Below are positions 1 through 64,000 of a stretch of DNA of 64,000 nucleotides, one piece after another. The stretch is from Emcibacter sp. (lineage in GTDB: Bacteria > Pseudomonadota > Alphaproteobacteria > Sphingomonadales > Emcibacteraceae), in assembly GCA_021741205.1 (NCBI GenBank), contig JAIOYI010000002.1:62001-126000 (forward strand), given 5' to 3'. Every line of letters begins with the position of its first letter. Within the stretch, counting starts at the first letter, position 1. Position numbers and translations under genes: made by a program. The notes under the pieces were generated by a model that ran no database searches, was not told the DNA's origin, and was given only the letters and a program-made list of their open reading frames with translations.

Positions 1-3
1 GAT

Positions 4-339
4 GTGATGGATATGAAATTCATGAATATTGCAGGCCAACAGGTTCCAGCCACAACACAAAATAACCAATCCAAACCCTTAACACCCTTTGAGAAAAAGG
101 CTAGGGAAACGGCGGTTAGTTTTGAAGCCATATTCCTGTCACAAATTCTAAAAAGCATGTCTATGGGACTTAAATCCGATGGCCCCTTTAGCGGCGGACA
201 TAGTGAAGAGATATTTCAGGACGTTTTAAGTGAAGAAATGGGTAAACATATTGCCAGAAATGGTGGAATTGGCTTATCCGATGCTGTTTATAAGGAAATT
301 TTAAAAACACAAGAAGTGGGATATTCAAATGTCAAATAA
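4..339 (+). CDS. flgJ: Flagellar rod-binding protein (FlgJ N-terminal type)
   Basis: A 111-residue protein made almost only of the rod-binding domain found at the N-terminus of FlgJ. The conserved stretch runs from about residue 36 (FEAIFLSQILKSM) through the FSGG and DVLSEEMGKHIA segments to a GGIGLSD motif near the C-terminus. In the family this domain caps or scaffolds rod assembly in the periplasm. The muramidase domain fused to it in gammaproteobacterial FlgJ is absent, as is usual in alphaproteobacteria. The start is uncertain: GTG at 4, ATG at 7 and ATG at 13 are all in frame, and the frame is open to the window edge. The gene overlaps the next one by 11 bases, implying translational coupling. 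The family call is sound, the exact N-terminus is not. Confidence 0.82.
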   Translation: MMDMKFMNIAGQQVPATTQNNQSKPLTPFEKKARETAVSFEAIFLSQILKSMSMGLKSDGPFSGGHSEEIFQDVLSEEMGKHIARNGGIGLSDAVYKEILKTQEVGYSNVK

Positions 340-775
340 TCAAACAATGGATCAACAAAACCTGCTTTTTCCTCTTATTGATACAATAAAAGGCTTAACC
401 CAAATTATTTCAGAAGAAATTACCCTGCTTAAATCTCGTCGACCAAAAGAATTAGAAAAACTTATGCCTGCTAAAAACCAACTTTTGGCAACTTATCACA
501 AGGAAATAGCCGAATTAAATAATCGTGGCGGTTTAGCGGCATTTGGGAATGGTAATGCCATTCGTATTCTAAAGCAGGAAAGCAAGATTTTTCAATCCGT
601 TCTCATTCAACATGAAAGGCTTCTTAAGGCTTTAAAAAAGATTTCTGAGAATATGATTAAAGCCATCGGCGACGAAGTTGTCAAAAAACAAAATCAAACC
701 AGTCGTTATGGGGCGGATGGTTCAAAAAATAAGAATAAATCCCCAACATCAATCAGTCTAAATCAGAAGATTTAA
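329..775 (+). CDS. FlgN-like flagellar export chaperone
   Basis: A 148-residue, mostly helical, charged protein. Residues 10-110 form two long helices (around EEITLLKSRR and QSVLIQHERLLKALKKI) with the spacing of the FlgN family, which chaperones the hook-filament junction proteins FlgK and FlgL. The tail is polar and lysine/asparagine rich, as expected for a disordered end. Its start lies inside the rod-binding gene (11-base overlap), so the two are one transcription unit. FlgN proteins diverge strongly, so the identification rests on length, helix pattern and position after flgJ. Another small flagellar chaperone or a FliT-like protein is possible. Confidence 0.62.
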   Translation: MSNNQTMDQQNLLFPLIDTIKGLTQIISEEITLLKSRRPKELEKLMPAKNQLLATYHKEIAELNNRGGLAAFGNGNAIRILKQESKIFQSVLIQHERLLKALKKISENMIKAIGDEVVKKQNQTSRYGADGSKNKNKSPTSISLNQKI

Positions 776-780
776 TTCAA

Positions 781-1581
781 CTATAAAGAAATTAATTTAT
801 CCGTTAATGCGGAAATTTCTTTGTCTGTATTTCTGATTTCTCTCACAAGTTCTTTACCGATTTCTGGGGAGAGTTCGAGAACAAGGCGCATGATATTCAT
901 CCAATTTAGGTTATTGCGCGATCTTGCATCTTCAATTTCATCGAGAGGATGCCGCTCACTTACTGAATTCTCCGCACCCCACTTAATCTCAATAGAAAAT
1001 TTATCAAAGCTCTTCTGATACTGTTTAAAAAGTGCGTCCCTACCTTCTTGCCAATCATTGCGTAAAAGCCCAAGAAAATGAACCCCAAGATATTTATTTT
1101 CTTTGAGAATTTGTGACCGTCTAAAGCCCTCTTCTTGGAATAAAAACTTCTTGTGCAACTTCAAAACAGCTTCATTTCCCTCTAATACTTCACAATTTAA
1201 TTTTTGAATATCTAAACTATCAAAAATAAAATTAATAATCGAATATTCAATAGCCGATCCAAGCCCTCCTCTGGCGTTTTTAGTGAGATAATATGCCCAA
1301 CTTGCCTTTTTATTCCTAAGATCAATATCGTTAACGCTCACAATCCCAATGGACTGATCCTTGTCATTTGTAACGACAAAAACAATCTGACTCTCATCTC
1401 TTTTCATGTCATGTAGCCAGCCCAAATGTTCGTTAAGGCCAATAAAATGATCCGTATACATCCATTGGCGGATATCCAAATCATTACGCATGTCACGTAT
1501 TTTTAACTGTGTCTCTGTCGAAATTTGATTTAAAGGAAGCAATTTTATTGTTCTAGTGCTCGTCTCATCCTTTATAATCAT
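781..1581 (-). CDS. pseH: PseH-like GNAT N-acetyltransferase
   Basis: A 266-residue GNAT acetyltransferase. In Pse pathways PseH acetylates the 4-amino group of UDP-4-amino-4,6-dideoxy-L-AltNAc. Residues 1-180 carry the family pattern: an N-terminal IRDMRND and WMYTDHFI segment, the acyl-CoA-binding region around NARGGLGSAIEY, and a NCEVLEGNEAVLKLHKKFLF stretch before a hydrophobic end. The last 85 or so residues (EIKWGAENSVSERHPLDEIE onward) are an extension absent from typical 180-200 residue PseH. They are acidic and helical, function unknown. It stands apart from the main Pse operon, convergent with flgJ-flgN and divergent from the flagellins. It is the only good PseH candidate here; the GNAT protein at 3766 is the alternative. 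Confidence 0.78.
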   Translation of the reverse strand: MIIKDETSTRTIKLLPLNQISTETQLKIRDMRNDLDIRQWMYTDHFIGLNEHLGWLHDMKRDESQIVFVVTNDKDQSIGIVSVNDIDLRNKKASWAYYLTKNARGGLGSAIEYSIINFIFDSLDIQKLNCEVLEGNEAVLKLHKKFLFQEEGFRRSQILKENKYLGVHFLGLLRNDWQEGRDALFKQYQKSFDKFSIEIKWGAENSVSERHPLDEIEDARSRNNLNWMNIMRLVLELSPEIGKELVREIRNTDKEISALTDKLISL

Positions 1582-1794
1582 GATAGTTTCTCCTAAAAAA
1601 TATAAGCATCATAGGTTATTTTTTTTTATCTACCAATTTTATTTGCCATCTTTGTTAAAAAGATTCCCAATTCCTTCTCCATCCAGGAAGCAACCTTTGC
1701 CCACCTTATGGTAAAAAATACCTTATTTATTATAGATATTATATATTCAATAATTTTATCTATATATTTCAATTAGTTACTAATAAACAAAAAT

Positions 1795-1810
1795 TGGCAC
1801 ACCTCTTGCA
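1795..1810 (+). promoter_or_regulatory. Sigma-54 promoter of the first flagellin
   Basis: TGGCAC, five bases, then TTGCA: a full match to the -24/-12 RpoN consensus, 72 bases before the flagellin ATG at 1882. Late flagellar genes in many alphaproteobacteria use sigma-54, so function and position agree. The rest of the 1582-1881 gap is AT-rich. The predicted leader contains a small hairpin around 1823-1844 (ATACC with GGTAT, CCC with GGG). No enhancer site for an FlbD-type activator was recognised. Confidence 0.82.
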
Positions 1811-1881
1811 TTTTAATAAATCGGTATACCTCCCTATGGGGTATGACATGTTCAGAATGCAACAAATGGAAGGAGAGAGGG

Positions 1882-2712
1882 ATGTCTTTCTCAGTAAATA
1901 CAAATGCCAGCGCCCTATCGGCCCTGCTTAATTTGAATACAACAACTCGGGATCTGGAAACAACACAGACTCATGTTAATACAGGCCTTAAAATATCATC
2001 AGCAAAAGACAATGCTGCTATTTTTTCTATTGCCCAAAAACTTCGTGCGGACCTTAGAGGATACAATGCGGTTAAACAAAGTCTTGATCGGTCGATCAGC
2101 ACCACCGACATTGCCCTTGCCGCAGCAGGAGCCATTTCTGATTTGCTCATTGAAATGAAAGAAAAATCAGTGGCCGCCGCTGATGCGGGACTTGACGCCA
2201 CAAGCCGAACAGCTTTGAATGAGGATTTCCAAGCATTACGTGACCAAATCACGATTATTGTCGCAAACTCTGAATTTAATGGCACTAATTTGATTGATGG
2301 CGGTGCCGATGCGATTGTGGCAATCACAAATCCAAATGCAACCCAAACCATTACCATAGCCCATCAGAATTTAACGCTTGGGGGTGGGATTGTTCTTGTT
2401 ACGGCCGCCCAAACCATTAATACTCAGACTTTAGCTGCGCAGGCTTTGACGGATGTGGACGCTTCTCTGGTTCTCGTAAATGCGGCCTTAACCAAACTTG
2501 GAGCAGGTGGTAAATCACTAGAATCTCAGCGGGTATTTGCCGATAAAATTTCTGATACGATTGAGGTCGGGATTGGAAATCTTGTCGATGCCAATATGGC
2601 GAAAGAAAGTGCCAACTTGCAGTCCCTGCAGGTTAAACAACAGCTTGGTATTCAGGCTCTTTCCATCGCCAATAAAGCACCACAGTCTATCCTTAGTCTG
2701 TTTGGTAATTAA
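1882..2712 (+). CDS. Flagellin, first tandem copy
   Basis: A 276-residue short flagellin of the alphaproteobacterial type. The D0/D1 N-terminus (SFSVNTNASALSALLNLN, then TGLKISSAKDNAA near residue 45) and C-terminus (LGIQALSIANKAPQSILSLF) are complete, with a short variable centre from about residue 140 to 200. The frame opens 13 codons earlier at 1843, but ATG 1882 is preceded by a clear ribosome site (AGGAGAG, 1871-1877) and gives the normal flagellin N-terminus. A sigma-54 promoter lies upstream. It is about four-fifths identical to the next flagellin, so the pair arose by tandem duplication. It is probably a Pse-glycosylated filament subunit, given the surrounding genes. Confidence 0.95.
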   Translation: MSFSVNTNASALSALLNLNTTTRDLETTQTHVNTGLKISSAKDNAAIFSIAQKLRADLRGYNAVKQSLDRSISTTDIALAAAGAISDLLIEMKEKSVAAADAGLDATSRTALNEDFQALRDQITIIVANSEFNGTNLIDGGADAIVAITNPNATQTITIAHQNLTLGGGIVLVTAAQTINTQTLAAQALTDVDASLVLVNAALTKLGAGGKSLESQRVFADKISDTIEVGIGNLVDANMAKESANLQSLQVKQQLGIQALSIANKAPQSILSLFGN

Positions 2713-2755
2713 ATATGATATTATTAGTGCATTCTGAATGAACGTCTACAAATCT

Positions 2756-2789
2756 GGAGAGATATGTCTTTTGATAAGACATATCCTCC
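2756..2789 (+). promoter_or_regulatory. Strong RNA hairpin between the two flagellin genes
   Basis: GATATGTCTT (2761-2770), a 5-base loop, then AAGACATATC (2776-2785) pair perfectly. The stem is extended by GGAG (2756-2759) with CTCC (2786-2789) across one bulged A. No T-run follows, so it is not a classical terminator. It lies 44 bases after the first flagellin stop and 81 bases before the second start, where it could protect the upstream flagellin mRNA 3' end or reduce read-through. Confidence 0.6.
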
Positions 2790-2869
2790 TGATGACGCCT
2801 TTCAGCAGTACGACCTTAAAATTTCTAAAAATTTTTGAATAATACAATACATTAAGATAGGATAATGAA

Positions 2870-3697
2870 ATGGCTTTTTCCGTTAACAGCAATGCGATTG
2901 CGCTCTCTGCCTTGTTTAATCTTAACGGAACAACCCGTGAATTAGAAACAACCCAGACCGCAATTAATACAGGCCTGAAAGTTTCATCGGCAAAGGACAA
3001 TGCGGCCATCTTCTCTATTGCTCAAAAACTCCGTGCGGACCTAAGAGGTTATAGTGCGGTTAAACAGAGCCTTGACCGTTCCATAAGCACGACCGATGTT
3101 GCCCTTGCGGCGGCGGGGGCTATTTCAGATTTACTCATTGAAATGAAAGAAAAAGTTGTTGCGGCCGCTGATGCGGGGCTTGATACAACAAGTCGGACAG
3201 CCTTAAATGAAGATTTTCAGGCTCTGCGTGATCAAATTACAATTATTGTAGCGAACTCTGAATTCAACGGCACCAACCTCATTGATGGTGGTACCGATGC
3301 AATTGTGGCCATAACGAACCCTACGGCCACCCAAACCATTACCATAGCCCATCAAGACCTGACCCTTGGCGGCGGTAATGTTTTGATTACAGCAGCACAG
3401 ACAATATCTACAGAAACATTGGCCGTTTCCGCACTGACGGACGTGGATAACTCACTTGCCCTTGTGAATAAGGTATTAACCAAACTTGGCGCTGGCGGTA
3501 AATCACTTGAGTCACAGCGTGTATTTGCTGATAAAATTTCTGATACTATTGAAATTGGTATTGGTAATCTGGTGGATGCCAATATGGCGAAAGAAAGTGC
3601 CAACTTACAAGCCTTGCAGGTTAAACAGCAACTTGGCATACAGGCGCTCTCCATTGCAAATCAGGCGCCACAGTCTATTTTAAAGATATTCGGTTAA
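2870..3697 (+). CDS. Flagellin, second tandem copy
   Basis: A 275-residue flagellin closely matching the preceding gene through both ends (TGLKVSSAKDNAA; LGIQALSIANQAPQSILKIF) and diverging mainly in the short centre at residues 140-200. ATG 2870 follows AGGATA at spacing 3-4 and gives the same N-terminus as its paralogue. No sigma-54 consensus was found in the 157 bases before it, so it may be read from the upstream promoter past the 2756-2789 hairpin, or from a promoter I did not recognise. Multiple flagellins with distinct positions in the filament are common in this class. Confidence 0.95.
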   Translation: MAFSVNSNAIALSALFNLNGTTRELETTQTAINTGLKVSSAKDNAAIFSIAQKLRADLRGYSAVKQSLDRSISTTDVALAAAGAISDLLIEMKEKVVAAADAGLDTTSRTALNEDFQALRDQITIIVANSEFNGTNLIDGGTDAIVAITNPTATQTITIAHQDLTLGGGNVLITAAQTISTETLAVSALTDVDNSLALVNKVLTKLGAGGKSLESQRVFADKISDTIEIGIGNLVDANMAKESANLQALQVKQQLGIQALSIANQAPQSILKIFG

Positions 3698-3765
3698 TAA
3701 AATAGCTTTGACATTCTCCACATTTTGCTTTTTTATGCTGTTATACCTTGTCGACTGAGGATATT

Positions 3766-4458
3766 TTGACCATCATGACAGCCCATAACCCACAAGAGGA
3801 TGACATTTTTCTGGAAGGCGAGATTGTAGCACTTCGCCAGCCTGATATTGAAAAGGATGTCATGAAAGGCCATTGGCATAGCTGGTTTAATGATCCCGTT
3901 ACCACTCAATATCTGGTTCATGGTGTCTTTCCCGTCAATCGTGAGCAACAAGCCGAAATCGTTGCCCGTGAAATAGCCGATCCCACCTCTTTGCTATTGG
4001 TGGTTATCGACAAAAAAACATCCAAACATATTGGGGTTGTCTGTCTGAAATTCATCAACCACATTTATAGATCATCCTATTTAAGCATTGTCTTTGGCGA
4101 CAGAAGTATTAAAGGCGCCGCTCTTGAGGCCGTTGCGCTTCTGACCAAACATGGCTTTGACCGATTAAACCTTCAACGCATTTCAGGGGGACAGCATGCC
4201 GCACTTTGGCAATGGATGAATAGTTTGGAACTGATTGGATATCAACTGGACGGTTATAATCAGGATTATGCCATCCGCAACGGTGAAAAATATGATGTTG
4301 CCACCTATTCCATCACATCAACAAGATTTTATACGATACAAAAGGAACGGGGCGGCAATATATGCACGGCATCTTTGAGCAAGCTGCTTGAGCAGAAATC
4401 ACAAGAAAATAAAACCGAAATGATGAAGCAGTTTTTCACTAACCTTTACGGCTCTTGA
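3766..4458 (+). CDS. GNAT-family acetyltransferase of the glycosylation island
   Basis: A protein of about 230 residues with a GNAT fold. It starts with an LEGEIVALRQPDIE strand-helix segment, has a NDPVTTQYL motif typical of sugar N-acetyltransferases near residue 45, and an LLVVIDKKTSKHIGVVCL beta pair at 90-105. Among several starts, TTG 3766 has a ribosome site (GAGG, 3757-3760) at good spacing; TTG 3748 and ATG 3775 are alternatives. It follows the flagellins in the same direction and its end overlaps the convergent Pse operon by 20 bases. It probably acylates an amino sugar of the flagellar glycan. The canonical acyl-CoA loop is weak, so the substrate is not predictable. Confidence 0.65.
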   Translation: MTIMTAHNPQEDDIFLEGEIVALRQPDIEKDVMKGHWHSWFNDPVTTQYLVHGVFPVNREQQAEIVAREIADPTSLLLVVIDKKTSKHIGVVCLKFINHIYRSSYLSIVFGDRSIKGAALEAVALLTKHGFDRLNLQRISGGQHAALWQWMNSLELIGYQLDGYNQDYAIRNGEKYDVATYSITSTRFYTIQKERGGNICTASLSKLLEQKSQENKTEMMKQFFTNLYGS

Positions 4459-5410
4459 TCAGGGGTTCAAGCGCCGTAACCTCCACGCCCAATATTTTTG
4501 CCTCCTCCAACAAAGCAGAACTCAAACCCGCAACCCTATTTGATGCGGATATAGCATCGAGGGATGATCCCTCATCGCTTATGATAATGGTAAGATTTTT
4601 TGTGGATTTTTCGGGATATTTATCATACTTTCCAAGACTATCCTTTGGATGTGGCCTTATTATGAGGCGATATGGCCCAGATTTTTCTGCTAGACAATTT
4701 TTTTCTAAGCGATCAATCAAATAATCCAACGCCTGAAACTCTGTAATGTCAAATTCCACCCCAAGCGCCTGCATTTCCTGAATATAAACGGAGGCATAAA
4801 GAATAATAAATTCAGAAGGACGCGCCCCCCAAGCCATTAACATTTTTTTCTTAAGTGCACTCTTTGGCTTTCTTTTGATGAAATCATGATATAAATCACC
4901 AGAGATCATAATATTATGATTTTTAAACCCTAATTTTTCCAAACTCGACACATCATTCCTGTCCAATACTGAAATAAAGTTGGGGAATATGGCGCATCCC
5001 TTATTATCTTGAAATCTCAGGTTAAAATTAACACTTGAATCTAAAAAAGCCGTTGTTTTAATATTGATTTGTCTTGCAATCTGCCAGACCATCTGTTCTG
5101 TTCTATCGTCGATATGACCCGTTCCCGTTACAATGTGATCTGGTGTATATGACATTATCTGTTGTGCCACAGCATCGGGCGACATACCCACAGGCCATGG
5201 CAAAACATCTATCCCATTTTGCTGCCACGTTACTCTGGCAAAATCTTTGGCAAGGATGATGATTTCAGGATGTCCTGCAAGCCCAAAATGATCAAACAAC
5301 ATCTGCTGTTTTGTATTACTTTCCTTTTCCAGTAAAATACTACGAAGTGCCACCAACTGATTGGTGCCACCTGGGTCACGGCTTATGAATAATATTTTAC
5401 CCCTTATCAT
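4439..5410 (-). CDS. Putative GT-B-type glycosyltransferase-like protein
   Basis: A 323-residue protein, last of the 12-gene Pse operon. The N-terminus (ILFISRDPGGTNQLVAL) and the middle (FILYASVYIQEMQALG, then LIIRPHPKDS at about 245) resemble the second half of GT-B glycosyltransferases and polysaccharide glycerophosphotransferases, where a Rossmann domain binds a nucleotide-linked donor. The late segment DAISASNRVAGLSSALLEEA fits a donor-binding helix. There is no signal peptide or membrane helix, so it is cytoplasmic. It overlaps the upstream oxidoreductase gene by 14 bases. A role in assembling or transferring the flagellar sugar is inferred from fold and context only. Confidence 0.5.
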   Translation of the reverse strand: MIRGKILFISRDPGGTNQLVALRSILLEKESNTKQQMLFDHFGLAGHPEIIILAKDFARVTWQQNGIDVLPWPVGMSPDAVAQQIMSYTPDHIVTGTGHIDDRTEQMVWQIARQINIKTTAFLDSSVNFNLRFQDNKGCAIFPNFISVLDRNDVSSLEKLGFKNHNIMISGDLYHDFIKRKPKSALKKKMLMAWGARPSEFIILYASVYIQEMQALGVEFDITEFQALDYLIDRLEKNCLAEKSGPYRLIIRPHPKDSLGKYDKYPEKSTKNLTIIISDEGSSLDAISASNRVAGLSSALLEEAKILGVEVTALEPLIKSRKG

Positions 5411-6347
5411 TGGTCAACCGTCTAATATCCTCACATATTTTCAAGGCAGAAACCGCATTTTCCGCCGTTGAAAATAATGCCGTCCCCAACACCAAATGAT
5501 CATAAATATTAGACACCACATTTAACATGCCTTGATCCAAGTCGGTGTTGATATTTTTCACAGAACCATCCTGAAATCTAATGGTGATGGTGTGGCTAAA
5601 ATCCATTAACAAGATTTCAGCCCGCTCAAAGGTGAGACATAGGTTAAAAACCATGCCCTTTCTCACATCGCAGCCAATTAAATCTATGACCTTCCCCTCA
5701 ATAGTTTCAAGCTTTGCCCCTATGGTTGGGTCATCAGGCCAAAAATCATATATAATATTTTCAGCCTTCTTTACCCATAAATTTCCAACCATCATATGCA
5801 GAAGATCCGTCATATGAGAACCGTTATTATACAGTCCCTTATTATATTTTGCTTCGCCCGAAAGAAATTTTCCGTAGTGGCCGTCTTGAATATCTTGCGC
5901 CAACTGTCTTATTTTAGGATCAAAACGGCGTAAATAATTCACCGCCATATTGTCTTTATAATGATGTGCCATTTCAAGGGCACTTTGCATATTATCGGTA
6001 ATGGGTTTTTCACAAAAAACGATTTTCGCATCATATTTTTGTAAGGCACGCAGATAATATTCATGGCTTGATGTGGATGTGCAAATAGAAACAATATCAA
6101 AATTCTGATCATTCAAGGCATCGGCTAAAGTGTCATAAGTCCTATCCACCTGCCAAGTTTTTGCGAATTTTTGGGCAATCATTGGATCAAGATCAACACA
6201 GCCCGCAAGATGAAAGCCTTCATGCCGCTCGAAGGCCTTGGCATGTGTTAAGATATTTTTGCCCTTAATATCCTGCTCGTCATAGCCCCCTGCAATCGCC
6301 CCGCACCCAATAATCAAAACAGAAAATTCAGGTCTTAGGCTTGTCAT
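5397..6347 (-). CDS. Gfo/Idh/MocA-family sugar oxidoreductase
   Basis: A 316-residue NAD(P)-dependent dehydrogenase. A Rossmann fold opens the protein (SVLIIGCGAIAGGYDEQD). The family motif FCEKPI near residue 118 contains the expected catalytic-region lysine, followed by the C-terminal alpha/beta domain with NYLRRFDPKIRQLA. Such enzymes oxidise or epimerise nucleotide sugars or inositols. It lies four bases after the SpsF-type gene and overlaps the next gene by 14, so it is part of the Pse operon. It is probably used to make a variant of the main sugar; the substrate cannot be deduced. Confidence 0.82.
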   Translation of the reverse strand: MTSLRPEFSVLIIGCGAIAGGYDEQDIKGKNILTHAKAFERHEGFHLAGCVDLDPMIAQKFAKTWQVDRTYDTLADALNDQNFDIVSICTSTSSHEYYLRALQKYDAKIVFCEKPITDNMQSALEMAHHYKDNMAVNYLRRFDPKIRQLAQDIQDGHYGKFLSGEAKYNKGLYNNGSHMTDLLHMMVGNLWVKKAENIIYDFWPDDPTIGAKLETIEGKVIDLIGCDVRKGMVFNLCLTFERAEILLMDFSHTITIRFQDGSVKNINTDLDQGMLNVVSNIYDHLVLGTALFSTAENAVSALKICEDIRRLTNDKG

Positions 6348-6351
6348 ATCA

Positions 6352-7113
6352 TCATACCTTTACCCGACCAATTTTCTGATTAATTTGGCGAATTTTGGGA
6401 TGGGCAGACAAATAACTCACCACATTCTCAATGGTAAAATACGCATCTTTCGGACTCAACGCCTCAATCACCGCTGTAATCACCTTAAAATCTTCAAGCG
6501 TATCAAGGGTGACGGACATATTAGGACCCTGTTGGTCTTTTGGCGGACTTAAATATTTAACCTCATAGCGTTCGGGTGTTTTATAAAAATATCGGCTGAC
6601 ATGTTCATGGTCAAGGGGATCATCTGTCCGACAATAGGCATCTTTCAAGGCCTCTGTTCGAAAGACCTGTACGCCATATCCTAAAGGATGGCTCACCCCT
6701 TTTTCAAAGTCATCAATTTGCAAGTTGGAGAGATAATCCACCCCACTTAGGAAATATTGTTCCACCGCATCATCAATTAAGGCGGGGTCCATAAGGGGGC
6801 AATCCCCCGTCAGTTCCACAATGATATCTGCCTTATGGATTTCCGCCGCCTCAAGTACACGGGACATGACATTATCTTCACTGCCGCGGTAAAATTTTAC
6901 CTCAAGTTTTCTGGCCTCCTCTATGATCACATCATCCGTATGATTTATGGTCGTCGCAATCACAATATCATCTATTAATCTTGCCCTTTTCACCCGTTCA
7001 ACCATATGTTCCAGCATAGTTTTCCCAAGGCATTTCATCAAAACCTTACCTGGAAGGCGGCTTGAGGTCATGCGTGCCTCAATGGTGGCTATAATTCTTG
7101 GCTTATCCGTCAC
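6352..7113 (-). CDS. SpsF-type cytidylyltransferase, first copy
   Basis: A 253-residue nucleotidyltransferase of the SpsF group (COG1861). The nucleotide-binding N-terminus reads IEARMTSSRLPGKVL, followed by DDIVIATTIN, and the metal/sugar segment VELTGDCPLMDP lies near residue 100. Related proteins sit in spore-coat and legionaminic/pseudaminic acid clusters, where a CMP-sugar synthetase is required. No canonical PseF is present in the window, so this gene or its paralogue at 16,937 is the best candidate for CMP activation of pseudaminic acid. It overlaps pseC by 11 bases. Confidence 0.75.
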   Translation of the reverse strand: MTDKPRIIATIEARMTSSRLPGKVLMKCLGKTMLEHMVERVKRARLIDDIVIATTINHTDDVIIEEARKLEVKFYRGSEDNVMSRVLEAAEIHKADIIVELTGDCPLMDPALIDDAVEQYFLSGVDYLSNLQIDDFEKGVSHPLGYGVQVFRTEALKDAYCRTDDPLDHEHVSRYFYKTPERYEVKYLSPPKDQQGPNMSVTLDTLEDFKVITAVIEALSPKDAYFTIENVVSYLSAHPKIRQINQKIGRVKV

Positions 7114-8335
7114 CTTCTCCCCTATCTTTCACAATTTTTGAAATCTGATCCACCACATAAACCACGTCATCCTCCGTCATGGAAACATGCAGGGGTAGAG
7201 ATAAGGTTTCGGCGTAATATTTTTCTGCCCCTGCCCGTTTTATGGAACCATACTTTACCTCATAAAAAGGATGGGCATAGATCGGTATATAATGTACTTG
7301 CGTGCCCACATTTTTTGCCGAAAGTTTTGAAACAAAGTCAACGCGGTCAATTCCAAGTTTTTTAAAATCAATCAGAACAGCATAAAGATGGCGCACAGCA
7401 GAGCATTCCGTCCCAGATTTAGGAGGGGTAATATGAGCCGATAATCCTGTGAGCAAACTGTTATATTGCGTCACCAATTTTTGACGTTTTGCGATAAATT
7501 TAGGCAATTTCTCAAGCTGGCTCACCCCAAGGGCGCAGTGGATATCGCTTTGCCGATAATTATAGCCCAAAATCTGCATTTCATAATACCAAGGTTGCGG
7601 TTTAGCCACGTCACAATTCAAAATGAACCGATCAGCCTCCCTCTCGATACCGTGGTTGCGCAACAGACATAGCTTGTCATATAATGCCTTATCATTGGTT
7701 GTGACCGCTCCCCCCTCACCCATGGCAATGGTTTTTACGGGATGAAAGGAAAATACCTCCATATCCGCGAAATGACAGTCACCCACATTTCTTAATATGC
7801 CATTTTTATCGTGAAAGCTTGTTCCGAGCGCATGACAGCTATCAATAATCATTTTCCAGCCATAACGTTTGGCAATATCATGAATTTCGACAATTTCCGC
7901 AATCTCCCCCGTCAGGTTGACAGCTGTTATCACCTTCACTTTGTCCAAAATATCTTGGGATAGATCCTTAATCAAATCCAAGACATCTTTGGCGCGCATG
8001 AGACCAGATGCGGGATCAACATCAGTGAATAAAATATCCGCCCCACAATAGGCAGCGCCATTGGCCGTGGCAACAAAGCTGATGGAGGGTACGATAACAT
8101 AGTCACCTGCCCCAACCCCCAAAGCCATATAGGCCATGTGAAGAGCCGCCGTTCCACTGGAGCAGGAAACCACATAATCAGACTTAACAACATCCTGCAA
8201 CTTATGTTCAAATTTTTGAACCATAGGTCCCGTGGTGAGCCAATCCCCTCGCAAGACGTTTGTTACGGCCTCAATATCATCCTCATCCAGATATTGCCGA
8301 CCATAAGGCAGAAATTTTTCACCGCACCCCGTCAT
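7103..8335 (-). CDS. pseC: PseC, UDP-4-amino-sugar aminotransferase
   Basis: A 410-residue PLP-dependent DegT/DnrJ/EryC1 aminotransferase. It converts the 4-keto product of PseB to the 4-amino sugar using glutamate. Seen: substrate-binding YGRQYLDEDDI at the start, SSGTAALHMAY for PLP phosphate, IIDSCHALG with the PLP-ring aspartate, and FSFHPVKTIAMGEGG with the Schiff-base lysine near residue 190. The frame opens at 8377, but ATG 8335 overlaps the pseB stop as ATGA and gives the normal N-terminus, so I start it there. Adjacent pseB confirms the assignment. Confidence 0.92.
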   Translation of the reverse strand: MTGCGEKFLPYGRQYLDEDDIEAVTNVLRGDWLTTGPMVQKFEHKLQDVVKSDYVVSCSSGTAALHMAYMALGVGAGDYVIVPSISFVATANGAAYCGADILFTDVDPASGLMRAKDVLDLIKDLSQDILDKVKVITAVNLTGEIAEIVEIHDIAKRYGWKMIIDSCHALGTSFHDKNGILRNVGDCHFADMEVFSFHPVKTIAMGEGGAVTTNDKALYDKLCLLRNHGIEREADRFILNCDVAKPQPWYYEMQILGYNYRQSDIHCALGVSQLEKLPKFIAKRQKLVTQYNSLLTGLSAHITPPKSGTECSAVRHLYAVLIDFKKLGIDRVDFVSKLSAKNVGTQVHYIPIYAHPFYEVKYGSIKRAGAEKYYAETLSLPLHVSMTEDDVVYVVDQISKIVKDRGEGDG

Positions 8336-9375
8336 ATCATCTTTAACATTTGCTGGAATAAGGGGCCATCCAACCATTCTGCATTACTATCACTGGAATA
8401 ATCGAAATCATCAGGAACAGATGTCACATCACGCTCGACATAATATTTATCTGACCAGAATTTAAATTGTGGTGTAATAATATAACGGTCTTTCATAGCA
8501 ATGGTTTGACGTCCATCGTCTATTGTAATCATCTGTTCATGCAATTTTTCACCTGGACGAATGCCTACCTCACGAAGTTCCATATTGGGTGCCATTGCCC
8601 TTGCCATATCGCATAATTTCATGCTGGGAATTTTTGGAATAAAAATTTCGCCGCCCTGCATGATGCTTAAATTGCTCAGCACAAAATCAACCCCTTGGCG
8701 AAGCGTAATCCAGAATCTTGTCATGCGCATATCGGTTATGGGTAAATGATCGGCGCCTTCTGCTATTAATTTCTCGAAAAAAGGAACCACAGAACCACGA
8801 GAGCCAAGGACATTGCCGTAGCGCACAACTGCACAGGAAAAATCCTGTCCGCCGCCTAAAGAATTCGCCGCCACAAAAATCTTATCCGAAGCCAATTTTG
8901 AAGCCCCGTAAAGATTAAGGGGGCTTGCCGCCTTGTCCGTGGACAGGGCAATAACCTTTTTTACCCCGCACCATATGGCAGCCTCTGCCAAATTCTGGGC
9001 GCCAAAGATATTGGTTTTAATGCATTCAAAGGGATTATATTCAGCAATAGGCACATGTTTCATCGCTGCCGCATGGATCACGTAATCCACACCCCGCAAA
9101 GCCATATCAAGCCTGTTTCTATCCCGGACATCGCCAATAAAAAAACGTAAACAGCTTCTTTTGGGATGGTTCATGAAGAATTGATCCATCTCATACTGCT
9201 TCAACTCATCACGGGAAAATATAATCAAACGACGTAATTTTGCCTCATCAAGCAGCGTTTGCGTTAACATTTTTCCAAATGATCCCGTCCCCCCCGTGAT
9301 CATTAAAGTCGCATCATCAAGAAAGGTAAGGTCAGATTTAAAGGAACGGATAATAGAATTATTCATCATGTACAC
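8332..9375 (-). CDS. pseB: PseB, UDP-GlcNAc C6 dehydratase/C5 epimerase
   Basis: A 347-residue short-chain dehydratase, first enzyme of CMP-pseudaminic acid synthesis. It has an NAD(P)-binding LMITGGTGSFGKML near residue 25, the inverting-dehydratase FSRDELKQYEM motif, HAAAMKHVPIAE near 110, and YGASKLASDKIF with the catalytic Tyr-Lys pair. Length matches the family. ATG 9375, 9369 and 9366 are all possible starts. Its stop overlaps pseC by 4 bases. It sits mid-operon, one base after the Pse-associated methyltransferase. Confidence 0.94.
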   Translation of the reverse strand: MYMMNNSIIRSFKSDLTFLDDATLMITGGTGSFGKMLTQTLLDEAKLRRLIIFSRDELKQYEMDQFFMNHPKRSCLRFFIGDVRDRNRLDMALRGVDYVIHAAAMKHVPIAEYNPFECIKTNIFGAQNLAEAAIWCGVKKVIALSTDKAASPLNLYGASKLASDKIFVAANSLGGGQDFSCAVVRYGNVLGSRGSVVPFFEKLIAEGADHLPITDMRMTRFWITLRQGVDFVLSNLSIMQGGEIFIPKIPSMKLCDMARAMAPNMELREVGIRPGEKLHEQMITIDDGRQTIAMKDRYIITPQFKFWSDKYYVERDVTSVPDDFDYSSDSNAEWLDGPLFQQMLKMI

Positions 9376-10008
9376 CTACTTTTTTTCAAAAACCCACCAT
9401 GTGGCATTGTCCATTCCTGTCATGGCTTTCCACTCAAACCCGTAACCAAGACATTTAAGATCAGGGAAGTTTTCAAGCCAAAATGACCCAAAATCCCTTT
9501 TGAATAATTTATCCCCATGTCCACGATAATCTATCATTTCCGGCTTATCGGAAAAATATTCATAACAGACGATATATTTACCTGAAGATTTATGAATATT
9601 AGTGCAGGCTTTAAGCAGATCATCAGGATGGATATGAATTAAAACCCCCGACGTAAAGGCCAAATCAACAGGAGTATCAGGTAACTTAAAATCACCTGCA
9701 AAACCATTTTGCAGATTTTCTTTTGGCAGCACATTTTCCTCGATCAGGACTTTTCGCGCCTTAGCATTGGGCTCCACCGCAAAAAATTCCGCATCACACA
9801 GCATCTTCATAGCACGAATATTAAGACCAATATTGGGCCCCACTTCGAGTATGGATTTAGGCATATCGCCTGCCATAAAACGAAATATCTTTACCCACAT
9901 GGACAACCTCATCCCAATATGGTTCGATGTGGTCGTATTACGATCTACATAGGTATCACCGAATTCACCGCGCCAGAATTTAACCTGTTCTGTTTCCTTT
10001 TGTGGCAT
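9376..10008 (-). CDS. Pseudaminic acid biosynthesis-associated methylase
   Basis: A 210-residue class I SAM methyltransferase matching a family found almost only beside pseB and pseC. It opens with a QVKFWRGEFGDTYVDRN signature, then the SAM-binding ILEVGPNIGLNIRAM near residue 54, an acidic ribose-binding FFAVEPNAK, and LAFTSGVLIHIHPDDL. Its exact sugar target is not established. It abuts pseB by one base. The WRGEFG segment makes the family call more secure than for the other two methyltransferases of the operon. Confidence 0.85.
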   Translation of the reverse strand: MPQKETEQVKFWRGEFGDTYVDRNTTTSNHIGMRLSMWVKIFRFMAGDMPKSILEVGPNIGLNIRAMKMLCDAEFFAVEPNAKARKVLIEENVLPKENLQNGFAGDFKLPDTPVDLAFTSGVLIHIHPDDLLKACTNIHKSSGKYIVCYEYFSDKPEMIDYRGHGDKLFKRDFGSFWLENFPDLKCLGYGFEWKAMTGMDNATWWVFEKK

Positions 10009-10037
10009 TAGATATTCCTTATAATGAATATTTTAAA

Positions 10038-10754
10038 TTACATCTGAATATAAGCTATATTCGGTTCATAATAAAATTTTTCAATTTTTATGTTATTGAG
10101 CGAACCACCAAAGGCCTCGACCATCGCCATAGTTTCCCCCGGCCAATGATCATTATTAATTTCATCAAAGGCAAGGATGGAACCTTTGGGCATTCGAGGC
10201 AGGAAATGCTCAAGCGCAACCTTAGTCGGCTCATAAATATCAAAATCCAAAAAAAGCAGATTAATCACCAAATGTTGGTTTTCTTTCACAAATTTCGGGA
10301 TGGTCTTCGTGGCATCCCCCTTAATAAGTTTCACCTTTTCATATTGTTGAATAAAACGGTTTTTATTGAATTCATCAATAGAGTCATGCATTTCATCCAA
10401 AATAGCATCATGGGAAGAAAATGCCCCCTTGGCGAGTTCTGGGTAATCCTTTTCTGCCTTGTCCTTGTCATGAACAGAGGGAAATCCCTCAAAGGTATCA
10501 AACCCAATAATATGCCGATTAAAGGCAACAGGTTCCAATGCTGCGGACATTTTTGCCCATGCCATAACACCACCGCCGTAGTGAACGCCGCATTCTATAA
10601 TGGATCCTTTTATACCCATAGCCATCTTAAATAACTCGTGACGCGCCATAAAACGTGCCATTGTTTGGCGGCTAATGTATTTTTCAAAATTCTCTAATTT
10701 ATGAGACATATCATAGGGATATTTTTCAATCAGTGCCGTCATGTCGCAATCCAC
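10038..10754 (-). CDS. TylF/MacO-family O-methyltransferase
   Basis: A 238-residue SAM-dependent methyltransferase of the TylF (macrocin O-methyltransferase) family, which methylates deoxysugar hydroxyls in a metal-dependent way. Seen: GSIIECGVHYGGGVMAWA near residue 50 as the SAM-binding region, IIGFDTFEGFP, and the metal-site LLFLDFDIYEPT near 170 followed by LAFDEIN. It probably methylates a flagellar glycan sugar. An 88-base gap separates it from the WbqC gene upstream. The gap contains an imperfect palindrome at 10,802-10,833 centred on CACTTAAGTG. Confidence 0.8.
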   Translation of the reverse strand: MDCDMTALIEKYPYDMSHKLENFEKYISRQTMARFMARHELFKMAMGIKGSIIECGVHYGGGVMAWAKMSAALEPVAFNRHIIGFDTFEGFPSVHDKDKAEKDYPELAKGAFSSHDAILDEMHDSIDEFNKNRFIQQYEKVKLIKGDATKTIPKFVKENQHLVINLLFLDFDIYEPTKVALEHFLPRMPKGSILAFDEINNDHWPGETMAMVEAFGGSLNNIKIEKFYYEPNIAYIQM

Positions 10755-10801
10755 CCTTTATTTAAAATATTCAAACTATAACTATATATTATTCCAAATC
10801 A

Positions 10802-10833
10802 ATCTCATAAACCCACTTAAGTGCATTTGAGAT
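10802..10833. repeat. Intercistronic imperfect palindrome
   Basis: ATCTCA at the left and TGAGAT at the right enclose the perfect palindrome CACTTAAGTG (10,814-10,823). It lies in the only gap above 80 bases inside the Pse operon. It could be a hairpin that trims or stabilises segments of the polycistronic RNA. No T-run follows on the minus strand. Confidence 0.4.
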
Positions 10834-10842
10834 ATAGAATAT

Positions 10843-11535
10843 TTATGCAGATATTGTGCCAGCTTTTATTACGATGTCCCGACTAGCAGGGCCCATATTA
10901 AACAAACAGTCTATAATACTAAGATTTGGAATAAAGTCTGCCCCTTGACCATATTCAGGATGACTAAAATCTTGCCAAAGATGACAGATGCCGACCTCGG
11001 ACATTCTTGCCTCTTCCACATAGGAACGGGCACCCTCATTAGACAGATAATGATCTGCCCCCATAGCCTGACACATGGAAATTAACATATCTGTCTTGTG
11101 ACCACTTATCTTATGGTTTTCACTATAAAAAATAGGAACATCAATTTTAAGCCATTCAAGAAATTGTACAACCAGAGCGATGTTTAAATCTCCAAGATAT
11201 ATCCATGGTCTATTGATTAATTCCTCTATTGCGGGAAAATAATCCTTAAAATAAGGGCGTTTTTGATAGGCATTTTTGATACTGCCCAAATGTTTTCGCT
11301 TCCAATGATCCCCGTTAATGACGGTCTCTGAAATGCTTTGCCCGAAACGACCCGTCTTCAGGACAGGAACCGTTAAAATCTGGCTCTCTTTTCCGTTACG
11401 GATATAATTGCGACTGTGCCAATTTTTATTCACAAATTGACAATGCCCCACAAACATAAATTTATCACTTAGGGCAATCTTATTGAATAAATGTATGCTG
11501 GGAAGATAAACAGGCTGATGCCCGGAAAGGATCAT
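10843..11535 (-). CDS. WbqC-family protein
   Basis: A 230-residue member of the WbqC family. The start ILSGHQPVYLPSIHLFNKIA carries the HQP-x-YLP signature, followed by VNKNWHSRNYIR and an SNEGARSYVEEA segment near residue 170. The family occurs in O-antigen and flagellar sugar clusters, and an amide- or acyl-transfer step on an amino sugar has been suggested, but the reaction is not settled. It overlaps pseG by 4 bases, so it is co-translated with the Pse enzymes. Confidence 0.82.
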   Translation of the reverse strand: MILSGHQPVYLPSIHLFNKIALSDKFMFVGHCQFVNKNWHSRNYIRNGKESQILTVPVLKTGRFGQSISETVINGDHWKRKHLGSIKNAYQKRPYFKDYFPAIEELINRPWIYLGDLNIALVVQFLEWLKIDVPIFYSENHKISGHKTDMLISMCQAMGADHYLSNEGARSYVEEARMSEVGICHLWQDFSHPEYGQGADFIPNLSIIDCLFNMGPASRDIVIKAGTISA

Positions 11536-12635
11536 TTTCCGATCCCTTCTAAATTATTTTTCTGCAAATGATCAAAAAAAACATTTAAGGTTTCTATGGT
11601 GCGCACCATACCTTTTCCATCAATCAATGCTTTAGACTTTTGCGAAAAGTGCATACGTTTTTCTTTATTTTTCATCAATGCCATAATTTCATGGGTTACA
11701 ATAGCCATATTCATGCCGTTTTCATAGCCCAAATCAATGGCGCAACCTTGTTTTGCAAAGTAATGCGCCTCTGGGGGCAGATTTTTCTCCTGAGGAAATA
11801 TGATTATAGGCAATCCCATAGAAAGTGCCTCGTAAACAATCATGCCGCCTGTAATCAATCCTATACTATGTTCACACAACAATTTTGCCATTGAATGTTG
11901 GCTTAGCCCCTGATGCAGGTCTATATTATACGCTTCACAATTTTTTCTAAGCTTAGAAAATTCTGGAAAAGAACCCCCTACAATCATTGTTTTTTTATAG
12001 CTGTCAAATTTTGACAATGCTCCATCTTCACTGGTCAATTTAAGCGCCCATTCACAGGCACGGTCACCGCCGCCTATGACCGTAATAAGACTTAGATCAT
12101 TGGCATCCACCCAAGGAATTTCTTTAAAAACTGGGTTAATAAGAGCATATTTTTCTCCCGCCTTTATCCTGTCCTTATGCTTCATTTCTGGGTAATGATG
12201 ATAAGTCTCCAATATTGTACCATTAAAAATAAGATCAGCAATAACATCCCCCCCCTCGTCATCAATGGCAATAAGGGGAAGGTTTGATGCAGAAAATATG
12301 TCCCATGATATTTTGGTTAAATGGGGGTGATCTACGAGCAGAATATCAGCCGCACTTTCTTTTGCGACCTGAAGGGTCATTTGCGCTCTTTCCTCTTCTG
12401 TTCCTTGATCTTGTGACAGAGGATATACAGGACAAGATGTGTCGAAAAATTTATCATAATGGGGGATATTTCCAATCAAACTTATGTCAAAATCCCATAA
12501 AGAACCATATTTGGATTGTCCAAAAGCTAAAATTTTTGATATCCTAACCCCATGAGCAAGCCCTACATGATGATCCGCATCTAGCCGTATGAGAATTTTT
12601 AACCGCCGTAATGTCTGTGGTCTATTTTTTGGCAT
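11532..12635 (-). CDS. pseG: PseG, UDP-sugar hydrolase
   Basis: A 367-residue GT-B-fold hydrolase that removes UDP from UDP-2,4-diacetamido-2,4,6-trideoxy-L-altrose. The N-terminus IRLDADHHVGLAHGVR corresponds to the family pattern R-x-D-x-x-x-x-x-G-x-GH, although GAGH reads GLAH here. The catalytic-region histidine is retained. The C-terminal donor site is clear: GLITGGMIVYEALSMGLP near residue 255. It is longer than Campylobacter PseG (about 275). Overlaps of 14 and 4 bases with its neighbours place it firmly in the operon. Confidence 0.85.
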   Translation of the reverse strand: MPKNRPQTLRRLKILIRLDADHHVGLAHGVRISKILAFGQSKYGSLWDFDISLIGNIPHYDKFFDTSCPVYPLSQDQGTEEERAQMTLQVAKESAADILLVDHPHLTKISWDIFSASNLPLIAIDDEGGDVIADLIFNGTILETYHHYPEMKHKDRIKAGEKYALINPVFKEIPWVDANDLSLITVIGGGDRACEWALKLTSEDGALSKFDSYKKTMIVGGSFPEFSKLRKNCEAYNIDLHQGLSQHSMAKLLCEHSIGLITGGMIVYEALSMGLPIIIFPQEKNLPPEAHYFAKQGCAIDLGYENGMNMAIVTHEIMALMKNKEKRMHFSQKSKALIDGKGMVRTIETLNVFFDHLQKNNLEGIGK

Positions 12636-13311
12636 AAATCAACCAAGCCGCTTCCATATATTTTCCATTCCCCAATGTTGATGTCGTCTCCTCTATGATA
12701 ATTTCTGAAAATTCTTTGAAAATATTTTGAATGGCCGCCCTTGGTAACAATGTTAACCCCATGCCCACCTCATTGTTCCACGGCATACCCACTTCATGCT
12801 GAGAAATTTTATAATGATGCGGGGAAATCATATCACCTTTTTTTAGTCGAATGTCTCGGTCGCTTTTCACCATAACAAAGGCTGAACCGCCCGATTTCAA
12901 CAGCCTGTGGATTTCTTTCACCGCCAAGGTCAGTTTATCAAGCGACAGATAATAAAGAACGCCGTAGCTTATGATACCGTCAAAAATTTGTTCATCAAAG
13001 GGTTGGTGATCCGCAGACGCCTGTAAGAAAGTAATATCCAGCCCTTCGGCCTTGGCCCATGCGCTTGCCTGATTAAGACAGGTTTGTGAGATATCGGTTC
13101 CCGTGACTTGATATCCCTCTCTGGCCATAAGCATAGCATGGCGACCCATGCCCGTTCCCATATCCAATATATGGAAATCCTTGGCACGATTTCTTGGAAA
13201 ATGCCCGAACAGCCACCGTACGGCGTCCCCATTGGGATATCGTGGTGCACCAAGACCCGCTTTATAAAGGCTATCCCAATATACTTCCGTCTGATTATTG
13301 TTTTTGGTCAT
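12622..13311 (-). CDS. Class I SAM-dependent methyltransferase
   Basis: A 229-residue methyltransferase with motif I FHILDMGTGMGRHAMLMA near residue 44, an acidic motif TGTDIS and motif IV FDGIISYGVLYYLSLD. It is a UbiE/Tellurite-resistance-like small-molecule methyltransferase by architecture. The frame opens at GTG 13,323, but ATG 13,311 follows GAGG at good spacing and is chosen. It is the third methyltransferase of the operon, consistent with a multiply methylated glycan. The specific acceptor is unknown. Confidence 0.72.
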   Translation of the reverse strand: MTKNNNQTEVYWDSLYKAGLGAPRYPNGDAVRWLFGHFPRNRAKDFHILDMGTGMGRHAMLMAREGYQVTGTDISQTCLNQASAWAKAEGLDITFLQASADHQPFDEQIFDGIISYGVLYYLSLDKLTLAVKEIHRLLKSGGSAFVMVKSDRDIRLKKGDMISPHHYKISQHEVGMPWNNEVGMGLTLLPRAAIQNIFKEFSEIIIEETTSTLGNGKYMEAAWLIYAKK

Positions 13312-14419
13312 GTGCGGCCTCACTAAGAATATTTACGGCTTGTTCTATTTTATTTCTATCGTATTCCTCTGTAACCCACAAATTAAGTACCACATCTCCC
13401 CAAATATCAGACGTTGGTTTTTCTTTGCGTAAATAACCCGATAAATAGGAAGGCGGCATTTCCCGCCATAAGGAGCGATAATTTATACCCGCATCCATAT
13501 TTTGATTCCATAAAGCCTTTGCAAGATAATCACGGCCATTAGGTGCACGTCTCATAATACGCCAAGGAACGGGCTGTTTTAAAGGGATAGGTTCTAAAAT
13601 TTTATCCAATGGCTTTAAGGACTCATCCCATAAAATGCGGCTTTCTTGCCGTCTTTTTCGCTCATCTGGGAATTGATCCAGTTTAGACAAGAGAAGTTCC
13701 GAAAGTTTTTTATCAAACTGAAACCGACAAAGGCTTTGTTCGGTTCTGCATATTTGTTTTAAATCGTCTGAATTCACATCAAGCTGGCCTCGCATAGCCC
13801 TTCTTTTCATCATGCATTCTGCCTCTAAGGTCTGTGTTTTTTCATGTAAAACCCCATAAGAAGACATCTGTTTCTGCAAATTTAACGCAAGCGATATATC
13901 ATTGGTCAGCAAGGCACCGCCTGCGCCCACCTCAATAGGCTTTGCATAGCCAAAACTTAAAAGAAGAGCGTCGCCAAAGACCTTTTCTTGATTATCCATC
14001 TGAACAACATTTGTGTCATTTTCTAATATGAACCAACCATTTTGACGGGCATATTTAATTGTTTCGGGATAGTTCGTCTGAAATCCATAAAGATGCGTGG
14101 GCATAACAATACCAACATCATGACATTGTTTCATAACCTCAACAAAGCTCTGATCATCGGGCAACCCCGTCATGGGTGATACAGGAACGGTCACGGTCTT
14201 TCCCCCTGCTGTTTGAATGGCGCTCACCAACACAGGACATATATTTTCAGGTAAAAGCACAGGAAAAGGTCTCTCAGATCCTGTTCTTAATATTTCAATA
14301 AGAGCCACCAAGCCTGACCTGGCCCGACCAAACATCACCGCATATTCAAAGCCAAATCGATTGGCAATCGTCCTTTCAAGAACGTAAGGCGTACTATGCT
14401 TTGATGATTTTTGTATCAT
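13295..14419 (-). CDS. DegT/DnrJ/EryC1-family aminotransferase, divergent
   Basis: A 374-residue PLP-enzyme of the DegT fold. FGRARSGLVALIEIL marks the PLP-phosphate region, and LLSFGYAKPIEVGAGG near residue 165 holds the presumed Schiff-base lysine. The aspartate-bearing segment that normally reads E-D-x-A/S-Q is ENDTN here, so the family signature is degenerate and the substrate may be unusual. The C-terminal 150 residues also diverge. It overlaps pseI by 4 bases and the methyltransferase by 17, so it is made with the Pse enzymes. Confidence 0.68.
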   Translation of the reverse strand: MIQKSSKHSTPYVLERTIANRFGFEYAVMFGRARSGLVALIEILRTGSERPFPVLLPENICPVLVSAIQTAGGKTVTVPVSPMTGLPDDQSFVEVMKQCHDVGIVMPTHLYGFQTNYPETIKYARQNGWFILENDTNVVQMDNQEKVFGDALLLSFGYAKPIEVGAGGALLTNDISLALNLQKQMSSYGVLHEKTQTLEAECMMKRRAMRGQLDVNSDDLKQICRTEQSLCRFQFDKKLSELLLSKLDQFPDERKRRQESRILWDESLKPLDKILEPIPLKQPVPWRIMRRAPNGRDYLAKALWNQNMDAGINYRSLWREMPPSYLSGYLRKEKPTSDIWGDVVLNLWVTEEYDRNKIEQAVNILSEAAHDQKQ

Positions 14420-15486
14420 TTATGATCTTCATTCCGCAGCATATCCCATGATAAAGGCGTTCCTCTTGCAATATCTTGGCACGCCTTTTGCCCTAAAACC
14501 TCATCATAATATTTAGGCTTTATGCCAAGTCCTGGTCGAATTGATCTTATGTTATTTTCCGTTAACATTTCGCCTTTTTTAATATTTGCGACCGCATAAA
14601 GGCTGCGGCGAAACCTTTGGGTGGCAAGTTCGCTTTTCTTTAAATCATAATTAACATCCCCCAAGGCATCATGGGCAACTTTGCAGGCCGAGACAAGTTC
14701 TGCAAATTCTTGTGGTTCCAATGAAAAGGCACTATCCACCCCGCCCTCAGCCCGATCAAGAGTAAGATGCTTCTCTATGACAGAGGCTCCAAGTGCCGTT
14801 GCGGCAACGGCAACGGCGATACCGTGGCTGTGATCGGAAAGACCAGAAAGCACATCAAATCTGCGGGCTATATCACCCATTGTTTTAAGATTGGCCTCCT
14901 TTGGATCGCTCGGATATCCACTAACGCAGTGCAGAATGACAAGATTTTCATTACCTGTTTCATACACAGCCTCAATAGCCTCAGCAATTTCTTCTTGATT
15001 TGCTATGCCTGTGGACATAATCAAGGGTTTACCAGTTTCGGCGGCATAGCGAATGAGGGGCAAATCAATAATTTCGAAAGAGGCTATTTTATAAGCTGGT
15101 GCATTTAAATTCTCCAAAAGATCAATGGCTGTTCTGTCGAAAGGAGAGCTAAAAATTGTGATGTCTTTCTTTCTTGCATAATCAAATAAATCCTTGTGCC
15201 AATTCCAAGGTGTATGTGCCTCGGCATAAAGTTCATAAAGATTACGACCATCCCACAGCCCGCCTTTTACCATAAATTCATCGCCGTCATGGTCAATCGT
15301 AATGGTATCGGCAGTATAGGTTTGAAGTTTAACCGCATGGGCGCCCGCATCCTTTGCTGCATCAATGATGTTCAACGCTTTGTTAATATCCTGATTATGA
15401 TTGCCAGACATTTCCGCAATAATATAAGGGGGATAGCCAGAACCCAAATAATCTTTTCCAATTTTAATGGATTTATTCACAACCAC
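14416..15486 (-). CDS. pseI: PseI, pseudaminic acid synthase
   Basis: A 356-residue NeuB-family synthase that condenses the free 2,4-diacetamido sugar with phosphoenolpyruvate. Seen: YIIAEMSGNHNQDINKAL and HAVKLQTYTADT near the start, FSSPFDRTAIDLLE near 110, GLSDHSHG near 220, ASVIEKHLTLDR and EGGVDSAFSLEP, then a C-terminal SAF/antifreeze-like domain (SIRPGLGIKPKYYDEVLG). GTG 15,486 is the start, with AGGAG five bases upstream. It is the first gene of the operon running down to 4,439. The promoter lies in the 123-base gap shared with the divergent aminotransferase; no consensus was evident there. Confidence 0.93.
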   Translation of the reverse strand: MVVNKSIKIGKDYLGSGYPPYIIAEMSGNHNQDINKALNIIDAAKDAGAHAVKLQTYTADTITIDHDGDEFMVKGGLWDGRNLYELYAEAHTPWNWHKDLFDYARKKDITIFSSPFDRTAIDLLENLNAPAYKIASFEIIDLPLIRYAAETGKPLIMSTGIANQEEIAEAIEAVYETGNENLVILHCVSGYPSDPKEANLKTMGDIARRFDVLSGLSDHSHGIAVAVAATALGASVIEKHLTLDRAEGGVDSAFSLEPQEFAELVSACKVAHDALGDVNYDLKKSELATQRFRRSLYAVANIKKGEMLTENNIRSIRPGLGIKPKYYDEVLGQKACQDIARGTPLSWDMLRNEDHK

Positions 15487-15609
15487 GAACTCCTATCCCT
15501 AAAAGATTTTAGAAAATGATTATACGCCCTTAATATTATCTGTAAAGATTTGTAAAAGAATGATAAAGTTTTCTCAAAATATAGTTAAAATAATAACGAA
15601 AAGATAAAT

Positions 15610-16932
15610 ATGACAAAGCTTGCCTTACTTGGGGGAAACCCCGTCAGAAGCAAATTATTTCCCGCTCATAATTTTATTGGCATGGAAGAAAAACAAAAAG
15701 TCATGGAAATATTGAACAGTGGCGTATTATCTCGCTTTCTGGGCGTTTGGCATGATGATTTTTACGGTGGCGATGAAATATTGGCCTTCGAGCGGGAATG
15801 GGCAGACAATTATCAGGCAAAATATGGTGTCTCCGTCAACAGCTGCACCAGCGGACTTTATGCCGCCGTTGGGGCCGCAGCTGTTGGCCCCGGTGATGAG
15901 GTTATTGTATCACCCTATACCATGGTTGCCTCCGTAACCGCCGCCATTGCCTTTAATGCGGTTCCTGTTTTTGCCGATATTGACCCAAAAAATTTCTGTC
16001 TTAACCCCAAAAGTATCAAGGAACGCATAACAGAACGTACCAAGGCCATTATTGTGGTGCATTTATTTGGTCATCCCGCCGATATGGATGAAATTATGGC
16101 CATTGCCGACGCCCATAATATCACCGTCATTGAGGATTGTGCGCAGGCACCAAATGCCAAATACAAAGGCCGCCCCGTGGGAACCCTTGGTCATATGGGG
16201 GTTTTTTCTCTCAATTACCATAAGCATATTCATTCCGGCGAAGGCGGTATTGTTCTTACCAATGATGAGAGGCTCGCCGATCGATTATGCCTCATCCGCA
16301 ATCATGCCGAGGCGGTCGTAAATGGCCGTGAGGTCGACAGTCTGGTAAATATGGTCGGCTTTAATTTTCGCCTTGGCGAGATCGAGGCCGGTATTGGCCG
16401 AATGCAGCTATTGAAAAGCCATGGCCTCTTGGATAAACGCAGACGCAATCTTGACTATTTCAATAAAAATTTGCCAGAAATCAAAGGACTTAGCATCTCA
16501 AAACCCATGGATTATGTGGAACATTCCTATTATGCGGCGGCACTTAATTATAATGCGGATCAGGCGGGATTATCCCGAAAAACTTTTCTTCAAGCACTTC
16601 ACGCGGAATTGCCCGAAACAGAAATGAGAAAAGGCCACGGGCCGTTGATTAGCGGCGGTTATGTGAAGCCCATCTATCTTTATCCCATGTTTCAACAACA
16701 AATTGCATATGGCGATAAGGGGTGCCCCTTTAAATGCCCCCATTACAAGGGAGAAATCAATTATAGTGTGGGCATATGTCCCGAAACCGAGAAGGCCCAT
16801 GCCACCATCATCACCCATGAATATATGCAACCTTCGCTTGAAATATCTGATATTGACGATGTTCTTATGGCTTTCAAAAAGGTGGCTAATAATATGGAAG
16901 CCTTGCGCCAGTTTGAAAAAAATACGTCCTAG
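15610..16932 (+). CDS. DegT/DnrJ/EryC1 aminotransferase
   Basis: A 440-residue PLP-dependent aminotransferase or dehydratase of the DegT family, longer than PseC. Seen: SVNSCTSGLYAAVGAAAVGP for PLP phosphate near residue 77, VIEDCAQAPNAKY with the ring-nitrogen aspartate, and NYHKHIHSGEGG with HKH in place of the usual Lys context, so K201 should form the aldimine. An insertion near 350-400 contains YSVGICPETEKAH. It is divergent from pseI and faces the SpsF-type gene. It probably serves another amino-sugar branch of the glycan. Confidence 0.82.
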   Translation: MTKLALLGGNPVRSKLFPAHNFIGMEEKQKVMEILNSGVLSRFLGVWHDDFYGGDEILAFEREWADNYQAKYGVSVNSCTSGLYAAVGAAAVGPGDEVIVSPYTMVASVTAAIAFNAVPVFADIDPKNFCLNPKSIKERITERTKAIIVVHLFGHPADMDEIMAIADAHNITVIEDCAQAPNAKYKGRPVGTLGHMGVFSLNYHKHIHSGEGGIVLTNDERLADRLCLIRNHAEAVVNGREVDSLVNMVGFNFRLGEIEAGIGRMQLLKSHGLLDKRRRNLDYFNKNLPEIKGLSISKPMDYVEHSYYAAALNYNADQAGLSRKTFLQALHAELPETEMRKGHGPLISGGYVKPIYLYPMFQQQIAYGDKGCPFKCPHYKGEINYSVGICPETEKAHATIITHEYMQPSLEISDIDDVLMAFKKVANNMEALRQFEKNTS

Positions 16933-16936
16933 CTTA

Positions 16937-17674
16937 TCATTCCATAAGTGTTTTTTGCTTAACCTGATTATTTATATTAAACCATTCAGGATTATGTTCA
17001 AACAAGGCAAGGCATTCTTTCCATGTGAAATCATCCCGACCGTCAAAAGCTGTTATCATTTTAGAAATAAGATCAAAATCAGCAGGCTCATCAACACACC
17101 AACGGTGATGCCCCGAGGATTCCTCTGAGGGATAGATTCCGCAGCGAAATTCGCTATTTTTCCTATAAATATAAGGAGTAACATGCTCTCGCTGATAAGG
17201 TTCTGTACCAAGAGTATTAGCAGTTTTTAAGGCATTTGAAGAAAAAACTTCTGCTCCAAGACCACGAGGAAAATTATTGTCATTGACGGTTATATAATCA
17301 TAACGATCCCGATGATCCAAAAAATATTGGATAATATTATCCAAGAGAACAGGGTCAATAAGGGGGCAATCCGATGTCACACGCACAACGATATCCGCAG
17401 GATATGCTTTTAAGGCCTTATGGTAACGGGAAAGAACATCATCCTCACTACCTCTTACACAGGCAATATTCCTATGGTTGCAAAACTGTTCAATAGCATT
17501 ATCTGTTTCATTAATCGTTGTTGCCACAATAAGCTTGTCAATAAGCCGACTGTGAGAAAGACGGGATATATGATAATCGAGCAATGATCTGCCGCAAACC
17601 TCTTTTAATATCTTACCCGGTAAACGGGAAGACGTCATTCGAGCTTGAGTCACACATATGATAGGTTTCGTCAT
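16937..17674 (-). CDS. SpsF-type cytidylyltransferase, second copy
   Basis: A 245-residue paralogue of the protein at 6352, with matching motifs: VTQARMTSSRLPGKIL at the start, KLIVATTINETDN, and VRVTSDCPLIDPVLLD near residue 100. Also present are ITVNDNNFPRGLGAEVF and a late RWCVDEPADFDL, both typical of the group. It ends five bases from the convergent aminotransferase and is isolated from the flaG unit by the 17,704-17,733 terminator, so it must have its own promoter. Candidate functions are CMP-activation of pseudaminic acid or of a second nonulosonic sugar. Confidence 0.75.
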   Translation of the reverse strand: MTKPIICVTQARMTSSRLPGKILKEVCGRSLLDYHISRLSHSRLIDKLIVATTINETDNAIEQFCNHRNIACVRGSEDDVLSRYHKALKAYPADIVVRVTSDCPLIDPVLLDNIIQYFLDHRDRYDYITVNDNNFPRGLGAEVFSSNALKTANTLGTEPYQREHVTPYIYRKNSEFRCGIYPSEESSGHHRWCVDEPADFDLISKMITAFDGRDDFTWKECLALFEHNPEWFNINNQVKQKTLME

Positions 17675-17703
17675 TATAAATCCGCTATAGGGCTGTGTCC
17701 CAT

Positions 17704-17733
17704 AAAAAAAGTCTGTACCAATTGATACAGACT
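17704..17733 (-). terminator. Rho-independent terminator of the flagellin-flaG unit
   Basis: A perfect 8-bp stem (AGTCTGTA, 17,710-17,717, with TACAGACT, 17,726-17,733) and an 8-base loop, followed on the minus strand by seven T (A7 at 17,704-17,710). It lies 28 bases beyond the flaG stop and separates that transcript from the SpsF-type gene. Confidence 0.85.
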
Positions 17734-17760
17734 AATATCAAAAAAGCAAAGCCATATTGA

Positions 17761-18210
17761 CTAAACCTGTTCGTCGACAACAATTCCTTCAAGGCCTTCT
17801 CGTTCACGAATAAATGACACGAATTTCAATATTTCTTCAGAAGGGAATTGAGTGATCACATCACCAGTATTAACGTCAATCCCTTGATAAACAAAACGTC
17901 CTGAACCATCGTCCACATTAATTCTAAGTTTTGTTCCAGGTGGTTTACTAGGTAAGCTCGCATCAATAAATTTTTCGGCAGCCTGCAAATAATCTAAAAC
18001 ATTCCCAGACGTCAACGACTGAAGACGCTTATCAGCGGCTTTTGCAATCGCTGAAGAAACGCTATTAGATTCATCGCTTCTTATCTGGTTTGGTTCTGTT
18101 GTGGACTGTGATTTTTTTGCAGTATTTAGTGCAACAGTCTTTATCGCAGCATCACTTGTTTCGCCAGGTCCAGGTAAGCGCGGATTTGCATTATTTATTC
18201 CGTCTACCAT
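17761..18210 (-). CDS. flaG: FlaG-family flagellar protein
   Basis: A 149-residue FlaG-like protein. The C-terminal half, from about residue 65, has the FlaG beta segment: LRINVDDGSGRFVYQGID, NTGDVITQFPSEEILKFVSFIR. The N-terminal 60 residues are low-complexity and polar. In other bacteria FlaG affects filament length. The frame opens at 18,231, but ATG 18,210 has GAGG at correct spacing and is preferred. It lies directly downstream of the third flagellin and upstream of a strong terminator. Confidence 0.8.
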   Translation of the reverse strand: MVDGINNANPRLPGPGETSDAAIKTVALNTAKKSQSTTEPNQIRSDESNSVSSAIAKAADKRLQSLTSGNVLDYLQAAEKFIDASLPSKPPGTKLRINVDDGSGRFVYQGIDVNTGDVITQFPSEEILKFVSFIREREGLEGIVVDEQV

Positions 18211-18296
18211 TTTAACCTCTATAAATACCAACTTTCTCTATTTAAAAAACATACCATAAAATAATGAATAAACGAATTTTTCTCATAAAGATCATA

Positions 18297-18330
18297 TTTT
18301 GGTGAGGATGACGATACACCCCCACCAAAA
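18297..18330 (-). terminator. Hairpin after the third flagellin
   Basis: TTTTGGTGAGG (18,297-18,307) pairs with CCCCACCAAAA (18,320-18,330) in 10 of 11 positions. It begins 15 bases past the flagellin stop on the minus strand. No long T-run follows, so it may stabilise the flagellin 3' end while permitting some read-through to flaG. Confidence 0.5.
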
Positions 18331-18344
18331 ACATTAAAGTATTA

Positions 18345-19186
18345 TTATCTGAACAATGACAATACAGAACCAGGAGCCTGATTGGCGATTGAAAGAGCTT
18401 GTAGACCAAGCTGCTGTTTAACTTGCAATGATTGTAAGTTCGCACTTTCACGAGCCAGATCCGCATCAACCAAGTTACCAATACCAATTTCGATGGCACT
18501 AGCCAGTTTATCGGTGAATGCACGTTGGATTTCCACACGTTTTGCACCCGCACCAAGTTTGGACAGGAATGTATTGAGTGTGCTTTCAGCCGCTGTAATC
18601 GTTGTAATAGCAGTAGAAGCCGCCGCAGCAGACGTAATCACATGGGCTGTTGTCAAAGCCAAACCAGCACTAGCCGAAATATCGGTTGCCGCAATAGTGA
18701 TGGCATATTCAGCCGCAGTATTAGTACCCGTAGGAAGGGCTACAAGAGCCTGAATGCTTGCACCACCGTTTTTAACAGCATTCACACCGTTAAATTCAGC
18801 ATTATCAACAACAGTGTTGATCTGTGAATCAGATTTTTAAATTCGTCGTTAAGGGCTGTTCTTGATGCAGCATCAGCACCAGGGTCAGCCGCAGCAGTTG
18901 CCTTTGCTTTCAATTCGATCAAAAGATCAGAAACGGCTTCTGCAGCAGCAAGTGCCACATTCACAGAACTAGAAGCACGGTCAAGTGAACTTTTAACAGA
19001 TTCAAGACCCGCCAAGTCAGCTCTTTGTCCTTGGGCAATAGCAAACACAGCAGCGTTATCTTTCGCAGATGCCACTTTCAAGCCAGTATTAATTCTGGAT
19101 TGAACTGTATCTAATTGACTATTTGTTTTGGTGAGGTTTTGTAGTGCGAACAGAGCGCCCGCATTTGTGTTGACTGAAAAAGCCAT
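18345..19186 (-). pseudogene. Third flagellin, interrupted by a one-base frameshift
   Basis: Two reading frames together make one flagellin of about 280 residues. The N-terminal part (19,186 to about 18,838; AFSVNTNAGALFALQNL, TGLKVASAKDNAA) and the C-terminal part (18,785 to 18,345; NLVDADLARESANLQ, LGLQALSIANQAPGSV) lie in different frames. At a run of five A on the minus strand (18,834-18,838) one extra A would restore the frame, and the resulting 23-residue stretch then aligns without gaps to the other two flagellins. As given, translation ends after about 26 wrong-frame codons. It could be a true pseudogene, a phase-variable homopolymer or a sequencing/assembly error. Both halves are well conserved, which argues for a recent event or an error. 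Confidence 0.85.
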
Positions 19187-19326
19187 AAGTATATTCTCCA
19201 TTCTAGAGTAATAACAAAGAGCATTTTGCTCTTAAATAATAATGGGCCGAAACCCGCTCACGCCAATATTACGATATTTGCCATTCTGGCTATCTAACTG
19301 ACACGATAATAATAAGCCTTAAACTA

Positions 19327-19341
19327 TTAATTTTTCATTAA
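19327..19341. promoter_or_regulatory. Possible CtrA box upstream of the third flagellin
   Basis: TTAA, seven bases, TTAA: the full CtrA recognition pattern of alphaproteobacteria, 141 bases upstream of the flagellin ATG. A TTAA-N5-TTAA partly overlaps it. The whole 19,187-19,463 gap is AT-rich, so chance occurrence is quite possible. The gap also has an AAGAGCA/TGCTCTT hairpin at about 19,217-19,233. No sigma-54 consensus was found. Confidence 0.3.
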
Positions 19342-19463
19342 CAAGATTAATTTACATATTCTTTATAATTACCTTTAAAATCTTACTGTTAAGCTAATAT
19401 TTCAGAAAAATGATTAACAATATTAACCATAGAAAATATAAATTAACAGTTTAATATTAAGAA

Positions 19464-19874
19464 TTAGACGGAATAATTGTTGCCTGTGCTGGCATTCGAG
19501 TCTTTTGCCTCTGCCACATTATTTCTGGCCTGAGCTGATAAGCCCTCCATGATATTTTTGTTAATATCTATAAGAGCCTGAATATCTTCTTCACCTTTTG
19601 CCACTTGCGAACTATATCTTCCCACCCAAATAGAAATAGAGATAATGGAGGCACGAAGTTGTTTTGGCAACATGTTCCCCTCAACCGCACAGTCGGTCGC
19701 AAGTGTTGACCAGAGCTGCCTGTTCCAGTGGAGAGCATCATGCAATTTAACATCAAGTTTTGACAAGCCTTTCACGCTCATCAAAGAGCGTGTTACATCC
19801 GCAAACAATCTATACTCTGTCTGACTTGTCGTTTCGTTACTCTTTTGAGTCGTCTGATAAGCTTTCAGGGACAT
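19464..19874 (-). CDS. flaF: FlaF, flagellin synthesis/secretion factor
   Basis: A 136-residue FlaF-family protein. The core ALHWNRQLWSTLATDCAVEGN with LRASIISISIWVGRY (residues 48-95) is diagnostic. In Caulobacter FlaF is needed for flagellin translation or secretion and opposes FlbT. The start of flaF lies inside the 3' end of flbT (38-base overlap), a fixed arrangement in this class. The C-terminal 25 residues are polar and asparagine-rich. Confidence 0.92.
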   Translation of the reverse strand: MSLKAYQTTQKSNETTSQTEYRLFADVTRSLMSVKGLSKLDVKLHDALHWNRQLWSTLATDCAVEGNMLPKQLRASIISISIWVGRYSSQVAKGEEDIQALIDINKNIMEGLSAQARNNVAEAKDSNASTGNNYSV

Positions 19875-20259
19875 AATTTAGTCTCTCACTCTCATAATCG
19901 AACATCTTTCTGCATTTTAATAATGCTTTATAATATTCACCATCCATAACATCTTTACTAATGGAGACGCACAATGCCTTTGCAACAGGGTCTTCAATAA
20001 CACTCAAAAGCTCAGTCATTCTTAGGACATATTGCTCATGATATTTGTTAAATCCATTTTCATCCATATACATAAGCATAATGGGAAAATATATGTGCTT
20101 TACGGGTGTATCCACATCATCTGCCAATAAAATATCCTTTTCCCTAAGAAGAGATGCCTTATTTTGCAAGATCAATGTCGAACGTCTGTCCCCATTCACG
20201 AACACGGCTCCATTAACGACAATTTTTTCACCTGGTTTCAATGATATTTTTAATGCCAT
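19837..20259 (-). CDS. flbT: FlbT, post-transcriptional regulator of flagellin
   Basis: A 140-residue FlbT protein. The start LKISLKPGEKIVVNGAVFVNGD and the helical half (YFPIMLMYMDENG, HEQYVLRMTELLSVIEDP) match the family. FlbT binds flagellin mRNA leaders and lowers their stability or translation until the hook is complete. It precedes flaF and the third flagellin in one direction. About 200 AT-rich bases separate it from the divergent glycosyltransferase gene. Confidence 0.93.
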   Translation of the reverse strand: MALKISLKPGEKIVVNGAVFVNGDRRSTLILQNKASLLREKDILLADDVDTPVKHIYFPIMLMYMDENGFNKYHEQYVLRMTELLSVIEDPVAKALCVSISKDVMDGEYYKALLKCRKMFDYESERLNYVPESLSDDSKE

Positions 20260-20455
20260 TTTTATCCCTACTTAGAGCCTTTGACCCAATTCATGATTGA
20301 AACATGGTCATTATCTCAAACTTTGTGTTAATAAAATATGAACTAACTTTATTAAGTATAATATAAATATAGGAAAAATGACAATATTTTCATGCAAAAA
20401 TAAAAACATGCTATAAAATCACTTAAACCATAAGTCTGCAGAACGGATTATTGAG

Positions 20456-22138
20456 ATGAGTTCAAAACCCAAAAACATTTCCATACCAAAAACAAAAAAA
20501 CAATATGACAAGATTATTGTCAGTGGAGATAAAAATTACAAAAAAGGGAATTATTCAGAGGCGTTATTATATTATACAAAAGCATTGGATTACAAAGGGT
20601 ATAACCCCAATATTCTTGTTCTTATGGCACGATGTTTGTTTAATTTAGGGATGAAGAATAAAGCCATTAATCTTATGGAACATGCTTTGCACCAAAATGC
20701 CGACAACCCTAGCATTTGCGAGTCTCTGGGCAGCGCCTGTCTGTCATTTGATTTAAATGAACTCGCCATTAAATTTTTTTCGATTTATATTCAACTCAAT
20801 CCTAGTGAACCCATTGGCTATAACAATCTTGCCACCGCACTACGGGAAGATGGCCAATTTGACGAATCAATCCAACTCTTACAAGAAATAATCCCTATCT
20901 TTCCAGAAAATGCTTATTTGTGGAATTCTGCTGGGGCTGGTGTTTCCTTTCGAGATGGCTATGCGGCGGCACAACCTTTCTACGAAGAGGCTTACCGCCT
21001 AAATCCTAATATCCCCATTATTGCAAGCAACCTGTGTTTGGCCTACAGCAATTTACAACAATATGAAAAGGCTTATGATTTTGCAAAAAAAGCTGTTGCA
21101 TTGGTGCCTGCTTCACCTGCTTTTAATCTGGCTCTTTTCCACAGCAGTTTTAATGTGGGAAAATTTGATGATGCCTTTAAGGCTCTCGCTTGGCACAATT
21201 ATCCATCAGAACCAGGGTCTGTGTTTATGCCCTATAATATTAAAAAATGGCAAGGACAGGATCTTGCTGGCAAAACTATCTTAATTGGTGCCGAACAAGG
21301 TATAGGGGATGAAATTTTCTTTGCCAGCCTATACCCAGATCTTATTCGTTATGCAAAACACGTTATTATCGGATGTGATAAACGTCTTATCCCACTTTTT
21401 AAGAATTCGTTTAAGGAGGCTACCATCCTCCCCTATGTTCACGGAGAGCATAAATCTGGTTATAAAGTAAGAATGTATGAGGATATTAATCCCGACGAGA
21501 TTGATTATATGTGCCTTTATACAGAACTGATGCGTTATCGTTGGAGGTCTATTGATGATATCCCTGATTTAAGTGATGGATTTTTGCAACCGGAACTGAA
21601 AAAAATTAAACATTGGAAAAATAAACTGTCCAAGCTTCCCCATAAAATCAATGTGGGAATTTGTTGGCGCAGTGGCTTAAAACAAGCCAAAAGAAGCATG
21701 TTTTATGCGGATCTTATGGAATGGGTTCCTGTCCTCAAAACAAAAAATGTGAATTTCATTAATATTCAATATGGTGAATGCGACAAGGAAATCAAAGAAA
21801 TTTTTGATAAACACGGCATCATTCTGCATAATTTTGAAGACATCAATCTCAAAGATGATTTTGAAGATGTATCTGCTCTGATAAAAAATTTAGATTTGGT
21901 TCTGGGACCTGCTGCTGCACCTGTTGCACAGGCCGCTGCCACAGGAACTCTAAGTTGGTGGATTACATATAATATGAAGCCATGGTGGAGTTTCGGCTAT
22001 AGTGAAGGCACACCCTTATTCCAAAAAAACAAAGTATATGTAATGCCTCATACGTCTAACTGGACAGATTATATGGGCACCTTTGCAGAACAAGAATTTA
22101 CTCCCTGGGTTGAAAATAAATTAAAAACACAAAGATAA
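20456..22138 (+). CDS. TPR-glycosyltransferase, FlmG-like flagellin glycosyltransferase
   Basis: A 560-residue soluble protein. Residues 15-235 form about six tetratricopeptide repeats (GNYSEALLYYTKALDYKG and successors). Residues 265-555 form a glycosyltransferase-type domain with ILIGAEQGIGDEIFFASLYP, VGICWRSGLKQAKR near 395 and LVLGPAAAPVAQAAATG near 480. The same architecture is seen in Caulobacter FlmG, whose TPR half binds flagellin and whose catalytic half transfers pseudaminic acid. Position next to flbT, flaF, flagellins and Pse genes supports that role here. It is also broadly similar to other TPR/GT proteins, so the acceptor is inferred. Confidence 0.78.
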   Translation: MSSKPKNISIPKTKKQYDKIIVSGDKNYKKGNYSEALLYYTKALDYKGYNPNILVLMARCLFNLGMKNKAINLMEHALHQNADNPSICESLGSACLSFDLNELAIKFFSIYIQLNPSEPIGYNNLATALREDGQFDESIQLLQEIIPIFPENAYLWNSAGAGVSFRDGYAAAQPFYEEAYRLNPNIPIIASNLCLAYSNLQQYEKAYDFAKKAVALVPASPAFNLALFHSSFNVGKFDDAFKALAWHNYPSEPGSVFMPYNIKKWQGQDLAGKTILIGAEQGIGDEIFFASLYPDLIRYAKHVIIGCDKRLIPLFKNSFKEATILPYVHGEHKSGYKVRMYEDINPDEIDYMCLYTELMRYRWRSIDDIPDLSDGFLQPELKKIKHWKNKLSKLPHKINVGICWRSGLKQAKRSMFYADLMEWVPVLKTKNVNFINIQYGECDKEIKEIFDKHGIILHNFEDINLKDDFEDVSALIKNLDLVLGPAAAPVAQAAATGTLSWWITYNMKPWWSFGYSEGTPLFQKNKVYVMPHTSNWTDYMGTFAEQEFTPWVENKLKTQR

Positions 22139-22228
22139 TAGAGGTTCAGCTCTAAATTAAACTTTGACCTTTTATAATGAGAAATATAGTTTAACATTAT
22201 AAATTAAAAATAAAACGGATGTTTGGTT

Positions 22229-23074
22229 ATGAAATTTACAGGTACGGATACATATGTGGCAACACCTGATCTTATGATTGCGGTTAATGCGGCCATTACT
22301 CTGCAACGCCCTCTTCTGATAAAGGGTGAGCCTGGAACTGGAAAAACGGTTCTAGCCCATGAGGTCGCAAAAGCCCTAAACAAGAATCTCTTGGAATGGC
22401 ATATTAAGTCAACAACCAAGGCACAACAGGGTCTGTATGAATATGACGCGGTCTCCAGACTACGTGACAGCCAACTGGGGGATGCAAAGGTTCACGACAT
22501 CAAAAATTACATTAACAAGGGTAAATTATGGGAAGCCTTTACCGCCGAAGAAAGCCCTATTCTCCTGATTGATGAGGTTGATAAGGCCGACATTGAATTT
22601 CCCAATGACCTGTTGCAAGAACTCGACCGAATGGAATTTAATGTTTATGAAACCGGCGAAACGATCAAGGCCGTCAATAGACCACTTGTTATCATAACCA
22701 GTAACAATGAAAAAGATTTACCAGATGCCTTTCTGCGGCGCTGTTTCTTTCATTATATTAAATTTCCAGACAAAGAAACGATGGTAGATATTATTAATGT
22801 CCATTATCCTGATATTCAAAATATTCTTGTCCGTGAAGCCCTTAATCTTTTTTACGAGGTGCGTGATATTGCAGGTCTTAAGAAAAAACCCTCAACCTCT
22901 GAACTACTCGACTGGCTCAAACTTCTTATGGTAGAGGATATGCCCCTTGATGTATTGCAAAGCCGTGATCCTAAAAAGCTAATCCCTCCCCTCCATGGAG
23001 CGCTACTTAAAAATGAACAGGACGTCCATATGCTGGAAAGGCTTGCCTTTATGAATAGGCGGGAAAATCGCTAA
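22229..23074 (+). CDS. MoxR-family AAA+ ATPase
   Basis: A 281-residue AAA+ ATPase of the MoxR group, thought to act as chaperones in metalloenzyme or complex assembly with a VWA partner. Walker A is GEPGTGKT (near residue 35), Walker B is ILLIDEVDKAD near 115, and sensor 1 is VIITSNNEKDLPDAFLRRC with the arginine finger. The frame opens at TTG 22,223, but ATG 22,229 is preferred. The gene for its VWA partner follows after 29 bases. The two-gene unit has no link to a specific target in this window. Confidence 0.88.
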   Translation: MKFTGTDTYVATPDLMIAVNAAITLQRPLLIKGEPGTGKTVLAHEVAKALNKNLLEWHIKSTTKAQQGLYEYDAVSRLRDSQLGDAKVHDIKNYINKGKLWEAFTAEESPILLIDEVDKADIEFPNDLLQELDRMEFNVYETGETIKAVNRPLVIITSNNEKDLPDAFLRRCFFHYIKFPDKETMVDIINVHYPDIQNILVREALNLFYEVRDIAGLKKKPSTSELLDWLKLLMVEDMPLDVLQSRDPKKLIPPLHGALLKNEQDVHMLERLAFMNRRENR

Positions 23075-23103
23075 TCTGGGCATTAAGGCAGGACATTTAA
23101 ATT

Positions 23104-24288
23104 ATGTTTACTAATTTTTTCCTGAAACTTCGTGATCATGGCGTTCCTGTCTCGCTACAGGAATATCTTATTCTTATGGAAGCCATGCAGGCGGGTCTTG
23201 CCAATTATTCCATTACCGATTTTTATTATCTAAGCCGCACTACGCTCGTTAAGAATGAAAGCAATCTGGATAAATTTGACCAAATATTTGGTCATTGCTT
23301 CAAAGGATTAGAGGCACCAGAGGCTGAAAATCTTCTTGCTGAAATTCCAGAAGAATGGCTTCGTAAATTAGCTGAAAAATTCCTGACCCCAGAAGAAATG
23401 GCAAAAATTGAGGCCATGGGGGATTGGGATAAGTTGATGGAAACCCTGAAAAAAAGACTTGAGGAACAAAAGGAACGCCATCAAGGGGGCAACAAATGGA
23501 TTGGTACGGCAGGCACCTCACCTTTCGGCGCCTATGGCTATAACCCCGAAGGCGTGCGCATTGGACAAAATGAAAGCCGCCACAAGAGAGCCGTAAAGGT
23601 ATGGGATAAAAGGGAATTTAGAAATCTGGACGATAATGTTGAGCTTGGCACACGAAATATTAAGGTTGCTCTCAAAAGATTGCGACATTTTGCTCGCCAA
23701 GGCGCCGCAGAAGAGCTTGACCTTGATGACACCATAAAATCCACAGCCAAACAAGGCTATCTAGATATCAAAATGGTGCCTGAAAGACATAACGCTATCA
23801 AGGTATTGATCTTTTTTGACATTGGTGGCTCCATGGATCCCCATATTAAATTATGCGAAGAACTTTTTTCCGCCGCCCGCAGTGAATTTAAACATATGGA
23901 ATATTTTTATTTTCATAACTGTCTTTATGAAAGCGTCTGGAAAGACAATAACCGCCGCCACCAAAACCGCTTTAATACCTATGACATACTCCATAAATAT
24001 CCCCATGATTATAAGGTAATATTTGTGGGTGATGCCTCGATGAGCCCCTATGAGATTGTGTATCCAGGCGGCAGTGTCGAACATTGGAATGAAGAAAGTG
24101 GTGAGGTATGGATGAGACGTATCCTCGAAATTTATCAAAGCGCCGTCTGGCTCAATCCAACAAAAGAGGCCCACTGGGACTATACCCATTCTATCTCTCT
24201 CATGCGGGAATTGATGAAAGACAAAATGTATCCCCTAACCATAGGTGGGTTAGAAAGTGCCATGAAAGAATTGAGCCGAAAAAAATAG
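23104..24288 (+). CDS. VWA-domain protein, CoxE-like
   Basis: A 394-residue protein with an N-terminal helical region and a C-terminal von Willebrand A domain. The metal-ion site reads FFDIGGSMDPH near residue 240, where the first serine of DxSxS is replaced by glycine. A second acidic loop is IFVGDASMSPYEI near 305. Such proteins pair with MoxR ATPases (as CoxE does with CoxD) to insert metals or remodel complexes. A charged linker at 110-170 precedes the domain. The partner ATPase lies immediately upstream. Confidence 0.85.
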   Translation: MFTNFFLKLRDHGVPVSLQEYLILMEAMQAGLANYSITDFYYLSRTTLVKNESNLDKFDQIFGHCFKGLEAPEAENLLAEIPEEWLRKLAEKFLTPEEMAKIEAMGDWDKLMETLKKRLEEQKERHQGGNKWIGTAGTSPFGAYGYNPEGVRIGQNESRHKRAVKVWDKREFRNLDDNVELGTRNIKVALKRLRHFARQGAAEELDLDDTIKSTAKQGYLDIKMVPERHNAIKVLIFFDIGGSMDPHIKLCEELFSAARSEFKHMEYFYFHNCLYESVWKDNNRRHQNRFNTYDILHKYPHDYKVIFVGDASMSPYEIVYPGGSVEHWNEESGEVWMRRILEIYQSAVWLNPTKEAHWDYTHSISLMRELMKDKMYPLTIGGLESAMKELSRKK

Positions 24289-24308
24289 CATATGCTTAGA
24301 GACAGAAC

Positions 24309-24812
24309 CTAGATGACAGAGAATTTCTTAATAGCCACATCAAGGCCATTTTTGAGCTGAGCCCCAATTTCACCACCATCCCCACTAATACGTTCTTTAA
24401 TCACAATACGCATGGCATCTATATGAGCCTTAATAATTTCCACATTTTTATCAGACGTGCTCGTACTAACACCTGTAAAATCATATAATCCATCGGAAAA
24501 ATGAGAAATTAAAGGATAACCGAATGTGCCTCCCTGCCCTCGCATATCATGGGCAATGGCGTGCAATTGTTCAAAATGTTGAAATCTTTGTTCTGGCGTA
24601 TCCACGCAGCGTCTATGAACGTCCGCAAGATTCTCAATTAAACTAGATACCCAATCGGGATAATCTTCTGACATTGCATCAAGTGCTGCCATGGCCTCTT
24701 CCATAAGACCTTCATCAAACGAAATCTCATCATCACGCAGAGGGGCAAGACCTAATGTTTTTTCCCGTAATTTATTCTTACGGCGATAATAACGCACACT
24801 TACCTTAGCCAT
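24309..24812 (-). CDS. Histidine phosphotransfer (HPt) domain protein
   Basis: A 167-residue protein with an HPt-like four-helix region. The phosphorylatable histidine is in LHAIAHDMRGQGGTFGYPLI near residue 85, matching the H-x-x-K/R-G pattern, preceded by helical LIENLADVHRRC. The start at ATG 24,812 lies inside the response-regulator stop region and has GAGGT upstream; the longer frame from 24,839 is rejected. The two genes are translationally coupled, so the HPt probably exchanges phosphate with that regulator. No histidine kinase is present in the window. Confidence 0.72.
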   Translation of the reverse strand: MAKVSVRYYRRKNKLREKTLGLAPLRDDEISFDEGLMEEAMAALDAMSEDYPDWVSSLIENLADVHRRCVDTPEQRFQHFEQLHAIAHDMRGQGGTFGYPLISHFSDGLYDFTGVSTSTSDKNVEIIKAHIDAMRIVIKERISGDGGEIGAQLKNGLDVAIKKFSVI

Positions 24813-25356
24813 TGACGACCTCCACTTCTGGGCTATCATAATTTAACACACGCCTATCGGTACCCTTAATGGGTATTGCCTGACGGCGGCGATCAGGACC
24901 AAAATATGTTGAATTATGAACAAATTGTCTTGGCTTATTGATAATCGTAAAAAGCTTATCCGCTAAAGCATTAACGGTAAAAGGTTTTGACATAAATTCA
25001 TTAACGCCCATGGCACGGGCATCATGCACTCTTTTAGGTTCCGAATAACCCGTTAACATCATAAAAGGAAGAAAACGATCAGGGCTTTCTTTATGTCGTC
25101 TAATCCAACGTAAGAGCATCATCCCATTGACGGGTGACATTTCCCAATCAGAAATAACAATATCAATGCTCATCATCCCCGCTTTCATAGGGTCGCTTGC
25201 TACAAGTTTTATGAAATCAATGGCCTGAGCACCGTCATCAACGGATTGTATCGACCCCACCCCCATAACACGAAGGCTGTTTACAATTAATGATCTGATA
25301 AATTGACTGTCCTCCACCACCAAAACACTAACTCTACTTAAATCAATGTTGCCCAT
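24805..25356 (-). CDS. CheY-like response regulator
   Basis: A 183-residue single receiver domain with a 50-residue tail. Acid pocket VLVVEDSQFIRS, phospho-acceptor aspartate in IVISDWEMSPVNG near residue 65, and conserved lysine in EFMSKPFT near 118. The tail (PRQFVHNSTYFGPDRRRQ) is a motif often attached to alphaproteobacterial CheY-like proteins. No DNA-binding domain. ATG 25,356 follows AGGGA and is chosen over the frame opening at 25,410. It is followed by the HPt gene with an 8-base overlap. Confidence 0.88.
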   Translation of the reverse strand: MGNIDLSRVSVLVVEDSQFIRSLIVNSLRVMGVGSIQSVDDGAQAIDFIKLVASDPMKAGMMSIDIVISDWEMSPVNGMMLLRWIRRHKESPDRFLPFMMLTGYSEPKRVHDARAMGVNEFMSKPFTVNALADKLFTIINKPRQFVHNSTYFGPDRRRQAIPIKGTDRRVLNYDSPEVEVVNG

Positions 25357-25561
25357 ATTTTCCCTATATTTTTTTAAATAAAATAATTTTAAACATCTAT
25401 CATATGACATTAACCATAATATCCGAGAGTAAACAAATTGTGAATTAAGTAAAATTTCAATAATAAAATTTTAATATGGGCATAAATTCATGGCGTTACC
25501 ATGTCACTTGTTGCTGATTGATAGTCCTGCTAGAATGTTTTATTAATGACCCGCATTAAAA

Positions 25562-27841
25562 ATGATCCAATCAAATATTTTTTTATTTATGAGTAAAGAG
25601 CATTCAACTATGATTGATAAAGCATCACCTGATAAAACAAACATCAATCCTTCTCTTGATGTTTCGACAGAAAAAAAACAACACCCATGGATACAACGCT
25701 TTTGGCCTCTGATGCTCTCTTTTATCTTGAGTATGATATGGATCACCATTTGTGTGTGGTGGTTTTTTGATTCGGACAAAACTATTGCCCGTATGCCACT
25801 TTATGAAACTGGTGGATTGATGGCTGGTGCCTCCCTTCCCTTAATTTTAATTTGGTTAATTGCGCTCGTATTCCTCAGAACTGATCCCTTGCGAGATCAA
25901 CGAACAGCTCTGATCCATGGGCTTGATGATCTTGCGGCACCACTTAATAAAATACAAAATCATATCGATTCTATCGTAAAAGACCTTCATAAAGAAATAG
26001 GTCATGTAGAGGCGGCAAGTGATATTGCTCTAAAACGTATTGATAATCTGGAAAGACGTTTTCAAGAACAAATCAGTAATTTGTTTGAGGTCACAACAAA
26101 TGCAGAAGCCAAAGCCATTCATATTCAAGAGGCATTATCTTCTGAAAGAGAAGCTTTCACGCAGCTCATCACAGAAGTGGCAACAAATACAGCCGAATTA
26201 GAAAAATCATTTAACAATATGAAATCAGATTCTGAAAATCTTACAAATTCCACCAAGAAAACTTCTGAACTTATTAATAATGAGCTTATTTTTCAGAATA
26301 AAACCTTAAATGAGCGATCGAAGACAATTGAAAATCAACTGGAGAAAATGTCTCATCTTCTTTCTGATATGTCACAGGAAATATCAAATAACTGCACCAT
26401 TTCAGCAGATAAGCTTGGCCATATGAGTGAAGTGCTTATAGAAAAACAAACCCTTTTAACGCAGAACATAACGACACTTTCCGCAGACACTGATGACATC
26501 TGCACAAAAATGAACAACCAATCAAAATACCTTACAGAGTTAACTCAAAAATGTGCCAACGACTCTGAAAAAATAACCCTCACCCTAACAGAACAAGCAA
26601 ACAACCTGTCTTCTGTCGCCTCTGATGCCCTTCACCAAACAGAAAAAAGTGGGGAAATCTTTCAGGAGCACGCCAAAACCCTGCATACTGTACTTTCCAA
26701 TATTGAAACCCAAACCAAGCAAGTTGATCAAACCGTAAAAGACACCATGGAAAATTTGAATGACAATATGGAAAGCATGTCCACCTATACAGGCACGTTT
26801 GAAGAAATGGCAGAAAAACTACGTATTCAGGTCAGTCAATCAGAAATGCACCTTAAAGATCAACATAGTGAAATTATTAACAACCTGTCAGATATTGCAG
26901 CACATCTTGATAATTCATTAGAAAGTCTTAGGAGTCAATCTGGGGCTCTGGGCGAACATGCGCAGGACATTATCAGCGACATCATCAATCAAACCGAACA
27001 TCTGTCCGAACATATGAATAATATCCGTGAAAAAACAGTACATACCATCCAAAATATTCGCGAAATGGACGAGACCATAAATCAACATTTTAGCACAACC
27101 GATGAAACGGCGGCCTCTCTATCTCATAATTGGCAGAAAACGGCCTTTCTTGTTGAAAATCAGTGCAAAGACACCCTATCAAAACTTGATAAATTAACAG
27201 AAAAAATGACTGAAGTAGAAAAAGAAAATATGACTTCGGCGGACAAGGTTGAAGAGAAAGTTCTAAAAATTATTGACCAAATGCACCATGCCTCTGAAAG
27301 CATCTTCATGGCCTCTGCCAGTGCAGTAGAGGCGGCTGATGAAACCAACCGCGTTATAGATGAACATACCGTAAAATTTCAACAATTGATCAATGCATTA
27401 AAACTATCCAATAAAAGCATTCTTATTGATGCAGAGACCATTGAACAAAAGAACAGAGAAAAAAGTGGTCAGCATTTTTCAAAAATTGCCTCAAAAATCA
27501 TGGAACAGCTCCATTCATTATCTATAGACATCAATCGCTATTTCGAAGGTGATATTCCTGATAAAATATGGCAATCCTATATTGACGGCGATAAAAGCAG
27601 CTTTCAACGGAGATTAAAAAAATTAACCGACAAAAAATATGCGTCCGTTATAAAAGAAAAATATAAATCCGATCCAGAATTTCGCAAAAATGCCCTTGAA
27701 TATATGCAAATATTCGAAGAAATGATGTCACAGTCAATGGCACCAGAAAATTATAGCGCCTTTAGTGTGGCTCTTATTTCCTCTGAAACGGGGAAAATTT
27801 ATTTGGCCATAGCCCAAGCTGTAGGGAGAATTGCGTCTTAA
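25562..27841 (+). CDS. Membrane-anchored coiled-coil protein
   Basis: A protein of up to 759 residues that I do not recognise by family. Two membrane helices lie near residues 48-70 (FWPLMLSFILSMIW) and 82-107, then about 550 residues of almost continuous coiled coil rich in Glu, Asn, Ser and Thr, and a compact C-terminal domain (residues 640-759, IDINRYFEGDIPDKIW). The coil has the character of methyl-accepting or envelope-spanning proteins, but no chemoreceptor hairpin signature was seen. Start candidates are ATG 25,562, 25,589 and 25,610; the last has an AAAGAG upstream. Divergent from the regulator-HPt pair and convergent with the DUF2336 gene, suggesting a motility or signalling link. 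Confidence 0.75.
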   Translation: MIQSNIFLFMSKEHSTMIDKASPDKTNINPSLDVSTEKKQHPWIQRFWPLMLSFILSMIWITICVWWFFDSDKTIARMPLYETGGLMAGASLPLILIWLIALVFLRTDPLRDQRTALIHGLDDLAAPLNKIQNHIDSIVKDLHKEIGHVEAASDIALKRIDNLERRFQEQISNLFEVTTNAEAKAIHIQEALSSEREAFTQLITEVATNTAELEKSFNNMKSDSENLTNSTKKTSELINNELIFQNKTLNERSKTIENQLEKMSHLLSDMSQEISNNCTISADKLGHMSEVLIEKQTLLTQNITTLSADTDDICTKMNNQSKYLTELTQKCANDSEKITLTLTEQANNLSSVASDALHQTEKSGEIFQEHAKTLHTVLSNIETQTKQVDQTVKDTMENLNDNMESMSTYTGTFEEMAEKLRIQVSQSEMHLKDQHSEIINNLSDIAAHLDNSLESLRSQSGALGEHAQDIISDIINQTEHLSEHMNNIREKTVHTIQNIREMDETINQHFSTTDETAASLSHNWQKTAFLVENQCKDTLSKLDKLTEKMTEVEKENMTSADKVEEKVLKIIDQMHHASESIFMASASAVEAADETNRVIDEHTVKFQQLINALKLSNKSILIDAETIEQKNREKSGQHFSKIASKIMEQLHSLSIDINRYFEGDIPDKIWQSYIDGDKSSFQRRLKKLTDKKYASVIKEKYKSDPEFRKNALEYMQIFEEMMSQSMAPENYSAFSVALISSETGKIYLAIAQAVGRIAS

Positions 27842-27857
27842 CGTCAGACTAGACCAT

Positions 27858-27884
27858 AAAAAAGGCCGCTAAACAGCAGCCTTT
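27858..27884 (-). terminator. Intergenic terminator between convergent genes
   Basis: AAAGGCCGCT (27,861-27,870), loop AAAC, AGCAGCCTTT (27,875-27,884): a 10-bp stem with one G-U-type mismatch. The A-run before it gives a T-run on the minus strand, so it mainly stops the DUF2336 transcript. On the plus strand only three T follow. Confidence 0.72.
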
Positions 27885-27909
27885 CATATACAGATGATTA
27901 AATTATATA

Positions 27910-29028
27910 TTATGCGGCTTCATTACCATTCTTTGAACCAAGCTTCGTAATGAAATAATCAAGATTATCAGCGTCAAAATCATCCTCACAATTGGTCAAA
28001 ACTCTTTCCAACATTCTTTGCTGAAAACGGGCCCGATCCTCGCTTGCGCTGGTTTCCATATCCTTTGCGACCTCAAGAGCGGCCTTCACTATAGGCAGCA
28101 TTTCACTTGATAATTTACATTCCCGGTAAATAGCCGAAAGCCCCATAGAACCTCTATCATGAATAAGCTTATAGGCACTGCTGACAGGAATATTACATAA
28201 TTTAGCAAGAGCGGCCTCAAAAAATACCACATCGCCCATACATATGGCTCGGAATATTAAGGTTTCCGTCAAACGACCATTCTTATGAAGCTGTTCGACT
28301 AATCTTCTGACATCCATGACGTCCGCCCCCTTGCTGAGCAGACTAACTGTTGCACGTTCCCGCGCCCCTAAAAATAAATCCATGACCATATCTGGCGTCA
28401 TTTCATGATGGGTAACCATGTGATCCCGCATTCTCTCAGACACCAACGACACAAGCCGTTCTGCAACACCAATTGGTAAATTTTTACGACTTGCCAAAGA
28501 ATCATTAACCGACTCCAGCGCGCCGTATTTATCCATCACCTTGCCCATAGTGTCTTCTTTTAAGTCAGCCCCTTCATTGGATAATAATGTTTCGATGACA
28601 TCCTCGCTGCCGCTATTTTCAACGATGGCATCCGTGACATGGGCGGATAATTTTTCCCGTTTGGCAATGGATTTCTGACTGTCCACATTATGACTTTTTA
28701 CAATTTCCGTAAGATCTTCATCGGTTAAAACATCCGAAAATTCGAGCATAGGACCAGAAACGCTCGCCACATCATTCGCCAATGTCATGGCTACGTCATG
28801 AGGAACATTGGGATTCTGTTTCAAACTATCAGACAAAGCCGCCCGAACACGCTCCTCGGCATCCCGAACCATTATTTTAAAAATATCCTCAGCAATCTTA
28901 CGTTCGCCGTCACTTAACGATCCTGAATTAAATTTATTGCTAATTTTTTTGGCGGCATCAGCACGATTTTCAGGTGTGGGTTCATGCAATAAAGCTTGAA
29001 TATCAGATTTTGTTAAATTGTCAGTCAT
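27910..29028 (-). CDS. DUF2336 domain protein
   Basis: A 372-residue helical protein of the DUF2336 family, common in alphaproteobacteria and often near motility or regulatory genes. The N-terminal two-thirds are HEAT-like helical repeats (around EERVRAALSDSLKQNPNVPHDV and DSQKSIAKREKLSAHVTDAI). The C-terminal part has GDVVFFEAALAKLCNIPV and YKLIHDRGSMGLSAIY, typical of the family. No catalytic motif is visible. It faces AlsT divergently across 222 bases that contain a possible CtrA box and a small inverted repeat. Confidence 0.82.
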   Translation of the reverse strand: MTDNLTKSDIQALLHEPTPENRADAAKKISNKFNSGSLSDGERKIAEDIFKIMVRDAEERVRAALSDSLKQNPNVPHDVAMTLANDVASVSGPMLEFSDVLTDEDLTEIVKSHNVDSQKSIAKREKLSAHVTDAIVENSGSEDVIETLLSNEGADLKEDTMGKVMDKYGALESVNDSLASRKNLPIGVAERLVSLVSERMRDHMVTHHEMTPDMVMDLFLGARERATVSLLSKGADVMDVRRLVEQLHKNGRLTETLIFRAICMGDVVFFEAALAKLCNIPVSSAYKLIHDRGSMGLSAIYRECKLSSEMLPIVKAALEVAKDMETSASEDRARFQQRMLERVLTNCEDDFDADNLDYFITKLGSKNGNEAA

Positions 29029-29077
29029 TATAATCCACTGCCTTTGTTTTTGACATATTTAGCCACTCAATTCCCAA

Positions 29078-29095
29078 GCAAATAATAATATTTGC
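29078..29095. repeat. Small perfect inverted repeat
   Basis: GCAAATA, four bases, TATTTGC. It is 50 bases upstream of the DUF2336 start in the divergent promoter region. It may be an operator or a chance AT-rich palindrome. Confidence 0.35.
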
Positions 29096-29159
29096 CTCGA
29101 TATAATATTAGGATAAGCAAATTACATCTATTTCAATACAACATTCTTCATAAAATAGG

Positions 29160-29174
29160 TTAAACTGTCGTTAA
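29160..29174. promoter_or_regulatory. Possible CtrA box between DUF2336 and symporter genes
   Basis: TTAA, ACTGTCG, TTAA: a full TTAA-N7-TTAA match, 77 bases before the symporter start and 132 before the DUF2336 start. CtrA often governs motility and cell-cycle genes in this class. Chance occurrence in AT-rich DNA cannot be excluded. Confidence 0.32.
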
Positions 29175-29250
29175 TTTACGCTATAACAAGTTCATATTAA
29201 TTAAAAAACAAGAATATTATCAATCTTTACACAAAATATAGGGAATATTT

Positions 29251-30795
29251 ATGTCTTTAAAACTTAAAAACATTATTATAAGTACTTTATTATTTTTCAC
29301 AATTCTACCAGCATCAACCTTTGCATTTGGGATTGAGGAATTTGACAAATCCATCAATGAGTTTATTAAGCCTTTCACGAGCCTTTATTCCAACATTGTT
29401 TTCACAGCCATTCCAATCAATGGCCAACAACTACCTTTGATTGTATTGTGGCTTGCCGCTGGCAGCCTATTTTGCACATTTTATTTTAAGTTCATCAATA
29501 TCCGTGGCTTCAAAACGGCTCTAAAAATTGTCAGAGGTGACTATAGCGATAAAAAAAATGCTGGAGAAGTCACCCATTTTCAAGCACTTTCAGCAGCATT
29601 GTCTGGCACGGTTGGGCTTGGTAATATTGGCGGTGTTGCCGTTGCTATAACCCTAGGAGGACCTGGCGCCACGGTCTGGATGATACTTGTTGGTTTATTT
29701 GGCATGTCCGCTAAATTTGCTGAATGTACGCTTGGTGTGAAATATCGTGTTGTTCATGATGATGGCACGGTCTCGGGTGGCCCTATGTATTATCTAAGCC
29801 GAGGATTTGCAGAAAAAGGCATGCCAAAATTGGGCATGAGCCTTGCTGTGCTATTTTCCTTCTGTTGTGTATTTGCGTCTTTTGGTGGCGGTAATATTTT
29901 TCAAATCAGCCAAGCCGTAGAACAATTCCAAATCGTCACTGCTGGTCAAACTGACTTCTTCTTTAATTATCGTTGGATGTTCGGACTCGGAATCGCCATT
30001 TTGGTTGGCCTAGTTATTATCGGGGGCATAAGATCCATTGCCAATGTGACGTCAAAACTGGTTCCCCTTATGTGTATCCTCTATATAACCACGGCTCTGA
30101 CCATTCTATTTGGATTATATGACCGTGTACCTGCGGCCTTTATGGCCATATTAAATGGCGCACTGACACCCGAAGCTGGATACGGAGGCCTTATTGGCGT
30201 TATGATACAGGGAATGCGCCGTGCAACTTTTTCCAATGAAGCTGGGATTGGGTCTGCTCCTATTGCCCATGCTGCGGTAAAAACCAATGAACCTGCCACA
30301 GAAGGTCTTGTCTCTCTTCTTGAACCCTTTATCGATACGGTTGTCATATGCACGATCACAGCTCTTGTGATTGTTGTCACGGGTGTCTATCAAGAGGGCA
30401 CAGGCCTAAGCGGCGTAAAGCTTACTTCAGAGGCTTTTGCATCTATTTATGCTTGGTTTCCCTATCTCTTGGCCATTGCTGTAATGCTTTTTGCCTTTTC
30501 CACCATGATCACATGGTCTTATTATGGCATTAAATCATGGACATTTCTGTTTGGCAAAAGCAAATCAATGGAGATTACCTATAAGCTTTTATTTTGTTCG
30601 GCAACCGTGTTCGGATCTACCATGTCTCTTACAGAAGTGGTGAATTTTTCCGATGCTGCCAATTTTTCCATGGCCATACCAAACTTAGTCGGTGTCTTTA
30701 TTTTAGCACCCGTTGTTGGACAATGTTTGGCCTCCTTCATGGAAAAAATCAAAACTGGTGAAATAAAATCCAATAGAGAAAAGGAAAGCTTCTAA
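29251..30795 (+). CDS. Sodium:alanine symporter (AGCS family)
   Basis: A 514-residue inner-membrane sodium/amino-acid symporter. It has an N-terminal hydrophobic segment at residues 8-26 followed by about ten more membrane helices. Family motifs are ALSGTVGLGNIGGVAVAITL near residue 120, SGGPMYYLSRG, and RRATFSNEAGIGSAPIAHAA near 330. The length is normal. It has no operon partners: the cytochrome gene starts 135 bases later. It would import alanine or glycine with sodium. Confidence 0.92.
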   Translation: MSLKLKNIIISTLLFFTILPASTFAFGIEEFDKSINEFIKPFTSLYSNIVFTAIPINGQQLPLIVLWLAAGSLFCTFYFKFINIRGFKTALKIVRGDYSDKKNAGEVTHFQALSAALSGTVGLGNIGGVAVAITLGGPGATVWMILVGLFGMSAKFAECTLGVKYRVVHDDGTVSGGPMYYLSRGFAEKGMPKLGMSLAVLFSFCCVFASFGGGNIFQISQAVEQFQIVTAGQTDFFFNYRWMFGLGIAILVGLVIIGGIRSIANVTSKLVPLMCILYITTALTILFGLYDRVPAAFMAILNGALTPEAGYGGLIGVMIQGMRRATFSNEAGIGSAPIAHAAVKTNEPATEGLVSLLEPFIDTVVICTITALVIVVTGVYQEGTGLSGVKLTSEAFASIYAWFPYLLAIAVMLFAFSTMITWSYYGIKSWTFLFGKSKSMEITYKLLFCSATVFGSTMSLTEVVNFSDAANFSMAIPNLVGVFILAPVVGQCLASFMEKIKTGEIKSNREKESF

Positions 30796-30930
30796 ATCTT
30801 GCCATTATTTGGTTATATGATGATTGAATATTAAAGAAACCTTGAATTTTTCTCATAACTCGTTAAAAGAATGAGCAAATGGGTGAATAATTTTTTGTAT
30901 TAGTCGTATTAAATAAAAAAAGGATAAACT

Positions 30931-31311
30931 ATGAAGCGTATATTGTTAATGTTGTCTGCCACTGTAATCGCAATCACATCATTCGCCAGTGCCTCTCTGG
31001 CTGAGGGAGATGCAGTAAAAGGCGAAACCGTCTTTAAAAAATGCAAAGCCTGCCATACCGTAGATAATGGTGGCAAGAATCTCGTTGGACCAAATTTATT
31101 TGGTATTGTCGGCAAAAAATCTGCAATCCATGAAGGATATAATTATTCCGACGCCATGAAGGCCGCAAATCTGACTTGGGATGAGGCAACATTGGATAGC
31201 TACCTTTCAAACCCAAAAACTTTGGTCCCTAAAACAAAAATGACTTTCGTTGGCCTAAAGAAGGACACACAACGGGCTGATGTCATTGCTTATCTAAAAA
31301 CGCTTCAGTAA
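30931..31311 (+). CDS. Class I c-type cytochrome, cytochrome c2-like
   Basis: A 126-residue exported monohaem cytochrome. Signal peptide at residues 1-25 (MKRILLMLSATVIAITSFAS). Haem motif CKACH at residues 38-42, followed by GPNLFGIVGKK and YSDAMKA; the methionine axial ligand is in PKTKMTFVGL near residue 102. Periplasmic electron carrier of the mitochondrial-c type. It has its own terminator (31,331) and no operon partner. Whether it feeds the multihaem system 10 kb away is unknown. Confidence 0.93.
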   Translation: MKRILLMLSATVIAITSFASASLAEGDAVKGETVFKKCKACHTVDNGGKNLVGPNLFGIVGKKSAIHEGYNYSDAMKAANLTWDEATLDSYLSNPKTLVPKTKMTFVGLKKDTQRADVIAYLKTLQ

Positions 31312-31330
31312 GGCTTTAAGCTATTCTAAG

Positions 31331-31364
31331 AAAACACTGAAGCCCAAAACTTCGGTGTTTTTTT
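31331..31364 (+). terminator. Rho-independent terminator after cytochrome c
   Basis: AAACACTGAAG and CTTCGGTGTTT pair with one G-U across a 7-base loop. Seven T's run 31,358-31,364. It is 20 bases past the cytochrome stop. Confidence 0.9.
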
Positions 31365-31458
31365 ATGCATTTTATAGGTTTCCGCCTTGAATTTTAACGG
31401 AAAAAAAATATATCTATGACTATCATCCAGACGAAATATGTAAACAGGATAAATAGAA

Positions 31459-32223
31459 ATGCACCATAATATGGAAAAAAATAGTCAACCTATTGTTTTA
31501 AGCAAAAAACAAGAAAGTCTGTCATTGAGATATCTTATGTTAAGTTTTTCAACGACTATCATGTTGATTTCCCTATTATGGATCCAAAATATCTGGGCAG
31601 AAGACAAAAATATCAATGAAGATCCCCTAATACAAAAAGAAACCGCAGAATTTATTCAAAAACTTGCCGACAAAGCTTTAACCAATTTACGCCAGAAAGA
31701 AACCCCAATAGCAGAACAGGAAGATCGTTTCCGTGACATATTAGCAGAAGGTTTTGATTCAAAATATATTGGTAAAATTTCCTTAGGCCGTCATACAAAG
31801 GATGCCACATCAGAAGATGTTACAACCTATTATACAATATTCCCTGACTATCTTGTTAAGGTATATACAAGTCGTCTGACCAAATTGGATACAAAAGAAG
31901 TTATCGTAGGCGAAGTTTTACCAAATGGTAAGAAGGACATGTATGTCAGAACAAAGGTCATTGACGGTGAAAATAAGTCATTTGATGTAGACTGGCGCGT
32001 TAGACCCTATCCAAAAAACAATGAACCCGTTAGCTACAAAATCATTGATGTGAAGATAGAGGGTATCAGTATGGCACGCACCCAGCGTGATGACTTTACA
32101 TCGAAAATCTCTGAAAGCGGCGTCACGGGTCTGATCAGTTTTATGAAAGATATCATTGCAGGAACCATAGACCCTGAAGAGGGTAATGCTCTAAAGACTG
32201 CTCCCCTAAATAATAATCCATAA
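31459..32223 (+). CDS. MlaC/Ttg2D-family phospholipid-binding protein
   Basis: A 254-residue periplasmic protein, entering the membrane by a segment at residues 27-46 (YLMLSFSTTIMLISLLWIQ). The MlaC fold follows: FIQKLADKALTNLRQ, EDRFRDILAEGFDSKYIGKISLG and a beta-rich half with YKIIDVKIEGISMARTQRDDF at residue 190, a strong family signature. MlaC shuttles phospholipid between outer and inner membranes. The N-terminus is unusually long (about 25 cytoplasmic-looking residues before the hydrophobic stretch). No Mla transporter genes are nearby. Confidence 0.85.
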   Translation: MHHNMEKNSQPIVLSKKQESLSLRYLMLSFSTTIMLISLLWIQNIWAEDKNINEDPLIQKETAEFIQKLADKALTNLRQKETPIAEQEDRFRDILAEGFDSKYIGKISLGRHTKDATSEDVTTYYTIFPDYLVKVYTSRLTKLDTKEVIVGEVLPNGKKDMYVRTKVIDGENKSFDVDWRVRPYPKNNEPVSYKIIDVKIEGISMARTQRDDFTSKISESGVTGLISFMKDIIAGTIDPEEGNALKTAPLNNNP

Positions 32224-32284
32224 TCACCCACCTTAAATTTTCCATGGAAAATAAGGGCTATTTATATATATGAAAGATTAAAAT

Positions 32285-32506
32285 ATGGCTGATCATCTCT
32301 TGCATCTCGTATTTGGAGGAAAAGTTGATAATCCTGAGACTCTAGATTTTGTCAATCCTGAGCAACTGGACGTTATCGGCATTTTTCCAAATTATAAAAA
32401 GGCTTACGAAGCATGGAAGGCCGCAAGCCATAGCCATGTGGACGATGCTATGACAAAATATGTTATTGTGCATCTTCATAAACTTATGGAACCCAGTGAA
32501 CCATAA
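32285..32506 (+). CDS. DUF4170 family small protein
   Basis: A 73-residue protein matching the DUF4170 family, which is widespread and nearly confined to alphaproteobacteria. It has a HLVFGGKVD strand, the conserved VGIFPNYKKAYEAWKA-like core (here IGIFPNYKKAYEAWKA variant, residues 37-51) and YVIVHLHKLMEP at the end. It lies 61 bases after the MlaC-like gene on the same strand, a neighbour arrangement seen elsewhere. Function unknown. Confidence 0.8.
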   Translation: MADHLLHLVFGGKVDNPETLDFVNPEQLDVIGIFPNYKKAYEAWKAASHSHVDDAMTKYVIVHLHKLMEPSEP

Positions 32507-32521
32507 TATCTATCACTATGT

Positions 32522-32710
32522 TTACATAAAATATTGATCTATCTCTTTAATAAAGGCGTTATTATCACTGACATATGCCCCTATACGGCTGTGTAAAATT
32601 GTCATAGCCTCTGTTTTATTTTGTGGTCCTACATGTTTTAGTAAAACCCGCGCTACTCTCCGTGTTGTTTCAACATCATGAAGTAAAGTCGATATCGTTG
32701 ATATAGTCAT
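32522..32710 (-). CDS. Small hypothetical protein
   Basis: A 62-residue predicted helical, soluble protein (VETTRRVARVLLKHVGP, then YVSDNNAFIKEIDQYF). No family recognised. The composition is protein-like rather than a random frame, and a purine-rich AGAGAGAA precedes the ATG. It lies in the gap between DUF4170 and phoH, convergent with the former. Could be a small regulator; evidence is limited to coding character. Confidence 0.5.
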   Translation of the reverse strand: MTISTISTLLHDVETTRRVARVLLKHVGPQNKTEAMTILHSRIGAYVSDNNAFIKEIDQYFM

Positions 32711-32827
32711 ATATTTTCTCTCTTATCATCATATTCCTCCCTATGAGGAACAAATTCACAATAAGAGAGAAGTATGATAAAAATATTATCAAAATATGAC
32801 AGTTAAATGAATATGAAATTATGGCGC

Positions 32828-33580
32828 CTAGATAACAGAAAGCATAGCTGCAACAAGCGGATGGCGTACAATATCCACATCCTCAAGATGAACGACAGCT
32901 ACATCTTCTAATGCTTCTAGGCGGCTTGCCATATCATTTAATCCCGAAATACCGTTTAAAAGATCAGACTGATCAGGATCACCCGTTAAAACCATCGTCG
33001 ATTGCCAGCCCAATCTTGTCAGTAACATTTTTAATTGTCCATAGGTACAATTCTGAGCCTCATCAACAACCACATAAGCATTGTTCAATGTCCGACCGCG
33101 CATATAGGCAATGGGGGCAATTTCAATGGTACCGTCATGCAGGTATTTTTTGAGATTTCTGAGCCCCATACGATCACTCAAACAATCATAAAGAGGACGC
33201 AAATAAGGGGCTAGCTTCTCATCTAGCGCCCCTGGTAAAAATCCAAGATTTTCTCCAGCCTCCACGGCTGGTCTAGACAATATAATTCGTGATACCTGTC
33301 CTTGCTCAAGAGCCTCCACGGCCTTTGCAATGGCCACATAAGTTTTCCCCGTTCCCGCAGGTCCCACAGCCAGAACCACATTATAATTGTCAATAGAATC
33401 CATTAAATTTTGCTGATTTACACTTTGGGGTTTAATTTTTCTTGTATATTTAATGAGCCTTATTTCCTCATTTTCCTGCAGCGGATCCCAAGATTTTTCC
33501 CGATAAAGTGGTCGAATGTTAGAGGTATGAATATTGGTATTTTCACCCTTGTTTCTCACTCTTCTGACTTTTCTGCTCAT
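32828..33580 (-). CDS. phoH: PhoH-family ATPase
   Basis: A 250-residue PhoH protein. P-loop GPAGTGKT at residues 73-80, IILSRPAVEAGENLGFLPG at 99-117, and Walker B VVVDEAQN at 170-177, then LTGDPDQSDL. PhoH proteins are ATP-binding, RNA-associated stress proteins linked to phosphate starvation and RNA decay. Good ribosome site AAGGAG before ATG 33,580. It is not accompanied by ybeY or miaB, unlike the usual PhoH locus. A hairpin and short upstream frame precede it. Confidence 0.9.
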   Translation of the reverse strand: MSRKVRRVRNKGENTNIHTSNIRPLYREKSWDPLQENEEIRLIKYTRKIKPQSVNQQNLMDSIDNYNVVLAVGPAGTGKTYVAIAKAVEALEQGQVSRIILSRPAVEAGENLGFLPGALDEKLAPYLRPLYDCLSDRMGLRNLKKYLHDGTIEIAPIAYMRGRTLNNAYVVVDEAQNCTYGQLKMLLTRLGWQSTMVLTGDPDQSDLLNGISGLNDMASRLEALEDVAVVHLEDVDIVRHPLVAAMLSVI

Positions 33581-33598
33581 CTTAAAACTCCTTTATGT

Positions 33599-33727
33599 TT
33601 AACCTAAAAAAAAACCTCCCGTAAAACGAGAGGCACCCATGAAAAAACGACAATAAAAGAAATTGCATAAACTTGATAAATTTGAGATGCTCGCGCGTAA
33701 CAGACGACTTGATGGCACTCTGATCAT
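33599..33727 (-). CDS. Possible leader ORF of phoH
   Basis: A 42-codon frame (ATG 33,727 to TAA at 33,599) ending 18 bases before the phoH start. Its last codons cross the terminator-like hairpin at 33,615-33,633. The product is hydrophobic and phenylalanine-rich, and its ribosome site (AGGA directly before ATG) is poorly spaced. Could be a leader peptide for attenuation or simply chance. Confidence 0.25.
   Translation of the reverse strand: MIRVPSSRLLRASISNLSSLCNFFYCRFFMGASRFTGGFFLG
33606..33633 (-). promoter_or_regulatory. Terminator-like hairpin upstream of phoH
   Basis: CCTC-CCGT, loop, ACG-GAGG (33,615-33,633) followed on the minus strand by nine T. It stands 25 bases before the phoH start with no other minus-strand gene upstream, so it would act as an attenuator on phoH or end a small RNA. 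The stem is short with one mismatch. Confidence 0.42.
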
Positions 33728-33874
33728 TCCTTTTTTAAAGAAATACTAAAATAAGCATACGTTAAAAATGGTCAAATGTAAATAAAATCAACACCTGACA
33801 CATAAGGTTCATACAACAAGCTACCTTGCCTTACAGACCACAAACCTAAACAATCAAACAAAATAGGAAATACG

Positions 33875-34573
33875 ATGAAGTGCGGTAAGACGGCTCCTGA
33901 TGGAGAGCATGAGGGCGTGTGTGAGGATAAGACAAATCTCTTATTTGAAACTATTGCTCAAAATATTACAGATAAGGGCTATAGTCTGAATATAAATTGC
34001 TTACCTATTGATTTACATAAAATATTAAGCGATCATCTCCATGATATTCATCAGTTTAACTTTAAAAAAGCCGGCATCGGACGCAACCTTGATCATATTG
34101 TCGACCATTCGGTAAGACGTGATGAAATTTGTTGGATTACAGGCAATACAATTATGGGAAAGGCTTGGTTAGACTGGATTTCATCTCTACAAATCTTTCT
34201 AAACCGTCAGCTGTTCATGGGGCTTTTTTCTTTTGAAAGTCATTTTGCCCACTATCAAAAAGACGCTTATTATAAAAAACATTATGATGCCTTTAAGGGA
34301 GAAGCCAACCGCATATTATCTGTGGTCTTATATCTTAACCCCAATTGGTGCAAAGAGGATGCGGGTGAACTGGTTTTATATTTTGGAGAAGATCAACAAG
34401 AAAGACTCATCATAGCTCCTGAATTTGCCACGCTTGTTGTTTTTCTGAGTGAAGATTTTTCTCACGAAGTACTATCCTCCAACAATGACCGTTATTCTAT
34501 TGCGGGATGGTTCCGTCTGAAACCGCCCCTCTCAAACGACATAACAATAGTCTTGCACTCCGCGAAATCCTAA
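33875..34573 (+). CDS. 2-oxoglutarate/Fe(II)-dependent oxygenase (prolyl hydroxylase-like)
   Basis: A 232-residue oxygenase. Iron ligands are H136 and D138 in KKHYDAFKG and probably H197 in FSHEVLSSNND. The 2-oxoglutarate-binding arginine lies in DRYSIAGWFRL near 207. Family relatives are SM-20/EGL-9-type prolyl hydroxylases that hydroxylate proteins such as EF-Tu. The segment LYLNPNWCKEDAGELVLYF also matches the core. It lies 13 bases before rlmJ on the same strand, suggesting one transcript and a link to translation. Confidence 0.85.
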   Translation: MKCGKTAPDGEHEGVCEDKTNLLFETIAQNITDKGYSLNINCLPIDLHKILSDHLHDIHQFNFKKAGIGRNLDHIVDHSVRRDEICWITGNTIMGKAWLDWISSLQIFLNRQLFMGLFSFESHFAHYQKDAYYKKHYDAFKGEANRILSVVLYLNPNWCKEDAGELVLYFGEDQQERLIIAPEFATLVVFLSEDFSHEVLSSNNDRYSIAGWFRLKPPLSNDITIVLHSAKS

Positions 34574-34586
34574 CTTATGAAGAGAC

Positions 34587-35426
34587 ATGCTAAGTTATAG
34601 ACATTCATATCATGCTGGAAATTTTGCTGATGTTCTCAAACATATTGTGGTGATTGAGATCCTTGAACATCTGTGTAAAAAGGAAACACCCTTTGATTAT
34701 ATAGATACCCATGCAGGGGCTGGATTATATAGCCTAGAAGGCGAGCATGCCACCAAAACGGGTGAATATAAAAATGGTATCGGAAAAATAAATTTTGCTA
34801 ACTTTCCAGAATTATCGAGTTACCAAAAGATCATTCAAAGCTGTAATAATAACGGAAGTTTGAAAAATTATCCAGGCTCTCCCTATATTGCACGGCAATA
34901 TCAAAGACAACATGATCGGCTATGGCTATATGAAATGCACCCCACTGATTATGAAAATCTTGCCCAATTAATGCATGATGATCGTCAAACACGCATTGAA
35001 CGCAGTGATGGCTTTAAAGGCTTACTCGCAAAGGTTCCCCCAATATCCAAAAGAGGTTTTGTGCTGATTGACCCCTCCTATGAAATAAAACAGGATTACA
35101 ATCTGGTTTATGAAATGGTTTTAAAGGCCTATAAAAAATTCTCTACAGGGACTTATGCTATTTGGTATCCCGTAATAAATCGTTCCTTAATTAATGACCT
35201 TGAACAAAAATTTATTACATCCGGCATCAAAAAAGTTCAACTGTTCGAGCTTGGCCTTGCAAAAGATTCGAAAGAATGGGGCATGACCTCATCGGGTATG
35301 ATCGTTATTAACCCACCTTGGAAACTTATGGAAAATATGAGCCTTTTACTGCCAAAACTTCTGAAAGCATTAGGTTCTGAAAATTCTGGTCATTACCGAT
35401 GCCTTGAACTGGTTGGCGAAGATTAA
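34587..35426 (+). CDS. rlmJ: RlmJ, 23S rRNA adenine-2030 N6-methyltransferase
   Basis: A 279-residue protein that begins LSYRHSYHAGNFADVLKH, the signature of RlmJ, with YIDTHAGAGLYSL as SAM motif and FVLIDPSYE as the catalytic tetrapeptide (D-P-P-Y is DPSY here, near residue 165). The enzyme modifies A2030 of 23S rRNA in E. coli. Its last 4 bases overlap the convergent PRPP-synthetase-like gene. The Pro-to-Ser change in DPPY is uncommon but seen in family variants. Confidence 0.93.
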   Translation: MLSYRHSYHAGNFADVLKHIVVIEILEHLCKKETPFDYIDTHAGAGLYSLEGEHATKTGEYKNGIGKINFANFPELSSYQKIIQSCNNNGSLKNYPGSPYIARQYQRQHDRLWLYEMHPTDYENLAQLMHDDRQTRIERSDGFKGLLAKVPPISKRGFVLIDPSYEIKQDYNLVYEMVLKAYKKFSTGTYAIWYPVINRSLINDLEQKFITSGIKKVQLFELGLAKDSKEWGMTSSGMIVINPPWKLMENMSLLLPKLLKALGSENSGHYRCLELVGED

Positions 35427-36331
35427 TTTGAACCATAAGGTTTCTGCACTTTAACAAAGTGACACACAGATCCCGCAATGGTTTTGTCCAGCGCAATTTC
35501 GTTACTCATATGTGTAATACTGTTACAGCTAACAACCTTCTGGACCCCAGAATTCAACAATTTCAGATAAGAATCCTCAGCAAAAATTGCATGAACGGCA
35601 ATGCAAATGGGCGGCTTCATTTTTAAAACTTGCAAATGCTCTATGGTTTTAATCATGGTATTTGCTGTTGAAATAATATCGTCGACCAATACTGGCGTAA
35701 GATTCTGATAATGCTGAACATCGGGAACAGATACCTCTACCTCGTGATCACCGTGTCTTATTTTTTGTAAAATAATAAAAGGAGCCGCCGCTTTTTTCGC
35801 CACGTCATTGACCCATTGTTCACTTTCCATATCTGGGCCAATCAAAAGCGGATTTTTCACATTATTTTTTATCCACTCTGCAATGAGATCGCCCGCATGG
35901 ATAACCTTACAGGGAATGTTGTAAATTTCTTCTAGTCTCTTGTGGCGATGCAAATGAGGATCAACGGTAATCAACCAATCAATATTTTGTGATAAAATAT
36001 GGGCAAAAATATCGGCTGTAACAGCCTCTCCCTCTGAAAAGCTTTTGTCTTGACGCATATAACCCAAATAAGGTGCCACAAGACCTACGCTTTTTGCGCC
36101 CATTTTGAGGGCCGTCTGTGAAAAAAATATCAAAGCCATAATCTTTTCATCGGGATGATCAAGACTGCAAACAATAATAACGTCTTTATCCACAACAGAT
36201 GTTTCAAGTTTAACAAATGTTTCGCCGTCTGGAAAATGGCGTATGGTTAAAGCCCCACGTTCCGCCTTCATTTCATGGGCAATAGTATCAGCAATGGTTT
36301 CAAAAGTTGAAAAGCAAAATACCACATGCAT
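35423..36331 (-). CDS. Ribose-phosphate pyrophosphokinase-like protein
   Basis: A 302-residue PRPP-synthetase homologue. Seen: RHFPDGETFVKLETSVVDKDV, APYLGYMRQDKSFSEGEAVT, ITVDPHLHRHK, and the PRPP loop LVDDIISTANTMIKT near residue 215. It is shorter than classical Prs (about 315) and belongs to the divergent group found beside thymidine/AMP phosphorylases. It lies two bases after the phosphorylase gene, third of a three-gene operon. It may use a ribose phosphate formed by that enzyme. The main cellular Prs is expected elsewhere. Confidence 0.85.
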   Translation of the reverse strand: MHVVFCFSTFETIADTIAHEMKAERGALTIRHFPDGETFVKLETSVVDKDVIIVCSLDHPDEKIMALIFFSQTALKMGAKSVGLVAPYLGYMRQDKSFSEGEAVTADIFAHILSQNIDWLITVDPHLHRHKRLEEIYNIPCKVIHAGDLIAEWIKNNVKNPLLIGPDMESEQWVNDVAKKAAAPFIILQKIRHGDHEVEVSVPDVQHYQNLTPVLVDDIISTANTMIKTIEHLQVLKMKPPICIAVHAIFAEDSYLKLLNSGVQKVVSCNSITHMSNEIALDKTIAGSVCHFVKVQKPYGSN

Positions 36332-36333
36332 TT

Positions 36334-37839
36334 CTAGTCACTCCTAATATGAACTGCGTGATTGCTTTCAACCAAAAAACTCAATGTATAGGACATTTCA
36401 CCAGATGATCCTGTATGAATACTGTAAAGTGGGGCACCTTTATCAATTTTATCCCCAACAGAAATATGAAGGTCAACACCCGCAGTTTTTTCATACGGTG
36501 CGCCCGCAAGCTTGGCAATTTTTGCAATTTTTCTGTTATCTATGGACGTAATAACACCCCCATTTGGAGCATGTACAATATGGGTAAAGGGTGAAATGGG
36601 AATTTCCCGCATGCCGCCCTGTGCCTCACATATGGCTTGAAATTTCTGCCATGCCCGACCACTATCCAATATGTTCTGAGCCAGAACTATGCCCTGTCCT
36701 TCTGGCACATCAGGTGAAAATTCAAGAATATGTCCTGCTAATGTGATCGCCCTGTCCCGAAGATCAAGGGGCGCAATTGTATCTCGCCGCAATACGGCAA
36801 GAATATCTCTGGCCTCTAAAGCGGGTCCAATGCCACGACCCACCGGTTGTGAGCCATCACTTATATGAACCTTAACAAAAATACCAAGCGTCGCCCCCAC
36901 CGTCACAAGATAATTTTTCAATATTTTTGCCGTCTCCATTGTGCGTACTTTTGCCGTTTCCCCCACGGGCATATCAATCAAAACACAATTTGATCCCGCG
37001 GATATCTTCTTGGAAAGCACCGAGGCCACAAGCTGCCCTTCGCTGTCAAGGTCAAGTGCCTTTTCCACTTGAATTAGCACATCATCAGCGGGACTTAAGG
37101 CTACAGATCCACCCCACACAATACAGCCGTTTTCTTGTTCAACGACCTGACGTATCCTCTTAATATCAAGCTCAACAGGGCAAAGAACCTCCATAGTATC
37201 GGCGGTTCCGGCTGGGGATGTTATGGCTCTTGACGAGGTTTTCGGAATGGTAAGACCAAAGGCCGCAACAATGGACACCACAATCGGTGTTGTTCTGTTG
37301 CCGGGAATTCCACCCACACAATGTTTATCCACCACAAGCCCATTACCCCAATCAAGTCTTTCGCCTACGTTAATCATAGCGCGGCTAAGATCCGTAATTT
37401 CGGTCAAATCCATGCGCCCCCCAGCACAAGCCGTAAGAAATGCCGCTATGTGAATATCGGAATAGCTTCCCGCCGTAATGTCATTAATGATTCTTTGAAT
37501 ATTGTCAGAGGATAAACTGTTGCCATATATTTTTGAGCGAACAAAACTTAGGGATGAAATTGGCTTGGCATGAGAAATCGTGACCAAATCATTTTCCTGT
37601 GCTCCAAGCAAATTCCAAGCGTATTCTGACAGTCCCGCATGATCCTTTGCCAGAATATTACTGTTCACCATATTCAAGGTAGCGATAATAGACCTCGCCC
37701 CCAAGGAAATTTGAACCCGAGCATGAGCTGTGATACCTTCTGACCGGCAAACATGGCAATCCGACCGCATGTAAATGATGGATTCTTTATAACTATCAAT
37801 CCCAATTCTTTGCAGAAATAACGTATTACTTTGGCGCAA
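36334..37839 (-). CDS. Thymidine/AMP phosphorylase family protein
   Basis: A 501-residue nucleoside (mono)phosphate phosphorylase. An N-terminal 85-residue domain, absent from bacterial DeoA, precedes the catalytic core, as in archaeal AMP phosphorylase. Core motifs are DKHCVGGIPGNRTTPIVV near residue 160, SSRAITSPAGTADTMEV near 200 and KISAGSNCVLIDMPVGETAKV. Enzymes of this branch cleave AMP or thymidine with phosphate. It lies between the MBL nuclease gene (2 bases) and the PRPP-synthetase-like gene (2 bases). The substrate is not certain: nucleoside 5'-monophosphate is favoured by the long N-terminus. Confidence 0.85.
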   Translation of the reverse strand: MRQSNTLFLQRIGIDSYKESIIYMRSDCHVCRSEGITAHARVQISLGARSIIATLNMVNSNILAKDHAGLSEYAWNLLGAQENDLVTISHAKPISSLSFVRSKIYGNSLSSDNIQRIINDITAGSYSDIHIAAFLTACAGGRMDLTEITDLSRAMINVGERLDWGNGLVVDKHCVGGIPGNRTTPIVVSIVAAFGLTIPKTSSRAITSPAGTADTMEVLCPVELDIKRIRQVVEQENGCIVWGGSVALSPADDVLIQVEKALDLDSEGQLVASVLSKKISAGSNCVLIDMPVGETAKVRTMETAKILKNYLVTVGATLGIFVKVHISDGSQPVGRGIGPALEARDILAVLRRDTIAPLDLRDRAITLAGHILEFSPDVPEGQGIVLAQNILDSGRAWQKFQAICEAQGGMREIPISPFTHIVHAPNGGVITSIDNRKIAKIAKLAGAPYEKTAGVDLHISVGDKIDKGAPLYSIHTGSSGEMSYTLSFLVESNHAVHIRSD

Positions 37840-37841
37840 TA

Positions 37842-39200
37842 TTATAATTCCTCAATCTGTAAATATTTCGGGATTGATACATCCCAACCAAATTTTTCCT
37901 CTATTTTACTTTTAAGGGCGACTGAGGCCTCTTCTTCTCCGTGGGTGATAAATGTTTTGATTGGTGGTTGTTTAAAATAAGATAACCATTCAAGGAGTTC
38001 TTCATAATCTGCATGGGCAGACATAGTGGTTAAATTTTCTATCCGCGCCCTAACTGGCCACATTTGTCCATGAATTTTAATCTCCTTTTCTCCCCTGATA
38101 ATTCTATCACCTCTCGTGCCTTGCGCCTGAAATCCCGTAAATAAAATTGTGTTTTTGTCGTCTCCCATATAGGTTTTAAGGTGGTGTAATATACGCCCCC
38201 CCGTTGCCATACCACTTGCGGAAATGATCACCGACGGCATAGCATGAGCACTATCCAATTCCTTTGATTCCTCGGCTGTTTTTGTATAAATCGCCGTTCG
38301 GCAGGCATCCCTGCATTCTTTTTCTGAAAGACGATGTTCGCTATTATGTTTATTAAGCAAACTGGTGGCTGCACTGGCCATAGGGCTATCCATGTAAACA
38401 GGGATATCAGGAATTTTCCCTTGTTGTTTTAAGAGATGAATATAATAAAGTACGCTCTGTGCCCGTCCGACAGCAAAGGCTGGAATAATAACAGTACCAC
38501 CCTTTGAAGCCGTGCTTGTGATAATATTACCAAGCCTTTCCGTAGGATCTCCCCTATCATGTAACCGATCCCCATAAGTCGATTCAACCACCAAATAGTC
38601 GGCACTTTCAATATGGATGGGTTCAACCATAATGGGATTATTTGGCCGTCCAATATCGCCAGAAAAGACAATCGTTTTATGCCCATTATTAATCGACACG
38701 AAGGAAGACCCGAGGATATGACCGCTACGCTGAAATTTAATCTTAAAAATATTTCCTATGGTGAAAAATTCATCAAAAGGCATGGGATGAAAATATTTAA
38801 GCGCATTACGGGCATCTTTTTGACTATAAAGAGGTTCCGCCTTAGCATGTTTTGTATAGCCGTATTTATTGGCGCGTCTGGCATCTTCTTCCTGAAGATA
38901 GCCACTATCAGGTAATAAGATTGAACAAAGATCATAAGTGGCTCTTGAGCAGTAAATTTTGCCGCGAAACCCTAGCCTCACAAGTAGGGGTAGATAACCA
39001 CTATGATCAATATGAGCGTGGGTCAACACAACCGCCTCAAGAGAGCCTATATCCAAAGGTAACTTCGCCCAATTTCTAAGCCGTAATTCTTTTTTCCCCT
39101 GAAATAGGCCGCAATCGATGAGTATCTTTGTCTTTTCTTCTTCCAGAAGATATTTTGATCCCGTTACCGTTTCTGTTGCACCTAGAAATTTTAATTTCAT
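37842..39200 (-). CDS. Beta-CASP metallo-beta-lactamase ribonuclease
   Basis: A 452-residue MBL-fold, beta-CASP RNA nuclease, related to Ysh1/CPSF73. Seen: LTHAHIDHSGYLPLL near residue 58 (motif 2), GSSFVSINNGHKTIVFSGDIG, a VESTYGDR segment near 200, FAVGRAQSVLYYI in beta-CASP, and terminal motifs ISASGMATGGR and SAHADYEELLEWL. Cleaves RNA. First gene of the operon with the two nucleotide enzymes, so transcript decay products could feed nucleotide salvage. Bacterial homologues often share this cluster. Confidence 0.9.
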   Translation of the reverse strand: MKLKFLGATETVTGSKYLLEEEKTKILIDCGLFQGKKELRLRNWAKLPLDIGSLEAVVLTHAHIDHSGYLPLLVRLGFRGKIYCSRATYDLCSILLPDSGYLQEEDARRANKYGYTKHAKAEPLYSQKDARNALKYFHPMPFDEFFTIGNIFKIKFQRSGHILGSSFVSINNGHKTIVFSGDIGRPNNPIMVEPIHIESADYLVVESTYGDRLHDRGDPTERLGNIITSTASKGGTVIIPAFAVGRAQSVLYYIHLLKQQGKIPDIPVYMDSPMASAATSLLNKHNSEHRLSEKECRDACRTAIYTKTAEESKELDSAHAMPSVIISASGMATGGRILHHLKTYMGDDKNTILFTGFQAQGTRGDRIIRGEKEIKIHGQMWPVRARIENLTTMSAHADYEELLEWLSYFKQPPIKTFITHGEEEASVALKSKIEEKFGWDVSIPKYLQIEEL

Positions 39201-39379
39201 GCCATACCCTTTAAATTAGTTGCTTTATACTAACAGCTTAAGTGATAATAAACCATTGAAACATGACCCAAGTTAAGAATGATTATGATATTCTATGGAA
39301 ATATTGAATTAATTTGCATAAAGCGTTATGTTAAGGCCAATGAAGAAAATACGACCCAATAATCAATTAAGGAAATATT

Positions 39380-39751
39380 ATGAGCGATAAGTCACTATAC
39401 CAGCGTCTTGGCGGATATGATGGCATAAAAGGTTTCTGTGATGATCTTTTACCCAGAGTTCAGGCTGACCCCTTACTCGGTCGTTTCTGGCAAAATCGGG
39501 GTGATGACGGTATCGCGCGGGAAAAACAATTACTCGTTGATTATCTTTGTGCCAATGCGGGTGGCCCTGTCTATTATACGGGACGTGATATGCTCCTAAG
39601 CCATAAGGGAATGAAAATCAGTGAAGCCGACTGGTCAAATTTCCTTGGTCATGCAGGAGCAACCATGGCCGCTCTCAAGGTTCCACAACAAGAATGCGAC
39701 GATGTGGTTGCCTTCGTGCTTAGCCTAAAAAATGATATTGTCGAGGCATAA
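39380..39751 (+). CDS. Truncated haemoglobin, group 1
   Basis: A 123-residue truncated globin. It begins LYQRLGGYDGIKGFCDDLLP, the group 1 signature, with YYTGRDMLLSHKGMKI around the proximal histidine near residue 77. It binds O2 or NO and often has a detoxifying role. It is a single gene after AT-rich 39,201-39,379 and is convergent with the multihaem operon. No FNR/NnrR site found upstream. Confidence 0.9.
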   Translation: MSDKSLYQRLGGYDGIKGFCDDLLPRVQADPLLGRFWQNRGDDGIAREKQLLVDYLCANAGGPVYYTGRDMLLSHKGMKISEADWSNFLGHAGATMAALKVPQQECDDVVAFVLSLKNDIVEA

Positions 39752-39797
39752 ACAATCTCTGTATTGTTCTGTGGCATACTATTCCTGTAACATATTA

Positions 39798-41867
39798 TTA
39801 AAATATGGCACGATATCCCATATAGATATAATTTCCTGAGGATGTCTGTTTGATACCCGAAAAGGTTTCATTTCGCCATTCATACCCGCCTTCAAATTCA
39901 ACATAGAGCCATTTACCGATCCGATAATCCATTTTAAGCAACGGGCGGATGATCAATCTTGTATCACTATCCTGTTTGTCGGATTTATAATCTATGCGAA
40001 TTCTTGGGTTGAGCCTAAATGATTGACCAATACGGAAACGGCTATTCATAAATAGCGTATAGGATCTGTCTCTATCACGATCATTATAGCGCACCCCAAT
40101 AATATGGCTGTCATTATCAAAAATCAGATTATTTCCCAAAAGCTGGACAGAGGTGTATATATCCGTTCCGGTACCAGGATACCCTATCACCTGACCCGAG
40201 GTTACCGTGCCTTGCATGTTGGTTGCGGTAATATCAACAGAAAGTTGGTAATGGTCACTCAATTTTTGATTAAGTCCAAAAGTTGCTGTTTTACTGGCCG
40301 ATGTTCTATCCTGTGCAAAAAGATATATTTCTTCCGCTGTATAAAGGTCAAAAAGATCAGAAAGATTTTCCACACCCTCTCCCTGTATGGCATTTGTGGT
40401 GGTGAGCAATGGATTTTTACGATAATCAAGGCTCATATATACCGTTGTATTTTCTGTCAAAATCCAATTGCTGTTGAGCATGATAAGATTGAGTTCTTTG
40501 AAATGAAGATCATAATCGACCATAGCAAACAAAGATTTCCCGTTCTTAAAATATCGAACCTCCCCCCCCACAGCCCGTCTATCAAGCAGGCTTTTGTTTT
40601 TTTGTTCAATAAAATAGGTGGTAAAATCCCATGACTCTAAAAAATCCCCAAAATCAAGGCTTGCCCCATAAAATTTTCGGTCCGTATTGATATTTGTTTG
40701 ACGAGACGATTGTACGGGATATCCATAAACCGTATTAATTTTAATTTTTGAGGTGATTTCATATCCTAAATCAACACCATCAAATCGACCAAGAACGCCG
40801 CCAGAGCTTTTTGATTGACGCCCCAATCGTGCGTTTATGCCATGCTTTTTGTCCCGAAAATCAAAAAAAAGTCGACTCAACCTTTTTCTATTATCTCGTC
40901 CATCAAGAAAATCATTATCATGACTGCCCACGAACTGGAACCGCATGTCATAATCCTTGTTACGCATACGCAGATTAAGGTCAGCATTGCTGTTTAAACT
41001 GGAAACATTAACGCGTTTATCGCCACCTTGCGGCGATGTTTCATCCCGAAAATAAAATTGTGACAGACTGCCATAAACGGATGTATCCCACATACCATCT
41101 TCTTTAGGTGAAGATAACTTAGACTGCCGAAGTTTTGGTTGAGCATTTTGGTTCGCTGTCATCAAGGCGTCCAAGCGTTGTTTCACCCGAACCGCATCTG
41201 GTCCATCAGGATAAAGTTTCAAAAATCGTTCATATTCTGCTTTGGCATGAGCGAATTGATTATTTCGTTGCCGCGCAAGGCCAAGATATTCCAACGCTTT
41301 CTTGTGGCTAGCACCAGCACTTGTCGCCTCAGCCTTGGTCAAAAGACGAAGGGCCTTGGTATAATCATTCACTTTTAAGGCTTCCATAGCCTCGGCCAGT
41401 AAAGGGCTTTCCATAACCTCTTTAATCAAAAGCGTTACAGACCGTTGATCATGTGACCCGCTGACATCAAAATCAACGTCATGATTAAAAAGGATAGACA
41501 AAACGGGACTGCCCGCATTACCACCTTCCCAGAATATTTCCTGTACCGATGGTGCAGATGAATGATCCCATGTCAGATTTGAATGTTCCGACAAGGTTTT
41601 GATATCTGTTCCATCAAGGCCATTTAAGGAATTCACCTTAAATTGAATACGGACATTATTGCCCTTGGAATCTGGAATATGACCAATATATTGCATCGGA
41701 AAGGCAAAATTAATTTGAATTTCGCTGCCTTCTGAAGCCTGTCTTATATCCACATCCTCTACGACCCGTGCCTGAACAATGGTCGGGTAAATCAACAACA
41801 ATGCCGTTAGAATAAGTGACGTTTTCATAACAGCAAGGCACGCTTTGTTTTGTTTGTTGTTGTGCAT
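39798..41867 (-). CDS. TPR/beta-barrel outer-membrane protein of the multihaem operon
   Basis: A 689-residue exported protein I do not recognise by name. After a signal segment (residues 14-33, KTSLILTALLLIYPTIVQA) comes a beta domain (35-145), then two TPR-like helices (165-235: YTKALRLLTKAEAT, FAHAKAEYERFLKLYPDG), then from about 275 to the end a series of alternating polar/hydrophobic strands ending in Tyr-Arg-Ala-Ile-Phe, the usual C-terminal aromatic of outer-membrane barrels. No haem motif. Its ATG overlaps the stop of the 31-haem gene (TAATG), so the two are coupled. I infer it is the outer-membrane conduit partner of the cytochromes. Confidence 0.72.
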   Translation of the reverse strand: MHNNKQNKACLAVMKTSLILTALLLIYPTIVQARVVEDVDIRQASEGSEIQINFAFPMQYIGHIPDSKGNNVRIQFKVNSLNGLDGTDIKTLSEHSNLTWDHSSAPSVQEIFWEGGNAGSPVLSILFNHDVDFDVSGSHDQRSVTLLIKEVMESPLLAEAMEALKVNDYTKALRLLTKAEATSAGASHKKALEYLGLARQRNNQFAHAKAEYERFLKLYPDGPDAVRVKQRLDALMTANQNAQPKLRQSKLSSPKEDGMWDTSVYGSLSQFYFRDETSPQGGDKRVNVSSLNSNADLNLRMRNKDYDMRFQFVGSHDNDFLDGRDNRKRLSRLFFDFRDKKHGINARLGRQSKSSGGVLGRFDGVDLGYEITSKIKINTVYGYPVQSSRQTNINTDRKFYGASLDFGDFLESWDFTTYFIEQKNKSLLDRRAVGGEVRYFKNGKSLFAMVDYDLHFKELNLIMLNSNWILTENTTVYMSLDYRKNPLLTTTNAIQGEGVENLSDLFDLYTAEEIYLFAQDRTSASKTATFGLNQKLSDHYQLSVDITATNMQGTVTSGQVIGYPGTGTDIYTSVQLLGNNLIFDNDSHIIGVRYNDRDRDRSYTLFMNSRFRIGQSFRLNPRIRIDYKSDKQDSDTRLIIRPLLKMDYRIGKWLYVEFEGGYEWRNETFSGIKQTSSGNYIYMGYRAIF

Positions 41868-44323
41868 TAATCAAAACTCCCATCCGTTGCTCTATGTTCG
41901 CTATTTCTTCTTGTCTTAATTATCGTCAAACTGCTGTCCGTATAGATATGACAAGATCCCGCACAATCCCGAAGCTCACTAACCGTATAATAGGTTGTGG
42001 GACCGTCAGTTTTCTTATGCGGGTCTATCTTATATTGATTAGCGTGGCAGGCTGCACAATCCGGTTGATAGGCGGGAGCCCGCCAAGGAATAATCTCATT
42101 ATTTGAAGTGTGACAATCATTACAAGCTAATCGACCAATACCATGATCTGGATAATTTCCTGTCATATGACTATAGCTCGTGAAATTCCAATTTAAGGTG
42201 GTATGACATTCATCACATTCAATGGTTGTGATAAAATGGCCGTTTCCTTTTCCTGTAGCGATCGTTCCATTGTGACAACTTGAACAGCTACCCAAAATTT
42301 GAGCATGATCCACGGTGGCAGGTGTCCATGCATTTGATGTATGACAATCTTCACAAATATTGGTGGTCAAGACATGGTTCACATTCTTACCCGTGGCGAT
42401 GGTGCCATTGTGACAAGAGGCACAGCTGCCCAAAACTTGGGCATGATCCACGCTCGCTGGTGTCCATGCATTTGATGTGTGACAATCTTCACAAATATTG
42501 GTCGTTGAAACATGGTTCACATTCTTACCCGTGGCGATGGTACCGTTATGACAGGTGGAACAGCTGCCCAACACCTGGGCATGATCCACGCTCGCCGGCG
42601 TCCATGCATTTGATGTGTGGCAATCTTCACAAATATTGGTCGTTGAAACATGGTTCACATTCTTACCCGTGGCGATGGTACCGTTATGACAAGTGGAACA
42701 GCTGCCCAAAACTTGGGCATGATCAACCCTGCTCACGGGTGACCAACCCGTTACCGTATGACAATCTTCACAAATATTGGTCGTGGAAATATGATTCTGG
42801 CCTTTGCCTGTTGCGGTTATGCCATCATGGCAACTAGCACAAGTTCCATTGATATTATTATGATTGAAATTAGCTGGCAACCATGCATTTGATGTGTGAC
42901 AATCATCACAAACTGTCGTGCTGTCAACATGGGTTAAGTGTTTTCCCGTGGCGATCGTTCCATTATGGCAGCTAAAACATGTGCCCATAACTTGAGTATG
43001 ATCCACAGTCACACTGGTCCAAATTGACGGCACATGGCAATCTTCACAAATATTAGTGGTCAGTATGTGACTACCGCCCTTACCATCAGCAATCGTGCCA
43101 TTATGACAGCTAAAACATGATCCAAGAACTTGGGCGTGATCCACCGTTGCTGTTGTCCAATTCAAGGGGATATGGCAATCCTCACAAATATTGGTGGTCA
43201 GTATGTGATTACCGCCCTTACCATCAGCAATCGTGCCATTATGACAACTCGAACATGATCCAAGAACTTGGGCGTGATCCACGGTAACAGGGGATGTCCA
43301 GCTCGAAGAGACATGGCAATCTTCGCAAATGCTCGTCGTGGAAATATGGGTCATATTTTTTCCCATGGCAATGGTACCATTATGACAGGTGGAACAGGCA
43401 CCCAACACTTGGGCGTGATCAACGCTTGCCCCAAGCCAACTGTTTGTTGAAACGTGACAATCTTCACAGATATTGGTTGTTGAAATATGATTGGCGCTTT
43501 TGCCGTCTACCATTGTTCCATTATGACATGAGACACAATTTCCATTCACCCCATCATGAGAAAAAGTTGCAGGAAGCCAACCATTGGTTATATGGCATTC
43601 ATCACAATTATTGGCAGAGGGAAAATGATTAGCGCCTTTTCCGCTGGCAATACTGCCATTATGGCAGCTTTCGCAAGTGCCGATAACTTCCGCATGATCC
43701 ACACGGTTTACAATATCCCAGCCATTTACCACATGGCAGGCCTCGCATAGTGCGGTTGTTTGAATATGGGTTGAATTTTTTCCAATAACTATTGTGCCGT
43801 TATGACAACCAGCACAGTTTCCCTCAACGCCCGTATGGTCAAAACGGGCATTGGTGAAATTCAGAGTAATATGGCAATCTTCACAATTATCAGAGCTTCT
43901 GACGTGGGTTGGATTTTTTCCCATCGCCGTTTGTCCATTGTGACAACTGATACAGCTTCCCAGAACCGAGGCATGGTCAAAACGCACAAGGCTTTCCCAA
44001 CTGTTGGTAGAGTGGCAATCTTCACATTCATTTCGCGTATTAATATGGTTCAATGGCCGTTCCGAGGCGGCAATATACCCTCCTCTATCATGGCAACTGA
44101 TGCAACGCTTGGGGGTTCCTTTAAAAACGCCATTAATATGGCAGCTATCACATTCAAGGGTTTTATGTTGACCTTCAAGAGGAAATCCTGTTTGAAAGTG
44201 ATCAAAATCCGTCTGTGCCACCGCATCAATGGTCGGAGACATCAGCAACATGCCACACAAAACAAATAAAAGCATCATACCATGCCATTTGAAGAGATGT
44301 GATAGTTTTACATTCTGTATCAT
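41867..44323 (-). CDS. 31-haem c-type cytochrome with tandem two-haem repeats
   Basis: An 818-residue exported protein with 31 CxxCH motifs and a final CAGSCH (CX3CH). Signal peptide at about residues 1-37 (WHGMMLLFVLCGMLLM). The centre consists of 13 two-haem units of about 46 residues: CEDCHxxxxW, then VDHAQVLGSCxxCHNGTIA-GK. Each unit has several His that can be second axial ligands (VDH, NH). ATG 44,323 overlaps the upstream stop as ATGA and is chosen over the frame opening at 44,365. Lack of catalytic-haem variants suggests pure electron transport rather than nitrite- or hydroxylamine-type chemistry. Location periplasmic or cell surface. Confidence 0.9.
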   Translation of the reverse strand: MIQNVKLSHLFKWHGMMLLFVLCGMLLMSPTIDAVAQTDFDHFQTGFPLEGQHKTLECDSCHINGVFKGTPKRCISCHDRGGYIAASERPLNHINTRNECEDCHSTNSWESLVRFDHASVLGSCISCHNGQTAMGKNPTHVRSSDNCEDCHITLNFTNARFDHTGVEGNCAGCHNGTIVIGKNSTHIQTTALCEACHVVNGWDIVNRVDHAEVIGTCESCHNGSIASGKGANHFPSANNCDECHITNGWLPATFSHDGVNGNCVSCHNGTMVDGKSANHISTTNICEDCHVSTNSWLGASVDHAQVLGACSTCHNGTIAMGKNMTHISTTSICEDCHVSSSWTSPVTVDHAQVLGSCSSCHNGTIADGKGGNHILTTNICEDCHIPLNWTTATVDHAQVLGSCFSCHNGTIADGKGGSHILTTNICEDCHVPSIWTSVTVDHTQVMGTCFSCHNGTIATGKHLTHVDSTTVCDDCHTSNAWLPANFNHNNINGTCASCHDGITATGKGQNHISTTNICEDCHTVTGWSPVSRVDHAQVLGSCSTCHNGTIATGKNVNHVSTTNICEDCHTSNAWTPASVDHAQVLGSCSTCHNGTIATGKNVNHVSTTNICEDCHTSNAWTPASVDHAQVLGSCASCHNGTIATGKNVNHVLTTNICEDCHTSNAWTPATVDHAQILGSCSSCHNGTIATGKGNGHFITTIECDECHTTLNWNFTSYSHMTGNYPDHGIGRLACNDCHTSNNEIIPWRAPAYQPDCAACHANQYKIDPHKKTDGPTTYYTVSELRDCAGSCHIYTDSSLTIIKTRRNSEHRATDGSFD
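42270..44030 (-). repeat. Tandem two-haem coding repeats (period 138-141 bp)
   Basis: Thirteen coding repeats within the 31-haem gene. Copies near 42,340-42,770 are almost identical at DNA level, for example the segment ending ACAAATATTGG recurs at exactly 138-bp steps (42,353; 42,491; 42,629). The identity suggests recent duplication and possible copy-number variation. Short reads would collapse such a region. Confidence 0.85.
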
Positions 44324-45894
44324 CTTCCGATCCTTATTTTCTTGAAGCTTTCTGTAATGTGACAACGGTTACAGCTGGTGCCAAATCGTCCATGATGGGC
44401 GTCGTCTTTTTCATGACAAGAAACACAGTCTTGTGATAATTGCATTTTGCTCTCTTTTGGCATCTTATGACAGGCGGAACAGACCAACCCCTCATGTGAC
44501 CCCTCCAACTTATATTTGGTTTGTGCGTTATGATCAAATTGCCAGAAACTCCAGCCATTAGGATTATGACAGGCCGCACAATCCTTCCCTAATGTCTGCT
44601 TATGCACATCATCCTCCTCGTGGCAAGAAAAGCAAATGGTTTTTGCATCCTTATATTGATGCGTCGTATGACAATCATCGCAGGTGGCAATGGCATGAAG
44701 ACCAATCAAAGGAAACATCGTCAACTCATGATCAAACCGAACCTTTTTGCCCCAAGATTTCTCGTTATGACAAGTTTCACAGGCCGTCCCCAACTGCCCC
44801 TTATGAACATCATCGGATTTATGGCAATCAAAACAAATGCGGGCTTTGTCCAGATGTTTCTCTGGGCCCCTATGACAGGAAAAACATGTCACATCCTTGT
44901 GGGCGCCCTTTAATATAAATTTTGTATCTTTATCGTGGGAAAATTCTGTTTTCTTCCAATCCGTCTCATTATGACATTTCTGACACTCAAGACCATTGCG
45001 TCCCTTATGAATATCTATGGTCACATGGCAATCATTACAGTTTTTTGAGACTTTGGCTTTTGGTGTTGTAGTCCTATGACAGGCCTCGCAGTCAATTTCT
45101 TGATGTTTACCCTTTAATAAAAATTTTGCGTCTGTGCCATGATCAAATTTTACCGTCTTCCAGTCCTTTTCCGAATGACATGTGGCACATTTCTGGCCAA
45201 AGCGCCCCTCATGGTTATCATTGCTCCCATGACAGGCAATACATTCCATGGGCGTTTGCTTATAACGGGTATCTGGATGACATGACTTACACGCCACCTT
45301 TTCATGATGACCTTTTAGGGGAAACTTAGTTTTAGCATGATCAAATTTTACCGTCTTCCACAAGGATGAGTCGTGACAAGAGCTACAATCCTTGCCCATA
45401 TCACCTTTGTGACTGTCATCCTTTTCATGACAGGAAAAACAATCTGTCTTTGCTTCCCTGAATTTTTTCTGATCTTGGTGACATAAATGACAGCTTGCCG
45501 CCGCATGTTTTCCTGTTAGCGGAAAGTCCGTCATGTCATGATTAAAAATTTCCTGATTAAAGCCCAAGATATCCGCATTGCGGCCTTCGTGATCTGTATG
45601 GCAGGTTTTGCATTCTGAGGAAGATACCTTATTATTTCGCCCATGAAAGCCCTGTTTTTTAGTGATATCCAAGCCAACCTTTTCATGACATTTAAGGCAT
45701 AGGCTATCTTGCAATTCTTTATTAAGCGGGGAATGACATTCCGTACAATTTTTTTCATATTTGGCGTGGGGCTGACTTAAATCACCCGGCATAACGAGAT
45801 TTTCAAGTTTATTGACCAATTGATAAGCAAATGCCGTTCCCTGCATAAGGAACAGGTTCGCCCACAAACTGATCAATAATATGCTATATATCAC
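44320..45894 (-). CDS. 21-haem c-type cytochrome (cytochrome c3/c7-like repeats)
   Basis: A 524-residue exported protein with 21 CxxCH motifs. Signal peptide at residues 1-23 (MIYSILLISLWANLFLMQGT). Repeats follow the pattern CxxCHxxxDWKTVKFDH-x6-FxLKGxH, as in doubled tetra/triheme c7 domains, with VHKG or DSHKGD between and many free His. Lysine-rich, hence positively charged, unlike the 31-haem neighbour. Periplasmic electron relay is the likely role. Twelve bases after the b-type cytochrome gene and overlapping the 31-haem gene by 4. Confidence 0.9.
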   Translation of the reverse strand: MIYSILLISLWANLFLMQGTAFAYQLVNKLENLVMPGDLSQPHAKYEKNCTECHSPLNKELQDSLCLKCHEKVGLDITKKQGFHGRNNKVSSSECKTCHTDHEGRNADILGFNQEIFNHDMTDFPLTGKHAAASCHLCHQDQKKFREAKTDCFSCHEKDDSHKGDMGKDCSSCHDSSLWKTVKFDHAKTKFPLKGHHEKVACKSCHPDTRYKQTPMECIACHGSNDNHEGRFGQKCATCHSEKDWKTVKFDHGTDAKFLLKGKHQEIDCEACHRTTTPKAKVSKNCNDCHVTIDIHKGRNGLECQKCHNETDWKKTEFSHDKDTKFILKGAHKDVTCFSCHRGPEKHLDKARICFDCHKSDDVHKGQLGTACETCHNEKSWGKKVRFDHELTMFPLIGLHAIATCDDCHTTHQYKDAKTICFSCHEEDDVHKQTLGKDCAACHNPNGWSFWQFDHNAQTKYKLEGSHEGLVCSACHKMPKESKMQLSQDCVSCHEKDDAHHGRFGTSCNRCHITESFKKIRIGR

Positions 45895-45905
45895 TTAATT
45901 TTTCC

Positions 45906-46862
45906 TCAATACCAATGCACCGCAATAACATGAACAATCGCCGCAATAACCAACATGAAAAAAAGTGGTAGATGAAGCACATGCCAAAGTGCAAACATGC
46001 GTTCATAAAAGGTCAGTTCAACCACTTTACAGGCGCCGTCCAAAAATACGCGCACCTCCTTAATAATCTTTCTGACTTTTGCCTTAATCTCTTTCTTTGA
46101 ATATTGCTCACTTTGTGCCTTTTCCATTAATCCTGTCTGAATATTTTTTCTTGTTCTTGCAATGAGACGACGTGACCCTATTCCCACACTCATAACCCGA
46201 CCCCAACTATGAAGAATTCCCTTTGGCGGGCTTAGCACATGATCCACAAATGCAAATAATTCATCTCTAATTTCTGGATTAAAATGAAGCAGAGCGGTTA
46301 ATTCGCTTTGATTATCATGAAGTTTATTTTTCAACTGACCCAGTTCAATTTTTTGACCATAGAGTCCATGATGAATTTTTGTATAGATATAGCGACCAAC
46401 CACTCCACTAATGGAGACAATCAACATGGAAAATAACGCCACATTACTGTTGGTGGACCCAAGGTCGAAATTGGAATGAAATAAAATAAGCACAGGCCCC
46501 ACAATCCCCAAAACCATATGAAGGCTGAACCAAGCCCTCACATCCCCCATAATGCTTAAAATTCTGTAGCGCTTGCGCAAAGGATAAAGAAGAAGGGCGA
46601 GCATCATGCACCCTCCAATAATCCCAAGCGCATATCCCACACCCTTTTCTGCGGTAAAATACGCATATTCCCGCAAACGAAACCCAACAAAAAGAGCACT
46701 CAACGTCACAAATGCAAAAAGGAACGGCATCATATTCCATATAAATTTGCCGATCTTAAATGAGTTGATCTTATCTTCCTTAATCACCCTTATGTCTTTC
46801 TCTTGTTCTTGTGCCAAGGCTTGAGAAAAATTTATATCTTCTGCTCTTAATTGCCTTTCCAT
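45906..46862 (-). CDS. b-type cytochrome-like integral membrane protein
   Basis: A 318-residue membrane protein with five predicted helices (residues 41-63, 74-95, 109-130, 140-162, 292-316) and a large soluble loop at 165-290. Histidines at 115 and 129 on the third helix and 297 and 311 on the last are each 14 residues apart, the spacing of two stacked b haems in a four-helix bundle. A role as the quinol or cytoplasm-to-periplasm electron passage is inferred. It is followed by the 21-haem gene after 11 bases and its ATG overlaps the upstream stop by one base. Confidence 0.68.
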   Translation of the reverse strand: MERQLRAEDINFSQALAQEQEKDIRVIKEDKINSFKIGKFIWNMMPFLFAFVTLSALFVGFRLREYAYFTAEKGVGYALGIIGGCMMLALLLYPLRKRYRILSIMGDVRAWFSLHMVLGIVGPVLILFHSNFDLGSTNSNVALFSMLIVSISGVVGRYIYTKIHHGLYGQKIELGQLKNKLHDNQSELTALLHFNPEIRDELFAFVDHVLSPPKGILHSWGRVMSVGIGSRRLIARTRKNIQTGLMEKAQSEQYSKKEIKAKVRKIIKEVRVFLDGACKVVELTFYERMFALWHVLHLPLFFMLVIAAIVHVIAVHWY

Positions 46863-48769
46863 TAAAATATATCCTTTAAAAATGATCGTGATGATTCATA
46901 CTCTTCTATTAATGTTAAAAGCTTTTTATTAAATTCATCCGTAGCATCATGAGCCTTTTGCCGCTTGCTGTTGCGGATACGGGGATTTGCTCCCGCTTTT
47001 AATAAAATCTCAGTAACCTCATAGGAACCACTTCTTGCGGCCATAATAAGCGCCGTATCCCCCATATTATTTTTATGATCAATATCATCATATTGAGATA
47101 AAAAGGCCACAATATCTACATGCCCCTTTTCTGCGGCGAGCATTAAGGCTGTATTTCCTTCATTTGTGGTTGTGGATAAAATACTTTCCTGCTCTGATAG
47201 ATATTTGACAGAAAATAAATGTCCATTCTGTGCTGCATGAATAAGCGCCGTTCGACCAGATGAATCCTTTATGTCAATGAGGGCATTATGGCGCAGCAAA
47301 CTTTTCACACCCTCCTGATTACCATTTTTCGCTGCAATCATCAGTGCCGTTTCGCCCATGACATTAATTTTATTAACGTCTACACCCCCGTCAATCAATT
47401 TTGTCACGAGATTATCATCAGCACTTGTCGCCATAAGAATTAAGGGAGATAAAGTTTTGTTACCTTCAAAATTCACGCCTTCTTTGATCAATAGATCGGA
47501 AATTTCTGACTGACCATTGAGCATGGCATGGGCGAGTGTATGCTCTAAGACGCTTTGACAGGCGGGACTTTCTTTTAACGCCGGAAGCAACATTTTCACA
47601 ACCTTGCTATGGCCTTGCTTTGTCGCCAAATAAAATGGATGTTTTTCTGGATCATCGTCACAATTTAAATGAGCCCCCCCATCCAATAAAAGATAAATAA
47701 CGGAAAGATGACCGCCCTGTGCCGCAAGGCCGAGTGCCGTAAGACCGTCTCTATCTCTCAGATTAATATCATCCACTTCACTTAAAGCGGCCTTCACTGC
47801 CGTCTCATCGCCTCGCCATGCGGCATACATAACAGAGGACCAGCCACGTTTTTTATTATTATCCGACTGATGTTCCAATTGTTGAAGATTTTCTTTTCTT
47901 TCTTTATCAGCCAATAAATTGGCAAGTTTTTTACCGCCGGAAGTTTTGATCATTTGAATGAGTGTCCCATTCTTTTGTCCAACCGCAACATCATAAACTG
48001 ATCGCCCCTTGATGTTGGTTGCAAAAACATCCGCTTTATTATGAAGCAAAAATTTTGCCAGAGGAATATTTTCCCGGTAGATTGCAAACATCAACGGTGT
48101 AGAATTTTGCTTATCCCGAATATCAATATCAGCACCATATTTCACAAGCAATTTGACAATATCCAAACTGTTGCGGTTTGCCGCAATCAAAAGTGGCGCA
48201 TCCTTATCTTTATTGCGCATATCAGGTTTTGCCCCCGATTTCAGCAAGAAATCAACAATCTTTGTATTCCCCTGATAGGTGGCCTCCATCAAGGCTGTAA
48301 TACCTAAACCATCCCCATAATTCACATCTGCCCCACTTTTAATATAGTGCCGCACCAAGGCCAAGTCCCCTTTGCTGCTTGCTTTAAGAAGGGATTGCTC
48401 GGCGGTTTCTGCGTTATCCAGAACGGGTAATTCACCCTGCTGCAACTGAGTCAGTTTCTTTTGCGCCTTAAGATGTCCTTGATCGGCGGCCTTTGTGTAC
48501 CATTCAATTGCCTTTTCAGCATTTTTCTGAGTTCCTTGGCCAGCCTTATACATATTGGCAAGATGATATTCGGCCTCTCTATTGCCCTGTTCTGCTTCAA
48601 TATAAAAAAGCTTAAAAGCCGCTTCAAAATCACGGTTTCGGGCAGCAGCCAAGGCTTCATCCATTGTGGCATAAGCGTTATTAGAAAACATAAGAAAGGC
48701 AAGAGCCGACAATATAATAGCAACCTTAAAAAGACATTTCTCAATATGATAATGGCTTAACAATATCAT
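46862..48769 (-). CDS. Exported Sel1-repeat and ankyrin-repeat protein
   Basis: A 635-residue protein. Signal peptide at about residues 10-34 (VAIILSALAFLMFSNNAYA). Two Sel1-like repeats (45-105, NREAEYHLANMYKAGQGTQ). About 13-14 ankyrin repeats (120-630, e.g. GITALMEATYQGNTKIVDFL), interrupted near 285-315 by a charged linker. No haem or catalytic motif. Ankyrin modules bind proteins, so this may be a periplasmic scaffold for the cytochromes. It abuts the oxidoreductase gene without a gap. Confidence 0.82.
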   Translation of the reverse strand: MILLSHYHIEKCLFKVAIILSALAFLMFSNNAYATMDEALAAARNRDFEAAFKLFYIEAEQGNREAEYHLANMYKAGQGTQKNAEKAIEWYTKAADQGHLKAQKKLTQLQQGELPVLDNAETAEQSLLKASSKGDLALVRHYIKSGADVNYGDGLGITALMEATYQGNTKIVDFLLKSGAKPDMRNKDKDAPLLIAANRNSLDIVKLLVKYGADIDIRDKQNSTPLMFAIYRENIPLAKFLLHNKADVFATNIKGRSVYDVAVGQKNGTLIQMIKTSGGKKLANLLADKERKENLQQLEHQSDNNKKRGWSSVMYAAWRGDETAVKAALSEVDDINLRDRDGLTALGLAAQGGHLSVIYLLLDGGAHLNCDDDPEKHPFYLATKQGHSKVVKMLLPALKESPACQSVLEHTLAHAMLNGQSEISDLLIKEGVNFEGNKTLSPLILMATSADDNLVTKLIDGGVDVNKINVMGETALMIAAKNGNQEGVKSLLRHNALIDIKDSSGRTALIHAAQNGHLFSVKYLSEQESILSTTTNEGNTALMLAAEKGHVDIVAFLSQYDDIDHKNNMGDTALIMAARSGSYEVTEILLKAGANPRIRNSKRQKAHDATDEFNKKLLTLIEEYESSRSFLKDIF

Positions 48770-50083
48770 TCATGCCTTCCCATATTTCGTTTCAACATCT
48801 ATCCCAACATCCTTTAAAAAGGCCGTTGGCAGAATGCCACCCGCACAAACAATAACCACATCATTTGGTAATGTGGCCTGACTGCCATTCTGCTCCAATA
48901 AAATTTCATGCGGTGTAATGGACTGAATATTTGAGGAAAGCATAACATTCAAACGGCCTAATTTCTGCGCTGCCTCAACATTATCTCTGTTCTTCTGTTT
49001 AGCCCGTCCGAAGGCTGCACTGCGATAGGATAAACTTACAGTTGTTCCTGCAATTTCTGCAATAGAATAGGCCGCCTCTAGTGCGCTATCTCCGCCACCG
49101 ACCACCATGACATGCTGACCTGTATATTGTTCTGGATCAATCAAGCGGTAAACCACCTTATCCAATTCTTCTCCCGCCACATTCAATTTACGGGGTGTTC
49201 CCCGCCTGCCAATAGCCAATAAAATACTTCTTGTCAAAAAGGTGTTTTTTTCTGTTTTTACATGAAATAAATCATTGGCGGGCGTCACATTTACAACCCG
49301 TTCGCCGTACTGAATTTTAAGTCCTGTTTTATCCCGTACCTCATGCCAAAATTGCAGCAGGCTTTCTTTGGTTGTTTCCCTAAATTTAGCCTTACCAAAG
49401 ATTGGCAAGTTCACAGGTTGGGTCATAACAATTTTTCCCCGTGGGTAATGAGCCACGGTTCCACCAAATTCTTCTTGCTCCAAGGTTACAAATTTCATTT
49501 TCTTTTCCATCGCAGCAAGGGACGCTGAAAAACCCGCAGGCCCCGCCCCTATAATTACAACATCAAGGGCATCTTGTGAAATTTTCTTTGATTTTCTTTC
49601 CAAAATACTCTGCATGGCCTGCCTGCCCTGTTCAATGGCATTTCGGATCAACCCCATTCCACCCAATTCACCCGCAATAAAAATTCCCGGCACATTGGTT
49701 TCAAAATTCTTATGAACAAAGGGAATATCAACCCCTCTTCTCTCTGTACCAAAGACCAGCTCAATAGCATCAAAGGGGCAGGATTTTTGACAAGCTCCAT
49801 GCCCAATACAATGAGAAGGCGCAATAAGTTCGGCCTTGGCATTTATCACCCCAAGCACATTTTGTTCTGGGCATGCCTTCACACAAGAGGCACATCCTAA
49901 ACATTTATTAGGATCAATAACAGGATGAAGAGACGGCGGCTCAATCAATCCAGCCTCTTGTTCTTCCTTTTTACGCTTACGACTGATATTTTCTTTACGT
50001 ATTTTTGTCCAGTAATATACAAACAATATACTGGCAATAATAAATCCGTAAATAAGCCAATCAATTTTAAACTCAGCCAACAT
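48770..50083 (-). CDS. Membrane-anchored FAD oxidoreductase with two iron-sulfur clusters
   Basis: A 437-residue protein, first gene of the operon. Residues 9-26 form a membrane anchor (WLIYGFIIASILFVYYW). A ferredoxin-type domain follows with CLGCASCVKACP (C61, C64, C67, C71) and HCIGHGACQKSCP, in which the second cysteine of the second cluster is His95. Then an FAD-dependent thioredoxin-reductase-like domain with IIGAGPAGFSAS near 175 and NAD(P)-binding VVGGGDSALEAA near 325. No CxxC redox pair of thioredoxin reductase is seen. It probably takes electrons from NAD(P)H or ferredoxin and delivers them to the membrane cytochrome. Confidence 0.83.
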   Translation of the reverse strand: MLAEFKIDWLIYGFIIASILFVYYWTKIRKENISRKRKKEEQEAGLIEPPSLHPVIDPNKCLGCASCVKACPEQNVLGVINAKAELIAPSHCIGHGACQKSCPFDAIELVFGTERRGVDIPFVHKNFETNVPGIFIAGELGGMGLIRNAIEQGRQAMQSILERKSKKISQDALDVVIIGAGPAGFSASLAAMEKKMKFVTLEQEEFGGTVAHYPRGKIVMTQPVNLPIFGKAKFRETTKESLLQFWHEVRDKTGLKIQYGERVVNVTPANDLFHVKTEKNTFLTRSILLAIGRRGTPRKLNVAGEELDKVVYRLIDPEQYTGQHVMVVGGGDSALEAAYSIAEIAGTTVSLSYRSAAFGRAKQKNRDNVEAAQKLGRLNVMLSSNIQSITPHEILLEQNGSQATLPNDVVIVCAGGILPTAFLKDVGIDVETKYGKA

Positions 50084-50219
50084 TAATAAAGATATCCCTA
50101 CCCATCCTGTATTTATAAAACAATAGTCTTTAAATATAAGACGATATTCTGCCCAACTATCTGCACCAATTATTATTTTTTGTTTCTGCTTGGCGAGTAA
50201 AGCACATATAAGAAAATAA

Positions 50220-50272
50220 AATGTTACTGAATGGATAAAATTATATAGAATAACAAACCATTCAGTAACATT
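50220..50272. promoter_or_regulatory. Perfect 15-bp inverted repeat in the divergent promoter
   Basis: AATGTTACTGAATGG (50,220-50,234) and its exact reverse complement CCATTCAGTAACATT (50,258-50,272), separated by 23 AT-rich bases. It lies 137 bases before the oxidoreductase start and 54 before the thioredoxin-like ATG, in the only promoter region of both. The arms suit two dimer sites of a regulator (the GTTACTGAAT core resembles TetR-type half-sites) or a hairpin. The rest of the gap (50,084-50,325) shows no other recognised element. Confidence 0.65.
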
Positions 50273-50325
50273 ATGATAATAAGTATGTTTTATGGCATTT
50301 TTGTGACTATAACTTGGCTCGTTCT

Positions 50326-50859
50326 ATGAAAAAAAGTTTACTCCTCATTGCTGGATTGATTTTAGTTGGACAGATTGTCTGGATTTTAATCACCCACAAC
50401 ACGACTGTAAAAAACTCTGATAATGCAGTCATAATTCCTGATTTTTCATTGCCGTCACTTTTTGAGGGGGAAAATCTTGTTCAACGGTCTGATCTTATTT
50501 CTCAGAACATCCGGGTGGTGAATTTCTTCGCCTCCTGGTGTGGACCTTGTAAAATGGAACATCCCTTTCTGATGGATATAAAGCAGAAAAACATCAAAAT
50601 AATGGGCATAAGTTTTCAAGATTCACAAGACGGCTCTCTGAAATTTTTAAATGACAAAGGCAATCCCTATCATCTTAGCGCATGGGATGGCGAGGGCAAA
50701 ACCTATTATAATTTTGGCATCGAAAGCATTCCCCAAACTTTTATCATTGATGACAAGGGTCACATTCTCTATCATAGACAAGGTCGTATCCGTGAAAGTG
50801 ATATGACCAATGACATCCTGCCTTTACTCAAAAATATACCGTCTCACTTGGATCAATAA
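50326..50859 (+). CDS. Thioredoxin-like DsbE/CcmG-type protein
   Basis: A 177-residue membrane-anchored thioredoxin. N-terminal anchor at residues 4-22 (LLLIAGLILVGQIVWILI), active site FASWCGPCKMEHP near residue 72, then a cis-proline IPQTFIIDD. CcmG proteins keep apocytochrome haem-binding cysteines reduced for cytochrome c maturation. ATG 50,326 is preferred over TTG 50,314, although no strong ribosome site is seen. It is divergent from the multihaem operon and precedes a CcmI-like gene by 11 bases, implying dedicated maturation. Confidence 0.82.
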   Translation: MKKSLLLIAGLILVGQIVWILITHNTTVKNSDNAVIIPDFSLPSLFEGENLVQRSDLISQNIRVVNFFASWCGPCKMEHPFLMDIKQKNIKIMGISFQDSQDGSLKFLNDKGNPYHLSAWDGEGKTYYNFGIESIPQTFIIDDKGHILYHRQGRIRESDMTNDILPLLKNIPSHLDQ

Positions 50860-50870
50860 AGGAATTTTTT

Positions 50871-51896
50871 ATGAATTGGCTTGTTCTTCTTATCACTTCT
50901 GCTGTTAGTTCTAGCATTATAATGTATGCTTTATGGCCGAGCTCATCAGATAATAATACCCGCAAAATTTTTGCGGTCTCTATTGCCCTTGTCGCTCTCT
51001 TTTTACCCGTAAGTTTAAATTATTATTATACACAATCTTCTTCAACCATGATCAACAGTGAACCCCCCTCCTACACGCCCCCGACACAACAACAATCTGT
51101 TTGGACAGGTGGCACCCGTGGTACGGGCGCAGCAATGCCTGATCAGGGCAGTGTTGATATGGGGATGTCTGCTGTTATCAGCCGACTTGAAGAAAAACTT
51201 GCCCAAAACCCTAATAATCTTAACGGTTGGATATTGCTTGGACGATCTTATGTTGCTATTGGTGAAACAGAAAAAGCCATAACAGTTTTTAAAGCAAAAT
51301 TGATAGAAAACCCTGAAAACCCCAATCTTTTAATGTCTTACGGCGAATCTTTGGCTAAATTAAATGAAGGAATGATCAGTCAGGAAGCACAAACATTATT
51401 TGCCAAAGCGCTTGCTATTGAGCCCAATAATCCACGTGCAATTTATAATGTCGCCCTTTATGATCTGCAAAAAGGACACAATCAAAAGGCCTATGATAGC
51501 CTCAATGCGCTTTTGGACAGTGCGCCAGAGGAGAACACCGCTTGGCGCAGCCAAATAATGGAAAGTATCAATATCGCTGCGGTAAAGCTTGGTCTAAAAC
51601 TAGCCCCATCTGAAACGTCGATACCAAACCCAACCGCAGAACAAGCCGCCGCCATTAATAATCTATCCTCAGAAGATAAAAATGCCTTTATCCGAAATAT
51701 GGTGGATGGTCTTGCCACTAAATTAAAAGATAATCCCAATGATTTTCAAGGTTGGTTAAGGTTAGGGCGATCTTATTCAGTTCTGGACGATCAGAAAAAT
51801 GCCGCCTTTGCCTACCAGCAGGCCTTAAAGCTCAGCCCTAATGATGAGGCCGTAAAAAAATTATACCAAGACGCCTCGGCTAAGGCGTCCCAATAA
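50871..51896 (+). CDS. CcmI-like TPR protein for cytochrome c maturation
   Basis: A 341-residue protein. Two membrane helices at residues 3-22 and 31-50, as in CcmI, then a proline/glutamine-rich linker (65-90) and TPR repeats (100-200: LNGWILLGRSYVAIGETEKA; 270-335: FQGWLRLGRSYSVLDDQKNA). CcmI binds apocytochrome C-termini in the haem ligation complex. AAGGA precedes ATG. Sister gene of the CcmG-like one. No other ccm genes are present, so the core system must be elsewhere. Confidence 0.8.
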   Translation: MNWLVLLITSAVSSSIIMYALWPSSSDNNTRKIFAVSIALVALFLPVSLNYYYTQSSSTMINSEPPSYTPPTQQQSVWTGGTRGTGAAMPDQGSVDMGMSAVISRLEEKLAQNPNNLNGWILLGRSYVAIGETEKAITVFKAKLIENPENPNLLMSYGESLAKLNEGMISQEAQTLFAKALAIEPNNPRAIYNVALYDLQKGHNQKAYDSLNALLDSAPEENTAWRSQIMESINIAAVKLGLKLAPSETSIPNPTAEQAAAINNLSSEDKNAFIRNMVDGLATKLKDNPNDFQGWLRLGRSYSVLDDQKNAAFAYQQALKLSPNDEAVKKLYQDASAKASQ

Positions 51897-51921
51897 TATC
51901 TCTATCCTTTATACAGAGAAC

Positions 51922-53031
51922 TTATTTAATTTCCTGTATTTCAGTCTTTTTTGATCGAATGATCCTAACGGTTCCAATGGTCAATACTGGCACAACAAAT
52001 ACGGCAAGAAAACCAAAGGTAAGTAAACCATAGCCATTGGCGATTAAGTCGACCAAGCCAAATTTTGAGGCCAAAACAAGGGCAACCAATAATAAAGCAA
52101 CGGCCGTAGTCGGGCGCATAATTTTTGGCATTTCCCGACCCCTCTCGTGGAGCGTTGCAGCGATCCGTTCATTGATCGAATGAACAAGCCCGACCCCCGT
52201 TTGCACCAATGTTCCAAGCAACACCACTTGAAAAATAACCGTAAACCAAGGCAGTTCAAGATAACTAAGCAGCTCTGTACTCGGAATGGCCGCTTGACCA
52301 ATTTCTGGATATTTACCCATCATTGCCACAAACAAAAACAAAGCCGGTGACATACCAATGAACCCTGCGATAAGACCCGCCGAAATCGCTTCATGTCGTT
52401 TTGTGATGTGGGTGAGAGAAAAAAGAATAACCGGCACCGTAGCGAGATTATAGCCTGCATAACGAAAACCATCATAAGCCCATCCCGACGCAACCGTTGC
52501 CCCCTCATAATTCGCACGAATATCATCACCAAACGAATATAGACACAGGACAACCAAGGTAAAATAACAAAGATATAGCAAAATCGACCATGTTCCCATA
52601 AATTGTTCAATAATATGACTACCAAAAAAAGCCAGAATCCCAATAGCGACGAGCAATCCAATTGTACCCACCAAAGGTGATGTAGAAAAAAGATTCTGCA
52701 CGATTTCACCAGCTGCCGCCCCGATAACCGATATGACAATAATCATCAGTAAAACAAGAAAAATTTCAAACAAAACCCAAAAACGTCCAATGAGGTTTTT
52801 AAAGAATGTTTTATAGTCATAGCTTTGACTCATACGGCAAAGCTCGAAGGAAACCGCCATTACAGCGCTCCATATCAGAACAGAAATCCCCATAGCCAGT
52901 AATCCGCCTATGGGGCCATGGGGTAAAAAGAATTCCGATAATTCTCTGCCCGTAGCATATCCACCACCAATAACAACACCCTGAAAAACGAGCCCTGGCA
53001 AAATATATTTTTGATAAATTGAATAAATCAT
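51922..53031 (-). CDS. YkvI-like membrane transporter
   Basis: A 369-residue membrane protein with about ten helices. The N-terminus YILPGLVFQGVVIGGGYATGRELSEF and PHGPIGGLLAMGISVLIW match the YkvI branch of the LeuT/APC fold. Substrates in the group are poorly known. It starts inside the end of dgcN (4-base overlap), so it is part of a three-gene catabolic operon and probably imports the amino acid or N-acyl amino acid that dgcN and the racemase use. Confidence 0.78.
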   Translation of the reverse strand: MIYSIYQKYILPGLVFQGVVIGGGYATGRELSEFFLPHGPIGGLLAMGISVLIWSAVMAVSFELCRMSQSYDYKTFFKNLIGRFWVLFEIFLVLLMIIVISVIGAAAGEIVQNLFSTSPLVGTIGLLVAIGILAFFGSHIIEQFMGTWSILLYLCYFTLVVLCLYSFGDDIRANYEGATVASGWAYDGFRYAGYNLATVPVILFSLTHITKRHEAISAGLIAGFIGMSPALFLFVAMMGKYPEIGQAAIPSTELLSYLELPWFTVIFQVVLLGTLVQTGVGLVHSINERIAATLHERGREMPKIMRPTTAVALLLVALVLASKFGLVDLIANGYGLLTFGFLAVFVVPVLTIGTVRIIRSKKTEIQEIK

Positions 53032-54071
53032 TTATTCTCCCCAAACATATAATCAACAATAGCCGCCACACCGCCACGAATAGGATCGCAAACGGGCAGA
53101 TTGATCCTTTTGCTTAAATCTGACATATAGGTCTTAGCCTCATTTTCTGTAAGTTTAGATGTATTTACAGCAACACCAACCACCTTAGCATTAGGGTTTG
53201 TTAATTGAGCGGCCTCAACATTACGTCTCATGACCGTTTCAATATCTGGCAAAAGAAAACCTTCCATATGGCTCGTGTGGGTGCGCAAAGGATCATGACA
53301 AATTACAAGCGCATCGGGTTGGCTGCCATGAAGAAGCCCCAAAGACACGCCAGCATATGCGGGATGAAATAGCGAGCCTTGCCCCTCGACCAAATCCCAA
53401 TGATCCACATCATTAGCAGGACTTATTAACTCTGCGGCGCCTGATATAAAATCCGCAACAACCGCATCAACGCTAATGCCTGAACCTGCAATCAATATTC
53501 CCGTTTGACCTGTTGCTCGGAATGTGGCCTTCATACCCCTATCTTGCATTTCTTTTGCGAGCGCAAGAGCCGTATATTTTTTACCAATAGCGCAGTCTGC
53601 CGCCACGGTGAGCAATCTTTTTCCAGACCGTTTTTGACCATTGCCCACATTTATTTTCTGTGTGGTTTGTCGCACGTCATAGAGCGTACGGCCATATTTT
53701 TTGGCAGTCTCACGCAAAATTTCAATATCATTCAATCTGGTATGAAGACCAGCCGCAATATCTAGTCCCGCTTCTAATGCCTCACACAAGGTTTCTATCC
53801 AGCTGTCGGGGATAAATCCGCCGAGATTGGCTACCCCAATAACCAATGTACCAATATTATATTTTTCCTTGGCTTCACGCGGGGTCATATTTTCTAACCC
53901 AAGATCAATTTTGCAATCACCCAACCGTATTTGCCCCTTACATTTATCTGGGCACCATTGCAAAATACCAAAGGCCGTTTTTGCAAGCTCTTCGTCGTTT
54001 GTATCGCCAAGGAATAAAAGATAAGGTGTTTTTAATTCTATTAATTTATTTGTCATTGTCATCACTCTCAT
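53028..54071 (-). CDS. dgcN: DgcN-like D-glutamate N-acetyltransferase (DUF1611)
   Basis: A 347-residue DUF1611 protein. Nucleotide-binding-like loop AADCAIGKKYTALALA near residue 160, GQTGILIAGSGI, DLVEGQGSLFHPAYAG near 225 and VICHDPLRTHTSHM: all conserved in the family. Marine proteobacterial DgcN acetylates D-glutamate for catabolism, with the racemase DgcA next. It lies 22 bases after an enolase-superfamily racemase gene. ATG 54,071 is the frame start; M at 54,059 (fifth codon) is also possible. Confidence 0.8.
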   Translation of the reverse strand: MRVMTMTNKLIELKTPYLLFLGDTNDEELAKTAFGILQWCPDKCKGQIRLGDCKIDLGLENMTPREAKEKYNIGTLVIGVANLGGFIPDSWIETLCEALEAGLDIAAGLHTRLNDIEILRETAKKYGRTLYDVRQTTQKINVGNGQKRSGKRLLTVAADCAIGKKYTALALAKEMQDRGMKATFRATGQTGILIAGSGISVDAVVADFISGAAELISPANDVDHWDLVEGQGSLFHPAYAGVSLGLLHGSQPDALVICHDPLRTHTSHMEGFLLPDIETVMRRNVEAAQLTNPNAKVVGVAVNTSKLTENEAKTYMSDLSKRINLPVCDPIRGGVAAIVDYMFGENK

Positions 54072-54093
54072 TCATGTCACATTTTATATTTAG

Positions 54094-55203
54094 TTATATT
54101 TGGATATTATCTTCTAGTCCAGATGCAGTTATATCAATTTCAGCCCCATGACCCACTGTATCAGGAAGATGAAGCAACCCACCAATTTTATTATCAAAAA
54201 TCACACCGCCTGTCACAGGGTCGCTCTTAAAATGATAACAAGAATCCAGATCAATAAAGGTAATATTAGGTCTTGCCATAGCCAGATGGGCCGCCGCTGA
54301 AAGACCTAACCTGCTTTCTGCAAAACAGCCGATCATACATTTTGCCCCTGCTGCCTCTGCGATGGCATTAATTTTGAGGCCTGTATTAATTCCGCCCGCT
54401 TTGCCAAGCTTTATATTCAAGTAATCTGCGGCGCCAAGTTTGACAAGTTTTAAAGCATCATAATGATCAAAGACACTCTCATCCGCGCAAATCGGCAGAT
54501 CTACCTTATCCCGCAAGCGCGCCATATTATCATAATCCCATACGGCAATGGGTTGTTCTGAGTATTCCAAGTTAAGGGACGCCATGGCCTTAATATTAGC
54601 CACCGCCGTTGGGTAATCCCATCCCTGATTACTGTCCATCTTGATCGAAATATTTGGGCCTGCTAGTTTTCGCACCGCCGCCACATGGGCAACATCAGCC
54701 AGTCCTTGACGGCCCACCTTCAATTTGATGGCATTAAATCCCGCATCAAGAATATTTTTTGCCTGCTTAATGGTTTCTTCAACGCTTTCTTGCAGACCAA
54801 TAGTAAGATCCGTCCTAATCTCACGGCGCTCGCCCCCTAAAAACCGATAAAGAGGCATATTGGCAGCCTTAGCCGCAACATCATATAGAGCCATATCAAA
54901 GGCAGAGCGGATCGAGGGTTCCCCAACCGTAAAGGCATCAATTTCTTTCATGCGTGCATAAGTTGCCAATGCATCCTTCCCCTTAATCAGCTTTGCGAGC
55001 ATTTGAGCCGTCATATAATTGCTTTCCTGACTGTCCCCTGTAATCGGCGCAAAGGGGCTCGCCTCTCCCCAACCATATAAACCGCTCTCGGTCGTGATTT
55101 TAACGGCCACATTACGCGCTGAATCTATCACCCCAAGCGGTACTCTTATAGGCTGGCTCATGGCCACATTCAATTTATAGATATTAATTTTTGTAATCTT
55201 CAT
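54094..55203 (-). CDS. Enolase-superfamily racemase (mandelate racemase/muconate cycloisomerase type)
   Basis: A 369-residue acid-sugar/amino-acid enolase-superfamily enzyme. Catalytic lysine pair in NAIKLKVG near residue 165, metal ligands in SIKMDSNQGWD, LEYSEQPI and PICADESVFD, and second-side lysine in LNIKLGKAGGI near 270. The arrangement fits muconate-lactonizing/dipeptide-epimerase types with racemase or epimerase chemistry. First gene of the dgcN-transporter operon. It is distinct from the 325-residue paralogue at 57,991. Confidence 0.85.
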   Translation of the reverse strand: MKITKINIYKLNVAMSQPIRVPLGVIDSARNVAVKITTESGLYGWGEASPFAPITGDSQESNYMTAQMLAKLIKGKDALATYARMKEIDAFTVGEPSIRSAFDMALYDVAAKAANMPLYRFLGGERREIRTDLTIGLQESVEETIKQAKNILDAGFNAIKLKVGRQGLADVAHVAAVRKLAGPNISIKMDSNQGWDYPTAVANIKAMASLNLEYSEQPIAVWDYDNMARLRDKVDLPICADESVFDHYDALKLVKLGAADYLNIKLGKAGGINTGLKINAIAEAAGAKCMIGCFAESRLGLSAAAHLAMARPNITFIDLDSCYHFKSDPVTGGVIFDNKIGGLLHLPDTVGHGAEIDITASGLEDNIQI

Positions 55204-55236
55204 GTCTATCTCGCATTTTACTTAGAAGTATAAATA

Positions 55237-55250
55237 ACCATGTAATTTAC
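55237..55250. promoter_or_regulatory. Possible operator matching the 13-bp repeats
   Basis: ACCATGTAATTTAC, 13 of 15 positions like the complement ACCATGTATAATTAC of the repeats at 58,995-59,045. It lies 34 bases upstream of the racemase gene and in the promoter region shared with the divergent GntR gene. A common regulator is inferred; chance match in AT-rich DNA is possible. Confidence 0.4.
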
Positions 55251-55370
55251 TATTTGTACAGCCTTATTTTATATTTTAGCTGATTTATATTAAATTATTA
55301 TCACAAAAATATTGAATAATGCCATTTTTCAGTATATGAATACCGCATAAAACAACGATAAGGAAAGTAT

Positions 55371-56057
55371 GTGCCAGAAGTAACTAATCAAAATAATGAT
55401 GCGGATGTTGCCTATGAAATCGTCATGGATGCTATTGTAACGCAAAGACTATCCCCTAGTCAGAAGGTATCGGAAAATATATTAAATGATATGTTTGGGA
55501 TCAGCCGAACCGCCTCAAGAAACCTCATTGAACGCTTGGTAGCCCAACAATTTCTTGTGTCGATTTCTCCAAGAGTGACACAGGTGGCTCCGCTTACCTT
55601 GTTGGAAATAAAACAAAACTTTACATTGCGAAAAATGCTTTTACCAGAAATTGCCGCCCTTACAGGAGACAAAGTCGACTTTGAGAGACTCCATATACTG
55701 AATAATAAAATACAGAGCTTGCTTCCCATCAAAAATGATGATGATGCACTAGAACTTTTAAAAACCAACAAAGAACTCAATTTGACAGTATGTTATCCTG
55801 TTGGTTACCCTCTACTGCTTGACTGGGCGCGTCAACTGGAGGATACGGCAATGCGTATCTATTGGCTTTATACCAAAACCAAAAAAAGCTTTCCCTATTC
55901 CAATGAACAGCAAAACTTTACCTTTAAAGTTATGAAAACAGATGAGCCAAAGAAAATTCAAAAAGTTTTCCATGATATGATCAGTCAAACAGAAGAAAGA
56001 ATTCTGAATGCGATCTTCTCCCATGAACAATTCTATACCCAAGATTTGTTGGTCTAA
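55371..56057 (+). CDS. GntR-family transcriptional regulator
   Basis: A 228-residue regulator. Residues 10-75 form the GntR winged helix (IVTQRLSPSQKVSENILNDMFGISRTASRNLIERL), and residues 85-225 a helical FCD-like ligand domain (FTLRKMLLPEIAALTG). GTG 55,371 is the start, with AAGGA at good spacing. Divergent from the racemase-dgcN-transporter operon, so it probably regulates that operon and perhaps dgcA. The FCD metal residues were not traced. Confidence 0.86.
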   Translation: MPEVTNQNNDADVAYEIVMDAIVTQRLSPSQKVSENILNDMFGISRTASRNLIERLVAQQFLVSISPRVTQVAPLTLLEIKQNFTLRKMLLPEIAALTGDKVDFERLHILNNKIQSLLPIKNDDDALELLKTNKELNLTVCYPVGYPLLLDWARQLEDTAMRIYWLYTKTKKSFPYSNEQQNFTFKVMKTDEPKKIQKVFHDMISQTEERILNAIFSHEQFYTQDLLV

Positions 56058-56069
56058 GAATAGAATCCA

Positions 56070-57953
56070 TTAAACCACTTCACGGACAACTAGATCATAA
56101 TGCACCGTATAGGGCGCTAAAATTTCCGCCACCCGTTTTTCGATTTCCTGAGGCTTTATATTCTTTCCAGCGATTAATTGAATGTGGACATTTGTGCCAA
56201 AAAGCTTGTCCTCACCAACCTTTATATCCGCAACAGATGCCATATCCCGAAGACCATTAAGCTCTTTTGCATATATATTTTTTATGGCGTCCCATTTGAG
56301 TGCAGGCTTAAAGACTTTACCCACAGCCGTTAAAGGAATTTTATCAAGAATAATAATATCTTTTGGTATAGCTGCTTTTTCACCAATATTACGGCGCGCC
56401 CAAGTCATAATATCTTCTGATGATAGGGTCGCATCTTTGGCAATCTCCACGTAGGCAATGGGCACTTCTCCCGCATGGGCATCGGGCCTTCCTACGGCTG
56501 CCACCATGGTGATATCCTTCATTTTATACAGGGCCTCTTCAATCATGGCAGGGTCAATATTATGACCGCCCCGAATGATAAGTTCCTTTTTCCGTCCCGC
56601 AAGCCAGATATAACCATCCTCATCCTGACGCCCAAGATCCCCGCTGTTAAACCAACCATCTGGTAACCAAATCCCCTGATTATGATTATCCTCAACATAT
56701 CCCTTAAAAATACACGACCCCTTAATTGACACCACACCAATTTCATTAATATTGGCATCCCTTAAATAATGACCATCATCGTCCAAAATAGCGATTTTTA
56801 CGAATTGATAAGGTAATCTAAGTCCGATGCTGCCGATTTTTCTTATTCCATGCAGAGGATTCATACAGCAGGCTACCGTAGATTCCGTCAATCCATAGCC
56901 TTCCACAATTTTCAAGCCGCTATAGGCCTCAAATTTATGAAACAGCTCCACACTTAACGGGGCCGCCCCACAGATAACATAATCAAGAGAGGATATATCC
57001 GCATCACCAATCGGCACATTAAGCAACATGGATAAAATCGTAGGCACAGCAGAAAAGAAAGTCGGTTTATAACGGTCTACTATTTTATAAAAATTTTGGA
57101 TGATGGTTGGATCTCTGTAGCCCGAAGGTGATAATAATACCACATGCCCCCCTTTTGAGAGTGGCACCAAGCCCGTCACGATGGTTGCATTGGCATGAAA
57201 CAAGGGCAAGCCCACCATAACCGCATCACTGGGTTTAATATCAATGGTCAGATTAATACAATAAGCGGTTGAAATTTCGTTGTGGTGGGTCCTGCGGGCG
57301 AGCTTTGGAACACCTGTTGTCCCGCCCGTATGGTAAAGCGATGCAATATCATCAGCATTGAATTTTCTGTCAAAGGTTAGTTTCTCACCGTCATAATGAT
57401 CAATCACCTCATCAAAACCCAAAATGCCCCTTTTATCGTCCGATGGCCCCATAATGCGAATAATATGGGTAAGCGACGGAATTTCATCCCGTATAGCCGC
57501 AACCTTTTCCCAAATATCAGTGCCCGCTGTTGCCCCTAAGGCCACAATAATTTTTGTCTTTGCCGCAACACATATATCCCGAATGGCGGATGCCTCAAGT
57601 AACGGATTAACAGGATTTACAATTCCAACCGTCTCTGCCCCCCAGAGAATGTAATGGGTTTCAAGAAGATTAGGCAGCAGATACGTCACAACATCATTTT
57701 TCCCAACACCCAAGTCATGCAGCATATTGGCCGTTTGGCGTATGCGTTTGATGAAGTTTCCGTAAGTCACTTGAACAGGCTGTTCATAAGCCCCACCATT
57801 TGGAAGAAAACTAAGTGCTACGGCATCTTTATTAATCGCCGCCGCCTTATCCAAAAGCTCATAAATATTCTGTTCTGTAAATCGGTCATCAAGAGGCGTT
57901 TTTTCAATTTCCTCAAGATCAGACAAAGTGCGGATGATATTGTGCGTCTTCAT
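56070..57953 (-). CDS. Acyl-CoA synthetase (AMP-forming)
   Basis: A 627-residue adenylate-forming ligase. Phosphate loop YHTGGTTGVPKLARR near residue 210, GYGLTESTVACC near 350, GWFNSGDLGRQDEDGYIW near 437 and the hinge GRKKELIIRGGHNIDP; the C-terminal lysine motif is KVFKPALKW near 560. Long, fatty-acyl-type ligase. It follows the second racemase by 37 bases in the same direction and is convergent with the GntR gene. It probably activates a carboxylate released by this catabolic region; substrate unknown. Confidence 0.88.
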   Translation of the reverse strand: MKTHNIIRTLSDLEEIEKTPLDDRFTEQNIYELLDKAAAINKDAVALSFLPNGGAYEQPVQVTYGNFIKRIRQTANMLHDLGVGKNDVVTYLLPNLLETHYILWGAETVGIVNPVNPLLEASAIRDICVAAKTKIIVALGATAGTDIWEKVAAIRDEIPSLTHIIRIMGPSDDKRGILGFDEVIDHYDGEKLTFDRKFNADDIASLYHTGGTTGVPKLARRTHHNEISTAYCINLTIDIKPSDAVMVGLPLFHANATIVTGLVPLSKGGHVVLLSPSGYRDPTIIQNFYKIVDRYKPTFFSAVPTILSMLLNVPIGDADISSLDYVICGAAPLSVELFHKFEAYSGLKIVEGYGLTESTVACCMNPLHGIRKIGSIGLRLPYQFVKIAILDDDGHYLRDANINEIGVVSIKGSCIFKGYVEDNHNQGIWLPDGWFNSGDLGRQDEDGYIWLAGRKKELIIRGGHNIDPAMIEEALYKMKDITMVAAVGRPDAHAGEVPIAYVEIAKDATLSSEDIMTWARRNIGEKAAIPKDIIILDKIPLTAVGKVFKPALKWDAIKNIYAKELNGLRDMASVADIKVGEDKLFGTNVHIQLIAGKNIKPQEIEKRVAEILAPYTVHYDLVVREVV

Positions 57954-57990
57954 ATTTCTACTCTAATTTTTTCAACTACGCTCATGCGCT

Positions 57991-58968
57991 CTATCCCCAA
58001 AGCTCAGGTGTTGGCAAACTCACCACACCACCATCACCATATTGCAAGGCATGATCCACATCCTGCTTTAAAAATATGGGGCCGTCAATATCAACGAATT
58101 GACAATATTGCCCGATGACATAAGAAGGCGCCATAGACAAAGAAGATCCCACCATATTGCCAACCATCAGACCCTTGCCGTCCCGCTTTGCCCGTTTTAC
58201 AATTTCAAGCCCCTCTGTCAGGCCACCACATTTATCAAGCTTTATGTTGATCACATCATAACGGCGGGCAGCTGTTTCATATTCTGAGGTATCCAGACAG
58301 GATTCGTCAGCGCCCAAGGGAACCGCCGATTTAAAACCCTCCAAGGCCTCATCACCTCCACGGGGCAAAGGTTGTTCTATCATGGATATCCCAAGTCTTG
58401 CCGCAGCGGGCGTATATTCTTTCAATTCTTCAAATGTCCAGCCCTGATTAACATCAACGATTAACGTCACATCGGGACGTGCGGCACGAATAGCCTCTAA
58501 TCGTAGGATTGGCTCATCCCCACTCAGTTTTACTTTTAAATTGGGATATTGCGCATATTGCCTTGCAACTTCGGCCATGGCATCGGGGCTATCAATACCA
58601 ATGGTCGCCACCGATATTAATGTTTTAGGTTTTATCTGCAACAAATCCCAGATAGATGAGCCCTTGCGTTTTGCCTCCAAATCCCAAAAGGCACAGTCCA
58701 AGGCATTGCGTGCCCCGCCCAAGGGCAGCATTGTTTGTATCATATCACGGGTGATACCTGCTCTGATATCATCAATTACGGCCTCTAATTGAGCTATCAT
58801 AGACTCCGCCGTTTCATTTTTATAATAGATACCAACCGCTTCGCCTCGACCTATATAGCCATTATCTTCTAATGTCACACAAACCGTATCGGACGCCGTA
58901 AAAACATGACCTGTGATCGCAAATGGGGCTTTAAGGGGAAAAGACTGTTTTTCAATTTTTATTTTCAT
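57991..58968 (-). CDS. dgcA: Dipeptide epimerase / N-acetyl-D-glutamate racemase DgcA-like
   Basis: A 325-residue enolase-superfamily enzyme with the dipeptide-epimerase length. Catalytic lysines in NLKVKLSGDE near residue 150, metal residues in LIVDVNQGW, MIEQPLP and LGADESCLD, and the other lysine in INIKLDKCGGLTE near 245. This shorter type is the usual partner of DgcN, racemising N-acetyl-D-glutamate to the L form for deacetylation. It is 4 kb away from dgcN, with the ligase gene after it. A 13-bp repeat array lies 27-75 bases upstream of its start. Confidence 0.72.
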   Translation of the reverse strand: MKIKIEKQSFPLKAPFAITGHVFTASDTVCVTLEDNGYIGRGEAVGIYYKNETAESMIAQLEAVIDDIRAGITRDMIQTMLPLGGARNALDCAFWDLEAKRKGSSIWDLLQIKPKTLISVATIGIDSPDAMAEVARQYAQYPNLKVKLSGDEPILRLEAIRAARPDVTLIVDVNQGWTFEELKEYTPAAARLGISMIEQPLPRGGDEALEGFKSAVPLGADESCLDTSEYETAARRYDVINIKLDKCGGLTEGLEIVKRAKRDGKGLMVGNMVGSSLSMAPSYVIGQYCQFVDIDGPIFLKQDVDHALQYGDGGVVSLPTPELWG

Positions 58969-58994
58969 AATGTCATACTCCAGAACATGGCTTT

Positions 58995-59045
58995 TAATTA
59001 TACATGGTAATTATACATGGTAATTATACATGGTAATTATACAAG
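58995..59045. repeat. 13-bp direct repeats upstream of dgcA
   Basis: TAATTATACATGG in three exact copies (58,995; 59,008; 59,021) and a fourth partial one (59,034). They lie immediately upstream of dgcA. A spacing of 13 bp places each unit about 1.25 helical turns apart, so it is likely a regulator array or slipped duplication. The rest of the 58,969-59,191 gap has no other clear element. Confidence 0.85.
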
Positions 59046-59191
59046 AAATATGCCCATGACCAGAGATAAGATAAAAAAATAAAATCAATCCCTCACGTAG
59101 TCATTTCTACGAAGGCAGATATGACAAGGAATAGTGGGGTCATTGATTTTTTCATAATTAGGGCGTAACATTTCGAAAAAGGAGGTTGCCT

Positions 59192-60178
59192 GTGCCCAAA
59201 AAAGCAAAAGAAAAATTTATTCCCAATCCTGAACAGATGGCGTTGATGCCCGATATTTCTGGCAACAGCATCAATGGGTTACATGAAACGGCAGTACGAC
59301 GATCATCGCCTATTTATTGGCAGAGTCCTGAATTAACGCCTTTTGGGCCATTGATGGCATGGTTTTTTAAACAAAGCCCCGATGATGAGCGCATGAAAAC
59401 GGCCCAAGAAAATCGCGCCAAAACACTGGCGAGCGTCATTCCCCCTGTTGCCCCCACACAACAACAAAAAAGCGCCTCGGATTGGCGGCGCTTAATCAAA
59501 GAAATTGGCCTGAAATCTGGCGGTGACATTATTGGCATTGCCAAAATGCAGCCCGAATGGGTGATTGAGACATTTAATATCCCCCAAAAATCCGTCATTA
59601 TGATCGGGGTATCCATGGATTATGATGAATTGAAACATGCCCCCGAAATGCCCGCCGCCGTTGAGGTAATCCGTCAATATGACCGCGGACATAAGGTATC
59701 CAGAGCCATAACCAGTTGGATACATGAACAAGGTTGGGACGCCACATCCCTAGGTGGGTCGGGCAATGTGCCCATTTTATTGATTCCTCCTGCCCTCGCC
59801 TGTGGTTTTGGCGAATTGGGCAAGCATGGCTCTATTATCAACCGAAAATTCGGATCAACCTTACGTTTGGCGGCGGTGGTTACGGATTTGCCCATGGAAT
59901 ATGATACGCCTGATGCTTTTGACGTTGATGATTTTTGTATCAATTGCCGCGCCTGTGAAAATGCCTGCCCACCAGAAGCCATCTCCCCCGCAAAGCACAT
60001 GGTGCGTGGCGTGGAAAAATGGTATGTGAATTTTGATAAATGCCTGCCTTTTTTCAATGAAAATATGGGCTGTGCAATTTGCCTTGCCGCATGCCCTTGG
60101 AGCCGCCCAGGCGTGCCTGATAATTTAATTCGAAAACTTGCCAAGAAAAAGCAAGAAAACCCTACCGTCAAAAATTAA
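59192..60178 (+). CDS. Reductive-dehalogenase-like / QueG-like [4Fe-4S] protein
   Basis: A 328-residue soluble protein. The C-terminal half has two clusters, CINCRACENACPPEAI near residue 250 and MGCAICLAACPW near 290, each with the proline-terminated ferredoxin pattern. The middle (AKMQPEWVIETFNIPQKSVIMIGVSMDY; ALACGFGELGKHGSI) is the pattern of cobalamin-dependent reductive dehalogenases and epoxyqueuosine reductase. No Tat signal or membrane anchor. Frame opens at TTG 59,186, but GTG 59,192 follows GGAGG by 6 bases. Dehalogenase or another cobamide-dependent reduction is possible. Confidence 0.75.
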   Translation: MPKKAKEKFIPNPEQMALMPDISGNSINGLHETAVRRSSPIYWQSPELTPFGPLMAWFFKQSPDDERMKTAQENRAKTLASVIPPVAPTQQQKSASDWRRLIKEIGLKSGGDIIGIAKMQPEWVIETFNIPQKSVIMIGVSMDYDELKHAPEMPAAVEVIRQYDRGHKVSRAITSWIHEQGWDATSLGGSGNVPILLIPPALACGFGELGKHGSIINRKFGSTLRLAAVVTDLPMEYDTPDAFDVDDFCINCRACENACPPEAISPAKHMVRGVEKWYVNFDKCLPFFNENMGCAICLAACPWSRPGVPDNLIRKLAKKKQENPTVKN

Positions 60179-60226
60179 GCCAATAACAAGCCAATAACAA
60201 GTAAGTCAATAACAAGTAAGAAAGAT
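60179..60226. repeat. Short tandem repeats before the acylase gene
   Basis: GCCAATAACAA appears twice and TCAATAACAAGTAAG-like units twice between the two genes. Slipped-strand duplication in a 53-base gap. No function inferred. Confidence 0.6.
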
Positions 60227-60231
60227 CACTC

Positions 60232-62673
60232 ATGAAAAATTGTCATTTTAACAGTATTACCCTTGCCTGCCTGTTATCCCTTACTCTGGGCAATAGCTAT
60301 GGGATGGCGGATAAGTTTGCGGACAATATAGTGACCATTAAGCGGGATGGCTACGGCACACCCCATATCTATGCTAAGAATGATTATGATCTTTTTTATG
60401 GTTACGGCTATGTCTTAGCCGAAGATCGCCTTTATCAGCTCGAAATACTAAAAAGATCAACGCAGGGTAAAGTGGCCGAGGCTCTTGGCAGCGAATTTGT
60501 TGCCTTTGATGAAAAACAGCGCTCTCTTTTTTGGCCTGCGGATATTAAAACTCAAATAGCCAATCTTGATGATAAGACAAAGGGCATCTTCAAGGGCTTT
60601 GCCGCAGGAATAAATAGCCGCATTGCCGACGTCCGCGCCAACCCAAAAAACTTGCTGCCTTTAGAATTTACGCTGAACGGATTTCAACCAGAAGAATGGA
60701 CAGATTATGATGTGGTGATGATGTTTGTTGGCTCTATGCTGCTGCGTTTTGGCGATTTCAATACAGAGCTTGAAAATCAAGACTTTCTATCGGATTTAAT
60801 CAAGGCTCATGGTGCCGAGGATGCATGGAAAATATTCAATGCCGTCATCCCCGCCCGCAATGATTTTGCCCCCACCACCATTCCAAAAGAAGACTGGCAG
60901 CGTGCCCTTCCCCTAACAACATCACGCCCAAGTGGCGACATTAATCCTAAGATTGCGGCTTATGACCCAGAGAAAAGAGGACACGCCTTCAGCAATGCCC
61001 TTGTTCTGGGGCCAGAGCGACTTAAGGATGCCAAAGCGGTCTTAATCAATGGCCCCCAATTTGGCTGGTACGTGCCTGCCTATACCTATTCTGTTGGGTT
61101 TCATAGCCCAGATTGGGATGCGGTCGGTAATGCGCCCGTTGGTTATCCTCTGCCCATGTTTGGCTATAACAAGCATATCGCATGGGGCAGCACATGGGCG
61201 GTTATGGATAATGTGGATGTCTTTCGGGAAAGTTTAAACCCAGAAAATCCGCTGCAATATAAATATAAAGGCCAGTGGAAAGATCTGCGTACGCGGGAAG
61301 AGATCATAAAGGTGAAGGACGGAAACGCCGTATCCTTTACCGCTAAATACAGTGTCCATGGCCCCATAACGCATAGCAATGATCATTATGCCTATGCCAA
61401 AATGCGCGGTTGGGTGGGTCGAGAGCTTGAAACCGTCACAGGGTGGATTGCCGCCACCAGAGCAAAAGACCATGCGGGTTGGCTAAAGGCCGTCAGCAAA
61501 TCGGCATTGAATGTCAATTGGTATTTTGCCGATAAGCAGGGCAATATCGGCTATGGCTCCATGGGGACATACCCCATCAGGGCAAAGGGACATGATAATC
61601 GCCTTCCCGTTAGCGGTGAAGGCGAGATGGATTGGGTTGCCCTGCAATCGCCGATCCAAAATCCGCAAGTCCTCAATCCCTCAAGCCATTATGTGGCAAA
61701 TTGGAATAACAAACCCGGCGCGGGCGTTGATAACCCCGATGAATGGTGGGCCTCTTGGTCCGAGGCCGACCGTATTAAAATCATTGATGATGCGGTTAAA
61801 AAATCTGGAAAAATGACCTCAGATGAAGTTTGGGATCTCATGATGAAAGCGTCCTTTACGGATCCTAATGCGGCCTATTTCAAGCCCTTTATGCTTGCTT
61901 CTCTTACAAATAAAACCGCGGATAATCCGCTTTATTCTGAGGTGCAAAAATCACTAATGGAGTGGGACGGAAGTTTTGCTAAAACCACGGGAAGCGGCAC
62001 CGCGAACTCCGCCGAAAATGGCTATAAACACAGCGGAAATGCGATTTTTCGAGCTTGGCTTGGGGAAATGATGACAGCTGTTTTGTCCGATGATCTACCT
62101 GGCAATATTGGTGGTGTTATCGCCCATGACACGGGCTACGGCACACCCGATAAACCGACATCAGGCGGTCTGAATATTTCTGTCGGACTTAAACTTCTTT
62201 TTGAAGTGATGCAGGGCCGTGGGGGGTATGACTTCCTGAATGGGCAGGCCAGTGATGATCTTTGGATCATAGCACTTGATAAGGCGCTATCAAGTCTCAC
62301 CGCAAAATTCGGCAAAGATATGTCACAATGGCATTTACCCGTTCCCGCTACACGCTTTAAACATGTAAATTTCCTTGGCATACCACAAGCTCTCCCCACC
62401 TATGTGCGGGATGATATGCCCGCCATGAATAGAGGTACTGAAAATAATATGACGGTATTTCATGAGGACTTTAATGCGGATGGTCCAACAGGATATGAAG
62501 TCGTCCCCCCCGGTCAAAGCGGGTTCATAGCCCCAAATGGCGATAAGGCAAAACATTATGACGATCAATATCTGATGTATCAAAATCTACAGAAAAAACA
62601 AACTTGGCTGTCTCAAAAAGATGTCACGGATAATACCGCAAGAACATACACTCTTGCTGTTCCGCAGCATTAA
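60232..62673 (+). CDS. Penicillin-acylase-family N-terminal nucleophile hydrolase
   Basis: An 813-residue exported enzyme. Signal peptide at residues 1-25 (ITLACLLSLTLGNSYG). Alpha part: DGYGTPHIYAKNDYDLFYGYGY near residue 40. The catalytic serine is Ser254 in GHAFSNALVLGP, expected to become the first residue of the beta subunit after self-cleavage. The beta part has GNAPVGYPLPMFGYNKHIAWG and NWNNKPGAG. The family cleaves amides of penicillins, acyl-homoserine lactones or N-acyl amino acids. The usual SNxW is SNAL here. Periplasmic. Next to the D-amino-acid/acyl-CoA region, an N-acyl amino acid substrate is plausible. Confidence 0.88.
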   Translation: MKNCHFNSITLACLLSLTLGNSYGMADKFADNIVTIKRDGYGTPHIYAKNDYDLFYGYGYVLAEDRLYQLEILKRSTQGKVAEALGSEFVAFDEKQRSLFWPADIKTQIANLDDKTKGIFKGFAAGINSRIADVRANPKNLLPLEFTLNGFQPEEWTDYDVVMMFVGSMLLRFGDFNTELENQDFLSDLIKAHGAEDAWKIFNAVIPARNDFAPTTIPKEDWQRALPLTTSRPSGDINPKIAAYDPEKRGHAFSNALVLGPERLKDAKAVLINGPQFGWYVPAYTYSVGFHSPDWDAVGNAPVGYPLPMFGYNKHIAWGSTWAVMDNVDVFRESLNPENPLQYKYKGQWKDLRTREEIIKVKDGNAVSFTAKYSVHGPITHSNDHYAYAKMRGWVGRELETVTGWIAATRAKDHAGWLKAVSKSALNVNWYFADKQGNIGYGSMGTYPIRAKGHDNRLPVSGEGEMDWVALQSPIQNPQVLNPSSHYVANWNNKPGAGVDNPDEWWASWSEADRIKIIDDAVKKSGKMTSDEVWDLMMKASFTDPNAAYFKPFMLASLTNKTADNPLYSEVQKSLMEWDGSFAKTTGSGTANSAENGYKHSGNAIFRAWLGEMMTAVLSDDLPGNIGGVIAHDTGYGTPDKPTSGGLNISVGLKLLFEVMQGRGGYDFLNGQASDDLWIIALDKALSSLTAKFGKDMSQWHLPVPATRFKHVNFLGIPQALPTYVRDDMPAMNRGTENNMTVFHEDFNADGPTGYEVVPPGQSGFIAPNGDKAKHYDDQYLMYQNLQKKQTWLSQKDVTDNTARTYTLAVPQH

Positions 62674-62858
62674 ACCTTGGTGATAATATCAGGATTGCGA
62701 TTTTATCATTGAAATTTAGTGATTTTTATAAATTCAACATTTTGGCTCTCGGTTATATTAATGCATGGCATTTATGATGTTAGCCATAATATATATTTTA
62801 TTAATGCTGGCACGCCCGTATGATGGCCAGAATTCTGTGAAATTATGGGAAATAAGCC

Positions 62859-63566
62859 TTGAAGAAGATTTGTATTATTGGAGCCGCTGGTAAGCTCGGT
62901 AAATATATGGTCCAGCAAACATTAGACCGTGGTTATGACGTCATCGCCGTTTGCAGAAAACAAAGCGTAACAAAGCTTGATGATTTTAAAAACCGAATAA
63001 CAATCATTCCCGGTACTACGAATGATAGAGAAGTTATAAAACGTGCTGTTTCGGGATGTGATGGCGTGTTAACCGTATTAGTCCCATGGGGTGTTCAGCA
63101 ATATTCATCTGGCACAGCTCAGGCAGTACTAGATTTTTCCGAGCCAAATGCTCGCCTGATATTTTCATGCGGATGGCATATCAGTCGGGATGGCAAAGAT
63201 ATCTACTCGTGGAAATTCAAAATTCTTTTAAAGATCTTCGGCAGCCTTGCAAGACTCACTCATTTCGCTGAATTAAATGACCAAGTCGAAGCTTGTAAGA
63301 GAATATTCAAAAGTAAAACTAATTGGACAGTAGTTCGCGGGAGCGATCTCGAAGAAGGGATAAGTCAAGGCCTGCCCGTTTGGAGCAGGCACGTCGGAGA
63401 CCCCATATTAGAGAGCAATCTCACACGACGCATCGATTTTGCCCTGTTTATGGTCGAGGCGCTTGAAAGTCATGATCTCATCCACGAGGCTCCTGCAATT
63501 GTAGGGTGCCAAAGCCAATCTGCCCTGACTTACGCTACAACGAAATCAAAACCGATGGAGTTGTAA
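62859..63566 (+). CDS. NAD(P)-binding NmrA/SDR-type protein
   Basis: A 235-residue atypical short-chain dehydrogenase. Rossmann motif ICIIGAAGKLGKYMVQQTLDRG at the start, DGVLTVLVPWG near residue 70 and FSCGWHISRDG near 110; SNLTRRIDFALFMVE near the end. No clear Tyr-x3-Lys pair, so it may be a sensor or isomerase like NmrA. TTG 62,859 is the start because there is no ATG nearby in frame. A 185-base AT-rich gap before it shows no recognised element. Confidence 0.72.
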   Translation: MKKICIIGAAGKLGKYMVQQTLDRGYDVIAVCRKQSVTKLDDFKNRITIIPGTTNDREVIKRAVSGCDGVLTVLVPWGVQQYSSGTAQAVLDFSEPNARLIFSCGWHISRDGKDIYSWKFKILLKIFGSLARLTHFAELNDQVEACKRIFKSKTNWTVVRGSDLEEGISQGLPVWSRHVGDPILESNLTRRIDFALFMVEALESHDLIHEAPAIVGCQSQSALTYATTKSKPMEL

Positions 63567-63583
63567 AATCAATATTGCATCAT

Positions 63584-64000
63584 TCAGCTCTCTAAAAATG
63601 CCCGCATGAGTTTATTGATCTCGTTTGGTTTTTCCATTGTGCTGAGGTGGCCGCAATGGGAAATCACATGAAATTCTGCATTCGGGATAAGATCGGCCAT
63701 TTCCTGATGCACCTTGGGTGGTGTTAAGGCATCCTGCTCGCCGCAAATAATCAAAGTTGGGCAAGTAATGGTCGGCAGTAAATCACGGGAATCCGGTCTT
63801 GTGATTAAGGCTTGCTGTTGCATTTGAAAGGCCTTAGCACCAACATCGGACGCCATATCCTTTATGCGTTCACATAATTCCTCATCCTTCATATGATCGG
63901 GATGGATTAAATATTCGGTGAGTTCAGCGGCTATGACACGAATGTCTTCTTTTTCCGCTCTTTTTATAAGTCCTTCTCTCATTTCAATCTGTGGCTCACG
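63584..64000 (-). CDS. Alpha/beta hydrolase, C-terminal part (runs off the window)
   Basis: The C-terminal 139 residues of an alpha/beta-hydrolase. The frame stays open to the right edge. Seen: PTLIICGEQDALTPPKVHQEM with the acidic triad residue, and FHVISHCGHLSTMEKPNE with the catalytic histidine. The nucleophile-bearing half is outside the window. The gene is convergent with the NmrA-like gene, 17 bases apart. Probable esterase or lactonase-type activity; substrate unknown. Confidence 0.85.
   Translation of the reverse strand, partial: REPQIEMREGLIKRAEKEDIRVIAAELTEYLIHPDHMKDEELCERIKDMASDVGAKAFQMQQQALITRPDSRDLLPTITCPTLIICGEQDALTPPKVHQEMADLIPNAEFHVISHCGHLSTMEKPNEINKLMRAFLES

What the first reader, a model, noticed from the sequence alone, without database searches (positions are those of the whole stretch)
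39798..50083. Six-gene candidate electron conduit across both membranes in an alphaproteobacterium
Seen: a gap-free or overlapping minus-strand operon coding a membrane-anchored FAD/2[Fe-S] oxidoreductase, a Sel1-ankyrin protein, a five-helix protein with two His pairs 14 residues apart, a 21-haem and a 31-haem exported cytochrome, and a TPR/beta-barrel protein ending in Phe. Known: porin-cytochrome complexes for extracellular iron or electrode electron transfer pair a barrel with multihaem cytochromes; from memory, a cluster of neutrophilic iron oxidisers called PCC3 has two such large cytochromes, a porin and inner-membrane proteins. Inferred: this is an extracellular electron transfer system, with direction (oxidation or reduction) unknown. 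The barrel shows no MtrB likeness I can recognise, and the ankyrin and oxidoreductase members are not part of classic Mtr systems.
Basis: partly seen in the sequence, partly recalled or inferred. Interest (0 to 1): 0.87.

Follow-up and report, generated by a model that had tools for sequence, protein, structure and literature searches.

The report
Electron wire across a bacterial envelope
Six adjacent genes in an alphaproteobacterium encode a known but untested kind of electron wire (PCC3) through both cell membranes, together with an enzyme that may feed it from the cell's own NAD(P)H and that the published lists of its parts which I saw do not name.

Summary
In detail: six minus-strand genes at 39,798-50,083 encode a membrane-anchored FAD/2[Fe-S] oxidoreductase (A), an exported Sel1-ankyrin protein (B), a five-helix protein with two WX3HX13H motifs (C), 21- and 31-haem exported cytochromes (D, E) and a TPR protein with a predicted 22-strand barrel (F). 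It is PCC3, the predicted porin-cytochrome complex of He et al. 2017: C carries the published motifs, and profiles built on this cluster find both PCC3 clusters (17/21 and 24/28 haems) of a genome that fits Sideroxydans lithotrophicus ES-1. The published unit has four genes (C-F). A is a further recurrent part: strong matches occur in the same 4 of 385 alphaproteobacterial genomes as C, and in 33 of 33 C-bearing genomes of a Gallionella family sample against 2 of 47 without C. B accompanies C in 31 of 56 loci, none titled Gallionella. A is a TrxR/YpdA-like flavoenzyme, by sequence circularly permuted, with an invariant His in its second Fe-S site. Most likely mechanism (inferred): NAD(P)H, FAD, Fe-S, two b haems, 21-haem wire, 31-haem cytochrome, outside. 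The papers seen treat PCC3 mainly as a candidate iron oxidase. Known kind, incomplete parts list, direction now testable.

The parts
48770..50083 (-). A: membrane-anchored FAD/2[Fe-S] oxidoreductase, 437 aa; N-terminal TM helix then positive charges (catalytic part probably cytoplasmic)
49871..49903 (-). A residues 61-71: first Fe-S motif CxxCxxCxxxCP (C64 is Cys in 24 of 32 aligned sequences)
49778..49810 (-). A residues 92-102: second Fe-S motif CxxHxxCxxxCP; His95 in 32 of 32
49583..49753 (-). A residues 111-167: segment corresponding to the C-terminal part of YpdA/TrxR-type enzymes, here placed before the FAD domain (circular permutation)
48785..49567 (-). A residues 173-433: FAD- and NAD(P)-binding YpdA/TrxR-like domain
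46862..48769 (-). B: Sel1 + ankyrin-repeat protein, 635 aa, N-terminal hydrophobic segment (probably periplasmic)
45906..46862 (-). C: five-helix inner-membrane protein = PCC3 IMP, probable di-haem b
46476..46532 (-). C W111/H115/H129: first WX3HX13H motif (TM3)
45930..45986 (-). C W293/H297/H311: second WX3HX13H motif (TM5)
44320..45894 (-). D: exported 21-haem cytochrome, seven tri-haem units (first one degenerate); periplasmic MHC of PCC3
41867..44365 (-). E: exported 31-haem cytochrome with di-haem repeats of about 46 residues; extracellular MHC of PCC3; likely start 44,323
42258..42797 (-). 138-bp tandem repeats in E, 3.9 copies, 87% matches; a second array (84%) lies at 42,954-43,289
39798..41867 (-). 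F: beta domain + TPR + predicted 22-strand outer-membrane barrel; PCC3 porin

Best explanation
The operon is a PCC3 porin-cytochrome conduit together with its own cytoplasmic electron-entry enzyme. NAD(P)H reduces the FAD of A; electrons pass through the two Fe-S clusters of A to the cytoplasm-side b haem of C (H115/H297), then to the periplasm-side b haem (H129/H311), along the tri-haem units of D across the periplasm, into E held by barrel F in the outer membrane, and out to an extracellular acceptor (metal oxide, humic material, another cell or oxygen). B is probably a periplasmic scaffold or assembly factor for the long cytochromes. Shown: gene content, motifs, predicted folds of A and F, orthology to PCC3, frequent company of A. 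Inferred: cofactor loading, docking of A on C, outward direction, role of B. Outward flow is preferred because a passive two-haem path carrying electrons inward to NAD(P)+ would run against both the redox gradient from ordinary donors such as Fe(II) and the membrane potential (established bioenergetics, not computed here).
For: PCC3 identity: motifs of C; C and F profiles hit both PCC3 clusters of the ES-1-like genome (C at E 4e-70 and 6.5e-74, F at 2e-80 and 6e-77, E-values for the ORFs of two 20-kb stretches), with the published 17/21 and 24/28 haem counts; 31 and 21 haems against published medians of 34 and 21, 26 and 25 aa per haem against a median of 26. A as partner: in 47 of 56 named loci found through C, and elsewhere in the genome in 5 of the other 9; strong A in exactly the 4 of 385 alphaproteobacterial genomes with strong C; in 80 genomes of the family of a Gallionella MAG, 33 of 33 with C and 2 of 47 without. 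A is a pyridine-nucleotide-type flavoenzyme: nearest solved relatives are YpdA/Bdr and thioredoxin/ferredoxin-NADP reductases; G329, G330, G331, D332, A334 and R354 of the NAD(P) region are invariant in 32 of 32. Six-gene order complete in 6 of 12 fetched relative regions. Host: no RuBisCO large-subunit match in this 94%-complete genome, three COX1-family oxidases. Both ES-1 PCC3 clusters were lower on Fe(II) than on thiosulfate (PMC8788666, passages); in ES-1 on magnetite the first cluster was largely not detected and the second was at similar levels in all samples, its extracellular cytochrome not detected (PMC12016527, passages).
Against: No biochemical test of a PCC3 protein was seen. In Sideroxydans CL21 the inner-membrane gene of PCC3 copy 2 rises in cells able to oxidise iron (PMC12442390, passages), which favours the inward or Fe(II) reading. 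A was not found anywhere in 4 of the 9 genomes whose C locus lacks it: three gammaproteobacterial MAGs (two titled Woeseiaceae or Woeseia) that carry C and B, two of them with haem and barrel genes in view, and one with C alone (MAGs, so possibly incomplete). A is not always linked to C: in the ES-1-like genome the second cluster has no A within the 20 kb read, and one A copy lies far from both clusters. Two family members have A without C. C64 of the first Fe-S motif is not Cys in 8 of 32. A may use quinone, ferredoxin or a disulfide and not NAD(P)H. The quinone-linked model of He et al. is not excluded.
Confidence: 0.5

Rival explanations
1. PCC3 as proposed by He et al.: an electron-uptake conduit. 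E takes electrons from Fe(II) or another donor, D and C deliver them to the quinone pool, and A is a side branch.
For: PCC3 is found in several Fe(II) oxidisers and C resembles quinone-active cytochrome b by motif (PMC5566968, sections 15 and 17 read); the IMP of PCC3 copy 2 is raised in iron-oxidising CL21 cells.
Against: ES-1 clusters go down on Fe(II); no RuBisCO match in this host; the frequent partner A is a pyridine-nucleotide-type flavoenzyme.
Confidence: 0.3
2. A reversible redox valve: PCC3 exchanges electrons with the outside in either direction to balance NAD(P)H and quinone pools, storing charge in about 52 c haems.
For: Large haem number with few residues per haem; the capacitor idea, and evidence that Mto/Mtr flow can be reversed, are stated in PMC10734462 (passages).
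Against: Nothing in the sequence favours reversibility; a His in an Fe-S site could as well set one direction.
Confidence: 0.15
3. Not respiratory: a surface redox system for metal acquisition or detoxification, with A-C acting like a ferric reductase/NADPH oxidase.
For: C shares the HX13H arrangement of ferric reductase/NOX domains; patchy distribution among relatives.
Against: 52 haems and a long periplasmic wire are costly for simple metal reduction; only 1 of 29 C homologues touches Ferric_reduct, at E 0.77.
Confidence: 0.05

Closest known systems
PCC3 (He et al. 2017; Sideroxydans, Gallionella, Leptothrix and others)
   Same: Same IMP family and motifs, homologous porin, 21-haem periplasmic and longer, variable extracellular cytochrome, same C-D-E-F order
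   Different: Published definition has four genes; here A and B lead the same operon on one strand. In the loci titled Gallionella A, where seen, is upstream and divergent, and B was not seen
MtrCAB / MtoAB / PioAB
   Same: Principle of barrel plus multihaem cytochromes across the outer membrane
   Different: No MtrB_PioB match in the genome; cytochromes of 21 and 31 haems, not ten; inner-membrane entry is a five-helix protein plus a flavoenzyme
YpdA/Bdr and TrxR-like NAD(P)H flavoenzymes
   Same: FAD and NAD(P) domain of A (residues 173-433), by sequence and predicted fold
   Different: Membrane anchor, two Fe-S motifs, C-terminal segment moved in front of the FAD domain; far below the YpdA and TrxR curated cut-offs
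NADPH oxidase / ferric reductase transmembrane domain
   Same: Two pairs of His 14 residues apart on two helices and a flavoenzyme on the cytoplasmic side (works like)
   Different: No significant sequence relation; the flavoenzyme is a different kind on a separate protein

Membership tests
PCC3 | IMP of about 300 aa with five TM helices, SGXXG in TM4 and WX3HX13H in TM3 and TM5 | tested here: met
   318 aa; W111/H115/H129, S152-G156, W293/H297/H311; invariant in 29 of 29 aligned homologues; definition from PMC5566968 section 17
PCC3 | Homology of IMP and porin to those of S. lithotrophicus ES-1 | tested here: met
   C and F profiles hit both clusters of a genome with a 3,003,656-base contig and 17/21 and 24/28 haems, as published for Slit_0867-0870 and Slit_1446-1449.
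PCC3 | Periplasmic MHC (median 21 haems) and extracellular MHC (median 34), few residues per haem | tested here: met
   21 and 31 haems; 25 and 26 aa per haem
PCC3 | Outer-membrane beta-barrel porin in the cluster | tested here: met
   AlphaFold2 model with C-terminal barrel; outer-membrane barrels as best PDB matches; a prediction, not a measured structure
PCC3 | Locations of the two cytochromes (periplasm, cell surface) and electron conduction | not testable with these tools
   Only N-terminal export signals seen by eye
MtrAB/MtoAB/PioAB | MtrB/PioB-family barrel | tested here: not met
   PF11854: no match in the whole genome
YpdA / thioredoxin reductase | Score over the curated family cut-off | tested here: not met
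   162.3 bits against 339.9 for YpdA, 89.3 against 343.45 for TrxR
Ferric reductase / NOX domain (PF01794) | Significant match to the domain | tested here: not met
   1 of 29 members at E 0.77

The most novel reading that the evidence does not exclude
PCC3 is not an iron-oxidation conduit but a trans-envelope NAD(P)H oxidoreductase: a circularly permuted flavo-ferredoxin enzyme (A) drives a two-haem b membrane protein that bypasses the quinone pool and discharges cytoplasmic reductant through about 52 c haems to the outside. The four-gene definition missed its electron source, which is present in nearly all PCC3 genomes looked at here, including the likely genome of the model iron oxidiser ES-1.
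Probability: 0.35. Interest if true: 0.75.

Novelty: new member of a known kind. Interest (0 to 1): 0.52.

Why it matters
PCC3 has been listed since 2017 as a candidate extracellular electron transfer and iron oxidation system; a 2025 paper still calls it functionally unverified (PMC12442390, passages). Its direction and its link to central metabolism are open. If a NAD(P)H-type enzyme is a regular part, the direction question becomes a simple bench assay, and surveys that count PCC3 as a sign of iron oxidation could be counting the opposite activity. This operon is handy for such work because all six parts sit on one strand.

Tried and rejected
Rejected: classic Mtr system (no MtrB_PioB match); F as a soluble protein (barrel model); A as an unrelated neighbour (co-occurrence also when unlinked); haem motifs by chance; C as a member of a named Pfam family or with a solved relative (three chance-level matches). 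Led nowhere: search for a solved relative of F gave almost only TPR-type and designed proteins, no barrel; the Methylobacter conduit paper (PMC13322032, passages) proved to be an Mtr-type system; a paper listing for Emcibacter with cytochrome (nine papers, listing only) was not followed.

Limits: figures and supplementary tables of the PCC3 papers were not seen, so A or B may be drawn there. The Fisher tests treat genomes as independent, which they are not. Contig ends cut many loci: with at least 2.5 kb upstream of C, A is present in 42 of 48; with at least 8 kb downstream, F in 25 of 30; with at least 5 kb upstream, B in 21 of 35. Many genomes are incomplete MAGs. Ankyrin genes elsewhere in the Gallionella genomes were not searched. 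The structural search with VIA-align was not available. The two fold jobs went to F and A; C, D, E and complexes were not folded.
Full report
WHAT IS THERE. Six minus-strand ORFs lie at 39,798-50,083: A 437 aa, B 635 aa, C 318 aa, D 524 aa, E 832 aa (probably 818 from the ATG at 44,323), F 689 aa. Junctions: A/B directly adjacent, B/C overlap by one base, C/D 11-base gap, D/E and E/F overlap. D has 21 and E 31 CXXCH motifs against means of 0.3-0.4 in shuffles. D consists of seven tri-haem units, E of di-haem repeats of about 46 residues, part of which are still 84-87% alike as DNA in two 138-bp arrays; this fits its variable haem number in relatives.

IDENTITY. He et al. 2017 (PMC5566968; sections 15 and 17 read, other passages seen) define PCC3 as porin, extracellular MHC (median 34 haems), periplasmic MHC (median 21) and a five-helix IMP of about 300 aa with SGXXG and two WX3HX13H motifs. 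C fits, and W111, H115, H129, S152, G153, G156, W293, H297 and H311 are invariant in 29 of 29 aligned homologues. A scan of genome contigs with the C alignment gave 56 loci, nine of them titled Gallionella sp.. In one genome of the same family, with a 3,003,656-base contig, two clusters with 17/21 and 24/28 haems are picked up by the C and F profiles; these are the numbers reported for S. lithotrophicus ES-1 Slit_0867-0870 and Slit_1446-1449 (PMC8788666, passages), so the genome is almost surely ES-1 (inferred; unnamed in the tool). Membership in PCC3 is therefore tested and met.

THE BARREL. AlphaFold2 on 25 sequences (mean pLDDT 87.4, pTM 0.58) gives an N-terminal helix, a beta domain (36-149), a TPR block (155-239) and a C-terminal barrel (261-688) in which I count 22 strands. 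The 50 PDB matches listed are outer-membrane barrels, all at TM-score below 0.5; MtrB was not among them, and the MtrB_PioB family has no match in the genome.

GENE ORDER. Among relatives 13 of 60 genomes have a C match, own included, 10 of them at E 1e-82 or better. Regions of the 12 others were read: A-B-C-D-E-F complete and on one strand in 6, cut by contig ends in 1, C alone in 2 (one with an internal stop), and only weak C-like matches in 3. Two of the 6 belong to another family of the order. D has 21 haems in all 6; E has 19, 31 or 33. Of 44 named loci in which the first cytochrome ORF after C is not cut by the contig end, 27 have 21 haems, 9 have 24, one has 27 and 7 have 14-23 (my count from the list). 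The system is accessory: in the class sample 4 of 385 genomes, own included, have a strong C (E 1e-65 or better); 15 more have weak matches, 8e-18 or worse.

A IS A RECURRENT PART. A was found in 47 of the 56 named loci: 34 upstream divergent, 9 upstream same strand, 4 downstream. Of the 9 loci without it, 5 genomes have A elsewhere; 4 do not: three gammaproteobacterial MAGs (two titled Woeseiaceae or Woeseia) and one with an isolated C (which searched 12 genomes: these 9 and 3 that do have A in the locus; 8 of 12 positive). In the class sample the strong A matches (E 1e-60 or better) are in the same 4 of 385 genomes as the strong C matches, in one of them on another contig. In 80 genomes of the family of a Gallionella MAG, C occurs in 33 and A in 35: all 33 with C have A, and 2 of 47 without C have A. 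In the ES-1-like genome A stands beside the porin of the first cluster and again far from both; none lies within the 20 kb read around the second cluster.

PRINT RECORD. Six PCC3 papers were looked at by passages (PMC5566968, PMC10734462, PMC12442390, PMC8788666, PMC12016527, PMC13386937). The word ankyrin occurs in none of the six main texts; FAD and ferredoxin were searched in two and not found as parts of PCC3 in the places shown. No paper in the library holds Slit_0866, the tag expected for the neighbour of Slit_0867; none joins ankyrin repeat with multiheme cytochrome, extracellular electron transfer and operon; one joins pyridine nucleotide-disulfide oxidoreductase with multiheme, porin and EET, a Geobacter transcriptome (listing only); of 42 papers in a wider search 20 were listed, none with ankyrin. 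Figures and supplements were not seen, and most subscription papers are not in the library.

WHAT A IS. An N-terminal helix, then a run of positive charges, so the catalytic part should be cytoplasmic. Two ferredoxin motifs follow; in the second the second Cys is His95, in 32 of 32 aligned sequences; in the first C64 is Cys in 24 of 32. Residues 173-433 match YpdA/Bdr and thioredoxin/ferredoxin-NADP reductases by profile and by fold (model pLDDT 84.2; best 7apr_B, E 1.5e-22). The piece that ends such enzymes elsewhere lies in front: the unaltered protein gives a very weak second match of residues 124-142 to positions 277-295 of 7a7b (-0.7 bits); moving residues 111-167 to the end raises the scores from 90.6 to 98.2 and from 84.8 to 94.8 bits and extends the matches to positions 295 and 311, and the YpdA model match from 264 to 311 of 316 positions (score only 163.9 to 167.9; AhpF fell from 62.2 to 61.0). 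A circular permutation is thus supported by sequence; it was not checked on coordinates.

B. Sel1 plus ankyrin repeats behind a hydrophobic N-terminus; in 31 of 56 loci, none of them titled Gallionella, and not in every gammaproteobacterial locus either. Its role is guessed: scaffold or assembly factor in the periplasm.

MECHANISM. By charge, C is N-in/C-out with a 130-residue positive cytoplasmic loop (helices placed by hand), which stacks one His pair on each side of the membrane. With A on the cytoplasmic side, the simplest chain is NAD(P)H, FAD, Fe-S, two b haems, D, E in F, outside. This resembles NADPH oxidase or ferric reductase in working, not in descent. Outward flow is inferred from thermodynamics and from the nature of A. 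Supporting context: no RuBisCO match and three COX1-type oxidases in this 94%-complete genome; ES-1 clusters lower on Fe(II) than on thiosulfate; in ES-1 on magnetite the first cluster largely undetected and the second unchanged. Against: PCC3 occurs in many iron oxidisers, and in CL21 the IMP of copy 2 rises with iron-oxidising ability.

VERDICT. A real and complete member of a known, functionally unverified kind (PCC3), whose published parts list, as far as seen, lacks its likely electron-entry enzyme.

Noticed in passing
window 50314-51896 (+): DsbE-family thioredoxin and a TPR protein that looks CcmI-like (label recalled), divergent from the operon; homologues stand at the same place in 4 of the 6 complete relative loci (L015-L018), not in L020/L021: possible cytochrome c maturation genes kept beside the cytochromes.
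   Followed up: partly
L023 7156-12226, L024 7570-12645: In another family of the order a related but different set: an 814-816 aa A-like protein, a C-like membrane protein (seen as an ORF in L024) and a 10-haem cytochrome, near a 1368-1383 aa 10-haem protein.
   Followed up: no
L019/L054 7644-8663; L022 151-1185: Isolated C homologues without the rest of the cluster in two same-genus genomes, one interrupted by a stop codon: probable remnants of a lost system.
   Followed up: partly
L059 3840-7199, L079 2030-5230: In two Woeseia-type MAGs without A, a 1066-1119 aa protein with HYR and weak PSCyt-type matches and two CXXCH lies next to the ankyrin gene; a possible substitute partner.
   Followed up: partly
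L053: A MAG titled Candidatus Omnitrophota carries the full six-gene order with C about 50% identical to the window's: gene transfer or misbinning.
   Followed up: no
window 35423-39200 (-): PRPP synthetase, archaeal-type thymidine/AMP phosphorylase and a beta-CASP-like MBL protein in a row; the last scores below cut-off for Cas14 MBL and aCPSF1 models.
   Followed up: no
window 39380-39751 (+): Small protein that looks like a truncated haemoglobin by eye (no NCBIfam match), convergent with the barrel gene.
   Followed up: no
L149 (G470): A genome of the Gallionella family sample with a strong A match but no C match: A alone or an incomplete genome.
   Followed up: no
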